Origin: Siderastrea radians
Lineage: Eukaryota; Cnidaria; Anthozoa; Scleractinia; Rhizangiidae
Assembly (NCBI GenBank): GCA_964017195.1
Contig: OZ024895.1
Coordinates: 30,177,375 to 30,241,374, forward strand
DNA: 64,000 bases
Reading direction: 5' to 3'
Positions 1-64,000 of the stretch are shown here, one piece after another; the first letter of the stretch is position 1; every line of letters begins with the position of its first letter. A program made the position numbers and the translations under genes. A model generated the notes under the pieces. It saw only the letters and a list, made by a program, of their open reading frames with translations, ran no database searches and was not told the origin of the DNA.

Positions 1-198
1 ACGGTGGTGGCAGATATGAAATCGAGCTTAGCGACTCGTCTGATACCAGCGGTTGATTTTGTAACAGGTGACGTGATAATATGCTTAAACACTAGCACCG
101 CATTCGAGTGAATGCAGTCGAAAATTATCGCGACCTCGTTTGAAATGCCCGGTCCGTGCCCAGTGCTCGCGCACTGACAAGTTTGAATGGCCCCCTAA

Positions 199-616
199 AG
201 GCCATGTTACACGACGCAATTTTTCCTGCAACTTGCAACGCAACGTTTGTTGCGTTGCAAGTTGCGAAAAAAATTGCACGTGTAACACCCCATTTTCGCA
301 ACCTGCAATGCAACAAAATGTTGCGTTGCAAGTTGCAGGAAAAGTAGAACTATCCTCTTCTTTTCGCAACGTTGCGAGACAAGTTGCTGCGTGTGACATG
401 TCAATCGTAACTTGCAACGCAATTTTATTAAAATGAGCCAATCAGAGCGCGTCCTTCGCTTGTGCAAGATTTGAACTTAATAATTTCCAGCGGGTGCGTT
501 GCAAGTTGCGAACAAAAATTGTGAACGTGTGACACCCCCTCTGAACTTGCAATGTTTTTCAGTCGTCATCGTTGCGTTGCAAGTTGCAAGGAAAATTGCC
601 TCGTGTAACATGGCCT
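199..616. mobile_element. MITE with ~45-bp TIRs, TAA target duplication
   Basis: The left end (AGGCCATGTTACACGACGCA) and the reverse complement of the right end (AGGCCATGTTACACGAGGCA) match over about 45 bp, and TAA flanks both sides (196-198 and 617-619). The interior holds many copies of GTTGCGTTGCAAGTTGC in both orientations, so the single strand could form several hairpins. The short open frames on both strands come from this repetition and are not genes. A 3-bp TWA duplication fits PIF/Harbinger-type MITEs, but the family is an inference. Confidence 0.75.
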
Positions 617-619
617 TAA

Positions 620-2496
620 AGCAAGCTGAAAAATGTAAAAACGTTTATGACAGACTCCTCTGCGTACTAGAGGCGGGGAGGGGAACTCCCATATTAAAGA
701 GATGCTCGTCTTCTCGCTCAGGTGTGTAAGTTACGGATTTTGGTCACACATAGGGTGTTCAGGACAGGCTGCCAGTGAGTTTAGCCACCAAGGTTTCGTT
801 TTGAGTTGCACTTGAAGAAAAAAAACGCTTTCATGATGTGTTGGCAGTCTAGTTCGATTAGGCATGGAAATAGTGTCCTCCAGGGGACAAACAAGAAAGC
901 TTGAACCACGCCCAGATTGATCTCTTTTGGGGGTTCCGACAAGTATTACAGTCGTCTGAATCGTTTGTAATCATTTCAACAGGAATAAAAAAGCCTGTAC
1001 GGATTACCGCAGTTTTTGTATTCAAGACATGACTATGACTAAGAAATTAGGTGGTGCTAGATGCAGTGCTTATTTTCAAGTCTGTAGACGCTTTGTATTG
1101 AATAAATAAAAGGGAAACTGGAGTTTCTAAAAGCGGCTTTTTTATAACCGAGTGAGAGATTGCACATGCGGACGTACAAGGGAACATGAGAAAACGCGAA
1201 TGTTCCGAGGTGCGTATTTAAACTCACAGGGTTCGTGCTCAATTACATTTTTGAGAGGGCGAAGGGTAGGAAGTTGACTACCGCGTAAGTAGTACCTTCT
1301 TCGTGATGCTCAAAACAAACTTCGCAAATGTCAATTCCTAAAATACAGCTGATAACCATTTCGTAATTGTTTACTTGGGAATGGACTAAGCTAAGTTAAC
1401 GCCAAGGAAATTACTTCCACGATATCTGGGCAGCGAAAACACGAATAGTACAGAAACAGAAGGACCCTACAGGGTTTTGAATTTCTGCAGTTTTGTATTC
1501 AGTCGAGAATCATCGTGCCAATCTAGTCGCGTTTAATATTATTACTTCTCACCAAGCTTTCATAACATGGCCAGAGCCCAACCGACCAACCGTTTGGTGA
1601 GTCCGTTCGAAAAGCATTTCAAATACCAAAATGACAGTTTCCTTACCCTTTTCCATACTCCAGCTCGTGAGATCCTATATCTATAAGCCTCCAGTCTGAA
1701 AGGGGAGTCTCCCTGTACAGTACCCACCGCCCCAGCTTCCAGGAGTTCGTGACTCTCATTCCGTGACAAACACGAGGGTCCAAGAGTAATGACACGCAAC
1801 CGTTCTTTGAATTTCAATGTCTCGTTTGAGGCTCTAAACTTCGTTAAGTGCATCTGTTCATCGTGTTATCAAGTTTCTTGTATGAATGGCTGAATGGAAC
1901 CTGAAATGTGGTTGACGTTGTCAAGAAATACGGTGTTTACGAGAGCCTTCGCTAATAGTCAGGAGTACCTGACGGAGCCGCTCGACAAAAAACCCGCTCG
2001 ACAGGCTGCAAATGAGCTGGCTGGGAAAGTTTAATATTAGGTCGTTTACTGGCTGGGACGTTTCGGAAACGCCTGGCTTGCTCAGAATTGTTATTAAAAC
2101 ACTGTCTCTAGCTGGGAAAAAGTGGCTGTTTTTTTTCCTGGCACTAACACCTTCAAGTAGACTACTTCCGCTCAGGGAAAGTAAGTAGAGCAGCAAAGAA
2201 CACGCTAGCGAAAATCGCCTGTGACGTGGAAAACGTGATGCGCACGTGATGAGCCGCTAGTATATTTCGATTAGCGCCTGTATTGTCATGCCCGGAAATA
2301 CCAGCTCCGTTGTTGCCGCTTTAATATTTGATTTTTACAACCGGCAGAAAGAGGGGCGTGTCGACACCCTTGTGTTATCCAGCCTCAGCTGTCATTTTTA
2401 ATGACGTAACACTGCACTCATATCTCGAATGGACAAATCAGTTGAGCTCAATGGTAATCGTTCTTTTCGTTCGAACTCGGTCGATCTCCGTAATCC
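620..2496. other. No recognisable gene
   Basis: Only short open frames without recognisable domains, plausible splice sites or codon structure. Nothing further is supported in this stretch. Confidence 0.5.
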
Positions 2497-2789
2497 CTGC
2501 GAAGTTAGCCTGCGTAGCAAGCGTTTCCGTAAGGTTTTCCGCACGTTCGAGGCATTTTTCGTTTTTTAGCCGCGCGAAAATTGGGGCGAGCGCAAAAAAG
2601 TGCGTGACGGGGGAGGGGAAGGGAGAGAAGGAAACGCACGCACACCCAATGATTTTGAAAAACCCGTTCGCCCGCGAACGGAGTTTCCTGATTGGCGCGG
2701 CATGGTAGTGTTGATTGCTAAGTGATAAATCCGTCAATCAAATCAGGTATGTTCATTTGAGCGTGACCCGGCGTGATGAACACAACAAA

Positions 2790-3299
2790 ATGACGGAGGA
2801 GTTGTTTGAAGAGTGTTTGGACGATGTTTTGAAAGAGCTGGGCTCCAAGGGATTTGCTTTTACTTTGAAGGCAGAACAACGATTGGCGTTGCGCCATCTT
2901 TTTGATGGCAAAGATGTGTTGGCTGTATTACCCACTGGGTTGGGCAAAAGTTTAATTTTTCAGCTCTTCGTCTTAATGGTCGATGCGAGAAGAAGAATGC
3001 AAGGAGGATCTGGCTTCGCTAGCATTATTGTTATTTCACCCCTTCAGAGTATAATTCGAGACCAAGTAGTCGAGGTCAATTCTATGGGAATGACAGCGTG
3101 TGACTTAAGTGAAAAACTGGGCTGCTTAGAAGAGATACACCAAGGAAAATATAACATCGTCATTTCGTCAGCGGATGCCACGACGGACAAGCGATTTGTC
3201 AACTCTTTGAAACTGAAAGATTCGTTTCCTAATGCAAATTTGGCAGCATGTATTGTGGATGAAAGTCATACAGTCGAAACCTGGACGGGGTTGAGGTAA
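2790..3299 (+). CDS. RecQ-like SF2 helicase, N-terminal exon (truncated)
   Basis: The protein from the ATG at 2790 carries the first SF2 helicase motifs in order: a Q-type lead-in (KAEQRLALRHLFDGKDV), Walker A PTGLGKS, motif Ia VISPLQSIIRDQV and motif II DESHTVETW. RecQ helicases usually have DEAH in motif II; here the alanine is serine, in both copies. The reading frame stops just after GTTGAG|GTAAGC, a good splice donor at 3296, so this is one exon of a longer gene whose remaining exons (the second RecA lobe and beyond) are missing. It could not be an active helicase alone. In the parent transposon it presumably acted on DNA during transposition; that is inference. Confidence 0.8.
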   Translation: MTEELFEECLDDVLKELGSKGFAFTLKAEQRLALRHLFDGKDVLAVLPTGLGKSLIFQLFVLMVDARRRMQGGSGFASIIVISPLQSIIRDQVVEVNSMGMTACDLSEKLGCLEEIHQGKYNIVISSADATTDKRFVNSLKLKDSFPNANLAACIVDESHTVETWTGLR

Positions 3300-3979
3300 G
3301 CTTGTTTGTTTATTATCGAATTCGCGGCCGCTTGCCAATTCTTATTGCACAATTGTCTCACTAATTGTTTGCTCTCCTCGTCTCGGGGAATTCTCGTAGT
3401 CACATTCCCAGACGAATTCACTATAACGACTTTTACCCGAAGTTCCTCACCTGGTGTTAGGTTGTCGATATTCAGGTTTGAGTCCAGAAGATCATTATTG
3501 TCCTGATCCGACGGCTGTGGTATCGCATCAAATCTTAGAGACTTGCGAGAAGCTGTTACGGAATTTACTCGAACAGCCTTGCGACAAGGACTCCTGCCTG
3601 GTGTATTGTCGAGCAGCCGTTTGGACAAGTTCTCAGCAAGCTTCGGCGGAGTTTGGGTAACAGCAGACTGGCTGCCTATTATTGTATTCCGAATAAGTTC
3701 AAATAATGTACCTAAATTCCTAATTTTCCGCACGCAAGGGTTGCAGACACGGTCCAAATGAAGCTGCGAGTTCTCGACAACTTCCACACCAACCGCTCGG
3801 CAAATATCCGCGAGAATTGTCCCAATATAACCACTTCTTTTTGACTCTTTGAATAGGTTTTCTGACGAAATAAAACGCGATTTTCCCGGCTGAGATATAT
3901 TTCCAAATTTCACTCTGAAATTACAGCGACAAATCCTACACCGATCACTTGGTTTTTCGACGTTTTGAGCCTTCGACAT
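3266..3979 (-). CDS. ZAD-like zinc-coordinating protein of the RecQ/ZAD transposon
   Basis: A 237-residue protein starting at the ATG at 3979, just inside the right TIR. Residues 14-17 (CRIC) and a downstream CNPC pair about 65 residues later give the C-x2-C ... C-x2-C spacing of ZAD-like zinc domains, which mediate protein pairing in metazoan zinc-finger factors. The rest is polar and Ser/Thr-rich with no further recognised domain. The 3' end overlaps the last codons of the helicase exon on the other strand, so the two genes converge. A role as DNA-binding or assembly partner of a transposase is inference; the domain call rests on cysteine spacing only. Confidence 0.6.
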   Translation of the reverse strand: MSKAQNVEKPSDRCRICRCNFRVKFGNISQPGKSRFISSENLFKESKRSGYIGTILADICRAVGVEVVENSQLHLDRVCNPCVRKIRNLGTLFELIRNTIIGSQSAVTQTPPKLAENLSKRLLDNTPGRSPCRKAVRVNSVTASRKSLRFDAIPQPSDQDNNDLLDSNLNIDNLTPGEELRVKVVIVNSSGNVTTRIPRDEESKQLVRQLCNKNWQAAANSIINKQAYLNPVQVSTV

Positions 3980-4689
3980 GACACATCTCCGTGCTGAGTG
4001 TTTGGCAGTTCACGGGTTTTATCCACGTGTAGCATGTTTATATTTTGACGGAAGTAATTCTGAAACATCCGGCAGTCTGTTATTCGTTACTTTATTGACA
4101 AGTTGTCACGCTATGAATTCATCCAACTGTGAAGGTGTCAAAGGGGCGTTTTTCAAAATCGTGGGGTTTGCGTGCAAGCGTTTCCTTCTCTCCCTTCCCC
4201 TCCCCCGTCACGCACTTTTTTGCGCTCGCCCCAATTTTCGCGCGGCTAAAAAACGAAAAATGCCTCGAACGTGCGGAAAACCTTACGGAAACGCTTGCTA
4301 CGAAAAATGCCTCGAACGTGCGGAAAACCTTACGGAAACGCTTGCTACGCAGGCTACTGCGAAGTATTAACGTTTTTTTCGATTGGCTTTTTGTCAGTGT
4401 TTTTTTTGGTTCGCTCTTTTCACAGTCTAGTCTCATTTTATAAACACCCCTAAAAGGCTGAATTCTGCGCTCGGCCGTAATCTCCTGGAACGAGTACTGC
4501 TTCTGGTAGCAGTGAGCAGCAAGGAGACGAGGAGAAATCTCAGAAGAAAAGATAACCAGAGGTGGTTAAATTGCTGTGATTAACTGCACCACAATGTTTA
4601 TTATAAAGAATTTTTTCCGCCTTCTATACACTGACGCAAGTGACCTCCGGGAGCATGAACAATTTGGTTTTTATTGACAATTGATGTTA

Positions 4690-6665
4690 GTTGTTTGGCT
4701 AAATTTTGAGCCGCATTTAGAACCTGAAGTATTTACTTTCATTCTCCTTTTGCAGTCATTTGGAAAGAGAGGAGAGAGATACCAGAAGAGATCTACGCAG
4801 ACAGGCAAAACGGGTAGGCAAAATGTTTTGTTCATGTATGCCATCAGACCTTATTGTTGCGAATTCCACTTTCCCCTGCTGTCGCTGCAGGAAACAGTGT
4901 GCCATACACAGATCGATTCGCTTAAGACAATTTTGTATCTTTTGCATCTGTAAATTTGCCATCAGGATCGGCACAATTTGTCAATTACTTTCCGTTACCT
5001 TTGTAGCACTCATTTAAAAATTTTAGCGGGTGAACTAATCCGGCATTGCCTGACTTAAAATCTGTTATCTTAATGCGCGGTTAAAACGGGACTATATGAT
5101 TTTACTCTGGAAAACAACGGATTATCGCGCCTTGGTCACCGGTAATAGTGGACAAGTCATGGTACCTTGCGAGATGGCACAACTGTATATTTTACCGTGA
5201 AAACAGCAATCCACATTTAACTACCAAATCCCGGCTCAGTCAGTAAACAAATAATCTCTGAGAAAGTACGCGGTCGGCCAGTACTATCATTTTTCAGATT
5301 TACTAGAAGTCAAAGATGACTTGATTAATTCTTCATAATTCTCTTTTGTTTAATCGCGGATCATTTATACTGGATTCACTACTTCTGTTTTTGCTATGAC
5401 TGTTTGAGTATTTCTTTTATACAGAGATAACTAAAGTTAGTGATTTGGCTAAATCTTGAAGTATTCGTTGTCATTCTCCTTTGCAGTCATTTGGAAAGAG
5501 CGGAGCGAGATACCAGAAGAGATCTACGCAGACAGGCAAAACGGGTAGGCAAAATGTTTTGTTCATGTATGCCATCAGACCTTATTGTTGCGAATTCCAC
5601 TTTCCCCTGCTGTCGCTGTAGGGAACAGTGTGCCATACACAGATCGATTCGCTTAAGACAATTTTGTATCTTTTGCGTCTGTAAATTTGCCGAAATTTGC
5701 CATCAGGACCGGCACAATTTGTCAATTACTTTCTGTTACCTTTGTAGCACTCATTTTAAAATTTTAGCGGGTGAACTAATCCGGCATTGCCTGACTTAAA
5801 ATCTGTTATCTAAATGCGCGGTTAAAACGGGACTATATGATTTTACTCTGGAAATCAACGGATTATCGCGCCTTGGTCACCGGTAATAGTAGACAAGTCA
5901 TAGTACCTTGCGAGATGGCACAACTGTATATTTTACCGTGAAAACAGCAATCCACATTTAACTACCAAATCCCGGCTCAGTCAGTAAACAAATAATCTCT
6001 GAGAAAGCGCGCGGTCGGCCAGTACTATCATTTTTCAGATTTACTAGAAGTCAAAGATGACTTGATTAATTCTTCATAATTCTCTTTTGTTTAATCGCGG
6101 ATCATTTATACTGGATTCACTACTTCTGTTTTTGCTATGACTGTTATACAGAGATAACTAAAGTTAGTGATTTGGCTAAATCATGAAGTATTCATTGTCA
6201 TTCTCCTTTTGCAGTCATTTGGAAAGAGCGGAGCGAGATACCAGAAGGGACAGGCAAAACGGATAGGCAAAATGCTTTGTTCATGTATGCCATCAGACCT
6301 TATTGTTGCGAATTCCACTTTCCCCTGCTGTCGCTGTAGGGAACAGTGTGCCATACACAGATCGATTCGCTTAAGACAATTTTGTATCTTTTGCGTCTGT
6401 AAATGTGCCATCAGGACCGGCACAATTTGTCAATTACTTTCTGTTACTTTTGTAGCACTCTTTTTAAATTTTTAGCGGGGAGTACTAATAACTGTTATAT
6501 AATTGCGCGGTTAAAACGAGACTGTATGATTTGGAAAACAACGGATTATCGCGCCTTGGTCACCGGTAATAGTGGACAAGTCATGGTACCTTGCGAGATG
6601 GTACAACTGTATAATTTACTGTGAAAACAGCAATCCACGTTTAAAACTACTAAATCTCGGTTTGT
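4690..6665 (+). repeat. Three tandem copies of a ~730-bp exon-bearing unit
   Basis: Three direct copies start near 4690, 5440 and 6165; the third is truncated. Each holds TTTGCAG followed by a short purine-rich block (starting at 4756, 5487 and 6215; spacings 731 and 728 bp) that ends at ACGGGTAGGC, so the block looks like a mini-exon of about 60 bp with acceptor and donor sites. The third copy lacks part of it (AGATCTACG is deleted). The mini-exon would encode a very basic, Arg/Lys/Gln-rich peptide. Longer frames reading on into the intron-like sequence end quickly. No parent gene was recognised. It may be a tandemly duplicated exon or an amplified element fragment. Confidence 0.7.
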
Positions 6666-9060
6666 AAACAAACTCTAAGGAATGCCCAGAGTTCAAGTAG
6701 CTAAAAATCCTGTAAAAACCCAACTTGCGTGTACTAGTTATAGCTGTGGATTTTGTTGCCGATTTGGTCGCCTTTATTTCATTGATCGTGACAGAGATCA
6801 ATACATTTTTGGGTCTCAAGTCTCTTTAACTTTTATTAGCGCGTTCTACCATTTAAGCAACCTTTTTCGTTTTTGTTTGTTTTTTTTTTTTACTTTTCTC
6901 GAGGAAATATCTCTTGGAGTGAATTATGCTCTTCACTGCGCAAAGAACAAAGGACGGTTTTATGTTCACAACAGTTGTCACTTTTGAACATTCCTTGTAG
7001 GAGGGCTAGTTTCTTGTCATTTTCATCAACACATTTACAGTACTGGTTTCAAAAAAAATTGTCAGCTTGCTTCGCCTTTTAGTCTACGTTTCCTTCTTTC
7101 AAATTGCTTAACGTTGACGTTATGAGAAACGACTCTTAACAATGTACTTGCCCGTGGAAAATTATGAAATTTGGCTGCAGCAAAACACATCATTTGTAAA
7201 AAAAATACATTTAGTTCAACTCTGTTAGGTTATAAATTCTTCATTTAGTTCAATTTACATTAAACCAAAAAGGTGATTTAATTTTTTTTTGCCTTTTTAC
7301 GCTGTTTTCTATGGACCATGCGGTATTTCCGTCCCGTAATGATCGCCGCAGGGAATTTTTTAGGCGGGTTTCAGCATTCTAACCATGCATTTGATGGCCT
7401 GCTTTTTGAGTCCTTCCTGTGCGACCTTTTCTTCAGGGAAGAAGCTTATATTAAAAAAAAAAAAAAAAAAAACTCAAAAAGTCCAGATGAAGTTCTGGTG
7501 TCGATAGCTTAGTTAGTTGTCAATTCCTTCCCTGGTCCCAGAGGTAAGCTTTCCCAGGGATGCGTATAATTTCCGGTAAATTTTGAATTCTTTTAAGAAC
7601 AAAAGGTCATGATCAAAAGTTATAAACTAGCAAATGGTCCAGTTTCACTGTACATTCTCCCATGGATCAAACATAATAACATGTGAAATCAGTATGACAT
7701 GTCATGATACGATTTTTATTTTATATCACTTCAAACTGGAGCTTTTCTCTATTAGCATACATAATCAACTCCAACTTACAACATATGCCCTAATTTCTTC
7801 TTGTAAAAGCGGAAGATCTTTGACCTTTTCGATTTTTATTTTGTGTGCCTTTGCGGGTCGTCCTGAATCCCCTCGGCTCCACGTGGACTCTTCTAACACG
7901 ACACTAAAATAGAAATAGAATGTGAACAAATTTTAAAATACGTTGCAGTTACTGAACTGCTTAGCCTGGTTTGCGTCGTATCGGTTGAAATCTAGTCAAT
8001 TGTGTTGACTTATCCAGTAACTAATTATTACCATGTGGTGTCCCAGACTGTGCTGCTGTCCATCAGTGATACGAACTGGTGAGACGCTCTGGCGTTTAGT
8101 GTTGCTCTCACTTGGCCGTGTTGTTTTACCTCGATACACCTCGTGTCCTTAATGTTGCCGGGTTTCTCCCTAATCTATACGTCTTTCCTTTGACTAGGTC
8201 TCGCCCACAGCCATAAAAGCACATTCCAACCGCTCTAACGCGTTCGCCCGGGCTTGCGTTTGCCTTTTCCTTGAACCTTATCTGGATACAGTCAGATTTA
8301 TCCGACATTTTCTCTTTTTTGTTAAGCCACGGCGTTCCGGAAACGATACACGCGGGATAGGGAGGTTTGACTGACCCAAGCACAATCCGTCCACTTCCAC
8401 GTGACTAGATTTCCAGGTCAAAACATCATAATAGGTAAACCAGCGTCGTGCCTTCGACTTCAAACTGTTTGAGCTCAAAATTGCCAACCCTCACTATTGT
8501 TGCAGAGTATGACGGCAAATTTTTTTTCAATATAACTCAGCAGTCTTGATTTTTGATTGCTTTTCACTCTATTATTTTTCCCAGGGTAATATATCGCGCC
8601 TAGATACATGAATTGTTATCATATGGTCCGTCAGTCGGTTAGGGGTCCCAGGTGCTATTGTTTCTTTTTAACACTGTTAATGAGACTACCGGGGCCTGTT
8701 CATGCTCGAGAGATTTCACTTCGTCGAGAAATGCCGTCAATGTTTCTTTTCGTCAATTTGGTTAATATTCGATTTTAATTTAGGATTAGTTTTTTAAAAA
8801 TGTTTCGGTGTGGCTTACATATCATGTAAGCACGACCTAAGTCGTTCGTTTTATTCACTAACGTTGTCGCCGCTGTAGCTGTGTCATCGCAAGATGACCA
8901 TGCCATGCCATACTATGCCAGAGAGGAGGCCGTTTCCGACTTTTTATTCGCCAGGCGGCGAGTAAAACAAAAAGCCGGAAAAGGCGGTGTGACTCATGTT
9001 TAAACCTGAAAATACGCATGGTCTTTGAAACCGAAAAGAGTGGACACTGGGATTTGCGGT
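6666..9060. other. No recognisable gene
   Basis: AT-rich sequence with a 20-bp A run at 7453-7472 and only short, domainless open frames on both strands. No TIR pair or tandem repeat was identified. Confidence 0.5.
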
Positions 9061-9074
9061 TTTGCGGTTTTTTT

Positions 9075-9846
9075 GGGTGTCCAGAAAACTCCCGCCTCGA
9101 AAACCCCGACTTCCAAAACTGAGACCCTTCCAAAACTCCACCCTCTATAATTCGGACAGACTGAGTTTTAATATCAAGGACAATTTTTCAGTGACAAATA
9201 TATTTTCAGGTAATGTTATGTTGATATTATGTAATGCGGGATAATGTTTACCACGTGTGGCGGTTAAGATTCCCACGCGGTGAGATTCGAAATAACACGT
9301 ACACATTTCTCAAACTATACAGGTTTGGACGTCGATATAGCATCACTGGAAAACAATCGAAGCCAAACAAATTTAATTCTACTGTACAAAATCTAGCCAT
9401 ATAATAAAAAGTCCTGGTTTTGGTTTTCAGTATCCTGCTATGAAATATAATACCCTAAAATGTACACAGTCTGCCGTTTGATTGCAATATGACATGTACA
9501 AGAATATTTCTGGTCTATTCTCATGGTACCTATCATCAAGCCGAGCTATGCAAATCTCAGAATTTACGGAGTATGTCTAGAGTTTGCGCTTGCGAAGGGT
9601 TTGAGTTTTCGAAGAAGAATGTTTTTCATTGTATAATTGATCTGTGAGATAAGTACTTTCTTTCTTCAATGCAATGCAAACTAGGGTGTGAACAATTTCT
9701 CACTGAGGATAATATACACGACTGTGAATTTAATTAACTATTCACCGAGACTAGCTGTCTGAGTCTTGGAGGTTCTAGTAGTCTGAATTTTCGAACTCTG
9801 GGCTTTCGAGGTCTGTGTTTTCAAGATTGAGTTTTCTAGGCATCCC
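9075..9846. mobile_element. MITE-like element with repetitive, diverged TIRs
   Basis: The left end (GGGTGTCCAGAAAACTC) and the reverse complement of the right end (GGGATGCCTAGAAAACTC) are similar. Both arms continue with degenerate repeats of the type 'GAAAACNCAGACCTC' over about 80 bp. T runs flank both ends, so the target duplication cannot be read. No coding capacity was seen inside. Confidence 0.5.
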
Positions 9847-10670
9847 TTTTTTTCTGTCAATCGGTAGATTCCTTTAACTGTGAATACGGTTTTCGACAAG
9901 TTGCGCTTTCACTCTATCAACACAGGCAAATGTACATATCTAAAGAGGAGAGGATACATATCTAAAGGCGGATATTTCCTAATGGCCGCTTATGAAATTA
10001 TATTAATGTTCGTTTGCCAGGCAGTCAGATCCAATTTTGGCATCGCGCTCGACGCAGGTTGGACAATAATAGACAATAAGTAGCATGTGTAGGATTGGAG
10101 GAAAATAGGACGACTGCTCGCAGTCTGTCGAAAAGTTTTCATTCATTGGCGGTACCATGTAGAGTGTTAAAAAGTATGGACAGGCCTAGCACGACTCCCA
10201 CTGGTGTGATGTCCTTGACCTTTTGAGTGGTCACGAGTGGTCACTGGATCGAAACGCGTCGTATGCCGTATGATCTTTTTCTGATGAGATGTTTGTATGT
10301 TGGATTCCATTGGCTGTCGCCCGTTTGAACTCTGATCGTGTTTACTGAGCGACTAAACGCTGATCTAAGCATTTTAGTTACGTTAAGTTTGGCTCGTTTA
10401 AGAGCTTGATAGGTTTTCCAACCTCTCGTGTTGTTTGTTTGGTTTTTTTTACGATAAAGGGTCTATCTACACCATAACAAGTTTCCTTGTTGTTATTTTA
10501 ACCCCTGGCTTTCCCGGTTTTGTGAAATTGTTGCAAGATGGTGTCTTTCGCATCATGTGGTACGAATTTACCAATCAGCGTTTTCTGATCACGAGATGAT
10601 CGGGCGGAAGAGCTCAAACAATAGACTGGCAACAGCCTATTGAAAGTGGCTGTGTGGGTTGAGTTTTTGT
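9847..10670. other. No recognisable gene
   Basis: No domain-bearing frame. A short stretch near 10178-10205 (GACAGGCC...CACGACTCCCA) resembles the sequence just past the 3' end of the Penelope-like copies, and 10221-10243 holds two GAGTGGTCAC units like the minisatellite at 51,300. Both look like small repeat remnants. Confidence 0.4.
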
Positions 10671-10676
10671 CGGGAG

Positions 10677-10912
10677 TATGGTGGCCCATCAACGCCATAG
10701 AAAAAATGCAACATAGTAGTGTAATTTTTGAAAGCACACATTTTTATTTTTATTCATTTCATATTATTATTTGTTAGTTTTTATTTTTTTTATATTTATT
10801 TGAAAATTTATCATGAGACAAAATATTCAAAAGATATTTTAAAAAAAAAATTTCCCTCAACGCCATAGACCACAATGCATCGCGAGCAAAGGTATGTATG
10901 ATAGCCCATAAT
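10677..10912 (+). repeat. Left TIR of the alpha-kinase transposon
   Basis: Inverted match to 15310-15545. The outer motif is at 10682-10701 and the truncated inner motif near 10858-10870, with T- and A-rich sequence between. The transposase gene begins shortly inside, so this arm probably also holds its promoter. Confidence 0.85.
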
Positions 10913-11080
10913 CCCCTGTAACGCTTCCTATTTCAAAATGGCCGCTAGAATAAGAAACTCAGAGTGGGAAGACGATATTGAGCTAATGAACGACCCTAAG
11001 GAGAATGTTAGTCGTAACCTGCGACAGTCAGAAATAGTCAGTAGACAGTCAGAAATAGTCAATAGACAGTCAAATATCCG

Positions 11081-13066
11081 ATGTATTCTTGGAGCTTGAG
11101 GACTCTTTCTCGCCGTCTCCATCATTTTGGGATCCGATATACGAACTACTCTGTCGATATAGACGAGGTGAAAGAGGCCGTCGAGAAAGAAATGAAAGGA
11201 CCAGGAAGGTTATTAGGTTACCGCTCACTACACAAGAAGGTTCGAGAAGTTCATGGACTCAGCGTCCCAAGAAACCTGGTGTACGACGTTATGGCGGACG
11301 TAAATCCGGAAGGTCTTGAGGAAAGAGGTGGTGTGGGGATGCCAAAACGTCCCACGAGAACTGGAGCTTTTACCTCAAATGTGAGCAAAAAAATATGTGT
11401 TTCACTTATCTTGTTTCTTCACTGCTTCCTATTCTTGATTTTTTTTTATGCACATACAACTACGTTGAATTCTGCTAACAATCGGTGCGTCGCACTGTTA
11501 TTTCGGGATAGCCTTGTACGTGTAGGTAGGAAATCCATGGCCTCACCCTCTTGATTTATATAGTCTTCTATCACTGAGCAGTGAAGGCGAACTTCTTTTA
11601 ATAAAGATGGAATTTTGATAAAAACTGAAACAAATTTTTACTGGTAAAGGGTCAAAAGAGACAGGTACATCAAAGCCTGCCTACATGTACAATCCCATCT
11701 GGAAGGGAATGGGTCGCATCATCACTTCATGTGCTTACTATTTTTATTTCAGGGATCTGATAGCACCATGTCTCTCGATGGGCATGACAAGCTCTGTGGT
11801 TTCCAGAATTCAATGTTTCCACTTTGCATCTATGGTGCCCAAGACACTTTTAGCAGTAGAATTCAATTCCTGAGAATATGGACATCCAACAGCAACCCCC
11901 ATATCATTGGAAGATTTTATTTTGACTACCTTTTTGAGAGAAGAGGTAATTTGACATCATAAACACATGGATATTATCTTGACAATGATTTCAGGGCACT
12001 GGACGACAAAGTTCTGTTTTATTCCAAGGTAATAGATATTTCACAGAACGGTGATTGTAGAATGCTTTATTTCCTAGTGTTACCTGACAGGATACGTGTG
12101 GACAGAGGAACTGAAACTGGAATCATGGCTACCATCCACAGTTATCTTCGAGCACAATGTGGTGATATGGAAGATGGCACTGATTGTGTGTTGTATGGAC
12201 CTTCAACACAAAATAAGATGGAAAGGTGGTGGAAAGACTTATTGGAGAGAATGGAGAGGTTTTTTAAGAGTCAGTTAAGCACTTTGGTAGAGGATGGTGA
12301 TTATGATGCAAGTGATGATAATGATAGGTATACATTATGCACTGGTATGGTACCATAACTGTTCCACTCATCTTAGGTCCTGTAAGAACATTTGTCTCTT
12401 TTCTCTAACATGGTAACCATTGACATGAGAAACATAAGCTGCCTGGTTATAAGAGTCTCCCTCCGGTAACCAGGGTCACTCACTTCAAAGGTTGGGTAAT
12501 ACTCCTGGCTTGCAAAACTTTTCTCTGTTAAAAAGGCCTAAATTTGTGCCCTCCTTTGACACCTTCATTATTTTTGTATGTTTTATTCAGAGGCTAAACT
12601 TGACTGATCAAGCTGACAAAGAAGTGTCTTTGTAATGACAACAAAAGAAAAGGCTGTTTTTACTATGTACTGATCTCTTGATATTTTCTGACCGGTGTTC
12701 TTTTTTAGGAAGATCCTCGCTTATGTCTATATCCCAGTGATCCAAAAGGAGCTTGACGTGTTTCGGTGTTCTGTTTGGAATGCCCACAGAATACGAAAAC
12801 AAAAGAAGAAGGAACTTCCTGTAGGTGTTCCAGATCACATTTATACCTGCCCAGAGAGGCATGGTGGGGAAAAGTGGGGTTTTGCAGTAACAGAGGAGCA
12901 GCTGAGAGAGGTTGCTGAATTCGCAAATGTTCTCGATGGTACTGATGACTATCTACCTGAAGATTTTAGACAAGAATGCCAAAGACTTTTGCCCAACACT
13001 GAGGATGTTGAGCCAGCCCAAGCAGCCAATGCATTTTTGTATCTGAAAGCTAATTTTAGCTTGTAG
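11081..13066 (+). CDS. DDE transposase with integrase-like core (five exons)
   Basis: Exons 11081-11380, 11753-11945, 11995-12028, 12091-12327 and 12709-13066 join in frame with GT-AG sites (for example TCAAAT|GTGAGC and ATTTCAG|GGATCT). Exon 1 has an N-terminal helical region with GPGRLLGYRSLHKKV. Exon 2 has SLDGHDKL, the first catalytic Asp. Exon 4 has RVDRGTET (second Asp) and QNKMERWW (Glu, 39 residues later). Exon 5 has a C-terminal domain with a HRIRKQKKKELPVGVPDH block. This layout matches the integrase-core transposases common in cnidarian and fish genomes. It would act in the nucleus, cutting and joining the element ends. No frameshift or stop was seen. The 34-bp exon 3 and the ATG at 11081 are the least certain parts; a start at 10938 is out of frame. 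Confidence 0.85.
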
Positions 13067-13331
13067 ACAAGTACATAATTTGCAGCTCACAGAAGAAGTT
13101 GTGATAAATGAACATCAGAAGAGTGACACAACTTCCAAAGTTTTAATGTTGGAAATCCCATATGTTTATCAAAAATATAAATGAAGATAAATGCATTGAT
13201 TGCAGTACCGGTAACAAGTATCATTGATTTGAAAATTTTACTACAGAAATATTTCTATAAAATGTTATTCTGAAACAGAAAAATTATTAGAAAAATTATG
13301 ACAAGTGTTCTTGAATTATCACTTTGTATAT

Positions 13332-13337
13332 AATAAA
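13332..13337 (+). terminator. Poly(A) signal AATAAA for the transposase gene
   Basis: AATAAA about 265 bp after the stop codon, within AT-rich 3' sequence. A second AATAAA-like site lies near 13373. Confidence 0.45.
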
Positions 13338-14009
13338 CATGATAAATTATCATTATTTGAATAACAATCTTGAATAAACAGTTGATAAATCACATAAATT
13401 ATTGAAGGCAATAAAAATCTCATGGCACCATAAAAGACAACTCATAACTCAACTTATACACAGATTGGCCTTTACATGGTACTTTTGGAACCACATGTGT
13501 CTGATTACTAGCTTTTACCATTCAGAAATACTTAACATTGTTGCATGTGGAGGCGAAGATTATAAACATTCTCAAAAAATTGTGGATTGTTCTGGAGATT
13601 TACTGTTTATATTGACCCTGATGAACAATCCCCATGCTTATGGTATACCAAAACATAACTGAACAATCTAAGGACAACCAAAACTCATCAACTCAACTGT
13701 TATGTACACTGCAACTAAACTGTGCTATTCACCTGTTAATTGGTTGGGATTTGACATTTTTTACCAAAATAGGTCAAAAGCCCCACCCCTGAGACAACAA
13801 CAACTTTCAAGTCACCCACCCTGGAGCAACTCTTTGATTGGCTCAAGTCCCACCCCTTAAGTCCACCCTCTCCCCCACATTGTTAGGTGCACCGATATTG
13901 ACAAAAAAACATTTACATGATAGTGTACTTAGTTTAGCCAGCTTATTTAATTTGTTGCAATTAATGTTCAATGCTGTATTGTAATATTTTGTTGTTCCAC
14001 TTTTCTTCA

Positions 14010-15225
14010 CTAAGGAGGTGGTAACTTTAACAGTTGACAAAATTTGTTACAGTTGTGTTCCCGAAAGAAAGTGTCAATTGCAGTCTTTGACAGGTTTCCA
14101 CAACAGAATAAAATCGAACTGTCAATTTCATCCATCAGCTTTGCACTTGCGATTTCAGGATCGCACAGCCAGTAGTTAACACCCTGAATGTCAGATACTA
14201 TGAGCTGCTGGTTGGAGTTTACATAAGTAAAATTCACAAAAGCTTCAGCTTTTAGGCTTATTTCACTGGTACCATCGCCACAAATTTCACCCGTGTTGTT
14301 TATGTACTTCTCGAATGTTCCTTCGATAAAGTCCTCGAGAGTCACAAATTCCCCGTTGAAAGATGAGTAGTACACCTTTGAATACGTAAAAGTCGCTCCA
14401 TACTCCAAAATTGTCCTTTCCAGATCTAAGTTCTGCGCAAAGTTACGGGCCAACGCATTCATCTGAATCACTTTCCTTGTATGCGCTTCCGTTGTTCCAA
14501 ATAGCTCTTTAATTTCATTGACTTTATCTTCTTTATATCTCTTAAGGACATATTTCCCCTTGGCTATCCCACTAATGGCCTTTGCCAGGCATGCATTGCG
14601 AAACCCTCCACTGGCGAAGCTTTTCCGTTCCAGAGAAAAGGTTGTTTGGAAAGGCTCCAGCCACCTCATTTCCGCTAAAGAAAATTCTTCCAGCGAAAGC
14701 GTTACAATGTCAACTTCCGGTACGATTAACTTACCTAGTTTTAGCATCTGGCTAAGCGGAACAGATGCTGCAATTGAAGATTTGGCAATTTTAGGCCTAC
14801 TCTCTTTTGCCATTGAGCCACATGCATCCTTGGCCGGCTCACTCTGTCGTTGAAGTGGCAGACTTGGCGACTTCTCGATAAATCTGATGTGAATCACTTT
14901 CCACTTTTGTATTTGGCTAGCATCAGTGAAAGAAGGACCTCGTTCTCCAGCCAGAACATCGCATTCAAGATTTTTTTCTACCAAAATGTGCTTTGCATGC
15001 GGCTTTGATGTTTGGCAAAGTGGCTTCTTCTTCCAAGGGAACAAGAGTTAAAGCACCGATTCGAGAATACTTTTGGCACTTGCCTTCTACGTTCGGAGAC
15101 AGTCTTTGGACGGTAATGCTCCCGCACAGCCCACTTGGACCAGCCTCGTCCTTTTTCTTTCCGGTCCTTTTCTTCGATATTTTCTCCTTGTAATCCTCCC
15201 ATTCACGTTTTCGCTTTGACATCAT
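14010..15225 (-). CDS. Alpha-kinase (MHCK/EF2K type) cargo gene, one frameshift
   Basis: Reading leftward from an ATG near 15225, about 85 codons (basic, Lys-rich) are followed after a 1-nt shift in a seven-A run near 14975 by 330 codons to the stop at 14010. The second part holds atypical alpha-kinase landmarks: glycine loop FASGGFRNACLAK, lysine strand GKYVLKRY, DFIEGTFEKYINN, catalytic loop VSDIQGVNYWLCDPE, and a C-terminal zinc tail GNLSKTAIDTFFREHNCNKF with the H-x-C-x3-C pattern. The His usual before the FTY motif in this family is Asn (EAFVNFTY). Alpha-kinases phosphorylate Ser/Thr, for example on myosin heavy chains or eEF2. The substrate here is unknown. The frameshift may be real or an assembly error in the A run. 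Confidence 0.85.
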
Positions 15226-15309
15226 TGATTAAAGTGTCTGTTTACATGTGATTAGAATAATGATAAAGCGAATAAACTCGAGCACGTGCGCGTGGGGAAA
15301 TACCACAAT

Positions 15310-15545
15310 ATTACGTAATTCCCAAACTGCATTGTGGTCTATGGCGTTGCTGGGCCACAGAGGGAATTTTTTTTTTTTTAATATCTTTTGAATATTTTGT
15401 CTCATGATATATTTTCAAATAAACATAAAAAAAAAATATAAAAACTAACAAATAATAATATGAAATGAATAAAAATAAAAATGTGTGCTTTCAAAAATTA
15501 CACTACTATGTTGCATTTTTTCTATGGCGTTGATGGGCCACCATA
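15310..15545 (-). repeat. Right TIR of the alpha-kinase transposon
   Basis: Reverse complement of the left arm. It keeps the full inner motif (near 15338-15360) and outer motif (15522-15541). The alpha-kinase ATG lies about 85 bp inside. Confidence 0.85.
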
Positions 15546-15553
15546 CGGGAGTT

Positions 15554-16983
15554 CTGTACAGCGCCGCAAATGATCCCGAGACCGCAAATGATCCCCGACC
15601 GTAAATGATCCCCAAATAGGACCGCAAATGATCCTAGAATCGCACGTGATCCCCACTGCGGACCGCAAATGATCCCGCTAAATAATAGGAATAGAGTGGA
15701 TAACAGAACGGCGAGGACATTGTAAAGGCGTGGACTCTGGAATGGCGTGGACAGAGGCATGGTGATGTCTACGGAATAATGTGGATACTGGAGCTTTTGT
15801 CTTTATTATTCCTCAATGCACGTCTTAGCCCCATAAATCATGACTTAGATATTTTATTTCGAGGCCAAAAAAAAAAATAAATAAATAAATAAATAAAATA
15901 CTACTAGGTAATGTAGTCCTACAAATTCGCAATTGTTTTTGTACCTTTGGCTTAGCATGCAGGTTGTAAATATGCCTGGTTTAATTGGTGTATTTTCTTT
16001 ACGATCTTTTAACAGAATAACAGATTGAATGCTTTCTTATACATGGACAAGTAGTACGAGCGCTAGTCACGAGAAAATTTGCAACCGCTCATGTTAACTG
16101 ATTTTACCAGCCAGCTACAAATATATATATTTCTTTATCTCGAGCGGGTTAACTTTTCCTTTCTAGAGCAATGCTCAGTGAAAAAATCAATGGGTTCGCT
16201 TCAACACTCAATTTTACAATATAGAATACTTTTCTGATTTCTCAGGTGGGTATAACCAGCTGAATGCAACAAGTTATGCACATTTGACAGGTTGCGCGAC
16301 AACTCAAATCGTTACCTATAAAAGGCATCGGCTGCCAAGGATAACACCGGCGGGATTTCCGCCACACGCACAAAAGACAAGATCTAAACCTAGCTCGGTT
16401 TTCTTATCACTTTCATTTTCAGGTCTTTGTCCCCTCCACCAGCATTAACGCCAACAAAAACCGCCAATGAAAGGACGAGAGTATTCAAATTGGAGACCAG
16501 TTTAGCAATTTCTACAAGCGCGATCGCAAGCGAACAGGACACTGCCTTAATACATGGTCTAGTGACCTTCTCACACATTGTTTAGTGACCTTTGATTTCA
16601 AAGCCAGACGAAACTGTCGCGGTCTCGGTCGACCATCGGTCGGTCATCCATGCGATCTGTGTATACATGTGAATTTAAACTATATTTTTTAAACATAATC
16701 ATGTTTGCTATCTATGCCACTGTGGCCTTTAAAATGTTTTATTTCACTGATCTCCATAAACAACAAATTTTTCTGTTTTTTTATTTATTTTGGTCAGTAC
16801 TTTCACCTTCCGGTATTTTCACCTTCACTGAAACTCCACCCCATTCCAATTTTTTTCAGCGGGATCATTTGCGGTCCGTTGTGGGGATCATTTGTGGTCC
16901 TGGGATCATTTGCGGTCCAATTTGGGGATCATTTGCGGTCGGGGATCATTTGCGGTCTCGGGATCATTGGCGGCGCTGTACAG
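15554..16983. mobile_element. Non-autonomous element with GATCATTTGCGG-repeat TIRs
   Basis: Both ends begin CTGTACAGCGCCGC (itself starting with the palindrome CTGTACAG), and the TIRs run about 140 bp. Each arm has six spaced copies of CCGCAAATGATCCC or close variants. The target duplication is unresolved (TT on both sides). The interior, 15,700-16,840, has an (AAAT)n tract near 15,880 and no recognised gene. The left end sits 2 bp from the right target duplication of the alpha-kinase transposon, so one element inserted at the edge of the other. Confidence 0.8.
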
Positions 16984-17332
16984 TTCACCCTTAAAGTCCT
17001 GATATAAAAAGGCATATTCTCCTTACTGCTTTCCATATATTTGTTGTGGAACTATAATGAGAATTTGGTGATTAATTCTTTTATTCTCAACACTTGAATG
17101 TTTAAACAAGTAGTGACAATGAGAAGAGAAATTTCATTTGCGTCACGTTAGGGCTTAATTTCGTGGATTGACGACTTTTGTGTTTTCCCCGCAAATTTTC
17201 TCGAATTTGTGTCCTAATCCCAGACTTAACCTACGGAAGTCGCGCAGTCTTCTGTCCAGTGTTTGACGAATGAAACTTGCCACGCCGGGCCAGCATGAGG
17301 CCTGAAGCGGCACTCTAGGAATAACTTTTATT

Positions 17333-17365
17333 AACCGGCCGTCGCCATCATGGCGACCGCCGGTT
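17333..17365. repeat. 33-nt near-perfect palindrome
   Basis: AACCGGC...GTCGCCAT is followed at once by its inverse ATGGCGAC...GCCGGTT, with one central unpaired base and one mismatch. It lies next to the left TIR of the fold-back element and could extrude as a cruciform. Confidence 0.8.
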
Positions 17366-19440
17366 TATAAAATGGACACGGTTTTTCCTGAAAGCAAGTT
17401 GGCTTAACATACGAAGAAAGTGCTGTAAAGCTTGTGGTACGGGTACTCAAGAGCGGTACTGTCTTATATAAGACGCATGCGCATATTAGTCTTCTGAATG
17501 TTACCTTCCTATGTTTTTGTCTTTTAATTTACAGTATTTAAGATATGAACGGCGAAGGGTTGTTTAAGTTTGGGGTTTTTGTACAGTACAGCCCAAAAAT
17601 AATGCACGCGCAAGAACTTCTTTTTGCGTCCGCAAGCCGAGAACTTCTTGCGGCTACTTCCAGGATGCCTGCGCTTGAATACTGCAAGCCGCAAGAACTT
17701 CTTTGCGTTTAGAAGTTAAAACCGCAAGAACTTCTTTGTGGTAAGATATCTGGACCGCAAATAAGCGCAAGAACTTCTTTGCGCTAACATCTTAAAAACC
17801 CGGAACCCGGAGAAGGTAAAAAAGAGACCACTTTGTAGCGCAAGGCACGTTCGAAATTGGCTGCCTTTGTAACTTGCAATCAGTTGTTTATTTGGTCCCT
17901 TGTAAGTTTTTTTCTTCGGTTTAGAATTTTTTTATCCGATAAAGAGTTCACTAGGTTCTGAATTTGACACTGGTCGCCTTCTATGTTATTTTTTAACGGC
18001 TAGGGAGAAACGAGACTCAAACGAAGCACGCGTATGTTATTGTTTATGTGTCCCGGAGTCCCAGACATGCGGTACGCTTAGCGGCGCGAAAGATTTCGCT
18101 CGCTTTATTTCACTTAAATGAGGAACAATGGCAAAGCACCGTCCATCAGTCACATTATTAAAGAACCGACATTCACCTGTTCAGTGTTGCTGTACTTCCA
18201 CCAACATATTAAACTCGGACAAATACTTTTAATTAGTTGCGCTCACACGTATGAGAAATGAGCATGGTCACTCAGATGAGAAGGAATAATACCCGAAGTC
18301 TTAATTGGAAAAACACATTATGTTTGTAAAAATAGTTCCACTCATTACGCTGAAGTCGATATCACATTTTAAATCTTCGAAGTAAACCAAAAAAAAAGTC
18401 TGAAGGAAACTAAAACTCCGCGATCTGAAAGAAATTCGGCACGTCAATTCTAACCTGAGTAAACACAAATCTGCCGTATGCAAATTTAGTATGATTTGCT
18501 TGAATGACATTTTGTAACGCAATGCATGAGCAGTTCTCTAAGTCGTCAAGACAGCAAGCCCCGGGCAGCAAGCTGTGTCGAAAGGCGAATGTGTAGTTGA
18601 AATCATATGTCTATGCTATTTCTTCGAGTATCCCTTTTTTGCTGGGAAATTAAACTGGTAAAGATGCAGGGATTCTTGACGGGTTCACCCACGAGATGGC
18701 ATGACCTCCTGCATGTGTAAGTCTTGTCTTGTCTTGCCTGTCAAAGAAGAGTTCGCGCAGTTTGCCACAATTATAGCTTTTGGACCTTTTTGTTTCTATT
18801 TCTTGGATGGAATAAAAAACTGAATTGAGTCAGTTCTGAGTTGAACCCGTATCACTGTATCTGAGACACGCTTAAAAAAACTGTTCATGTTTTGTCATGT
18901 GCCGGAGATCATGTTTACCGGGTGTTTATCTTGCAGTCGGAAAGCTGGCGGATATTCCATTTCGTGATGTGAATTTTCTTCGATACTTCGGTTGTTCGAA
19001 CATTTGCTTCCTTGATTTTTTTATTAGCCTTGTGAACTTTCGCTTGACTTGGCGAATTGTCGCGCCAACACGGCGAAAAATCGCTCGAAAGCTCGGTGAT
19101 ATTTCAAAGGGAATAGAGCGCGAGATTCGCTCTTATTACTTTTGCAATACCTCACACTAACACGAGCACTACAAGTTTCTTCGGCTGTACCCTCAGTACT
19201 TCTTGCGCCTTCTTGCGGCTTACGGTAACAATAGTAACTTTTTGCGGCTAGATTTTCAACTTCTTGCGTTCATCAGAGTTTAAACATTACGTCATCCAGT
19301 ACCGCTAAAGTCAAAATATTGTGTCACACAATCACACTTTTCGTCACGCCGGTTCGTAAAAAAGGAGGATCGCGCTAACATTTGTGAAACCTAGGGGTGG
19401 GGAGGGTCAGAATGGCCGGTTAAAATGCCCAATGGGCTTT

Positions 19441-20087
19441 CTTGTGTTTTTAATCCAGTGAAGCTCAAACTTTGTAACATAACAGACTTTTCAATTGAAA
19501 ACAATCGTATGATTTTTGTTTTTCGATTTTAACGTATTTTGGCGGGAAAATGATACAGATGACGTCAAAATTTTATTTTCACCGTATGACTAAACTAGTA
19601 CACGATTTAGAAAGAATAATGTTGAGACAAATTCAAATGTGAAAAAATAATTGAAAAAGCTTTATCGGTTCAAAAGATATTGCATTTTGAAATTTGCCAA
19701 AGTTCTAAATATAGTAACAAAATGGCGGGAAATTCAAAATTCAGATTGTCGTATCTTTTGAACCGATAAAGCTTTTTCAATTATTTTTTCATATTTGAAT
19801 TCGTCTCATCATATCCTTTTGAAATCGCGCAATAAGTCAGTCGTATCTTTTGAACCGATAAAACTTTTTCAATTATTTTTTCATATTTGAATTCGTCTCA
19901 TCATATCCTTTTGAAATCGCGCAATAAGTCAGTCATCAGGTGAAAATAAAATTTTGACGTCATTTGTATGACGTCATTTTCCCGCCAAAAACCGTTAAAA
20001 TCGAAAAACAAAAATCGTACGATTGTTTGCAATTGAGAAGTCTGTTACGTTGCAAAGTTTGAGCTCCACTGGATTAAAAACACAACA
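19441..20087. repeat. Large inverted repeat (hairpin) inside the fold-back element
   Basis: The left arm 19441-19590 is the inverse of 19940-20087, from TTGTGTTTTTAATCCAGT through GTCAAAATTTTATTTTCACC. An inner pair joins 19620-19690 with 19747-19820, and that right inner segment is duplicated again at 19841-19926. The right arm has an extra copy of ATGACGTCAT relative to the left. Confidence 0.82.
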
Positions 20088-20132
20088 GTTATTCCTAGAG
20101 TGCCGCTTCAGGCCTCATGCTGGCCCGGCGTG

Positions 20133-20381
20133 TGCTGTTTTTATTTTATTCATTAACTAAATTCATCGTTTGTAACTCAAAGCAACCGAAAGGATGGCAT
20201 GTGGTATGCCATCCAGGCCGAGCAACACACATCACCCATTGCTCTCTTGGAGGAAAAAAGATGGATTGCTGGCCAAAGGTAATGTTTATCTGAAATTCAT
20301 AGAGCAAACTTCGGTGGATTATTTTCTGCAGGACTTCATTTTCGCTGGATGAAATTTTCCCGCACGCAAAAAGTTTCCGTG

Positions 20382-20428
<47 letters not shown>

Positions 20429-20611
20429 CAGACTTGATTTTCCGCTTAAACCGCAATTATGATAATCAAATCTTCATTCTGTCGCCGAGTTGGAGTAGGA
20501 TACCCAAAAGATCACAAGATACTTCTCAAATTAAATGCGGGCTTAAACTGTATCTCACCTTTTTAAGATGTTCCATTCTACAGGTTTAAAATGGATTGGT
20601 CGGTATCTACG
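20133..20611. repeat. (AAT)n microsatellite and a small hairpin
   Basis: About 15 AAT units occupy 20382-20428. A perfect 9-bp-stem hairpin (GGATGGCAT loop ATGCCATCC) sits near 20193-20215. No gene is seen. Confidence 0.7.
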
Positions 20612-22745
20612 ATGACGCAAGCAGACCTTGCAACGAGACTTTCTGACAAAGTTTGTACAGTCGAATATTCACATGACTCTTAAGCTTGAGAAGCCTTTTT
20701 GCTTATTGGTGAACTCCTTAAATATGGTTTAGCTGGGACATAAATTTCTTGCACCATGTTAAAACTTTCTTGTAGCTGGCTTCTGTCACGAATCTTTTAC
20801 GGTGATTCCCTGACGACAAATGAAGGTGGCTTTTGCTGCGAATCTTTGCGGCAGTTCTGTCGCGAATCTTTTACGGTGAATGCCTTACGACAACTGACAA
20901 TGGCTTTTGCTGCGAATCTTTGCGGCAGTTCTATCGCGAATCTTTTACGGTGAATGCTTTACGACAACAGACGATGGCTTTTGCTGCGAATCTTTGCGGC
21001 AGTTCTGTCGCGAATCTTTTACGGTGAATGCTTTACGACAACAGACGATGGCTTTTGCTGCGAATCTTTGCGGCAGTTCTGTCTCGAATCTTTTACGGTG
21101 AATGCCTTACGACAACAGACGATGGCTTTTGCTGCGAATCTTTGCGGCAGTTCTGTCGCGAATCTTTTACGGTGAATGCCTTACGACAACTGACAATGGC
21201 TTTTGCTGCGAATCTTTGCAGCGGTTCTATCGCGAATCTTTTACGGTGAATGCTTTACGACAACTGACGATGGCTTTTGCTGCGAATCTTTGCTGCAGTT
21301 CTGTCGCGAATCTTTTACGGTGAATGCTTTACGACAACAGACGATGGCTTTTGCTGCGAATCTTTGCTGCAGTTCTGTCTCGAATATTTTACGGTGAATG
21401 CCTGACGACAACAGACGATGGCTTTTGCTGCGAATCTTTGCGGCAGTTCTGTCGCGAATCATTTACGGTGAATGCCTGACGACAAATGACGATGGCTTTT
21501 GCTGCGAATCTTTGCGGCAGTTCTGCCGCGAATCTTTTACAGTGAATGCCTTACGACAACTGACAATGACGCAAGCAGACCTTGCAGCAAGACTTTCGGA
21601 CAAAGTTTGTACAGTCGAATATTCACGTGACTCTTAAGCTTGAGAAGCCTTTTTGCTTATTGGTGAACACCTTAAATATGGTTTAGCTGGGACATAAATC
21701 TTTTAGCACCATGTTAAAACTTTCTTGTGGCTGGCGTCTGTCGCGAATCTTTTACGGTGATTGCCTGACGACAAATGACGATGGCTTTTGCTGCGAATCT
21801 TTGCGGCAGATCTGTCGCGAACCTTTTACGGTGATTGCCTGACGACAAATGACGATGGCTTTTGCTGCGAATCTTTGCGGCAGTTCTGTCGCGAATCTTT
21901 TACGGTGAATGCCTGACGACAAATGACGATGGCTTTTGCTGCGAATCTTTGCGGCAGTTCTGTCGCGAATCTTTTACGGTGAATGCCTGACGACAAATGA
22001 CGATGGCTTTTGCTGCGAATCTTTGCGGCAGTTCTGTCGCGAATCTTTTACGGTGAATGCCTTACGACAATTGACAATGGCTTTTGCTGCGAATCTTTGC
22101 GGCAGTTCTGTCGCGAATCTTTTACGGTGAGTGCCTTACGACAACTGACAATGACGCAAGCAGACCTTGCAACGAGACTTTCGGACAAAGTCTGTACAGT
22201 CGAATATTCACGTGACTCTTAAGCTTGAGAAGCCTTTTTGCTTATTGGTGAACACCTTAAATATGGTTTAGCTGGGACATAAATCTTTTAGCACCATGTT
22301 AAAACTTTCTTGTGGCTGGCGTCTGTCGCGAATCTTTTACGGTGAATGCCTGACGACAAATGACGATGGCTTTTGCTGCGAATCTTTGCGGCAGTTCTGT
22401 CGTGAATCTTTTACAGTGAATGCCTTACGACAACTGACAATGGCTTTTGCTGCGAATCTTTGCGGCAGTTCTGTCGCGAATCTTTTACGGTGAATGCTTT
22501 ACGACAACTGACAATGGCTTTTGCTGCGAATCTTTGCGGCAGTTCTGTCGCGAATCTTTTACGGTGAATGCCTTACGACAACAGACAATGGCTTTTGCTG
22601 CGAATCTTTGCGGCAGTTCTGTCGCGAATCTTTTACGGTGAATGCCTTACGACAACTGACAATGGCTTTTGCTGCGAATCTTTGCGGCAGTTCTGTCGCG
22701 AATCCTTTACGGTGAATGCCTTACGACAACTGACGATGGCTTTTT
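20612..22745 (+). repeat. 74-bp satellite in three higher-order blocks
   Basis: The 74-bp unit starts ATGGCTTTTGCTGCGAATCT and contains two GCGAATCTTT cores 24 bp apart. Three blocks start near 20612, 21566 and 22147. Each opens with a header of about 210 bp (ACGCAAGCAGACCTTGCA... through a CTTATTGGTGAAC segment), followed by roughly 10, 5 and 5 units. Because 74 is not a multiple of three, open frames of 64-79 codons recur in all three phases; these are not genes. The array ends about 137 bp before the ATG of the winged-helix/chromodomain gene, so it may be a promoter or subterminal binding array of the same element. Confidence 0.9.
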
Positions 22746-25043
22746 CCGCGAAAGTTGCTTCTTTGTCTTTTTGTTGTGAAACGGTTTGTGTACCTTAAAT
22801 TATTGCTCCACTAGTTGATTGATCTTGTTAAGCACTTAACTAACATCTGTTTGTTTTGGTTTAGATTTATTTGGAAATAATCATGACAGACTCTGGCCAA
22901 CCAAAGCCTAGTGAGAGCTTTGGAAATGAGTAAGTCGGGAGTGATTTTAATGTTTTATAAGATAAAGAAAAGTTTTGGAAAACGTTTTAAAATACCACTT
23001 TTTCAAAGAAGTTCCCGGGTAGAACATCAGATTACGATTAACTTTTCCAAAGTGGAATCTAGAAAAATATAGTTACGACATTGTTGACTGATCTGACCTG
23101 CAAGTGTATCGTCTTAATAATTCTTTTTTTTTTTGTTACAGAGGTGATGGAAGAGATTCTTCAGTGCCCAAAATAACCAGCTCACAGAAATTTAAGGTAA
23201 TTCTGTTTCTTTTATCCCCATAACCTACACGATGTGAACATTCACAAAAACAATTGTCCAACAAAAACTAAGCTCCACTGCAAAATCAACCATACCAAAA
23301 AGTGCAACAAAAAATTAGAATTGCACTCGCTTGATGATCGTTTCTTTATCATAGATATGTGTTTAAACCACTGACTTTTTGTCTTTACTATAATGTATCG
23401 CATTTTTTTATTGCAAGTACTAAAGTAACTGTTGTTTTAGGTGGGAGATGTGGAACGCTGGTTGGCGGACTGCTTGACCGAAGTGGAAGGCAATGGTGAC
23501 ACGATTTCAAAGGAAGAACTGTGGGGAAGCTTCTTCACGTACATGAACGTGGACTCCACGGTGGGCAGAGAAACTTTTTTTTCTTGTCTCGGTATTGCAC
23601 TAACAAACACAGGTTACCATAGAGTTACACCCGTGTTTAAAAAGGGGCGTCACTTAGGCTACAAGGGGCTCGCTTTTAAGGCTAACGGTAGTTCATTTCA
23701 ATCGGATACGCCCACTCATGCGACAGCAGCAAAGAATACCCAGGGCACGCTTAATATCGAAATGGTCCAACAGTGGATGGAGAGGTGCTATTGCGGGGGA
23801 GGCAAAGACGATCTCATTGCGAAGGATGAAATTTGGCTGAACTTTAAGAAGGACTCGCAAATGGAAGATGACAACAGGTCCACTTTTTTCACCCTTCTTG
23901 GAAAATGCGTTTTAACCATCCTCCATTTTCGAAAGTAAAACGCTTGAAAAAGGAAGGAAAGGTGTCGCTCTACCAACATTTGCGAAACAGGTCCCTGGAG
24001 GAACCACCAGCACAGGCAGTTAATGAAGTGGATCTGTTGGATAATTTAGTCGAATAAAGCACTCCCAATTTCGATGGTAATGAAACACCCCAGTCAAATA
24101 CATCTGAGACCTCTGATGGAGATAATGGTATTGTGGAACATCCTAGTCAACCAGAGAGAGGAGACGACTTAGAATCTGACACATCTGAAAAGTCTGAAGA
24201 GGATCATGGCCTAGTAAGACAGCATGCTAAGAAGAAAAGAAAAGTTGATACTGATGATGAAGAAATTGCTATAGTGAACGATGTGCCCGAGGAAAGTACT
24301 CCCTCATTCAATGGCAATTATAAACCCCAGTCAAGGATATCTGAGACCTCTGATGGAGATAGTGGTACTATCGAACATCCTAGGCGGCCAGAGAGAGGAG
24401 AAGACTTAGAATCTGACCCATCTGAAACATCTGATGAGGATGGTGGTCCAGTAAGACGTCCTGTTGAATCCGATGATGAGGAAATCGCTAGGGACAACGA
24501 CGTGCCTAATTTTCTTACGGATACCGGCACAGCTTCAGGGGAGTGTGAGGATACGGTGGATGAAAATATTGAAGACGTAATGGAGGTACGTTTACCGCCC
24601 AGCGGAAGTTGCAACGCATCCTCTATCGATTTGGAAGCAGAGCGTATCTTCAAGAAGTTCCACAAACGCGTGGATCACTTACTCCCATCTCATCTTCCTG
24701 GTAAACCGTCATCTTTCCAAGCATTCCTTACATCTGTGTTCCCTGATCCGTCAAATTCCGTTGTGGAAAGAGCAAACATACATGCTTCATCGGCCAAAGC
24801 GTCTACCTACAAAGATAATCGTACTAGAGCTCTTCTAGCGGCGACCTTTCCACCAATAAGGGTTGGAAGTCTTGCTGGTGAGGCTACCGACGTATCGTTT
24901 CAAGGTGATGTCTTTCCACAGTTTACGCATATTGCAAAGGGGAATTACAAATGTGCCATCTGTGTCCCATACTTACGCTGGGCCATTCAGAATAATCAAC
25001 CACACTCAGTCGCGCGATCAAGGAAGGCAACAACCGATGCAAT

Positions 25044-26486
25044 CCTTTTTTTTTTTTTATTTGCATGACTATAACAAAGTATATATATTTTTTTATTGCA
25101 AAACACAAAAAAAGAAAAGGCTTATTTACAAATCAATTGATATAGTTACTTACATTACTTACAGAAAAAAAACAGACTAGTTACAAAAAGATTACTTAAT
25201 ACACTACTTACATGACAGTCACTTACATTACTTTTTTCTTATATAATAATACACAACAAAACTTACAAAAACAGTACTTACAAAACTTACAGAAACAGTA
25301 CTTACGTAGATTTACCGTATAAAGCTTACTGTACATTACAATTTATAATTTCAAGATACATTTATGATTTCAAGATTTACAAAATAAAGGCCCATGTTAA
25401 CTGAAAATTTTCTAATGATTTTTTTGCATTTGCGATCTCCCTTGGTATTTGCAATTTTTCTTTTACCCGTAGTAGAAAGCTCTCGAAACAAAGTTCATCT
25501 TGTTGACCATTTGTGCAGAAAATGTAGTATTTTGCTAGTAGAATTAGGTAATTTAGAGGCTGCCAGTGCGATGTCTTTTCAAAAAAGCCGTAGAGTATTT
25601 TACTTTGATCTAAGCGTATCGTTTCGTGCGTTTTCTCGTACCACCAGTTTTGAAAAGTTTTCCAAAAGGAGGTCGTTTCGACGCAAGTAACTAATAAATG
25701 ATTCAGGGTTTGTATTTCGTTCTAGCAAAGAGGGCAGGTATCGTTTTCTGAGATACCGTCACGATATAAACTCATTTGGGTTGGTAGTATGTTGTGTATA
25801 ATTTTAAATTGAAACATTATGATTTTAACTTCTTTCGTAATCTTAAAAGGTAATAAGTAAACTTTCTGAGCATTGTTTTCGGTGAAGCCGTGGCGCAGAA
25901 TTTTACTTTGAGAGGTTGGTGGTTTGAAGAGGCTTGTCAAGATAGCAGAGTAAATTGATTTTGTGGACAGGGCTGTGTTACCGTTTGTTTAGGTACTTTC
26001 GATTTGGAAGTGCTGTTTTGCTTTGATTTTCCATGCGTTAGGAATGGCATCGATCAGACCGTAGAAGGTAGTAAACGGCACGTTCAGATTATATTTTGTT
26101 TTAAATTCTGCCAGATCGTAGAAATTACCGTGTTCGTCCAATAGATGATGCACGTGAACAATGTTTTGAGTGAACCAATTTCTAAAAAAAACTGGCTTCT
26201 TGTCAATTAAAATGTTACAGTTGTTCCATAAAATTTCCTGTTTGAAGTTTGTTTCTTTCGAGTCTAATGTTTTAAAATGCTGCCAGTATTCTAGTATTGA
26301 CCGATAAAAGTCCGGTAGGTTATGGAGCTTCAGCATTCTAGTTTCGTAACTACAATTTGTTAAAAAAGCAAGGTTTCCATTTAGTCGTGAGAAGTAGTCT
26401 GGAATAATTTTCCATGCGGCAGAAGATTGAGTTTGAATTCTGTTAATCCACGCGATCTTTAAAGCTTTGTCCATAATTGAAAAATT
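25044..26486 (-). mobile_element. 5'-truncated LINE (L1/Tx1-like) 3' end
   Basis: Minus-strand insertion with a T run at 25045-25058 (the poly(A) tail) and a 7-bp duplication ATGCAAT (25037-25043 and 26487-26493). The coding part is the C-terminal end of an ORF2-type protein: FRNWFTQNIVHVHHLLDE, VPFTTFYGLIDAIPNAWK, IIMFQFKIIHNILPTQ, then a CPLC ... H ... C zinc knuckle. There are in-frame stops near 25989 and 25722, so it is dead. It interrupts the coding exon of the winged-helix gene. Removing it with one duplication rejoins the surrounding frame as ...TTDAI-LEAL.... Confidence 0.82.
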
Positions 26487-26624
26487 ATGCAATATTGGAG
26501 GCATTGATTTTCCTGGCCTGGTGCAAGTACAGGAGCACAGCGTCTCCAAGTGCCACCTCGAAGCTTGCGAATTCTGGAAAAGGGATAAAGAGCCTACCAC
26601 AAAGCCCTTGCCCAAGAAGGAATT

Positions 26625-29600
26625 TTGCAAGAAGAGAAAGACCATGGACGACTACGTGGTGAAGCCATCGAAGCCTTTAAACTACTAATGACCTCAGAGT
26701 CTCAACTTCAGAGCTCTCAAAAGAAGAACGTGAGGTGTTATTACCTCTGGGACTCTGAGGTCGTTAAAGAATTCGCCAACGATGTGCAAATACGGAGAAG
26801 GACTCCCAAGAACCTCTTTCAAGAACGGCTGAAGAATGGAGTCATACGATGTCACAAAGATTATCCTGATCACTTTCAGTGCTGTAACTATAAAGAGTGG
26901 AAAGTCAGGCATGCTGTGGAAGCCGCCGATCTCAAACAAGAAGCACAATCCAATGGAAGATCTTTGTACATTGCACTCTCAAAGGATGTCCTGGTTAACG
27001 GCAAGGTTGTGGACATAAGAGGAGGGATTAAAAGCCTACAACCACCGCGTCAAGAGGAAGCACTGTCATACGGTAAACATCCCCTTACCTGTGAAAATTG
27101 TTTCCGTCAGCTGCGCGAGCTAAAAGATATCATTCAGCATCGAAAATCGGGGAGTCTTTATACAAAAACTAACCGACTTGGGCTTTCTGAATTCAATAAA
27201 CGCTACGCCAGGAGGGGCGAGGCCGTCGACGCATTAGAAATCGAGACTCACAAGCGTAAACAATCTGAAGCAAAAATGAAGCAATTGGTCAGAGCAACGC
27301 TGACTCCAAAAGAGTGGGAGGATAGTTTACATGCTGCATGCCTCAACGGAGAAGATCAGAGGCTTGTTATTAGTCTTGTCCGTTTACTAAGAATGGGTAT
27401 ATCGGAACGCAGTCCCATGCAGATGCTGGTCATTCGAAATTTGGTGTCCAAGCTTCAGAAAGCCAACAATCATCATTACGTTGATTTAGTGAAAGATATC
27501 AGTGGTCTCTTTAAAAACGAACTTGGTCCCACCAATTATTCTCTTCTGGCTGACATATTTGGTCTCGCAAAGGAAACTACGGCTGCAAAGCATTCTTCCC
27601 AGATAAGAATCGATCCCGGGATAGACGTGACGGCGTTGGATATGGCAGCAGAAACTTTTAGAGGTCTTCCCGTTAATGAGAGTAGTGATGGTGCAAGGTG
27701 CCTTCGCTTCCTTGAACCAAGAAAACTGCAAAACGGAGAGGTCGTCTTAGTTGGGCAAGTTTGGGATCCGGATGTCAGCACATGGCATGATCAAACCCTG
27801 CGTGTTCCGAGAAGAGACGAGAAAAAGAACGATCCAGACGACTTCACTGCACTGAAAAGGCTAACGGACGAATTTATCGAGAGAGATAAATTGGCGAAAA
27901 GTGTTTCTGTGCACAATCTCACTGCTATCGCGTCACTGAACAAGCCGACGATAATAAATTGTATGTGGCCGAACCCTGATCGTGGCTACCAAGCAAAACA
28001 TCTTCTGGAATACTGGGCAGCTCTCAGGAGAGCTTGCTATTATGATCAATCGAGAGATATACGTAAAACGCCAATTAATTTAATAGGCTACTCTACCGAT
28101 TCTGCAGGGTTTTCTTTGGCGGCAGCAATTCAATTGATGACTCCAACAGAGGAGGAAATTAAGGAAGGGATCCAGTATTTAGCCCTTGGTATTGATGACG
28201 AAGAGTTTGCGTCTCCCTACTATTGGCATCTTCCATCAATAGCGTACTTGGACTACGACCACGAACAGAGGTTGTTCCTGAAAAATTTGAAGTACGAGAC
28301 ACGTGAATTAACTTTCTGGGAAGACGATCGGAAGTCAACGCGGATTGCAACTATCCGGCACCTCCAAGATCTCAAACATAAATGCCAAGAGTTGGGCTTG
28401 GATTGTGGATTCAACACCTCTGATCTGCTGCTGGTTTATTTCTTTGACCAGAACTCAGACGCCTGCGAAAGGTTGTTCACAATCCGTATAGTCGACCTCC
28501 TCGACGAGCATGTTCCTGGTTCCGACGGCACTAGTCTTTACATAAGGGTTGTTTATTATTTAATACAGCCTTTTAGAGTACCAGATTTTGGTTCACCCGA
28601 GGACGTACAGAAATTAGTCTCCTATGCCATCACGATATTTCGTTTGTTGAAGAAAGTCCTCGAACTGAGAAAGTTTGGCCTTCATTCGAAACCTGGTGCC
28701 AAAAATAATCCGGCTAGGAGGGGAAAATTCGTTACATATGGGTGTTACAGGACAGCTGAGATCCTTTTTGCGGCTGCCACGATTCACCAACTGGCAATGT
28801 TTCTACATTTTAGGGACCTTGGACCCGGGTGGGCTTCCCCATACAATTCTGGTACGAAAACCACCGAAAGAATCATTGGAGAAATGCAAGGGAAAACAAC
28901 AGAACTTCAAAACCTTGACTCCCAGCCTACGTTTGGAAATATGCTAGAGAGGTGTTCCAAGGTCCAGTTTAAACTAAATGCAAAGCAACGCCTTGCATCT
29001 GCTGGGGCCAGCGTGAAAGCATCCAGTAAAAGAAAGAACATGGCTTTTGCTTTCAAGGAAAAGAAATACATCAGCAACTACACGTATCCTAAAGATTACC
29101 ATAGTTTTAGAGCAGCGCAGGTCAGGGCTCACCAAGAAGGAGTCAAAAAAGGACAGTCCCTTTTTGCAAAATACATGCCAGAACAATGTGTTCATCTGTT
29201 AAAGGAGACTTGGAACTGGGACACGCCATATAAGTATCCTAAACCAACTGGATACAAAGTCGTCGATGGCCATCTTCCCATGGATTTTAACAAGTTGAGC
29301 AAATCGTTTAAATACGCCTCCTTGGAAGATCTAGAATCGCACTGCAGTGGTGACAAAGAGGAAGTTGAATCATACGGAAATGATGACGATGATAAAACGG
29401 CTGACAACAAGGAAAATGACGGCGAAGACCGCGGGGGACAAGAAGACACAGACGCAGAGGAAGAAAATGGAGACACTGACACAGGTGGACGCAAGTGGAA
29501 GGTCAGCAGGTACACTAATGGGAGATTGACCTACCTCCACATAAAGCAGGCCTTGAAACTCCTATTACCACGAGAGTATATATCCCGCAGTCGCCATAGA

Positions 29601-30578
29601 AGGCACTGGGCGTCCAAGTATCTTCCGGGAAAAGAACCTGTCAACCCAGAACACGACATCTTCAAATACTGCGACGTCGCACTAAGAGTCACGCAAGATG
29701 GGAAAGGCAGATATCAGATTGGACGAGTAGAAGCTATGGAATCCACAAAGGATGGTTCGGAAGTCACAAGCTTCCAACTAAAGAGCAAGGCCTCTGTGCG
29801 AATTCGATGTTCGTTGTACTCTCGGGACGAAAGTGATGTCTATTTCGTTTCTGAAGACGTTCTTCTTACGAACTGGAAGTCCCAATCCAGTATTATTGGA
29901 ACGGTGGATATACAACCAGTACCCGGAAAACGTAGCAGGTACACTCTTTATCCAGCATCCAAGGAAAGCCTGCTGAGACTTGGAATTTTTCCTTACGATG
30001 CCAATAATCCACATCCAGTTGCTGAGGATGATTCTCAAGGGTGCACTAGCTCCGGAAAGGACGATGAATTTTACGAAGTAGAGGAGGTAATTGGGAGACG
30101 TCTTTCAAAAGATGTACTCTGTTATGAGTACAAAGTCCGGTTTAAAGGTTATGGGTCAGAAGAAGACATGTGGCTCCCCGCGTCCTTCTTTAACAGACCA
30201 ATTCAATTTGAGCCTACATCCAAGTTTGGAAGAAAAAGAAAACATACCCTCGACCCTGAAAACGTCATAGAGGACAATAAGAGAGGGAGGCGCTCTGGGA
30301 GTGACCACGGTGGACCAAACGCCCTTGAATCCGGCAACAGGCTAAATCGATCAAAGAAAATGAAAACCAAACGCGAAAAAACTGCTGCAGTGGCATCAGA
30401 TGAACTCAAAAGGTCGGTTTTATCAAATGAAACCAGTGTTCCGCTTACGAATAGAAGAAAAACATCTGGGCTATGCAAAGACAAGGGAAAGTTGTTCCGA
30501 TCATCTCTTGACGCAAATACAAGCCCATGCACCAATGGTGCCAAGGAACCTTTGTCAATTGCCAAAGAAAGTGACTGA
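26625..30578 (+). CDS. Intact 3' open frame: unclassified core plus chromodomain
   Basis: This is the uninterrupted 1,317-codon remainder of the broken gene; the TTG at 26625 is not a true start. In order: a Cys pair HPLTCENCFRQL (about residue 150); a helical region; a core with IGYSTDSAGFSLAA, AYLDYDHEQR and GTKTTERIIGEM, whose acidic residues could form a distant DDE triad (inference); an acidic Asp/Glu tract (about 905-950); and a chromodomain (about 1147-1195: FYEVEEVIGRR, YKVRFKGYG, MWLPASFF). Basic nuclear-signal-like clusters follow (GRKRKH, KKMKTKREK). Chromodomains bind methylated histone tails, and several retroelement integrases use one to steer insertion. The same could hold here. 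The superfamily is not recognised. Confidence 0.78.
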   Translation: MQEEKDHGRLRGEAIEAFKLLMTSESQLQSSQKKNVRCYYLWDSEVVKEFANDVQIRRRTPKNLFQERLKNGVIRCHKDYPDHFQCCNYKEWKVRHAVEAADLKQEAQSNGRSLYIALSKDVLVNGKVVDIRGGIKSLQPPRQEEALSYGKHPLTCENCFRQLRELKDIIQHRKSGSLYTKTNRLGLSEFNKRYARRGEAVDALEIETHKRKQSEAKMKQLVRATLTPKEWEDSLHAACLNGEDQRLVISLVRLLRMGISERSPMQMLVIRNLVSKLQKANNHHYVDLVKDISGLFKNELGPTNYSLLADIFGLAKETTAAKHSSQIRIDPGIDVTALDMAAETFRGLPVNESSDGARCLRFLEPRKLQNGEVVLVGQVWDPDVSTWHDQTLRVPRRDEKKNDPDDFTALKRLTDEFIERDKLAKSVSVHNLTAIASLNKPTIINCMWPNPDRGYQAKHLLEYWAALRRACYYDQSRDIRKTPINLIGYSTDSAGFSLAAAIQLMTPTEEEIKEGIQYLALGIDDEEFASPYYWHLPSIAYLDYDHEQRLFLKNLKYETRELTFWEDDRKSTRIATIRHLQDLKHKCQELGLDCGFNTSDLLLVYFFDQNSDACERLFTIRIVDLLDEHVPGSDGTSLYIRVVYYLIQPFRVPDFGSPEDVQKLVSYAITIFRLLKKVLELRKFGLHSKPGAKNNPARRGKFVTYGCYRTAEILFAAATIHQLAMFLHFRDLGPGWASPYNSGTKTTERIIGEMQGKTTELQNLDSQPTFGNMLERCSKVQFKLNAKQRLASAGASVKASSKRKNMAFAFKEKKYISNYTYPKDYHSFRAAQVRAHQEGVKKGQSLFAKYMPEQCVHLLKETWNWDTPYKYPKPTGYKVVDGHLPMDFNKLSKSFKYASLEDLESHCSGDKEEVESYGNDDDDKTADNKENDGEDRGGQEDTDAEEENGDTDTGGRKWKVSRYTNGRLTYLHIKQALKLLLPREYISRSRHRRHWASKYLPGKEPVNPEHDIFKYCDVALRVTQDGKGRYQIGRVEAMESTKDGSEVTSFQLKSKASVRIRCSLYSRDESDVYFVSEDVLLTNWKSQSSIIGTVDIQPVPGKRSRYTLYPASKESLLRLGIFPYDANNPHPVAEDDSQGCTSSGKDDEFYEVEEVIGRRLSKDVLCYEYKVRFKGYGSEEDMWLPASFFNRPIQFEPTSKFGRKRKHTLDPENVIEDNKRGRRSGSDHGGPNALESGNRLNRSKKMKTKREKTAAVASDELKRSVLSNETSVPLTNRRKTSGLCKDKGKLFRSSLDANTSPCTNGAKEPLSIAKESD

Positions 30579-33096
30579 TTGTCTCATGAGTACCATAGCC
30601 GCTTGCCCGTGGGAAATTACAATTTGCCGACGAAAGAACGGGGGAAAACAATGTTCAACCACTGCTTTTGCAAGGTAAGGGTAGAATATTAAATAATAAA
30701 CTCGTATGGAGCTAAACGATAAGATTTTGTTCGAATTTTGGCTTTATTAAAGAGAAAGCGTACCGCGTAATTCGATTATTTGCTTTGTTGACATTAGTCG
30801 CTGTCGAGTGATTTCCTCGAAATAGGACGGGCTATTTCTTGGATGAAATTAAAAGCCCCAAGCAAATCTTTATATCCTTAAAAAGTACATCATTTCTACT
30901 TATCTAAGCCGTAATTTCAGGTGAATCTGAGTTATACTGCATAGGAAAAGTGTTTCGTGAAAAACTGCTCCAAAATGAAATCTGTAAACAATGAAAAATT
31001 GGTGATTTTTAAACGCTCGCCTGGATTTCAAAGTTCAGTTAATTATCCTGATTTTAGTCTGAAATCATTTGTCAATGCCTCCTGTACAAATATACAAACT
31101 TGAGAAAGGCCTTCTTTAATTTGCGCTTTTGATGAGCAAAGTTCGTGTGACCATGTTCGTCGCTCTCGTTTCGGGCATTTTATGGCGCCGGGCGCTCGTT
31201 ACAGTTTTTGAGTATTTTCTCGAAACTGATGAAAATAGATTTAAACAAAAAAAATACACCACGTTTATTGACTCACCATAAGGTATCTCTGAGCAAAAAA
31301 TGAAGGTAGTTGATTTTGTAAGCATGTGCCACATTTTTATGTTTTCACGCGGTCTACAAAAAAAATTCGCTCTTAAAGGCCAGCAAAGGGAAAGGTTTTT
31401 CATCAGTCTCCCTTACCCCTAAAAGAAAATACCACATGTGAAAAGGGCAACGTGAAGTTAATAATAGTAGTGATTACTTAATTTCATTGCAAAAGATCAG
31501 AATACAATACTGCTCCCGAGAAGCTGACTGAAACTGACGGTTTCACGTTAGGTGAGACATATAGGCGAGGCTATATCTAAAACTAAACAGGTGCTTTGCA
31601 TCAACGTTGTCCTCTATACAGTGTCTTTCTATGTATTAAAATCTAAAAACACTCGAATGATTTTCATTTTAAATGCATTCTAGAAGCTATCATAGAACTT
31701 ATTTTTCTACTCGTGAATTGTTCTGTGTTTTTTATCCTGGTCCTCCCAACGCTCTTAAATTTGAAGATATTGGAGTGCATTTGTGGATTGTAAAGACGAA
31801 ATTGAAACCTCTCTTTCATACTTATTGGCCCGTAAAATACATAACAATTCAGTTGTGCGGTTATTCGTCCAAAAGGTGAAAAACAACATGGGAAAACATG
31901 CCGACTGCTGAGGAAATAGTGAGTTGACTTATTTTTCTTCACGGAGAAGACTTCAGCACGGCTTTCACCGACAGCTCTACTTGTAGCATCTTTTGAAATC
32001 TTTTTAAGTTCAATAAGAGGTCTTGTGAAACTACAGTCGCTCTAATGAACCGCTTAGGTAGCTCCCGGTAGCGACCCGACAGACTTTTTAATATAAGCAC
32101 GTATTTCTCACTTATTCCTATGCATCCCTCTGGCTGTTTAGTTCTGTCAATCATGAAACATTTTTGCCAAAATAAATAATGTTGTCTAGGCATCAACCAG
32201 GTTACTGACAAAAATTACCCAAAAATGTTTTCCGAAACTTTCAAGCACTCGCAAAATGATAGAGAGAAAAAAAATGGCACAACTTTTTCGCCCGCGAAGT
32301 ATTATTCGGGCGCTTTCAAGAACACACACTGAACTAATTTTGCGAAGCTTTTAGTCTCTTTTTAGACAAAATAGATTTAAACCGAAAAAATGCTTCGCTT
32401 ATAGTTACTAAAGAATTTTTTCGTTCCGATCTGTAACTAAAGACCAAGCTGAAATGGCTTAGAGATTAAAAACTAAACGAACACGAAAACCTGCCACACT
32501 GAACTCACTCAATGAATCGTCTAAGTTTAGTAGCTAAATTAAATTAGGACAGAAATGTCGTTCACTTCAAATAAAGAAACTAAAAAATATAACAATATAA
32601 GGAAGACAAAATATTCCACAACTAAAATAAAATACTATATGGGAAAAAAGAATTGCTCAAAGAAAAGCATTGAGAATTCTGATGCACGGCTAAACTTCGA
32701 AAGGCGTACATATCAAAACATTAACTTTTTTTTCGTATCAGAATGATCATTAATGAAAATTCCTTGAATGAATAAACACAGAAGAAGGGACTAGGAACCT
32801 TCAGAAACATGAAATTTCATTCCGATAAGCACTTTTTTGCCTAGAAAAGCAAAAAGCATTCAATTAATTTTCCCCTAAATCGAGTGAAGTTACTCGCAAG
32901 CAATTCCTTTCGAAGCAGGTTTCAAGGCTATTTTGAACACGTTTTTCAAACAGTTCAAGACAATTACCGTAAACATGTAAAGTCGCTCAATTGCATTGAT
33001 TGAAAACTTCTATGACAATAAAATCGACAATTGCCCAAAGAGATGGACCCGACAGACAAAATTCAAAACAACTTTATGGCCGAAAAACCGAGGTTG
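30579..33096. other. No recognisable gene
   Basis: AT-rich sequence with short domainless frames on both strands. No TIR matching the satellite side of the preceding gene was found, so the right end of that element, if it is one, is not defined. Confidence 0.45.
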
Positions 33097-33437
33097 TGTC
33101 TAAAAGTACACAAGAGTGACTACGAGTGACCACGAGTGACCACGAGTTGACCACGAGTGACCACGAGTGACCACGAGTGAGAATGCATCAAAAAATTTTG
33201 TTGACGTCATGATGACGTCAGCATTACATCATTTTTATCAAATAATCACTATTTAACGGCAAACGGACCGTTTGCAGACCTTAGCAGCGGAAATCGACAT
33301 TTACGCCATGTCTGAATGGGGAGGGGGCCTAGGGGACAGACAGGGAGGGGGAGGGGGGGAGTGGGGAGAAACCTCCCGCCACCCGCACCCTTTAATCTCG
33401 GTTCCCGCCACTTTTCTCTCACTTTCCGCACACTTAA
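33097..33437 (+). repeat. Minisatellite-bearing repeat, left half
   Basis: Starts TGTCTAAAAGTACACAAGAG, then about seven 10-bp units of the form CGAGTGACCA (33110-33185), then TTGACGTCATGATGACGTCA, a G-rich block and CTTTCCGCACACTTAA. It is the inverted counterpart of 51010-51405. The repeat resumes at 42632 after the Kolobok insertion. Confidence 0.85.
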
Positions 33438-35696
33438 AGACCCTTTGTCACTTACCATGATGCATCGCGGTCGTTTTGTAGTTTCTGGGACCCAGAAGGT
33501 CGCCATTAGAGTTTCTAGTTTTAGTGGGAGAGAAATCTGTTTCCATCTGAACAGTCTTTGCATGTTTTGATTTAAAAATAGGTTCGCTAGGTAGATAAGG
33601 TATCGTGAAGTCTGTTTTGTGGATTTTTCTCGGATACCCCAATCTGTGGTAGTCTGGTTTGTCATTCGAATCATGCCACCCAAACGAAAGATGGGACGGC
33701 CGTCTCGAAATGAACGCCGTGTGAAGTTATGGGTTAGACAATCAGTTTATCATTCCTGGAATGAGAGAAGAATCAGTTGGGATATGGAAGCAGGACTCAT
33801 AGCGAGTTTGCTGAGATTCTGCTACATCGAGTTACAATTTCGCCTCCACAATCCGCTTCAAACAAGAGGCGAAGGATTGACACGGACGACGATCAAAATC
33901 ATCAGTCACCAGTTGCTAGTAAGTTCATCTTTGCTTGCATCTCTTTTCTATTTACATTAAATGTATTTTAATGTGGCAAACCCTCGAAGTGACCCTAAGT
34001 TTATATTATATTTTCAGGTCGAAGGCCTCTGTTTGCATCGACTCCAATGCAAGGGACTCGCCATCTTGATCGTCAATCAGACAAGTAAGATATTATTTGC
34101 ACGTATATATATTCCTGTTTTTGTTTTTTTTTCTCTAGTTCTTTTGTCTACAGTTTATATATAGTTGTCTTCTGTACAGTTTATTTGATAAAGAATTATA
34201 TATTTGTTTTTCCAGTAGTGATGTTGATGTTACCGGTGTGTCAGTACCGGATAAAGTTGACATGTCTGCCATCCTGGCTGGGTCATCATCATTCCTTTGT
34301 TGGACTTTCAACGAGCATTTTGCTACACTAGCTGGTGACCCTTTTAAACGTTCTACCCTAGTAGAGGCTTCAGATACAGATGACAGTAACACTACTGACA
34401 GCGATGGAGAATTGTTTTCCAGGTAGGAAATAAGAAATAAGTGTTATTTTGTTCCTACCTTTTGAATTATTATTATTTTTATCTTTTTTCTTTATCGTTG
34501 GTTATTGCTTGTTACAAATTGTTAAATGGTTTCAACAAGCATTGTTGTCTGGGTTGTATATCCTTGTGCTGTAGCTATTGCCAACCTACAGAATTACCTA
34601 TCTGACTCCATTCAGCAATACTTAGCAGCCCATAAATGATTCTATAATAAGAGGTTATACCTGGCAACACTTGGTTCCCCTTTTCCAAACAGTCTGATAT
34701 GGTACTACTCTAATTTTTGTGGTGACAAGTTTTTGAACCAAGATGTTACTTTATTTACTTAGGCATCAAAAGTTAAACACTGTGATGACATTGCACAATG
34801 GATCGAGCCCATACGGAACCACTTCTGGCACTGTTGTCAGGCATGTGATGAAGGTGTGGATAATTTAAAGGTTCGAATAATATTTAGTGAATGCAAATTA
34901 TTCTATAAGTAACACTAGCTTTTAATGCTGCTGAAAAACAAGGTTATGTGACCTCAACATAACTGTATTTTTTTTTAAATTGCAGAGCATGTGGCTTGGT
35001 GTGGTGCATCATGTGGTAGGAGAACATGAGTGGGCAGATGGCCAGTGTTCACATGGACCACTGACAGCTTCCGAAGATGGCAAAACCTACTTGGCGAAGG
35101 GATCCAAGTCTGCAGAGGCTGTTAAAAAAGTTGTTTTTGATGACAGATGGCTCAATTCCCTGATTCATTATGTCACCTTCCGGTAATGTTTATAGTCCAT
35201 TTGCCCTTATGCACCTGTGAATGTTGAGCTGTAGGAGGGGGAGGGAGACGGGGGGTGGCCAAATACCAATCATGTTGGCAAGACGGAGATTTCAAGATTA
35301 AATGCCCAACTCTTAGAAAATTTGTGGATGTTCCAAGAAGTGTACTTGTGCACAAAACCTGTAAGGACCCACTGCTGGCAAGTAATTACTGTCAAATCCT
35401 TTTCTTATGTTAGGTACATATTTTTCAAATTATTTTTAAGAAATAAACAGCTAATCCTCACAACTTATTACTTATTTTGTGTAGACACACCAGTGACTTG
35501 GAAAATTTTAATTCGATGATGACAAAGTATGCACCCAAGAGGAATGCATTTGAGTAAGTAATGTAATGTCATGTAATGTGATTTCATAAACATAGATTGT
35601 GGCCATTGTATGGTTTCCTAGGACTAGTCACTCCATGCTCTTCTCACTAATTTGCTCACTAAGGAGACCAAAAGAAATGTTCAATTTGTATAGTGA

Positions 35697-35871
35697 TCAA
35701 TAGACCTTTCCCGCATTACGCTTCCATGCCCGCAAACAATGGTTTTACGTTGAAGCTGGGGTGGACAATTTGCATCAAGCTTCATACCTTTGCTGTATTT
35801 TAGTCCACCCCAGCCTCGACTAGAAACCATTGTTTGTAGTCACTGGAGCGAATGCTGGAAAGGTCTATTGA
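35697..35871. mobile_element. 175-bp hairpin MITE
   Basis: TCAATAGACCTTTCC at the left end is mirrored by GGAAAGGTCTATTGA at the right, and inner segments (CAAACAATGG, GGGGTGGAC) pair as well, giving an almost full-length hairpin. It lies in the last intron of the Kolobok transposase, about 45 bp left of the DD37E element. Confidence 0.82.
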
Positions 35872-36053
35872 ACTTGTGAAATCATCTAAAACATACCAAA
35901 GTGTTGCGAACTTATTACCGTCGCTTGCATCTAAGCGTGAACACGTGACGCTGAAACATGATCTAATTGGGTATAAACATGGCATGTTTGGTCGTCAAAC
36001 GTTTGAAGTTTAGCAGACCGTAACGGCAAGTTTCACTGAAGTTTGCGCTCAAA

Positions 36054-37097
36054 ATGTTCACGATAAACAAGTACGGGCGAAACTTTAAACCTGGTGTGCC
36101 CCTGAGTAGGGACTTGAGAAATGAAGCCATAGAGTTGGCCGCCGAATTTCCGATACGCGAGGTTGGCAGAAGATTGTGTATTCAGCCTTCAACTGTGTCA
36201 AGATACGCAAAACTCTATCGTGAAAAAGGAAACATTGACCCAGCTCAAAGAACACACAAGCGAACGGCAAGCAAACTATCACTGGCTGACTCCATTTTAT
36301 TGGAAACTATTGTAGAAAGCGAAGGATCGACATCTCTCAACGAAATGCAATCTCAGTTAAGTAATTTTGGTCATTGCGGAGAAATTTCAATTTCAACTAT
36401 ATCAAGACATGTTCGGAAGAAACTTCCCAGTACAAAACAGTATTCACGCAAACGAATGGGAAAATGTGCGGGTGAAAGGTTTACCCATGAAAACCTTGTG
36501 TATACACAACTTTACTTAGATTACTTAGCAGACAAAGATCCTTCTGCAGTTAAATTTTTTGATGAAACAGGCTTTCAACTGCCGGACAGCGGACATAGAG
36601 TTTACGGTTACTCTCCTGTTGGGGAACCTTGTGTTGACATGCGACGTTATTTGTCTACCGCCAACTTAACTCTCAATTTTTTGGCCGGTATTGATGGAGT
36701 TAAGTACGCAAATACTGTTCAAGGTGCGTCGAACTCTATTGAATTTTTAAGGTTTTTCACGGAAGCGTCAGAAACACTTGATCCAAACACTGCAAGACCA
36801 GTTTTGGAGGTCGGGGATATAATTGTCGTTGACAATTTTGCCGCCCATCATGGAGATGCTGAACGGGCTCTTCGCAGTTTTTTCGACGATTTAGGAATGG
36901 AACTCTTGTATTTACCTGCTTATTCTCCCGATTTTAATCCCGACGAGGAAGTGTTTTCGAAGCTAAAGTATCTTTTGAAGTACCGCTATGAAGATATTGT
37001 ATTTGATAATTTGGAATATGCCGTTTGGTGCGCAGTTGGTGATTTGGAGGCGGCCGACATGTACGGATATTACCGCCATGCTGGATATTTGATTTAA
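36054..37097 (+). CDS. DD37E transposase (IS630/Tc1/mariner type)
   Basis: A 347-residue intact protein starting at the first ATG inside the TIR. Residues 20-60 form a helix-turn-helix (IREVGRRLCIQPSTVSRYAK), with a second helical DNA-binding segment to about residue 130. The catalytic core shows KFFDETGFQL (first Asp), IIVVDNFAAHHG (second Asp) and PDFNPDEEVFSKLKYLL (Glu, 37 residues after the second Asp). This is the DDE_3/IS630-type fold, and length and motif order fit a full enzyme. It would cut the element out and insert it at TA. An AATAAA lies at about 37352. The single exon with no lesion means the copy could still be active. Confidence 0.93.
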   Translation: MFTINKYGRNFKPGVPLSRDLRNEAIELAAEFPIREVGRRLCIQPSTVSRYAKLYREKGNIDPAQRTHKRTASKLSLADSILLETIVESEGSTSLNEMQSQLSNFGHCGEISISTISRHVRKKLPSTKQYSRKRMGKCAGERFTHENLVYTQLYLDYLADKDPSAVKFFDETGFQLPDSGHRVYGYSPVGEPCVDMRRYLSTANLTLNFLAGIDGVKYANTVQGASNSIEFLRFFTEASETLDPNTARPVLEVGDIIVVDNFAAHHGDAERALRSFFDDLGMELLYLPAYSPDFNPDEEVFSKLKYLLKYRYEDIVFDNLEYAVWCAVGDLEAADMYGYYRHAGYLI

Positions 37098-38060
37098 TAC
37101 ATCGAGTTCAGTGTAAATTAGGCAATGTATCAGATGTATTTACCGTCGCTTTCAAGCGTGAACACTTGCCGCCGTTGCGTTTGAACAGTTGTTCGACCCG
37201 CGATGTTTATATTTTTACTGTATTGTTTACATTGTAAGTGTACCCTCAGGTAATGAAAAGACGATAAATGAAAGCATCTCTTGTGTAGCAGACGAAAAAA
37301 TCATGTAGGTATATGTACCGGTATTTAAAAACACATTTAAGAAGCAAGTCCCAATAAAACGTGAGATGGAGAAAGGTTTTTTTGGCAACATCTGTTAACA
37401 ATCACATACTATTAAATGGTGACACGCAGTCTGGAAGCGTCTCGCAAATTTATTTTGGGAAAACTCCTTTACTTCCTTTCCTGTATCCAACACTCAAGCT
37501 TGATTGTAAAAAGTTTCGCACAGCTGTTTCAGAAATCGGTCTATTGCGTCTACCATATTTTTTTTTACCCGCAAGAAGTTTAGTTTTGCAATCAGGTTTA
37601 GTTTGTGGGATGTCGCAGACGAACATGTTACCAAAATCCAAATACAACATTTTAATTTCATAACATACAGATCAGTCGATGAGACAGAGCGGTTAAACAA
37701 GAATAAATACAATAACACAACTGCAAATCTTCTAGGTTCAACAATTAGAAATTTGCCTAAACAAGTACCGGTAGTTTATCATAACTTCAACCTTGAAACA
37801 TGAAATAGAGAGATTCAGAATTGAAACTTTTTCGTTTTCGCCGTGTTTCTGAAAATTAACTGAATTAACGGTGCCGGTACTTTGACACCCACGTATATTA
37901 TCCCAGTAAATGAGGAAAAAAAAACAACCTGGTTACTTGCTACTTAAAGGTATTTTCAAAACGCAACTGTTTTTGTGTCTCATGGAAAATGACTGAGCAA
38001 GAGCCACAAAATAATGTCAACACTGAATAAAATGTTTCTCAGTTAAAATGTCACCTACAT

Positions 38061-39401
38061 TTACTTTTTACTGAGAGATAACAAAGTATTTGCCGCTTCG
38101 GCATTACTATCTTGACTTTCAGTGCTCATGCTCGAGTTGCAAGGCTCGTGTGCCAAAGACAGTTTGGTCGCCATTTTCAGTTGTTCTTCTTCTTCCTCTT
38201 CGGATGCTGGCTCAAGTACAGCAGTGCTCCTTTTCTGCGAAAATTTGATTCCATAGGAAGCGAGTTTCATTTTCATTGGTGAACAGCTGCTGACAGAACC
38301 TCGACGCTTTGATGCACTCGTTGAAGAAGTCGACAACGACAACGCCGGTGGGAAACAATCTTCATTCTTCTGCTCGATAACTGACCTCACCATTTCTCGA
38401 GAAGGCACTGCCTCACCATTTCTCGAGAAGGCACTGCCTCACCATTTCTCGAGAAGGCACTGCCCCTGGCATCAAATTCTTCTTGACGTACGCTACATCT
38501 TGCTGTACTCTGAGCCAATTCCGCACACCGTTTTCTACATAGTCATCGGGAAATTCTTCTACAAGGATATCTTCAAAAGATTTGTTCACAGAGTTGGTAA
38601 CTCGAGAATACGCAGTTTGACGGGCTTCTAGTTCTTGACTTATCTTCTTGATGGATGTTTCCAGTGTTGTAATAGCGCGTTTTTTTTTTCTTGAAAAGCT
38701 AGCTTTTGATCAGGATGTTTCGACAAGTCGCCACATAGAAATACCGACTCGCGTTTCTCACCAACACATGACCGAACAGTGTGGAATTTTTGGTGACAGT
38801 TTGAACATCTCTGACCGGTTCGGCCAACTGCTGAGGCAATTTTCTTGATTTGATCATACATGCCATTAAGCTCACTTTTCTTCTGCATGACTTCTTCTGT
38901 TTTCTCTTTAAGTTCATCTTCCTTGCTTTTGATAAATCGTTCGACTGGGGACAACATGTCAAGTTTACGAGACTTACTGGATTTGGAAGAGGAAGAGCTA
39001 CCGGTAAATGCACTTTCGTCTTCATGTTTCAAGCTTTGAAACTTTTTTGACACGCTTTGGGTAGTGCTCTTGCTGGGACAACCAGTAAAGGTGGCTGAGA
39101 TGTCTCTTCTGGGATGGAGACTCATCTTTCTTGGACTTTCATCGACTTTCTTTGACAGTAAACTAGAGCGATGATCTGCACTCTTGACTTCGGTTGTACG
39201 AAGTTTTGTGACCATGTTCAAGATTAGACGTCGATGTCCTTCCGGGATGTTAACTGCAAGATTTTGAAAGTCCTGCTCCCTCCAATATTTCATGGTTACA
39301 CTTGAAGTGAACCCACTCTCTCGAAAAGCGTACGCATATCTACAGAGATCGGGATCAATTCTCCTAAAAAACTCTTCTATGTCTAATCTTTCAGCCGCCA
39401 T
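38061..39401 (-). pseudogene. SAM-like/CCHC coiled-coil protein of the DD37E element, two lesions
   Basis: Starts at the ATG at 39401. Residues 5-70 (LDIEEFFRRIDPDLCRYAY ... EGHRRLILNMVTKL) look like a sterile-alpha-motif fold. A Ser/Lys-rich linker, a predicted coiled coil (KEDELKEKTEEVMQKKSEL) and a CCHC knuckle (CSNCHQKFHTVRSC) follow. A ten-A run near 38690 shifts the frame, ending this part at 38640, and the next frame continues KKISQELEARQTAYSRV... . A 26-bp unit repeated three times (38385-38462) shifts it again before a Glu-rich C-terminus ending at 38061. SAM domains oligomerise and CCHC knuckles bind nucleic acid, so an accessory DNA- or RNA-binding role is plausible but unproven. 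The A-run shift could be a sequencing error. Confidence 0.7.
38385..38462. repeat. Three tandem 26-bp units in coding sequence
   Basis: CCTCACCATTTCTCGAGAAG followed by GCACTG, repeated exactly three times. With one unit the reading frame of the SAM/CCHC gene would continue; two extra units (52 bp) throw it out of frame. Confidence 0.9.
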
Positions 39402-41404
39402 TTCAAAACCGAAACTTGGAACTTTCGGCGGGAAACTTGCCGTTACGGTCTGCTAAACTTCAAACGTTTGACGACCAATCATGCTACGTTTGATACCCAA
39501 TTAGATCATGTTTCGGCGGCACGTGTTCACGCTTAGATGCAAGCGACGGTATTGCAGTTTGTTGCACTTGACAATTTCTATTTGACCAATAAAGTGGAGT
39601 GAACTCTTTCAGTGGTTACAAAACTCCTACATTCAGCCATGAGTAAGACAAGTCAGTCTTAAGATTTGTCCCAATCTGAACTGGCATTCAGGTGCTATTC
39701 CATGAAGAAATTTTCCTAAATCAGTGCAAGCAATTTCACTAAGTTATTATACTCCAGTGACAAATTTCTCGTTGATGTGTATGGGAAGGTTTTCATGGAC
39801 CAGTGGCTTATCATTTTCAAAGGTTTATAAAACAGAAAACTAGTGTATAAATATACCCCCAAGTGGATGGCTTTTCTTGCACAGTTCTAAATGATTTCTG
39901 TGAAACTTGTCAAATAATTCTCGTTTCATTTATTTTCCCGGTTTATTTCAATTGGCTAGGTACCTGGTTTTTGTGGCAAGGGTAACTTTGGCTGCTATTG
40001 ACCACAATATGCATGTGTTCAGACCTCATGCCACAACAAGGGATGGGAGCTTCAAGTATGCACGCAAATACAGCAAGCGCACCAAAAAATGGCATGCAGA
40101 ACCTGTCAAAGTTCCAAAAGAGTACAAGTATTGGCCATTTCTTCTGGCACAAATCCTACGTCGCAGACATGGTGACAATAAATCAGTACAGCGGGTTGTA
40201 CAACGTCCAAGCTTTCACCCAAAGAATTTGGCACCGACCATTGCCATGAAGCAACCTACTGAGACCGCTGAACTTGTGAAGTTTCGGCTGGCCAGATATG
40301 GACTAAAGGAAAAAAAGTCCCCAGATGTCTAAATGAACTGGACTGAGCAAAATGAATGTGCCCAGGGATGTTAATTATGTGAGAATATATTGTGAACAAT
40401 GTAGATACACTGAATTTTATTTTTGTTACAACAAATTACTTTTGGCTACATCCATGATAAAAAAAGTTATGGAAAGACTCTTGTATCGCATGACCATGAA
40501 TTAGAAAAAATAGTCATATTAAACTGATAACAAACAAAGAACTTATATTTTTCTCTTTCTGAGTAATTACTAATAATCAATAATAATCTGAATTTTTTTA
40601 GCTTTCACTGTTCAGCATATTGCTTCTTTACAAATCACCCCTCCCCACCATACAGTGATTCTGAAATCTAATCTCAGAACTATAACCGAAAAAACTTATG
40701 GTCCCTCAAATATATATTATTTCCTTTCAACAATAACAATACAAGTTTACAAGGTATGAGGGGGAGAACCACAGAAAGCATGATCAGGGCTGTGCTTTAA
40801 GGGTGCCTGGGTGCCTCTGGCCACTAACTTTTTGCCTTTAAGCAACCAGATAAACTTACTGTTTACATATAAGCTTTATGCTGGGCACTCTGGATCTCAT
40901 AGCTCGAAACAGTTGGGCTCCTTATAATTTTCCTTAGAGCACAGCCTTGATGATAAGAAGTATATTATGGAACAACCTGGTTACAAGTCTTCAAAACAGA
41001 AAACCCCTTTGAGCTTCATCATATTTTTTACTGTAGAGCCACAAGCAAGGGCTGCTTACACAGTAAACAAAAGTCACCATACTCTAATATCATATTTTCA
41101 AATTTCATTATTAGCCTACAGACCACTTGCCAAAAGAAGATTCAACTGAAATGGAAGGGGATGAGAGAAAAATAAATCCCATCAGGGGATGGGGAGGCTG
41201 GAGGGAGGTACACTGTGTATTCAACTATTCCATGGGGGTATGATATGGGTGGATGAGACTGAGTGAACAGAAATCACACTTGATCAGATACTTCAACTCA
41301 ATTTGTACAGGTTTTCAAAATCACATTTAGCAACTTGTAGAGAATTTAGAAAAAATAGGGTAGGGGTATAAGGGTGCTGCCCAGCCCCATAAGTTGCAAT
41401 ACAT

Positions 41405-42514
41405 CTACAAAGCCCTGAACCCCATGTAATTGCCATCAGCAGATGGATAAACAGATCTTATCATGCGCACACAACATGAAGGACAAACTCGTCTATTCCC
41501 CTTTCCCAGCCTGCCGTATCGCCATAAAATGTACTGACGATATGCTGCTTTTCTAAAACTGTTACTGCTGAAATCGATGTCATCCGCACGCATGTCGCAT
41601 TTAGCTTTGATAGCTACTTCGAGCACATTTCTATCGAGACATAAATTTTGAAACAGTTCATACGAAGTGATACAATTTCTAAGTCTACAACATTTTTGTT
41701 CTTGCGGATTGTCCATTTGAATGCAGTGGCTGCAAACACACCAGTCAGGTCGCAAATCAGGCTCCCCGTGTAATGGCTCGCCAGGGTCTCCGTCTTCCTC
41801 CGTAGAATTCTTGGCGTAGTCCAAACTGCCCTTCCCCTTTGAGAGTAAGTCGATGAGGAGTTTGTCCTTCTGTTCTACTGAGAAACCGGTAATAAATTTC
41901 TAAAAAGGAAAACAAAAAAATTGTCGCACATCTTTTTTGACACCTCGTGTGGTTGATCAGGATTTGTCAAACTTCAAAACCATAATATAGAAACCCTCAT
42001 GTCCTACCTTTATTTCCTCGACCGACTGCTGAATGTCGACGTTGTGGCGCTGAAATGCACTTCCAGGCAAATTCTGAGCGTTTTCTCGCTCTATTGCCTC
42101 CATCTTTCCATTTTTGCATTGCTTTTTCCCTTTACCACAACCACAACGTGACGAGCATTTACTGTCAGCATTCCTGCACGGGCAACCTTCGCTTCGTGCC
42201 GTTTTCTTCCGACTGCAGGTAGTCTTGCATGAACAGGACTGCATGCAAATAAAGACAATCGGTCAGTGGCCTGTGTTCAAATTATAAAGTACAAAAAAAA
42301 ATTCAAATATAGTTTGAAAAATATACGCAAAACACACCACTTCAGTTTCACGACTTTCACTACGTCTCGCGCCATCATCTTCGTTCTGTTCGCCTTCATT
42401 TTCTGCCAAATGGGAACCATACGCGTTTACAGAACCATCTCTTGGCAGCAAATCGCGAATGTCTCCAGAAATTTCAATCTATGTGTCCATTTCTTCACCG
42501 AGGTCAGAAGCCAT
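41405..42514 (-). CDS. CXC domain plus P2X7-type ballast domain protein in a Kolobok element
   Basis: Three exons on minus: 42514-42338, 42238-42008 and 41899-41405, with borders GAAGTG|GTGTGT, GCATGCAG|TCC, ATAAAG|GTAGGA and TTTTTAG|AAATTT joining in phase. Exon 2 is a Cys-rich block (SCSCKTTC ... GCPCRN ... CSSRCGCG) like tesmin/TSO1 CXC DNA-binding domains. Exon 3 carries the zinc-binding ballast domain otherwise known from the P2X7 receptor tail: DWCVCSHC, QKCCRLRNCITSYELF, AYRQYILWRYG, NRRVCPSCCVRMIR and YPSADGNYMGF. There is no P2X channel part, so this is not a receptor. Codon 12 of exon 1 is TAG (42479-42481), so the copy may be inactive or start elsewhere. The role in the element is unknown; DNA binding by the CXC part is inference. 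Confidence 0.85.
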
Positions 42515-42631
42515 GTCTAAATACAAATTGCCTGCGTGTTTCGAAACTGATCTAACAATAGCCGTTCCGGTAAGTGACCACGTTTCACAACAAACAATGC
42601 GCAAAGCATCACGGTAAGTGAGAAAGGGTCT

Positions 42632-42734
42632 TTGAAGCAACGCTTCCTGCGCTTCCGCCTCCCGTGCACTTCCCGCCCTCTTTTCTACCCGGGCTGCAAG
42701 CTCTGTCCACCTCCCTTCCCACCCCCACTTCTGA
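42632..42734 (+). repeat. Minisatellite-bearing repeat, right half
   Basis: Continues the repeat cut by the Kolobok element: AGCAACGCTTCCTGCGCTTC through CCCACCCCCACTTC. It is the inverse of about 50910-51008. Homology ends at 42734. Confidence 0.82.
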
Positions 42735-44149
42735 GTCTCGGTATAACTACCCCCGTGAAATTTCCCATGCTATGAAATTGACCAAATTTTTTCTTTCGCA
42801 CGAGCCGGCACATTCTTACTACTCGTCACATATTTTTTTATCACCGCCGCTGCTGCCGCTGTTGTATGTCCTCGATCAGCCTTTTTAAGAGAAACATTCT
42901 CTCAGAAGATTTCACGCCTATACATCAACACAATGGACTGCATTTGCGAAATATCATTTTCCTGGAGATTTGTAGCTGCTTGCATTTGGTAAGTAGGATT
43001 ACGCGACAATGCGCGTAACTACATTGGTTATTACACTGTACATTTCGTAAAATGTTCAAATTAACGTTTAAATCTCACCTTTACAGTGGAAACGATTGCA
43101 GTCATTTTACTCTACTCATTTTTGTGATATAGACTTTGATGTTTGTATTAGCATCCCATTTTAGTTCGATCCACAATCTCATCTGTTATTTTAAAACGTC
43201 TAATGAATAATTAACCATGTCCAAGGCAGACACCGCAGGTGATAGAGGAATTCAAATATTTCGCAAATCGAAATCATGGATATTCCCTTTGATACATTTT
43301 CTGAGAAGGGACTAACAATTCTTCACGGGATGGAGGGCGGGCGGAATTTTATTAGACTGCGAGCAGTCGTCTTTCTTTCTTGAGATCCTACTCGCGAGTG
43401 ACGCTACTCGCGCGAGTGGCGCGAGTGGCGCGAGTGGCGCGAGTGACGCTACTTGTGCGAGGGGCGCGAGGTTCAGTTTATGAATCAGCAGGATGAGTGC
43501 CATATTTCTGCGATGGACGTACGATTATGAGCCCCTCCTCCAGTTCCGGGTGTCCAACCCCTTATGTAATACATTACAATACGATCCAATTCAATGACGC
43601 AATACAACGCAGTGCAATGCCATGTCCTTTAATGCAATGCTTTTTATCAGTTACTCGTACTGGGGTTTGCAAAGCTTTTTATAAGATTTATTTCTAGTTG
43701 AAAACAAAATGAACAAATTACTAGTCTAGGAAGGAGGATCGCAAGAGTGGTATTAATCACTTGAAATACTTATGTCCCTTTACCTTGTTTATTCTATTGC
43801 CTCATCTTTCATGCGGGTATGGGGGAGGAGGACGGTTGTCTACGTTTCCCACACCAGGGTTGTAAGCCCATTCCAAGCCTCCTTCCTCTTTGTGGGTGTG
43901 TCTCGGTTTCTAGGTGTGGCTTTATATTAAAGAAAAAACAAGGAAGTTGAGCCGTCGCTCATTTCGGTCAGGTTTATTCTCTAATTTCACGTTATTGGTT
44001 GATCCGGCTTTTGAGTTTGCTGACGTCAGTGTTGGTGGGGGTAGGGAGATGGGCATTGGACAGTATGAAAAAGCTGAAGTTCACATGAGGGACTTAGCCT
44101 TGTTTTCCCTTCAATTTAATCACACAGATATTGTAACGTCATTGTCTCC
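42735..44149. other. No recognisable gene; GC-rich short tandem repeat
   Basis: About 43385-43470 holds tandem GCGCGAGTG-type 9-bp units. The palindrome GACTGCGAGCAGTC lies at about 43354-43367; the reverse-paired form of the same motif also occurs near 10114. A TGACGTCA site lies about 130 bp upstream of the Mutator-like gene. No coding region was recognised. Confidence 0.5.
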
Positions 44150-46410
44150 ATGGAATCCAACAAAAGAAAGGAATTTACTCCAAAGAAAGAAGAGAAATTT
44201 GTCAACAAGAAGAGGCCCGTGGAAGATGTCATTGTATTGTCTGACGATGACGAGCTTGTGGAGAACGGTGATATGAGACACGCACACGTACGATCTTTAA
44301 AGTCAGAATTAAATGCAGTAGACTGGTCTGACGATGTTGCCGATTCTTCACAGGAAAAGTCCTGACATTCAGGAGATTGTGAAAATATGCATGTTTGGTC
44401 CAGGTGAAGGAAAACTAGCTCTTCAAAAGCCTCTAAGGGTAAAGGAAACTGCTACTTTTGTAGTAAATCAAGAAACAATTGGCTTGAAACACCCAAATGA
44501 CTTGGACGCCGACGACATAGCAGTAGCATTTTTGAAAAAGGACAGCGTCCGTTTTTACGAGATAATCGATGACAATGAGGACAAGGACACTTTGGAAATG
44601 AGTAGTGAAGTACACGTCACCCGTGACAGCGAAGGCAAAGTGGTATCGGGTTCATATAATGTTAGATCCAATAAGGGATGGAAAGCTGAAACCGCTGACA
44701 TGAAGAACGTCTATGCTATCATTCGTCGGAGAGCAGTGCACAAGAAGACCCAGATAGAAGGAGGTTCATTCACCAGAGTAATAATGTTCCTTATGCCTGT
44801 AAGCGAGTACAATTTGGTTTATGGCAGACTGAAAGATCTGCCAATTTTCAAACTAATCAACCCATTCATCATCGTGCACTACAGTTTAAGTGCTGGCATC
44901 CAGTCTGATGACGTTCACGGTAACACTCATGGAAATGCTAAGGAGGGTTCGACTGCCACGGAATTCAGACCTAGGGAGCACTCCTTCAAAGTGGAGTGCA
45001 GAACCAAGACAGCGATGGACACAAGAGCCCCGAGAATAATTGCACAAGAGTCTTCCGAGAAAAATGATGTGCTTGATTCTGAAACCGACTACTCCAGTAT
45101 TAGAGACTCGAAGCAGATAACAAATTATAGGTAGGTTGGAGCGTCTGCTTACTTGAATAACCCTCCCTCCCCTCTTCTGTGTTCACTTGAGGTTGTCATT
45201 TTTGACCACCTTAAGCGAAAGTTGTCCATCAGTTTAGAAATCGGGCAGGGAAATGTAAGCGATTAGTCTGTAGATGTCCCCCCGTTCATTTATTTATTTA
45301 TTTATTTATTTATTTATTCATTTTTTTCCATTTCTGTTTTTTCATGTGCTCTGAAGATGTATACATCCTACATATGCGATATTGTCTTCAGGCGACCTCA
45401 CTGAAAATTCCGTCTGTACTATCGTATGATAACTCGCCATAATTATAATCACTTTTAAGGTGCTTAAATGAAATCTATCTTACGACTTCTGTTTTTGCCT
45501 TGCCTTTTATATGCTGTGGCGGATCAAGAATTTCGAACGTCGCCGGGCACACAGCAGCAAAGGGGACCGGGTTAAAAATAATCTTCAGTACTAGCCGTGA
45601 CGTCAGATCTTAACTGCTCACGGCCTGTATGGATTTTAAAGCTTTTGTCTCTTTTTGCAGATACAACTACGCTGAACCAAGAGGTAAAAGAGGTGACGAT
45701 CTAAAGGACGTCATAATGCAGCTTCTCAGTCAAAGCACCGAACGAAGTCCCTACATCTTGGACAAATCACAACCTTACAAACAAGAGTTCTCACTGCGTT
45801 CCAGTAATCAGCCTTCTGTGGTCGCATACCTCAATCAGACATTAAAGGACCTCGAAAGGTCGAAAAAACCAGCCCTCTTGTTGTGGACACAACATTCAAC
45901 ATAAGTGAAGTTTACTACACACAAACAGCGTATATGAACTTGAGCCTTGTTTCAAAGAAGAGTGACACGCATCCGTGGTTCCCAGGACCCATGCTGGTTC
46001 ACCGTAGCAAAACCGAAGAAGAATTCCGGTTCTTCTGGAAATCCGTCAAGCGCGAAAGTCCTGCACTTGAAATGCTTAGCATCCTCGGAACCGATGAGGA
46101 GGCAGCCGTTTATAACGGCATTTAGCCTGCGTAGCAAGCGTTTCCGTAAGGTTTTCCGCACGTTCGAGGCATTTTTCGTTTTTTAGCCGCGCGAAAATTG
46201 GGGCGAGCGCAAAAAAGTGCGTGACGGGGGAGGGGAAAGGAGAGAAGGAAACGCTTGCACGCAAACCCCACGATTTTGAAAAACCCGTTCGCCCACGAAC
46301 GGAGTTTCCTGATTGGCGCGGCATGGTAGTGTTGATTGCTAAGTGATAAATCCGTCAATCAAATCAGGTATGTTCATTTGAGCGTGACCCGGCGTGATGA
46401 ACACAACAAA

Positions 46411-46918
46411 ATGACGGAGGAGTTGTTTAAAGAGTGTTTGGACGATGTTTTGAAAGAGCTGGGCTCCAAGGGATTTGCTTTTACTTCGAAGGCAGAACAA
46501 CGATTGGCGTTGCGCCATCTTTTTGGTGGCAAAGATGTGTTGGCTGTATTACCCACTGGGTTCGGCAAAAGTTTAATTTTTCAGCTCTTCGTCTTAATGG
46601 TCGATGCGAGAAGAAGAAGGCAAGGAGGATCTGGCTTCGCTAGCATTATTGTTATTTCACCCCTTCAGAGTATAATTCGAGACCAAGTAGTCGAGGTCAA
46701 TTCTATGGGAATGACAGCGTGTGACAAGTGAAAAACTGGGCTGCTTAGAAGAGATACACCAAGGAAAATATAACATCGTCTATTCGTCAGCGGATGCCGC
46801 GACGGACAAGCGATTTGTCAACTCTTTGAAACTGAAAGATTCGTTTTTTAATGCAAATTTGGCAGCATGTATTGTGGATGAAAGTCATACAGTCGAAACC
46901 TGGACGGGGTTGAGGTAA
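46411..46918 (+). pseudogene. RecQ-like helicase exon, copy B, frameshifted
   Basis: Same exon as at 2790-3299, with Walker A PTGFGKS and DESHTVETW. A 2-bp deletion after GCGTGTGAC (near 46725) shifts the frame, ending the first part in ACDK. The second part resumes at SEKLGCLEE and ends before the GTAAGC donor. Truncated like copy A. Confidence 0.85.
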
Positions 46919-47598
46919 GCTTGTTTGTTTATTATCGAATTCGCGGCCGCTTGCCAATTCTTATTGCACAATTGTCTCACCAATTGTTTGCTCTCCTCGT
47001 CTCGGGGAATTCTCGTAGTCACATTCCCAGACGAATTCACTATAACGACTTTTACCCGAAGTTCCTCACCTGGTGTTAGGTTGTCGATATTCAGGTTTGA
47101 GTCTAGAAGATCACTTTTGTCCTGATCCGACGGCTGTGGTATCGCATCAAATCTTAGAGACTTGCGAGAAGCTGTTACGGAATTTACTCGAACAGTCTTG
47201 CGACAAGGACTCCTGCCTGGTGTATTGTCGAGCAGCCGTTTGGACAAGTTCTCAGCAAGCTTCGGCGGAGTTTGGGTAACAGCAGACTGGCTGCCTATTA
47301 TTGTATTCCGAATAACTTCAAATAATGTACCTAAATTCCTAATTTTCCGCGCGCAAGGGTTGCAGACACGGTCCAAATGAAGCTGCGAGTTCTCGACAAC
47401 TTCCACACCAACCGCTCGGCAAATATCCGCGAGAATTGTCCCAATATAACCACTTCTTTTTGACTCTTTGAATAGGTTTTCTGACGAAATAAAACGCGAT
47501 TTTCCTGGCTGAGATATATTTCCAAATTTCACTCTGAAATTACAGCGACAAATCCTACTCCGATCACTTGGTTTTTCGACGTTTTGAGCCTTCGACAG
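46885..47598 (-). pseudogene. ZAD-like protein, copy B, start codon and a zinc Cys lost
   Basis: Homologue of 3266-3979. The ATG has become CTG (47596-47598), and the first zinc Cys is Ser (DRSRICR against DRCRICR), so the domain is probably dead. The remaining frame stays open to the stop, with a few substitutions against copy A. Confidence 0.8.
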
Positions 47599-49740
47599 GA
47601 CACATCTCCGCGCTGAGTGTTTGGCAGTTCACGGGTTTTATTCACGTGTAGCATGTTTATATTTTGACGGAAGTAATTCTGAAACATCCGGCAGTCTGTT
47701 ATTCGTTACTTTATTGACAAGTTGTCACGCTATGAATTCATCCAACTGTGAAGGTGTCAAAGGGGCGTTTTTCAAAATCGTGGGGTTTGCGTGCAAGCGT
47801 TTCCTTCCCCTCCCCCGTCACGCACTTTTTTGCGCTCGCCCCAATTTTCGCGCGGCTAAAAAACGAAAAATGCCTCGAACGTGCGGAAAACCTTACGGAA
47901 ACGCTTGCTACGCAGGCTAAACGGCATTCTGTCAGAAACCTTGGGGACAGTGCACCTTCTTGGTCGAGAGCACGTCAAAGCTAATATTGAGCGCAAACTT
48001 GACGAATTAAAGTTCCCTTCCGCTCATAAACAGCAAATTGTATCGGACATACTTGGCGGGCCAAAACCGACGTCAGATGGTTGCCTTTACGACTGTGAAG
48101 ATGAAAACGAATTCGTTGAGAAGGTTGCACGATTTAAAGAGAGGTGGGACGAAATTGAAAGGAACACCACACGCAATGATCCTCCTAGGTTCACCCAATA
48201 TTTTGAGAGGCACAAGGAGGAAAAGATCAGGTGTCATATGACTAAGTACGTCAGAGAGAAAGCGGATATTCAGGGAGTTTATGGCCAGAATCCTATCGAG
48301 TGGCTACATTTCATGTCTAAAACCGAAATCAACGACTTTATGAGAAATACTGGCGTAACACACCGTGGGGCTCCCCTGTCGGCTGCACTTGATGCTTTAA
48401 AGGGATGAAATATTCGTCTTTACTCTGATGCTACTAAGGCAATCTATGGCGAAGGTCCTTATTGCCTCTATCCAGAATTCAGCAAGTTTCAAAAGCCTTA
48501 CGACGAGTGGAAGGACTTACAGAGGGAAGAGAGAAATGAGCATTTGAAGAAATTCCTCAGTGCTAGGCCCCAGGTAGATTCCACAAGTCACCGCGTACCC
48601 ACAGCGCACACGAATCCGACGACAAGATCTGAAAACAAAGAAATGTTAGAGGAAGTACCAGGGCAACCTCAACCTCGTAATCTTGCCACAGCTTCCGGGC
48701 ACTACAGGCAACTAAGTATACAAGCAGAAGAGGCATCAATTCCAGATGAATGCGTGAGGTTGACAACTTTGCAAGATATTATCCGCAAGGCAGAATTTTT
48801 AATGAATGAGCCAAATGCCATAAAGGAAGCCGCGTCAAACGATCCAAGAATGCGAACAGTTAAGAGCCGCAGTGGAGGCATACCTCTAATTGTCCACGCA
48901 GTAAATTCGAAGTCCAACTTATTCAGTTGTCAGTGCAGTACATACAACGGTCTTGGACTCTGTGCAGACACTATTGCTGTGGCTGAAGAACAAGGTCTCC
49001 TCTTTGAATATCTGGCAGATCTGAGAACCAAGCTTTCTCGAAAGAAGGGTAAAAAGAATTACCAGGGTGACATCAACATTACAGCAGCAATAAAGATGGG
49101 TTTGAAATTATCGGAAAAGGGACTCAAACCAGGTGAAGCACAGAAGGCTCGAAGACGAACCCAAAAACCGCGAGAGTCTCATTCAGCCAATCCAAGTCAA
49201 CTGCAGCAGTTAACGACAGCTCCCCCGTGCGTTACTTCCTTTACCGGTCAAGCTCAGCTTACAGCTGTCCCACCATCCACTGGCCGATCTAGAGCATTCA
49301 ACAGCCTCTCCATGTTGCAGGGCCTGTACCAGATGAACCACGCTACGATGGGAGAACCTTCGCAACCTTGGAATACAGACGCCAATTTCAGAACACCTCA
49401 AGCGCAAGTTTGCATCTCAACGACTCCATCACCCGTCCCCTACCAGAGTCTTCATCAGCCAATCACACTGCAGTGGCATTCTGGTTTTTCTCCATACCAG
49501 TATACACTCTGCGAGTTACCACCAGCAGTAAAAAAGTGCTATGGATGTGGTGAAGAATTCTCCCAGAATTACCGTATGCCACCAAACAATGTTATCGTCA
49601 AACATGTTGACAGGAGGCTAAGAGGACGCGATGAGAAAGGCCAATTTTACCAATACCTACTACCACCCTATAAGCAGTCACATTGCCAGGAAAAATCCTG
49701 TGTTTGGTGGTTCCGTGCAGGTGGATCGCACATTTTATGA

Positions 49741-50870
49741 AAGACTAACGTATGGCCAGCAGCTTGAAATCAGCTCCTTTGACTTTAACCTTAACATTGT
49801 TTAACTCCTATGATCACTATGGTTGACCGGTGTACATGTAGTTTATTAAGTAGTTTGTAACTAAAGACCTCGTCTGATGGTGTTGAAATTGGCCTGGAAG
49901 CAATAATGCTTTGAGGGCTCTTCGTGTTACGTAAAGCAATGCAATCCAAACAATCTCGGGAGTGACATAAATCGGACAAAATTGTTAATATAGAAAAATT
50001 CTAACTGCTTTTCTCTAAATCTTTTCACTTTAGCTTCTGCTAAAATCTTGCATGGAATTAAACGATTCATATCAATTACAATCCTAACAGCCACGACAAC
50101 TTTCTCAGGTTTTTGTCCAAACGTGTGTTTAACAGTGTCTAGGACTTGTCACTCGAGCGTCAGTTTGGTTTCTATAGTACTCTTAAAAAAGTAGTTCAGT
50201 TTGACAAATTTGCCAGTTCCAGTTAATTATAGGCGGGAAAATCCCATCGTCGGCCTAGTTGCTATTACATTTTTTTCTACCAGTACCAGTTTTTAGCGTC
50301 GCGCGGGATTTGCCCGACTTGAAAGCGATTTGGACGTACTCACTTCCTTGTTTTCCTCTTTGTAGACTGTTGTAGTTGTAGGTATTATTATGCTGATAGA
50401 AGAAATTTATATCGTTTTGTAAACCACTACATATATTCGTTAAACAATTAAAAGCCAAAAACTTGATGTCATATTACAGGAGCAACTGGGCTCCGGCATA
50501 TAATAAACATTAAAGATGGTTGAAATTGTCACTCCCTGTCAATTCTATGTTTTTCTCCATGCTTGTGTTTTTTTTTGGTGGAAAAGTTCTCGCTAAAATA
50601 TTTCCTGCGTACTTTCACAGAAAACGTTTTTATTTTTATTTTTGTATTCGTGATTCCCATCTTCTTTCTTTCTTCCTTTCTTTCTTTCTTTCAATCATGC
50701 ATTCACTTGTGGTCTTGGAAAATGTAAGGTATTCTTTCTATTTAATTAATTCTCCACAAACGATCAATTCGAGGCTAAACATTAATAACTTGATAAAATG
50801 ATGTAACGATGACGTCACAATGACCTTTGCTAACTATTTTGATGCATATCCACTCGTATATTATTATTTC
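49741..50870. other. No recognisable gene; CTTT microsatellite
   Basis: A pyrimidine tract of TTTC units lies near 50663-50692 and a shorter one near 50880-50900. Only short frames without domains otherwise. Confidence 0.5.
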
Positions 50871-50879
50871 TCATTTTAC

Positions 50880-51405
50880 CTTTCTTTCTTTCTTTCTTTT
50901 TTCGCCCTTCGGAAGTGGGGGTGGGAAGGGAGGTGGACAGAGCTTGCAGCCCGGGTAGAAAAGAGGGCGGGAAATGTACGGGAGGCGGAAGCGCAGGAAG
51001 CGTTGCTTTAAGTGTGCGGAAAGTGAGAGAAAAGTGGCGGGAACCGAGATTAAAGGGTGCGGGTGGCGGGAGGTTTCCCCCCCCTCCCCCCTCCCCCTCC
51101 CTGTCTGTCCCCTAGGCCCCCTCCCCATTCAGACATGGCGTAAATGTCGATTTCCGCTGCTAAGGTCTGAAGAAACGGTCCGTTTGCCGTTAAATAGTGA
51201 TTATTTGATTAAAATGATGTAATGCTGACGTCATCATGACGTCAACAAAATTTTTTGATGCATTCTCACTCGTGGTCACTCGTGGTCACTCCTGGTCACT
51301 CGTGGTCACTAGTGGTCAACTCGTGGTCACTCGTGGTCACTCGTGGTCACTCGTGGTCATTCGTGGTCACTCGTGGTCACTCGTGGTCACTCGTGTGTAC
51401 TTTTA
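50880..51405 (-). repeat. Minisatellite-bearing repeat, uninterrupted copy
   Basis: Inverted relative to the 33,097/42,734 copy and continuous across the Kolobok target site (reading AGCGTTGCTTTAAGTGTGCG). It ends with about twelve 10-bp TCGTGGTCAC units (51268-51395). This gives the pre-insertion sequence for the Kolobok element. Confidence 0.88.
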
Positions 51406-52085
51406 GACATGACCAATCACCGAAGTGATGCTTGTGCAAATTAGATCAGTGCTGTTGTGTTGACAGTCCCTCACTGTGCTTTGACGGGTAAACAAACACA
51501 AAATAATGGACTGATTTCTTTTGAAAAAGTTTATTCGAGAACCCATCAGTTTATACTTATTAAAATGAAATTCGCGTCACACTTTGTTCATCAGTCCACG
51601 CAAGTAAAATGGGCTAAGCACAAAATATTCAAGACTACATCTGTCTCAAATCTGAGCGCGTCTTCTAAAAGTTTTTCAATGTCAACATAAATAAATCGTA
51701 AACGACACAGATCTAATGACATAAACTAAATTCCCATTCAAAGCGTAATTTTGTGACCGTAATGCTCAAAATCATGTAGTTTAAACCCTTTAAAAACTTC
51801 ACCTACTCGACTGTGTTTCGGAACAGGACAATCTTTCCGCCAGGAAGAAACCAAAGATGAACCTCGAGGGCAATTTTCGTAACTTGAACTTTTCGCATTC
51901 CACCACAAAGACCACTGAGTATTCTTTTGAACTTTCTCTTTCCATTTTATATAAATATAATATGAATGGACTTTACATGAAAAATCCAAAGCTGATTACG
52001 CCAACGTCTGCCAATATCCAAATTGCCCCGTGAAAAGACTTTGGCTAGAAACAGGGCCAAAATTGCTTCATAATATATAGATTCA
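51406..52085. other. No recognisable gene
   Basis: Short frames only. No domain, TIR or tandem repeat was recognised. Confidence 0.4.
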
Positions 52086-52262
52086 GCCAAGCCTAAAAGC
52101 GGAGCCCCCCTTTTTGTTTTGTCTGTGTTTTTTTTGTTTGTTTTTTTTGTTTTTTGTTTATGCTGGCAGTTAAAGAAAAAACTTCCTACTCCCGCTGAGA
52201 GTGGAACCCGGTTTGCCGGTGTGAGAGGCCGGTGATTAGTCCACTAGGCCATGAGCGTTTAT
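52086..52262 (-). mobile_element. tRNA-derived SINE (Glu-like head)
   Basis: On minus, an A-box-like TGGCCTAGTGG is followed by an anticodon-like hairpin (CCGGCCTCTCACACCGG, CTC in the loop) and a B-box-like GGGTTCCACTC. About 40 bp further on comes an A/C-rich tail (plus-strand T/G-rich 52110-52165). No acceptor stem pairs, so it is a SINE head rather than a working tRNA gene. The 5' end near 52262 is approximate. Confidence 0.6.
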
Positions 52263-53396
52263 TGACATCTTTGAAGTTAATTTTAATACTTACTTCTTTC
52301 TTCGTGACAAGCTGCCTATCAGCATGAAAATGCTGGGGTTTTTTCCTGGCAAAATGTGTTCGGAACGTCATAAAAACCATGGTTGTGGACAGAAAAAACC
52401 TAAAAGCACAAGCTCTGCTATACTTGGCGTCGAAACCGCTGCGAAAAGCTGCGAACTGAAGTGGTGTGCCCACGGAGTTTGAACAGAACCGACGAGAAAA
52501 ATTTGAACTTTTCGCCTGAACTTTACCGCCTAATTTCTTTCGCCTAAATTGAACTTTTCCCCTTCCACCATTAACAAATCTGTTTTTGACTTTTGTTGTC
52601 TTTGCTTGTTTTGCTACAACGCGCGTCAACACGCGAATTCGCGACAAAAACACACGGGATTTAGCATAGGGTTATATCCATTGGTAACCCCTGTGGACCG
52701 GACGTACGGACGGACGGTCACGTGACTATTACGTCACTACCAAAATTTCTTGGCTTGATAGGTTACCAAATTTCCTTAGCAATGGTGCTCCGCTGACGCG
52801 CTAGCGCGCTGGCTCCGCTATAAGAATGTCATGTAATGCTACGTACGTACGGCGCCCGCGTACGCGAGCCATTCCGCTTGCCATGACCATGAAAAATTGC
52901 CAGCATGGTTTTTATGGTATAGGTATGGAGCTCCGATTGGAAGCTCCGCTATTACAGACAAAGTAGATGTAAAATAGGAGTAGTGTAGTATTTCAGACAT
53001 AAAAGTACACCAAAAAAATGGCGCTATATGTATTTTACATAATACTGTGTCTATAATTGTAGTATTTAGGCGTAATAATACCGTACGAGTAAGCTAAGGT
53101 GGTATTGTTGGCTTTAGCTCTATTTAAATCTGCATGAAAATCTCCCGTGAAAAGCCGCAATTTCTGAAATCTCAGCCTGTCTACCACCTTGACATGTTGT
53201 AAAACAAATGGGCAGTCCAGCCTTGACGTTCTAATTAAAACAAAAAAAATTAAAATAAAAAACAAAACAAAAGAAGTGTATTCCTGGTTTACACTTCAAT
53301 GTAAGAATTTTTTAGGAGGCATGGTGTGAGGCAATCCTTTTTTGTTACTTCTCTAACTACTTAAGAAGCCCTTTGTTTCCGACTGTTTTGCAATGA
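52263..53396. other. No recognisable gene
   Basis: Contains CG-rich short inverted motifs (CGGACGTACGGACGGACGG near 52695 and GCTACGTACGTACGGCGCC near 52840), suggesting further MITE- or SINE-like debris. No coding region was recognised. Confidence 0.4.
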
Positions 53397-55906
53397 TGGC
53401 AAGTAAAAGAGACAGGCCAAACACGACTCCCATTGGTCGAAATCTGTATTGCAGACCTTCAAAGTTTTGCTCTAACGAGTATATCCTTTAATGACCTCCC
53501 TTTTCTGTACGAAAGGATGGGAGGGTCTTTAAATATTTCTCTTAGCACTGGTTGATTCTCTATTAGGTGCCACTTTTTCATTAGAATATTCTTAAGATTA
53601 GGCACTGAAGGGCGGTATTCTGTTACGAACGGTAGAATTCTTTTGCGCGTCTTTTGTTTGTTTTGTAGAGCCGACATTCTTTGGCTAAAATTAACTTCCG
53701 ACAGAATCTTCTTCGAAAGGTTATCTGGATAACCCCTCGCCCGCAGTCTTCGTTTGAATTGTATAGTGTTTTCTTCAAAAGTTTTCTCTGAAGAATTAGT
53801 TCTGAGGAGTCTAAGGGCTTCGCCTTTAATAAAGCCTTTCCAGACTCCTGGAGGGTGGCAGGAGGAGAATTCTGTGTATTGGAATGATTCTGTCGGTTTG
53901 AAATGTGTGCGCACGTCAAGGATAGATTCTCTCTTAAATCTTTCGCCCTTGTAAACACATGTATCCAGATAAGTGATCTCTGTGTCTGAAATCTCAGCCG
54001 TAAATTTTATGGTCGGATGGTAATTGTTAGCTTGTTCTAGGAACAGGTCTATGTCTTTTCTGTCTATGTTCCATAGGGAAAATATATCATCAATGTATCT
54101 TTTCCAGACCAGTGGTTTTATAGAGCTATGGAGAATGATTTCTGTCTCTATTACGCTCATGAAAATGTTGGCAAATGCTACTGCAACTTTTGTGCCCATA
54201 GCAGTGCCGTGCGTCTGGAGATAGTGTTTACCGTTAAACTTAAATGAGTTTTCCTTAAGGATGAGTTCAAGCATTTCTCTAATGAAGTGTGTTGGTATAG
54301 GAGGACTGTTTTTATGGAATGTTTCGTATGCATTGCATACAGTGGCTATTCCCTCCTCCTGTGGAATGTTGGTATATAAGCTTGTCACATCCATGGATAC
54401 TAGAACTGCATTTTTTTCGGCCTTTGTTTTTTCTACGAAGTTAATGAAGTCTGTCGTATCTTTAAGATACGATTTTTGTTGTTTGGCTATAGGCTGAAGG
54501 AGAAAATCTAGAAAAGATGATATTCGTTCTGTAGGGCCTTCACAGCCCGAAATGATTGGTCTTCCAACTGGATTTGGTTTGTGAATCTTTGTTTGAGTGT
54601 AGAAAATAGGAATTCGTGGCGGGTTTTGCGTGAGTGATAGCCATTTCTCTGTCATTGTATCAATATGGTTGCCATGGTGTAGTGTTTTTATGAGTTGCGT
54701 GACTTTCTCATAAGTTTCTGACACCATGGGTGATGGAAGGGCTCTGTAGTTTTCTCTAACATCTAGTTGTACTTGCCCCTCGTGTATTTTGTCTTCTTTG
54801 TTCATAATGACAGTAGATGTTCCTTTGTCTGCCCTTTTTATATTTATATTCGTGTATTGTTTCAGCTCTTTGATGGCTAGACGTTCGTTGGTAGGCAGGT
54901 TGTTTTTAGGCTTAGATATTTGTATTTCCGCTAGCTGAATTTTGACCTCTTCTAAGTATGTTTCAAGTGCGACCGACGGTTGAATGGGCGGCTCCCAGTT
55001 TGATTTCACGTGGAAGTGATGTGGTTCTTTATCTTTACCGTGAAAGATAAATTGTAGGCGCATTCGCCTAGCAAAATTTGCGAAATCTTTTAGTAGTTCT
55101 TTTCTTATGTGACCTTTGTTTGTCACGGGTGTAGGAATGTATTTGAGCCCCCTTGACAGAAGGTTAATTTGGTCGCGTGTCAGATCGTAATCTGAGAGGT
55201 TTTTTATGTGTTTTTTCTTCGATTCCGTTGTTTTCTTTGTAATATCGTTCTGCAATTTTCGTTTTCTTTCTCTGCGTTTCTTAGTAGAGATAAATTGATT
55301 TTCCCTTCCCTTTCTTGTTCGGGGGTGTTTTGCAGACACAGATGACACTCTAGGATAAGGTTCAACTTCTTTATTTTGTTCTCTCTTTAGTTCTATCATC
55401 TCTTCATTGAGTTTTGACATTTTTTTCTGGATTCTTTCGATCCTATCAGCGTGTTCTTTAGCTGATAGTGGCCTATTCTTAATAAGTTTTACATCAGTGG
55501 TTTTTCTTCGTGATTCGAGCTGCTCTAGTTTTCTCAGTTTGACAGCAAGTGTTTCTATTCGCCTGTAGTGAAACTTAGTTAGAGCATCCAGAAATTTCTT
55601 TTCCGCGTCTTTTCGGATGAAGGAGATATCATTTTTGAATTCTTCATCGGGTGCAATGTTAGCCCTTAACCTTGCTCTATAGCGGAGAGTCTTAGGGCAA
55701 GTTCCTTTCTCGGAATGTGTCTTTAGTTTCGCGATTGACTCCTCCGATTTTTTTATCTTTTCTTTAATCTCCTTGGCAGTTTCTGGAGGGATTTGGCGCG
55801 GTTTTTTCTTTGGCTGGAACTCTTCATTGTCTCTTGAGTTTTCCTGTTTGCGTTTTCTAGGCTCGAAACCATGGTCTTGCCTGTACATATTGGCATACAC
55901 AACCAC
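53397..55906 (-). mobile_element. Penelope-like retroelement, copy 1
   Basis: Homology with copy 2 runs from 53397 (3' side) to about 55840 (5' side). The shared 3' sequence past the stop is only about 60 bp. The two copies point away from each other, with 5' ends facing across 55.9-58.3 kb. The 5' side has a good splice acceptor (CCTCCTGTTCTTAG on minus, near 55925), so the open frame may begin in an upstream exon that was not identified. Confidence 0.85.
53459..55906 (-). CDS. Penelope-like reverse transcriptase, intact, no GIY-YIG
   Basis: 815 open codons; the first ATG is at 55888 (MYRQDHGFEPRKRKQ), and an upstream exon could add more. Residues 1-250 are Lys/Arg-rich and coiled-coil-like. 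Then come RADKGTSTVIMNK, TKIHKPNPVGRPIISG (thumb/finger contacts), motif A SMDVTSLYTNIPQEEG, motif B HGTAMGTKVAVAFANIFM, motif C RYIDDIFSLW with the catalytic Asp pair, and YLDTCVY. This is the order and type of Penelope-like RTs, which prime cDNA on target DNA. The frame stops at LKDILVRAKL, where GIY-YIG endonuclease-bearing members would continue; both copies stop at the same codon. So it is either an endonuclease-lacking type or a lineage that lost the domain. Confidence 0.93.
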   Translation of the reverse strand: MVVYANMYRQDHGFEPRKRKQENSRDNEEFQPKKKPRQIPPETAKEIKEKIKKSEESIAKLKTHSEKGTCPKTLRYRARLRANIAPDEEFKNDISFIRKDAEKKFLDALTKFHYRRIETLAVKLRKLEQLESRRKTTDVKLIKNRPLSAKEHADRIERIQKKMSKLNEEMIELKREQNKEVEPYPRVSSVSAKHPRTRKGRENQFISTKKRRERKRKLQNDITKKTTESKKKHIKNLSDYDLTRDQINLLSRGLKYIPTPVTNKGHIRKELLKDFANFARRMRLQFIFHGKDKEPHHFHVKSNWEPPIQPSVALETYLEEVKIQLAEIQISKPKNNLPTNERLAIKELKQYTNINIKRADKGTSTVIMNKEDKIHEGQVQLDVRENYRALPSPMVSETYEKVTQLIKTLHHGNHIDTMTEKWLSLTQNPPRIPIFYTQTKIHKPNPVGRPIISGCEGPTERISSFLDFLLQPIAKQQKSYLKDTTDFINFVEKTKAEKNAVLVSMDVTSLYTNIPQEEGIATVCNAYETFHKNSPPIPTHFIREMLELILKENSFKFNGKHYLQTHGTAMGTKVAVAFANIFMSVIETEIILHSSIKPLVWKRYIDDIFSLWNIDRKDIDLFLEQANNYHPTIKFTAEISDTEITYLDTCVYKGERFKRESILDVRTHFKPTESFQYTEFSSCHPPGVWKGFIKGEALRLLRTNSSEKTFEENTIQFKRRLRARGYPDNLSKKILSEVNFSQRMSALQNKQKTRKRILPFVTEYRPSVPNLKNILMKKWHLIENQPVLREIFKDPPILSYRKGRSLKDILVRAKL

Positions 55907-55951
55907 GCAGTCGATAGACTTGCTAAGAACAGGAGGAAAGATAGAAAGCTC

Positions 55952-57669
55952 CTACCCGCACGAAAATTTTAGGCCTGACAGGAGCCTAAACAAGGCCTTA
56001 ATCTTCAAACCTAACAGCGACCTTACAAGAAACTAACTCTCAACGTTAAAATGAAGCCTAACATGAGCCTTACATAAACGTCGTAGGAGCATTAAAAATG
56101 CCAGTTTTAAGGGTCTTGTCACGGTTTTGTTACGCTAATGTTATTTTCACAAGTGGCTTTGTTTACTGTTATCAGACAGTCCAAGGGTAAAAATGTAAGG
56201 AATGTTTTTTTTTCATGTTAGGGTTTAGTTAGGCTCTTTATTTAGGTCAGTTAAGATCTGTTTAATGTAAGATCTATCACTCGCGACTTTTAAAGACAAA
56301 AATGTAAGGAATGTTTTGTTTCGTGTTAGACTCTTGTGAGGTTCTTGATTGAACTTTAGTTAAGATTTGTATAATGTAAGATCTATCACTCGCGACTTAC
56401 CTCTCTTACCTTTCTTAAGATCGGTAAACCCAAGAAGCACAGCTAGGTTATAAGTTCATATTTTACAAATCGTGAATTTTTCATACCTTTGCATACGCTA
56501 ACTTTTTCTGGATCTAAAGGAGACTTGTCTTGTAATTGTGTGTTTTTTTTTTTTTTTTTTGCACCAGGCCTTGTCCGCATGAGTTTGCGAGTTCTTGAAG
56601 AGGAAAAGTGGCCCTTTTTGATCACAGGTTTCTGAAGCTCACTATTGTAGGCTTTTGGCCACACTGACCCCAACTCTCTTGGCCTGCTTATTATTCATTG
56701 TTGACGATTATAAGAGTTTGTATGGAAAATATTACTTGCGCTAAAAATGTGCTGAATCGGTGTAAAATAAAGTTGTCTTTTGAACTCACCTACGGCTTCA
56801 GACCCGTCGTCCGTTTCCCAGTGTTTTTACAGCGGTTTAGGCCTTGACCGGATATAACTGACGCCTCTCTGAGCGAGTCGCTTTTCCACCCCGAGAAGTG
56901 AAGAGAGAATTAAGCGAAGCGAAGGTTGACCGGTTGACGGTTTCGGGGACGATAAATCCCATTGGCAATGCTCGATGGGGATAATTTCACCAGAGACAGA
57001 TTTGTTGATAAACAACGAGCACTTTTTTGTCGATCGCATTGCCGAGGCCCTATTTTGAGAGCCCGGCGTAGATGGCAAATTTACTGAGCAGTTTTCAGGG
57101 CATATGCATGACTACGCGCGGACACAGCTACTCTGCGACGAACTCCAACCGTCAAGTAACAAATTCAAACCAACGCGGGTCAGGCCCCGGGGGTCAGGCG
57201 CAGAGAATATTTTACCAACCGTCAAACGTCAATTTGAAACCTAAGTCTAAGTGCAATGGGCATTTTTTAAGGTGTCGAGCTCGGTAATTTTACCCGTCAA
57301 ATGCACAAACAAGTTAAAGGAGCTGAAGTGACGTAAAAACCCTCCAAAAGTATGGTTTATGTTTGGTGGATTGTAAGGTTGGGAGTCACATTTCTAACAG
57401 GCAAAAATATTTTGGGCTAATTTATGGTTCATGTTAGGCTGACGAAAAACCCTTACACGACCCTCTGTTTTTTAAGGCTCTTGTTAGTCCAACTGGAGAC
57501 TGACAAGTAACCTAACATTAGACTTCTTTTCGGTATGCTCTTTCAGCTAGGAGCCTAACATAAGATTGTTAGGCTAAATTTTGCTTCTTGTTAGCCTCTG
57601 GTGTCCTATATCAGGCCTTTGTTAGGCCTGATTTTGGCTCTGTCAGGCCAAAAAATTTCGTACGGGTAG
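55952..57669. mobile_element. Non-autonomous element with CTACCCG TIRs between the two Penelope copies
   Basis: The left end CTACCCGCACGAAAATTTT and the inverted right end CTACCCGTACGAAATTTTTT match and continue with GGCCTGACAG. The arms are rich in CCTAACA/AGGCCT motifs for about 150-200 bp. No clear target duplication. An 18-bp T run lies near 56540. The interior has no recognised gene. Confidence 0.68.
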
Positions 57670-58327
57670 ACACGAAACTCTCAGTTTCAAGAGGAGCTCA
57701 CTCACACATGTTTGACTGAAGCAGAGTTCAGCCATCTATTACATGTTACATAGCTAGAAAGAAGCTACAACTTCAGTTTCATGACGAGAAGGGTCTATAG
57801 ATCACACTCCGTGATGCGAAACACAACATCTTGCGACAGAATTATACAAATAAGCTGGGCTTAGCGTTACAAACATCAGCAGGGAAATTAACTCATCACG
57901 TTGCAGATAATATTTCAGATCCTTTATTGTCACAACTACAAACATGAGAGGCTGAAAAACAGTATCAAGTTCCTAAACGAGCCAGACTCAACGTACCTAG
58001 TATGCCGAAAGCGGCATAGAAACCACATTTAGTCGCTTCAAAAATGATCCGAGGTCAAATTTAACTGATAATAACAAACAGTGCGCGCAAGCCGCAAGAA
58101 TCCAACGGTTATCAGAAAAAGATCGTTATGACCTCTAGATCAAAGTCCAAAAATGCGACGTTTAAGTTGAAATGGCTCAATTCAGTAACCGTTTAAAAAT
58201 CCTCCTTACTAAACCCACTACAAGAATACAAGAAGCAAAATTGGTCGAAAGACCGAGACATGTAAGGCGAAGCGTACGAAAACGTGAAGTAGGAGTCGTG
58301 CAGGCCTTCCAACCCCATTTTATAGCA
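57670..58327. other. Non-homologous 5' flank of Penelope copy 2
   Basis: Holds a 58-codon basic frame (58171-58347, MAQFSNRLKILLTKP...) that runs into the Penelope sequence out of phase. It is not shared with copy 1. No other gene is seen. Confidence 0.4.
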
Positions 58328-61300
58328 GGAAAACTCAAGAGACAATGAAGAGTTCCAGCCAAAGAAAAAACCGCGCCAAATCCCTCCAGAAACTGCCAAG
58401 GAGATTAAAGAAAAGATAAAAAAATCGGAGGAGTCAATCGCGAAACTAAAGACACATTCCGAGAAAGGAACTTGCCCTAAGACTCTCCGCTATAGAGCAA
58501 GGGCTAACATTGCACCCGATGAAGAATTCAAAAATGATATCTCCTTCATCCGAAAAGACGCGGAAAAGAAATTTCTGGATGCTCTAACTTAGGGTGTGTT
58601 TCTTTGGGAAAATCCGAAAACGGATTTGTGATCCCAGATCATATGGATTCTTCGACACCAAAGAAACGCAAAATCCGAAAAAGGATTATTTTGTCATGAC
58701 AAGACAGGCTGGAGGCACGCAATATATATGTCAGAACGATATTTCTCTCGTACTGCCGAAGAATTCAACTAGAATGGAATACAAATAATTTATAAACAAG
58801 GACAGTATCTGCAGTAGTTCAAGTGAACTCGCTATTTGCGTTCACAGTTAACAAAATCTGGTCCCTGAATTACAGAAATGGCACACAAATGAAGTTATCC
58901 TGACGTCTCACTGCTTCTGTCTGTACTTTTGGAGAAAACTTTTCAAATATACGGAACGGAATAATCACCTGAATTTTCTTTTTCACGATCGAATGTTTTG
59001 TCACGCAAGATCGAGAGAAAATATGGCGAGACCAGTAAATTTGCATGGAAGACCGCTTGACAGATGTACTATTTTCGGATCCTTCCCCCAAAGAAACGCA
59101 CGGATCATGAATCCTAAAAATCTGGATTTAGATTTGATCTGATGTATCCACTCGGAGTGTGGATTCTTCAGATCACTAATCCGTGATTAATCCATTTTCG
59201 GATTTAGGTAAAGAAACGCAAAATCCGTTTTTGGATACAAGAATCCGGATTTGGATTTTCCCAAAGAAACGCACCCTAAGTTTCACTACAGGCGAATAGA
59301 AACACTTGCTGTCAAACTGAGAAAACTAGAGCAGCTCGAATCACGAAGAAAAACCACTGATGTAAAACTTATTAAGAATAGGCCACTATCAGCTAAAGAA
59401 CACGCTGATAGGATCGAAAGAATCCAGAAAAAAATGTCAAAACTCAATGAAGAGATGATAGAACTAAAGAGAGAACAAAATAAGAAGTTGAACCTTATCC
59501 TAGAGTGTCATCTGTGTCTGCAAAACACCCCCGAACAAGAAAGGGAAGGGAAAATCAATTTATCTCTACTAAGAAACGCAGAGAAAGAAAACGAAAATTG
59601 CAGAACGATATTACAAAGAAAACAACGGAATCGAAGAAAAAACACATAAAAAACCTCTCAGATTACGATCTGACACGCGACCAAATTAACCTTCTGTCAA
59701 GGGGGCTCAAATACATTCCTACACCCGTGACAAACAAAGGTCACATAAGAAAAGAACTACTAAAAGATTTCGCAAATTTTGCTAGGCGAATGCGCCTACA
59801 ATTTATCTTTCACGGTAAAGATAAAGAACCACATCACTTCCACGTGAAATCAAACTGGGAGCCGCCCATTCAACCGTCGGTCGCACTTGAAACATACTTA
59901 GAAGAGGTCAAAATTCAGCTAGCGGAAATACAAATATCTAAGCCTAAAAACAACCTGCCTACCAACGAACGTCTAGCCATCAAAGAGCTGAAACAAAACA
60001 CGAATATAAATATAAAAAGGGCAGACAAAGGAACATCTACTGTCATTATGAACAAAGAAGACAAAATACACGAGGGGCAAGTACAACTAGATGTTAGAGA
60101 AAACTACAGAGCCCTTCCATCACCCATGGTGTCAGAAACTTATGAGAAAGTCACGCAACTCATAAAAACACTACACCATGGCAACCATATTGATACAATG
60201 ACAGAGAAATGGCTATCACTCACGCAAAACCCGCCACGAATTCCTATTTTCTACACTCAAACAAAGATTCACAAACCAAATCCAGTTGGAAGACCAATCA
60301 TTTCGGGCTGTGAAGGCCCTACAGAACGAATATCATCTTTTCTAGATTTTCTCCTTCAGCCTATAGCCAAACAACAAAAATCGTATCTTAAAGATACGAC
60401 AGACTTCATTAACTTCGTAGAAAAAACAAAGGCCGAAAAAAATGCAGTTCTAGTATCCATGGATGTGACAAGCTTATATACCAACATTCCACAGGAGGAG
60501 GGAATAGCCACTGTATGCAATGCATACGAAACATTCCATAAAAACAGTCCTCCTATACCAACACACTTCATTAGAGAAATGCTTGAACTCATCCTTAAGG
60601 AAAACTCATTTAAGTTTAACGGTAAACACTATCTCCAGACGCACGGCACTGCTATGGGCACAAAAGTTGCAGTAGCATTTGCCAACATTTTCATGAGCGT
60701 AATAGAGACAGAAATCATTCTCCATAGCTCTATAAAACCACTGGTCTGGAAAAGATACATTGATGATATATTTTCCCTATGGAACATAGACAGAAAAGAC
60801 ATAGACCTGTTCCTAGAACAAGCTAACAATTACCATCCGACCATAAAATTTACGGCTGAGATTTCAGACACAGAGATCACTTATCTGGATACATGTGTTT
60901 ACAAGGGCGAAAGATTTAAGAGAGAATCTATCCTTGACGTGCGCACACATTTCAAACCGACAGAATCATTCCAATACACAGAATTCTCCTCCTGCCACCC
61001 TCCAGGAGTCTGGAAAGGCTTTATTAAAGGCGAAGCCCTTAGACTCCTCAGAACTAATTCTTCAGAGAAAACTTTTGAAGAAAACACTATACAATTCAAA
61101 CGAAGACTGCGGGCGAGGGGTTATCCAGATAACCTTTCGAAGAAGATTCTGTCGGAAGTTAATTTTAGCCAAAGAATGTCGGCTCTACAAAACAAACAAA
61201 AGACGCGCAAAAGAATTCTACCGTTCGTAACAGAATACCGCCCTTCAGTGCCTAATCTTAAGAATATTCTAATGAAAAAGTGGCACCTAATAGAGAATCA

Positions 61301-61394
61301 ACCAGTGCTAAGAGAAATATTTAAAGACCCTCCCATCCTTTCGTACAGAAAAGGGAGGTCATTAAAGGATATACTCGTTAGAGCAAAACTTTGA
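58328..61394 (+). pseudogene. Penelope-like reverse transcriptase, copy 2, broken
   Basis: Same protein as copy 1. It is interrupted by a MITE after DALT (58588), which brings an immediate TAG. A 1-bp deletion near 59483 (copy 1 ACAAAATAAAGAAG, here ACAAAATAAGAAG) shifts the frame at QNK. From 59505 the remaining 629 codons, including all RT motifs (SMDVTSLYTNI, HGTAMGTKV, YIDDIF), are open to the shared stop. Confidence 0.9.
58592..59276. mobile_element. Tourist-like MITE inside Penelope copy 2
   Basis: The ends GGGTGTGTTTCTTTGGGAAA and, inverted, GGGTGCGTTTCTTTGGGAAA form TIRs of about 40 bp. TTA precedes and TAA follows the element. The empty site in copy 1 reads CTCTAACTAAGTTTCAC, so a 3-bp TWA duplication with one change is likely. 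Repeats of AATCCGNNNNNGGATT fill the subterminal parts. The ends and target resemble PIF/Harbinger MITEs. The open frame at 58594-58788 has no known domain. Confidence 0.82.
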
Positions 61395-61457
61395 AGGTCT
61401 GCAATACAGATTTCGACCAATGGGAGTCGTGTTTGGCCTGTCTCTTTTACTTGCCAT

Positions 61458-62890
61458 TGGGTGCACTTTCTCACGCCTATAATACTGCTGGCAGGGTGTC
61501 ACTAATCGGCAGATTGTGTAACTGCGAAATCCGTGGAATGTGTGGGACTCTACGAGCCTCAAGATCCTCTTACTCGAACAAATTTGTTGCTGTATTTAGC
61601 ACCATGACACCTTTCGAAAATGATTGCGACAAATTTGTACGATTTTAATTTACCCTGGACAGCCTTTTTGAATGGTTGATGACGTGCTCGATTGCATAAG
61701 AGGCGAATCAAATGTATAATAGGAAGGTTTACCGTTTGGCCTTAGATTTAAGGATGATAATAAACTGACACAAATTTTAGTCAACTGTGACACTGGCAGC
61801 AAAGTAGCGCAACTTAATAAATGGCAACTTTAGTGTTATGAAGGACTCAAACTGTGTAAAGAGAAAGGAAAAGATTGCGAGTTTATTTGCCTATTATTGC
61901 CTATTTTAAAATATTTAAGATAGTAGGCGCGCTCTCGTTGGTCGATAGGTGGGTTTAGAGGAGAGAATGCAAACACGGTTGTGACGTCACGCTTTCTGTG
62001 TTTCCCGGCACAATTCCCGGCTTTCGAAAGACTCGTAAAGTAATTTCAAGTACAAATATCAAGGAAATGGAGGCAAATTTGCCAAATTTTGATTTGGTGT
62101 TTGGCTATCTCTCCCCCCACCCCTGAACCGAGGAAAACAAGCAAAAGAAAGGCGAGCGCTGAATGAAAAACACAACTCAGCGAAACTCGGAATAACTTTC
62201 TAATAAAGTTAGTGTAAAGTGTAGAAAAACACGTTTCATTTACTTCAACAAGATGAAACGTTTACTAAATGAACGCTTTTTTAAAGTATAATTTTCTGCA
62301 GGCATATCATTTTCGTTAGAATATGTCAGATTTTACAATAACTATGCAGATTCTCACGCGCTGATTGGCTTAGAGCTATTGTCGGTGAGATAACAGACGA
62401 TGAAAATGACGTACGAGGTAAAGTAATCCTGTCTGAATTTTGCGAAACTGTTGTGCCTTGCCAGTTCTTAAAATTTAAGTGACAAAACTACGGCAATTCT
62501 AGCAATATTCATTGAGGACACAATCGGTAATCTGTAAATTTCGACTTTCAATTGACTGAACTTCTCAGAAACCAACCACCAGGCAAAAAGAAGAGATTAT
62601 TTGCTATTAAGTCTGGCAACGAAAAGTTCTGAACGGACAGAATCTGAGTTGCTGATCTGCCCTGTCTACAAGTCCAAAGGAATAAGAAATTATGACATTC
62701 CACTTCTTCGAATAGAATCAAGGTCACTTTTACACAGATTTGCTTCTGAAGTTTACTTTCGTTAAAGCAAGTTTGCCGTGCGTGTTTTGGATGCGTGTGT
62801 GACGCCATGCTCGATTTAATGAATTTGCCGGATAAAGCCTTTGCCCAGCGATTCGTTTTGGTACTTCTTCAAGTAATAATTCTGAGTCTG
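61458..62890. other. No recognisable gene
   Basis: Short domainless frames on both strands and no repeat structure that I could identify. Confidence 0.45.
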
Positions 62891-62894
62891 GTAA

Positions 62895-63300
62895 ATTTTG
62901 CTGTCGGTTACAAATGTACGAAATTGTCAAAGTGTGTGAAAAACTTCCTGCAAGATTTTTCATTAATTCGCACAGCGCTAAATTTATGCCGAGTTGTGTT
63001 TTTCATTCAGCCCGCGTTTTCTTGAAAACAGTCTTGTTGAAAGGCTTATGAAAGCCTTGTTTGCTCGCAAGTTTCTTTGTTATTGTAAAAGTCTGGTTAT
63101 TTTTGCTGTCGGTTACAAATACACAAATTGTCAAAGTGTGGCAAAAACTTTTCGCAATATTTTTTTTTCACTATTTCACTCAGCGCTAATTTTACTCCAA
63201 GTTGTGTTTTCCATTCAGTGCGCGTTTTCTTGAAAAGACTCATGTTAAAGGGCTCATGAAAGCCTTATTTGCTCGCAATTTTCTTTGATATTGTAAAAAA
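62895..63300 (+). repeat. ~205-bp tandem repeat, about two copies
   Basis: GCTGTCGGTTACAAAT occurs at 62900 and 63105. The following 190 bp is repeated with about 15-20% divergence (GCGCTAA, GTTGTGTTTT, GCGTTTTCTTGAAAA, ATGAAAGCCTT), and a partial third unit ends near 63300. Short open frames inside it have no known domain. Confidence 0.75.
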
Positions 63301-63311
63301 CAAATTGGCCG

Positions 63312-63465
63312 CACTTTTTCCTTGTCTCCTTATTGATCATAGAAATGACGCCATAAAATGTTCAATACTTTGCAGTGAAGCCACTCGCGCTCCGTCCGCT
63401 CGAGTTTTGATATATTTTTTGACGTCATTCCTATGATCAATAAGAATACAGACAATGGAAAAGTG
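63312..63465. mobile_element. 154-bp hairpin MITE
   Basis: CACTTTTTCCTTGTCTCCTT is mirrored by AAGAATACAGACAATGGAAA followed by AGTG. Inner ATTGATCATAGAAATGACG pairs with CGTCATTCCTATGATCAAT, giving arms of about 45 bp with few mismatches. Confidence 0.8.
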
Positions 63466-64000
63466 TGGTGTAATTTTTTAAACATTACTACAATAAAATA
63501 GAAAAGAAATCACTGAGTGAAAAACGTGAGCTTTAAAAACTCGTTTTATTTCAATTTATAAGAACGTAAAGAAAGCTCAATCATGTATTGGTCGCCATAA
63601 CCTCATTTGGCAATCTGAGGACACCAGAGAGACTTGTTTTGCTCTCAAATGCCTCTCACAAAATAACACAATAGAAATGAAGTGGAAAGATTGTTTTTTG
63701 TTTGTTTATTTTTTCTTTCGGTGTAAACTCACCTTTGTTACAAAAAAAAGGCACCTTCCATTAGCAATAAATGAACGCAACCAAAAGGTACATATCTGTG
63801 AACAGCATACAGTGTATTGATGTTCAATTTAGGAGACGTCTAGAGCAAGGCTTTTTGACACCTTTACGGATTAACAGATGAACTTGCAAGCAAGTTGGAA
63901 AAAAGGTAATAGAAAAAGCGAACGAAACAAACAAGAAACCGTCGCGGACAGATGGCAGACGGAAAAGTGGCTGGATGCACTAAAACACAGACGATTAGAT
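63466..64000. other. No recognisable gene
   Basis: AT-rich window edge with nothing that can be supported. Confidence 0.4.

Follow-up and report, generated by a model that had tools for sequence, protein, structure and literature searches.

Whether a protein kinase can be a standing second gene of a cut-and-paste DNA transposon, or is cargo caught in a single copy, is the question raised by a locus within the 64-kb stretch of coral DNA analysed here (the window). An earlier note on this DNA had described perfect 6-bp duplications and ~235-bp terminal inverted repeats (TIRs) enclosing a spliced DDE transposase gene and a convergent alpha-kinase gene. The boundaries and genes of the element are collected in Table 1. 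The flanking duplications are perfect, as described, and the inverted ends are long, although slightly shorter than first given: the two TIRs align over 218 columns (204 nt on the left, 218 nt on the right) with 90.8% agreement, both opening with TATGGTGGCCCATCAACGCCATAG.

Table 1. Features of the transposon and its two genes (positions in the window).
Feature	Position	Strand	Remarks
DNA transposon body	10677-15545		two genes, inverted ends, 6-bp target duplications
Left target-site duplication	10671-10676	none	CGGGAG
Right target-site duplication	15546-15551	none	CGGGAG
Left TIR	10677-10880	+	TATGGTGGCCC...; at least 10 further matches in own genome
Right TIR	15328-15545	-	
Transposase exon 1, 5' part	10938-11064	+	MAARIRNSEWEDD...; out of frame with remainder in window copy
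Transposase exon 1, remainder	11066-11380	+	HTH-like N-terminal part
Transposase exon 2	11753-11945	+	first catalytic Asp (SLDGHDK)
Transposase exon 3	12078-12327	+	second Asp (RVDRGTE) and Glu (NKMERWW)
Transposase exon 4	12709-13066	+	C-terminus and stop
Alpha-kinase gene	14010-15225	-	intronless, convergent with transposase; frame break near 14970-14981

IS3EU transposons make 6-bp duplications and have TA..TA termini, according to the accessible part of PMC10045372, and the termini of rust-fungal members are given as TAYGG..CCRTA in the accessible part of PMC12730594. The window element has TATGG..CCATA termini, TIRs of ~204-218 nt where more than 30 bp is expected of IS3EU, and an IS3/IS481-like DDE transposase (PF24764 integrase core, D-63-D-39-E); 6-bp duplications flank the window copy, three sister copies (C1, C3 and C10b) and 11 of 18 further loci. 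It is a two-gene cut-and-paste DNA transposon fitting the IS3EU superfamily, and both this assignment and the linkage of kinase and transposase are close to certain.

The spliced transposase was borne out. It is divided into four exons with the catalytic triad D-63-D-39-E, and GT..AG borders were found at all three introns in 5/5 copies. The joined product is 88% identical to an Acropora millepora gene model (P0121), whose sequence spans all three exon junctions at equivalent positions and matches Pfam PF24764 (rva_4, integrase core) above cut-off (E 6.4e-19); the transposase pieces of the window copy match the same family below cut-off. In the window copy the 5' exon loses the frame following a 21-bp tandem duplication that the other four copies lack. 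The two genes converge, with ~0.94 kb between the transposase stop and the kinase stop; this gap (13067-14009) wholly contains no stop-to-stop frame longer than 94 aa, and no TET/JBP gene lies between the genes.

The convergent second gene is an alpha-kinase, as the earlier note had proposed: Pfam Alpha_kinase (PF02816) is matched at E=4.6e-34 and 118.6 bits, against a curated cut-off of 21.3. Of 202 relatives, 190 retain all nine residues that we take to be catalytic (Lys/Glu/Asp/Gln/Asp) or zinc-binding (His2Cys2). The window copy has Asn in place of one putative zinc-ligand His, its role taken from alpha-kinase structures (the residue is His in the other 4/5 copies), and its frame is interrupted near 14970-14981, a point at which it is 4 nt longer than C1. 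The N-terminus of the kinase is basic and is followed by a domain (residues ~35-116 of the kinase protein P0001) with the secondary-structure order E-E-H-E-E. Fold searches with this domain returned weak matches to PB1, LC3/ubiquitin and CIDE-N (best E 0.037) and, in a viral structure library, a weak CIDE-N match (E 0.029); searches against Pfam (E up to 10) and PDB sequences gave no credible match. The structural alignment rows (VIA-align) cover the kinase domain only, and the kinase model had no match among viral structures at E 0.001. The N-terminal domain is probably a beta-grasp of PB1/ubiquitin-like type.

The coral's own genome (804.8 Mb, 439 contigs) was searched with the left end of the element, which gave 13 matches, resolved as five full-length elements (the window's included), one weak match of short length and a lone end (L011) without any gene. 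The five copies are 98.6-99.0% identical to one another, each 0.5-0.8% from their majority, and all five hold both genes. The sister copies are flanked by direct 6-bp duplications of different sequence (CAAATC for C1, CATGTC for C3, GTCCTG for C10b), as would be looked for under the earlier note. The fifth copy, C10a (L012, C10:39059800-39066800), lacks a direct duplication; the flanks of its two ends are instead inverted copies of each other, exact over 54 nt, and an insertion interrupts its right end. The kinase is open in C1, where it is identical to P0001, and the transposase is open in C3 (408 aa); none of the five copies has both frames open. The window copy itself is damaged in both genes: with the frame lost in the 5' exon of its transposase, its kinase frame broken and a zinc-ligand His replaced by Asn, it is very probably non-autonomous. 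It is one damaged member of a young subfamily within a large population of several subfamilies. Searches of viral_contigs (kinase, TIR pattern and transposase queries) and genome_contigs confirmed no further copy.

The rest of the window holds further repeats and coding frames. Inverted repeats rich in CCGCAAATGATCC lie at 15554-15692 and 16852-16993, and since the first arm begins 2-3 bp past the right target duplication, the transposon lies on the margin of a further repeat. A second inverted repeat (53396-55578 / 59276-61457; 1981 + 208 nt at 100% complementarity, arms ~3.7-4.1 kb apart) carries in each arm an open frame with a match to RVT_1 (reverse transcriptase), and is either a recent inverted duplication or an assembly effect. 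Two near-identical copies (at least 98%) of an element that has inverted ends of ~120-130 nt and a frame for a DEAD/RecQ-like helicase are found at 2505-4302 and 46114-47928, a 74-bp tandem repeat array in three blocks at 20708-22843, a 357-aa open frame of a Tc1/mariner-like transposase (DDE_3 + HTH_23) at 36024-37094, and an open frame of 1329 aa, with a chromodomain close to the C-terminal end, at 26589-30575. Rfam and tRNA scans of the 64-kb window gave no match.

A protein search of the genome with P0001 returned at least 103 matches. The 20 best kinase loci outside the window subfamily, chosen by E-value alone, were taken at 10 kb each; not all are independent, eight belonging to one subfamily and five or six to another. 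An IS3EU transposase was found at 18 of the 20, partial only at three of these (L017, L026 and L029), and lay tail-to-tail with the kinase in 18/18. The other two loci (L025 and L028) have no transposase within the 10-kb reach, and their kinases are decayed, with several stops. At 11 of the 18 paired loci a 6-bp duplication was found with matching 24-nt ends beginning TATGGTG, the two second-best candidates in this search being low-complexity. The convergent pairing recurs in at least six diverged subfamilies of this genome, and this IS3EU population has the alpha-kinase as a standing second gene. At two of the loci, L019 and L020, which lie 44 kb from each other, the kinases are identical. 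The subfamily L016-L023 consists of eight near-identical loci and may be recently active, since 7/7 of its examined kinases are stop-free and 6/6 of its examined transposases have no in-frame stop in the matched parts.

These kinases could be thought an independent host gene family beside which IS3EU elements had inserted by chance, and their relatives do carry automatic gene names such as TRPM6, eEF2K and myosin heavy chain kinase. The kinase nevertheless lies inside the TIR and duplication boundaries, a position that refutes this reading, and a transposase stands at 18/20 kinase loci against no match elsewhere in the window (0/26 transposase matches outside the element, a background control confined to the rest of the 64 kb); we regard the probability of such a chance association as negligible.

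The earlier note had named relatives without a kinase between the same TIRs, or a kinase frame evolving neutrally in all copies, as signs of a one-off passenger. On the first point, one lone end (L011) is without genes. On the second, the outcome differs with depth. Within the young window subfamily, private changes (11 synonymous and 23 nonsynonymous in the kinase, p=0.44 against neutral; 7 and 12 in the transposase, p 0.30) are indistinguishable from neutral decay after insertion in both genes, and pairwise dN/dS, at 0.21 to 3.09, is uninformative. Between subfamilies, the comparison used the kinase frames free of stops, 15 in all (that of C1 and those of 14 among the 20 loci): 76-90% of synonymous sites differ against 31-44% of nonsynonymous sites, with synonymous change saturated, so that no dN/dS ratio is given, while copies within one subfamily are 98-100% identical. 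This difference clearly points to purifying selection on the kinase between subfamilies.

Identities of kinase and transposase were also compared over nine pairs (five from the coral's own genome, two from Exaiptasia, one from Dendronephthya and one from a EukProt species; the Exaiptasia and Dendronephthya pairs are putatively linked, as is, by neighbouring gene numbers, the EukProt pair) and rise and fall together (r=0.859; 14/20,000 shuffles). An initial Mantel test, with five pairs of which four came from other genomes, covered a narrow range of identities and gave no signal (r=-0.30, 89/120 permutations at or above). On these comparisons, kinase and transposase have long been inherited together. 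That the kinase is captured host cargo with no role for the element would agree with its broken state in the window copy and three others of the subfamily (4/5) and with the neutral look of changes there, yet it is contradicted by the recurrence of the convergent pairing across six or more diverged subfamilies and, putatively, in other anthozoans, by the constraint between subfamilies, by the active site kept in most relatives and by the same pairing published for fungal IS3EU (PMC12730594, accessible part). The cargo reading, and with it the one-off passenger of the earlier note, is largely refuted by the 18/20 linkage, the between-subfamily constraint and the co-divergence, and we consider it very improbable.

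We therefore favour, with somewhat more confidence than doubt, a standing two-gene IS3EU transposon whose kinase is a nuclear helper acting on the transposase or on chromatin. Since both genes have long been inherited together, the kinase probably helps the element to move or to escape silencing, and its constant pairing with the transposase points to a role in transposition. Domains of the PB1 type recruit kinases to their partners. In the mechanism proposed, which we put at a little under an even chance, the kinase, built of basic N-terminus, beta-grasp and alpha-kinase domain, would enter the nucleus (a location suggested by its basic tail), bind a partner through the beta-grasp domain and phosphorylate the transposase or the element's chromatin, which would switch transposition on or avoid silencing. 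As candidate substrate we rank the transposase slightly ahead of chromatin. The earlier suggestion that the kinase regulates the transposase or host repair by phosphorylation can be kept as a proposal.

A kinase that serves only against silencing or to manipulate the host, phosphorylating histones or host silencing proteins and not the transposase, is a rather less probable reading, though a serious one. It would suit the basic N-terminal tail and has precedent in nuclear TRPM7 kinase fragments, which phosphorylate H3S10 (PMC8128914, accessible part), and in the TET/JBP dioxygenase of some fungal IS3EU elements, proposed as a means of methylation escape (PMC12730594, accessible part). Against it stands the tight co-divergence with the transposase, which a direct partnership would equally explain, though shared descent alone could give it. 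A wider view, which we rate at slightly less than even odds, is that IS3EU would be an ancient, kinase-dependent machine of two components, common to fungi and animals: a beta-grasp alpha-kinase encoded by the element itself would license the element's transposase or chromatin, with TET and other genes added in some lineages.

Were a kinase maintained by selection as a regular component of a cut-and-paste transposon, the element would have a phosphorylation switch of its own. Several gene models of anthozoans and tunicates that bear the names TRPM6, eEF2K or myosin heavy chain kinase are members of this family, some of them adjoining an IS3EU transposase in putative linkage, and kinase counts in these genomes are therefore likely inflated by transposons.

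The earlier note knew of no description of a transposon with a kinase gene. The kind is in fact already known, and the window element is an animal member of it: in the accessible part of Kojima 2025 (PMC12730594), all TET-bearing fungal IS3EU families have a transposase and an alpha-kinase in opposite orientations. For an alpha-kinase transposon of animals no description was found in the literature searched, Repbase reports and subscription journals aside; evidence for a lasting partnership of kinase and transposase, as given here, was not seen in print either. Rust-fungus and truffle IS3EU elements (PMC12730594, accessible part) have in common with the coral element the 6-bp duplications, the TAYGG..CCRTA ends and the opposite-strand alpha-kinase; they differ in kingdom and in that a TET/JBP gene separates transposase and kinase, where the coral element has no long open frame. 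The IS3EU/GingerRoot elements of PMC10045372 (accessible part) have TA..TA termini, 6-bp duplications and an IS3/IS481-like DDE transposase as the coral element does, whereas the word "kinase" is absent from the text of that paper. TRPM7, MHCK-A and eEF2K share with the coral kinase the alpha-kinase fold and the putative catalytic (Lys, Glu, Asp, Gln) and zinc-binding residues kept in most relatives; the coral kinase differs from them in its putative N-terminal partner domain and in being transposon-encoded. The multi-gene transposons of fungi called Intons (Kapitonov, 2012 meeting report PMC3520738, accessible part) likewise combine IS3EU descent with host-acquired extra conserved proteins, five to six proteins being reported for them.
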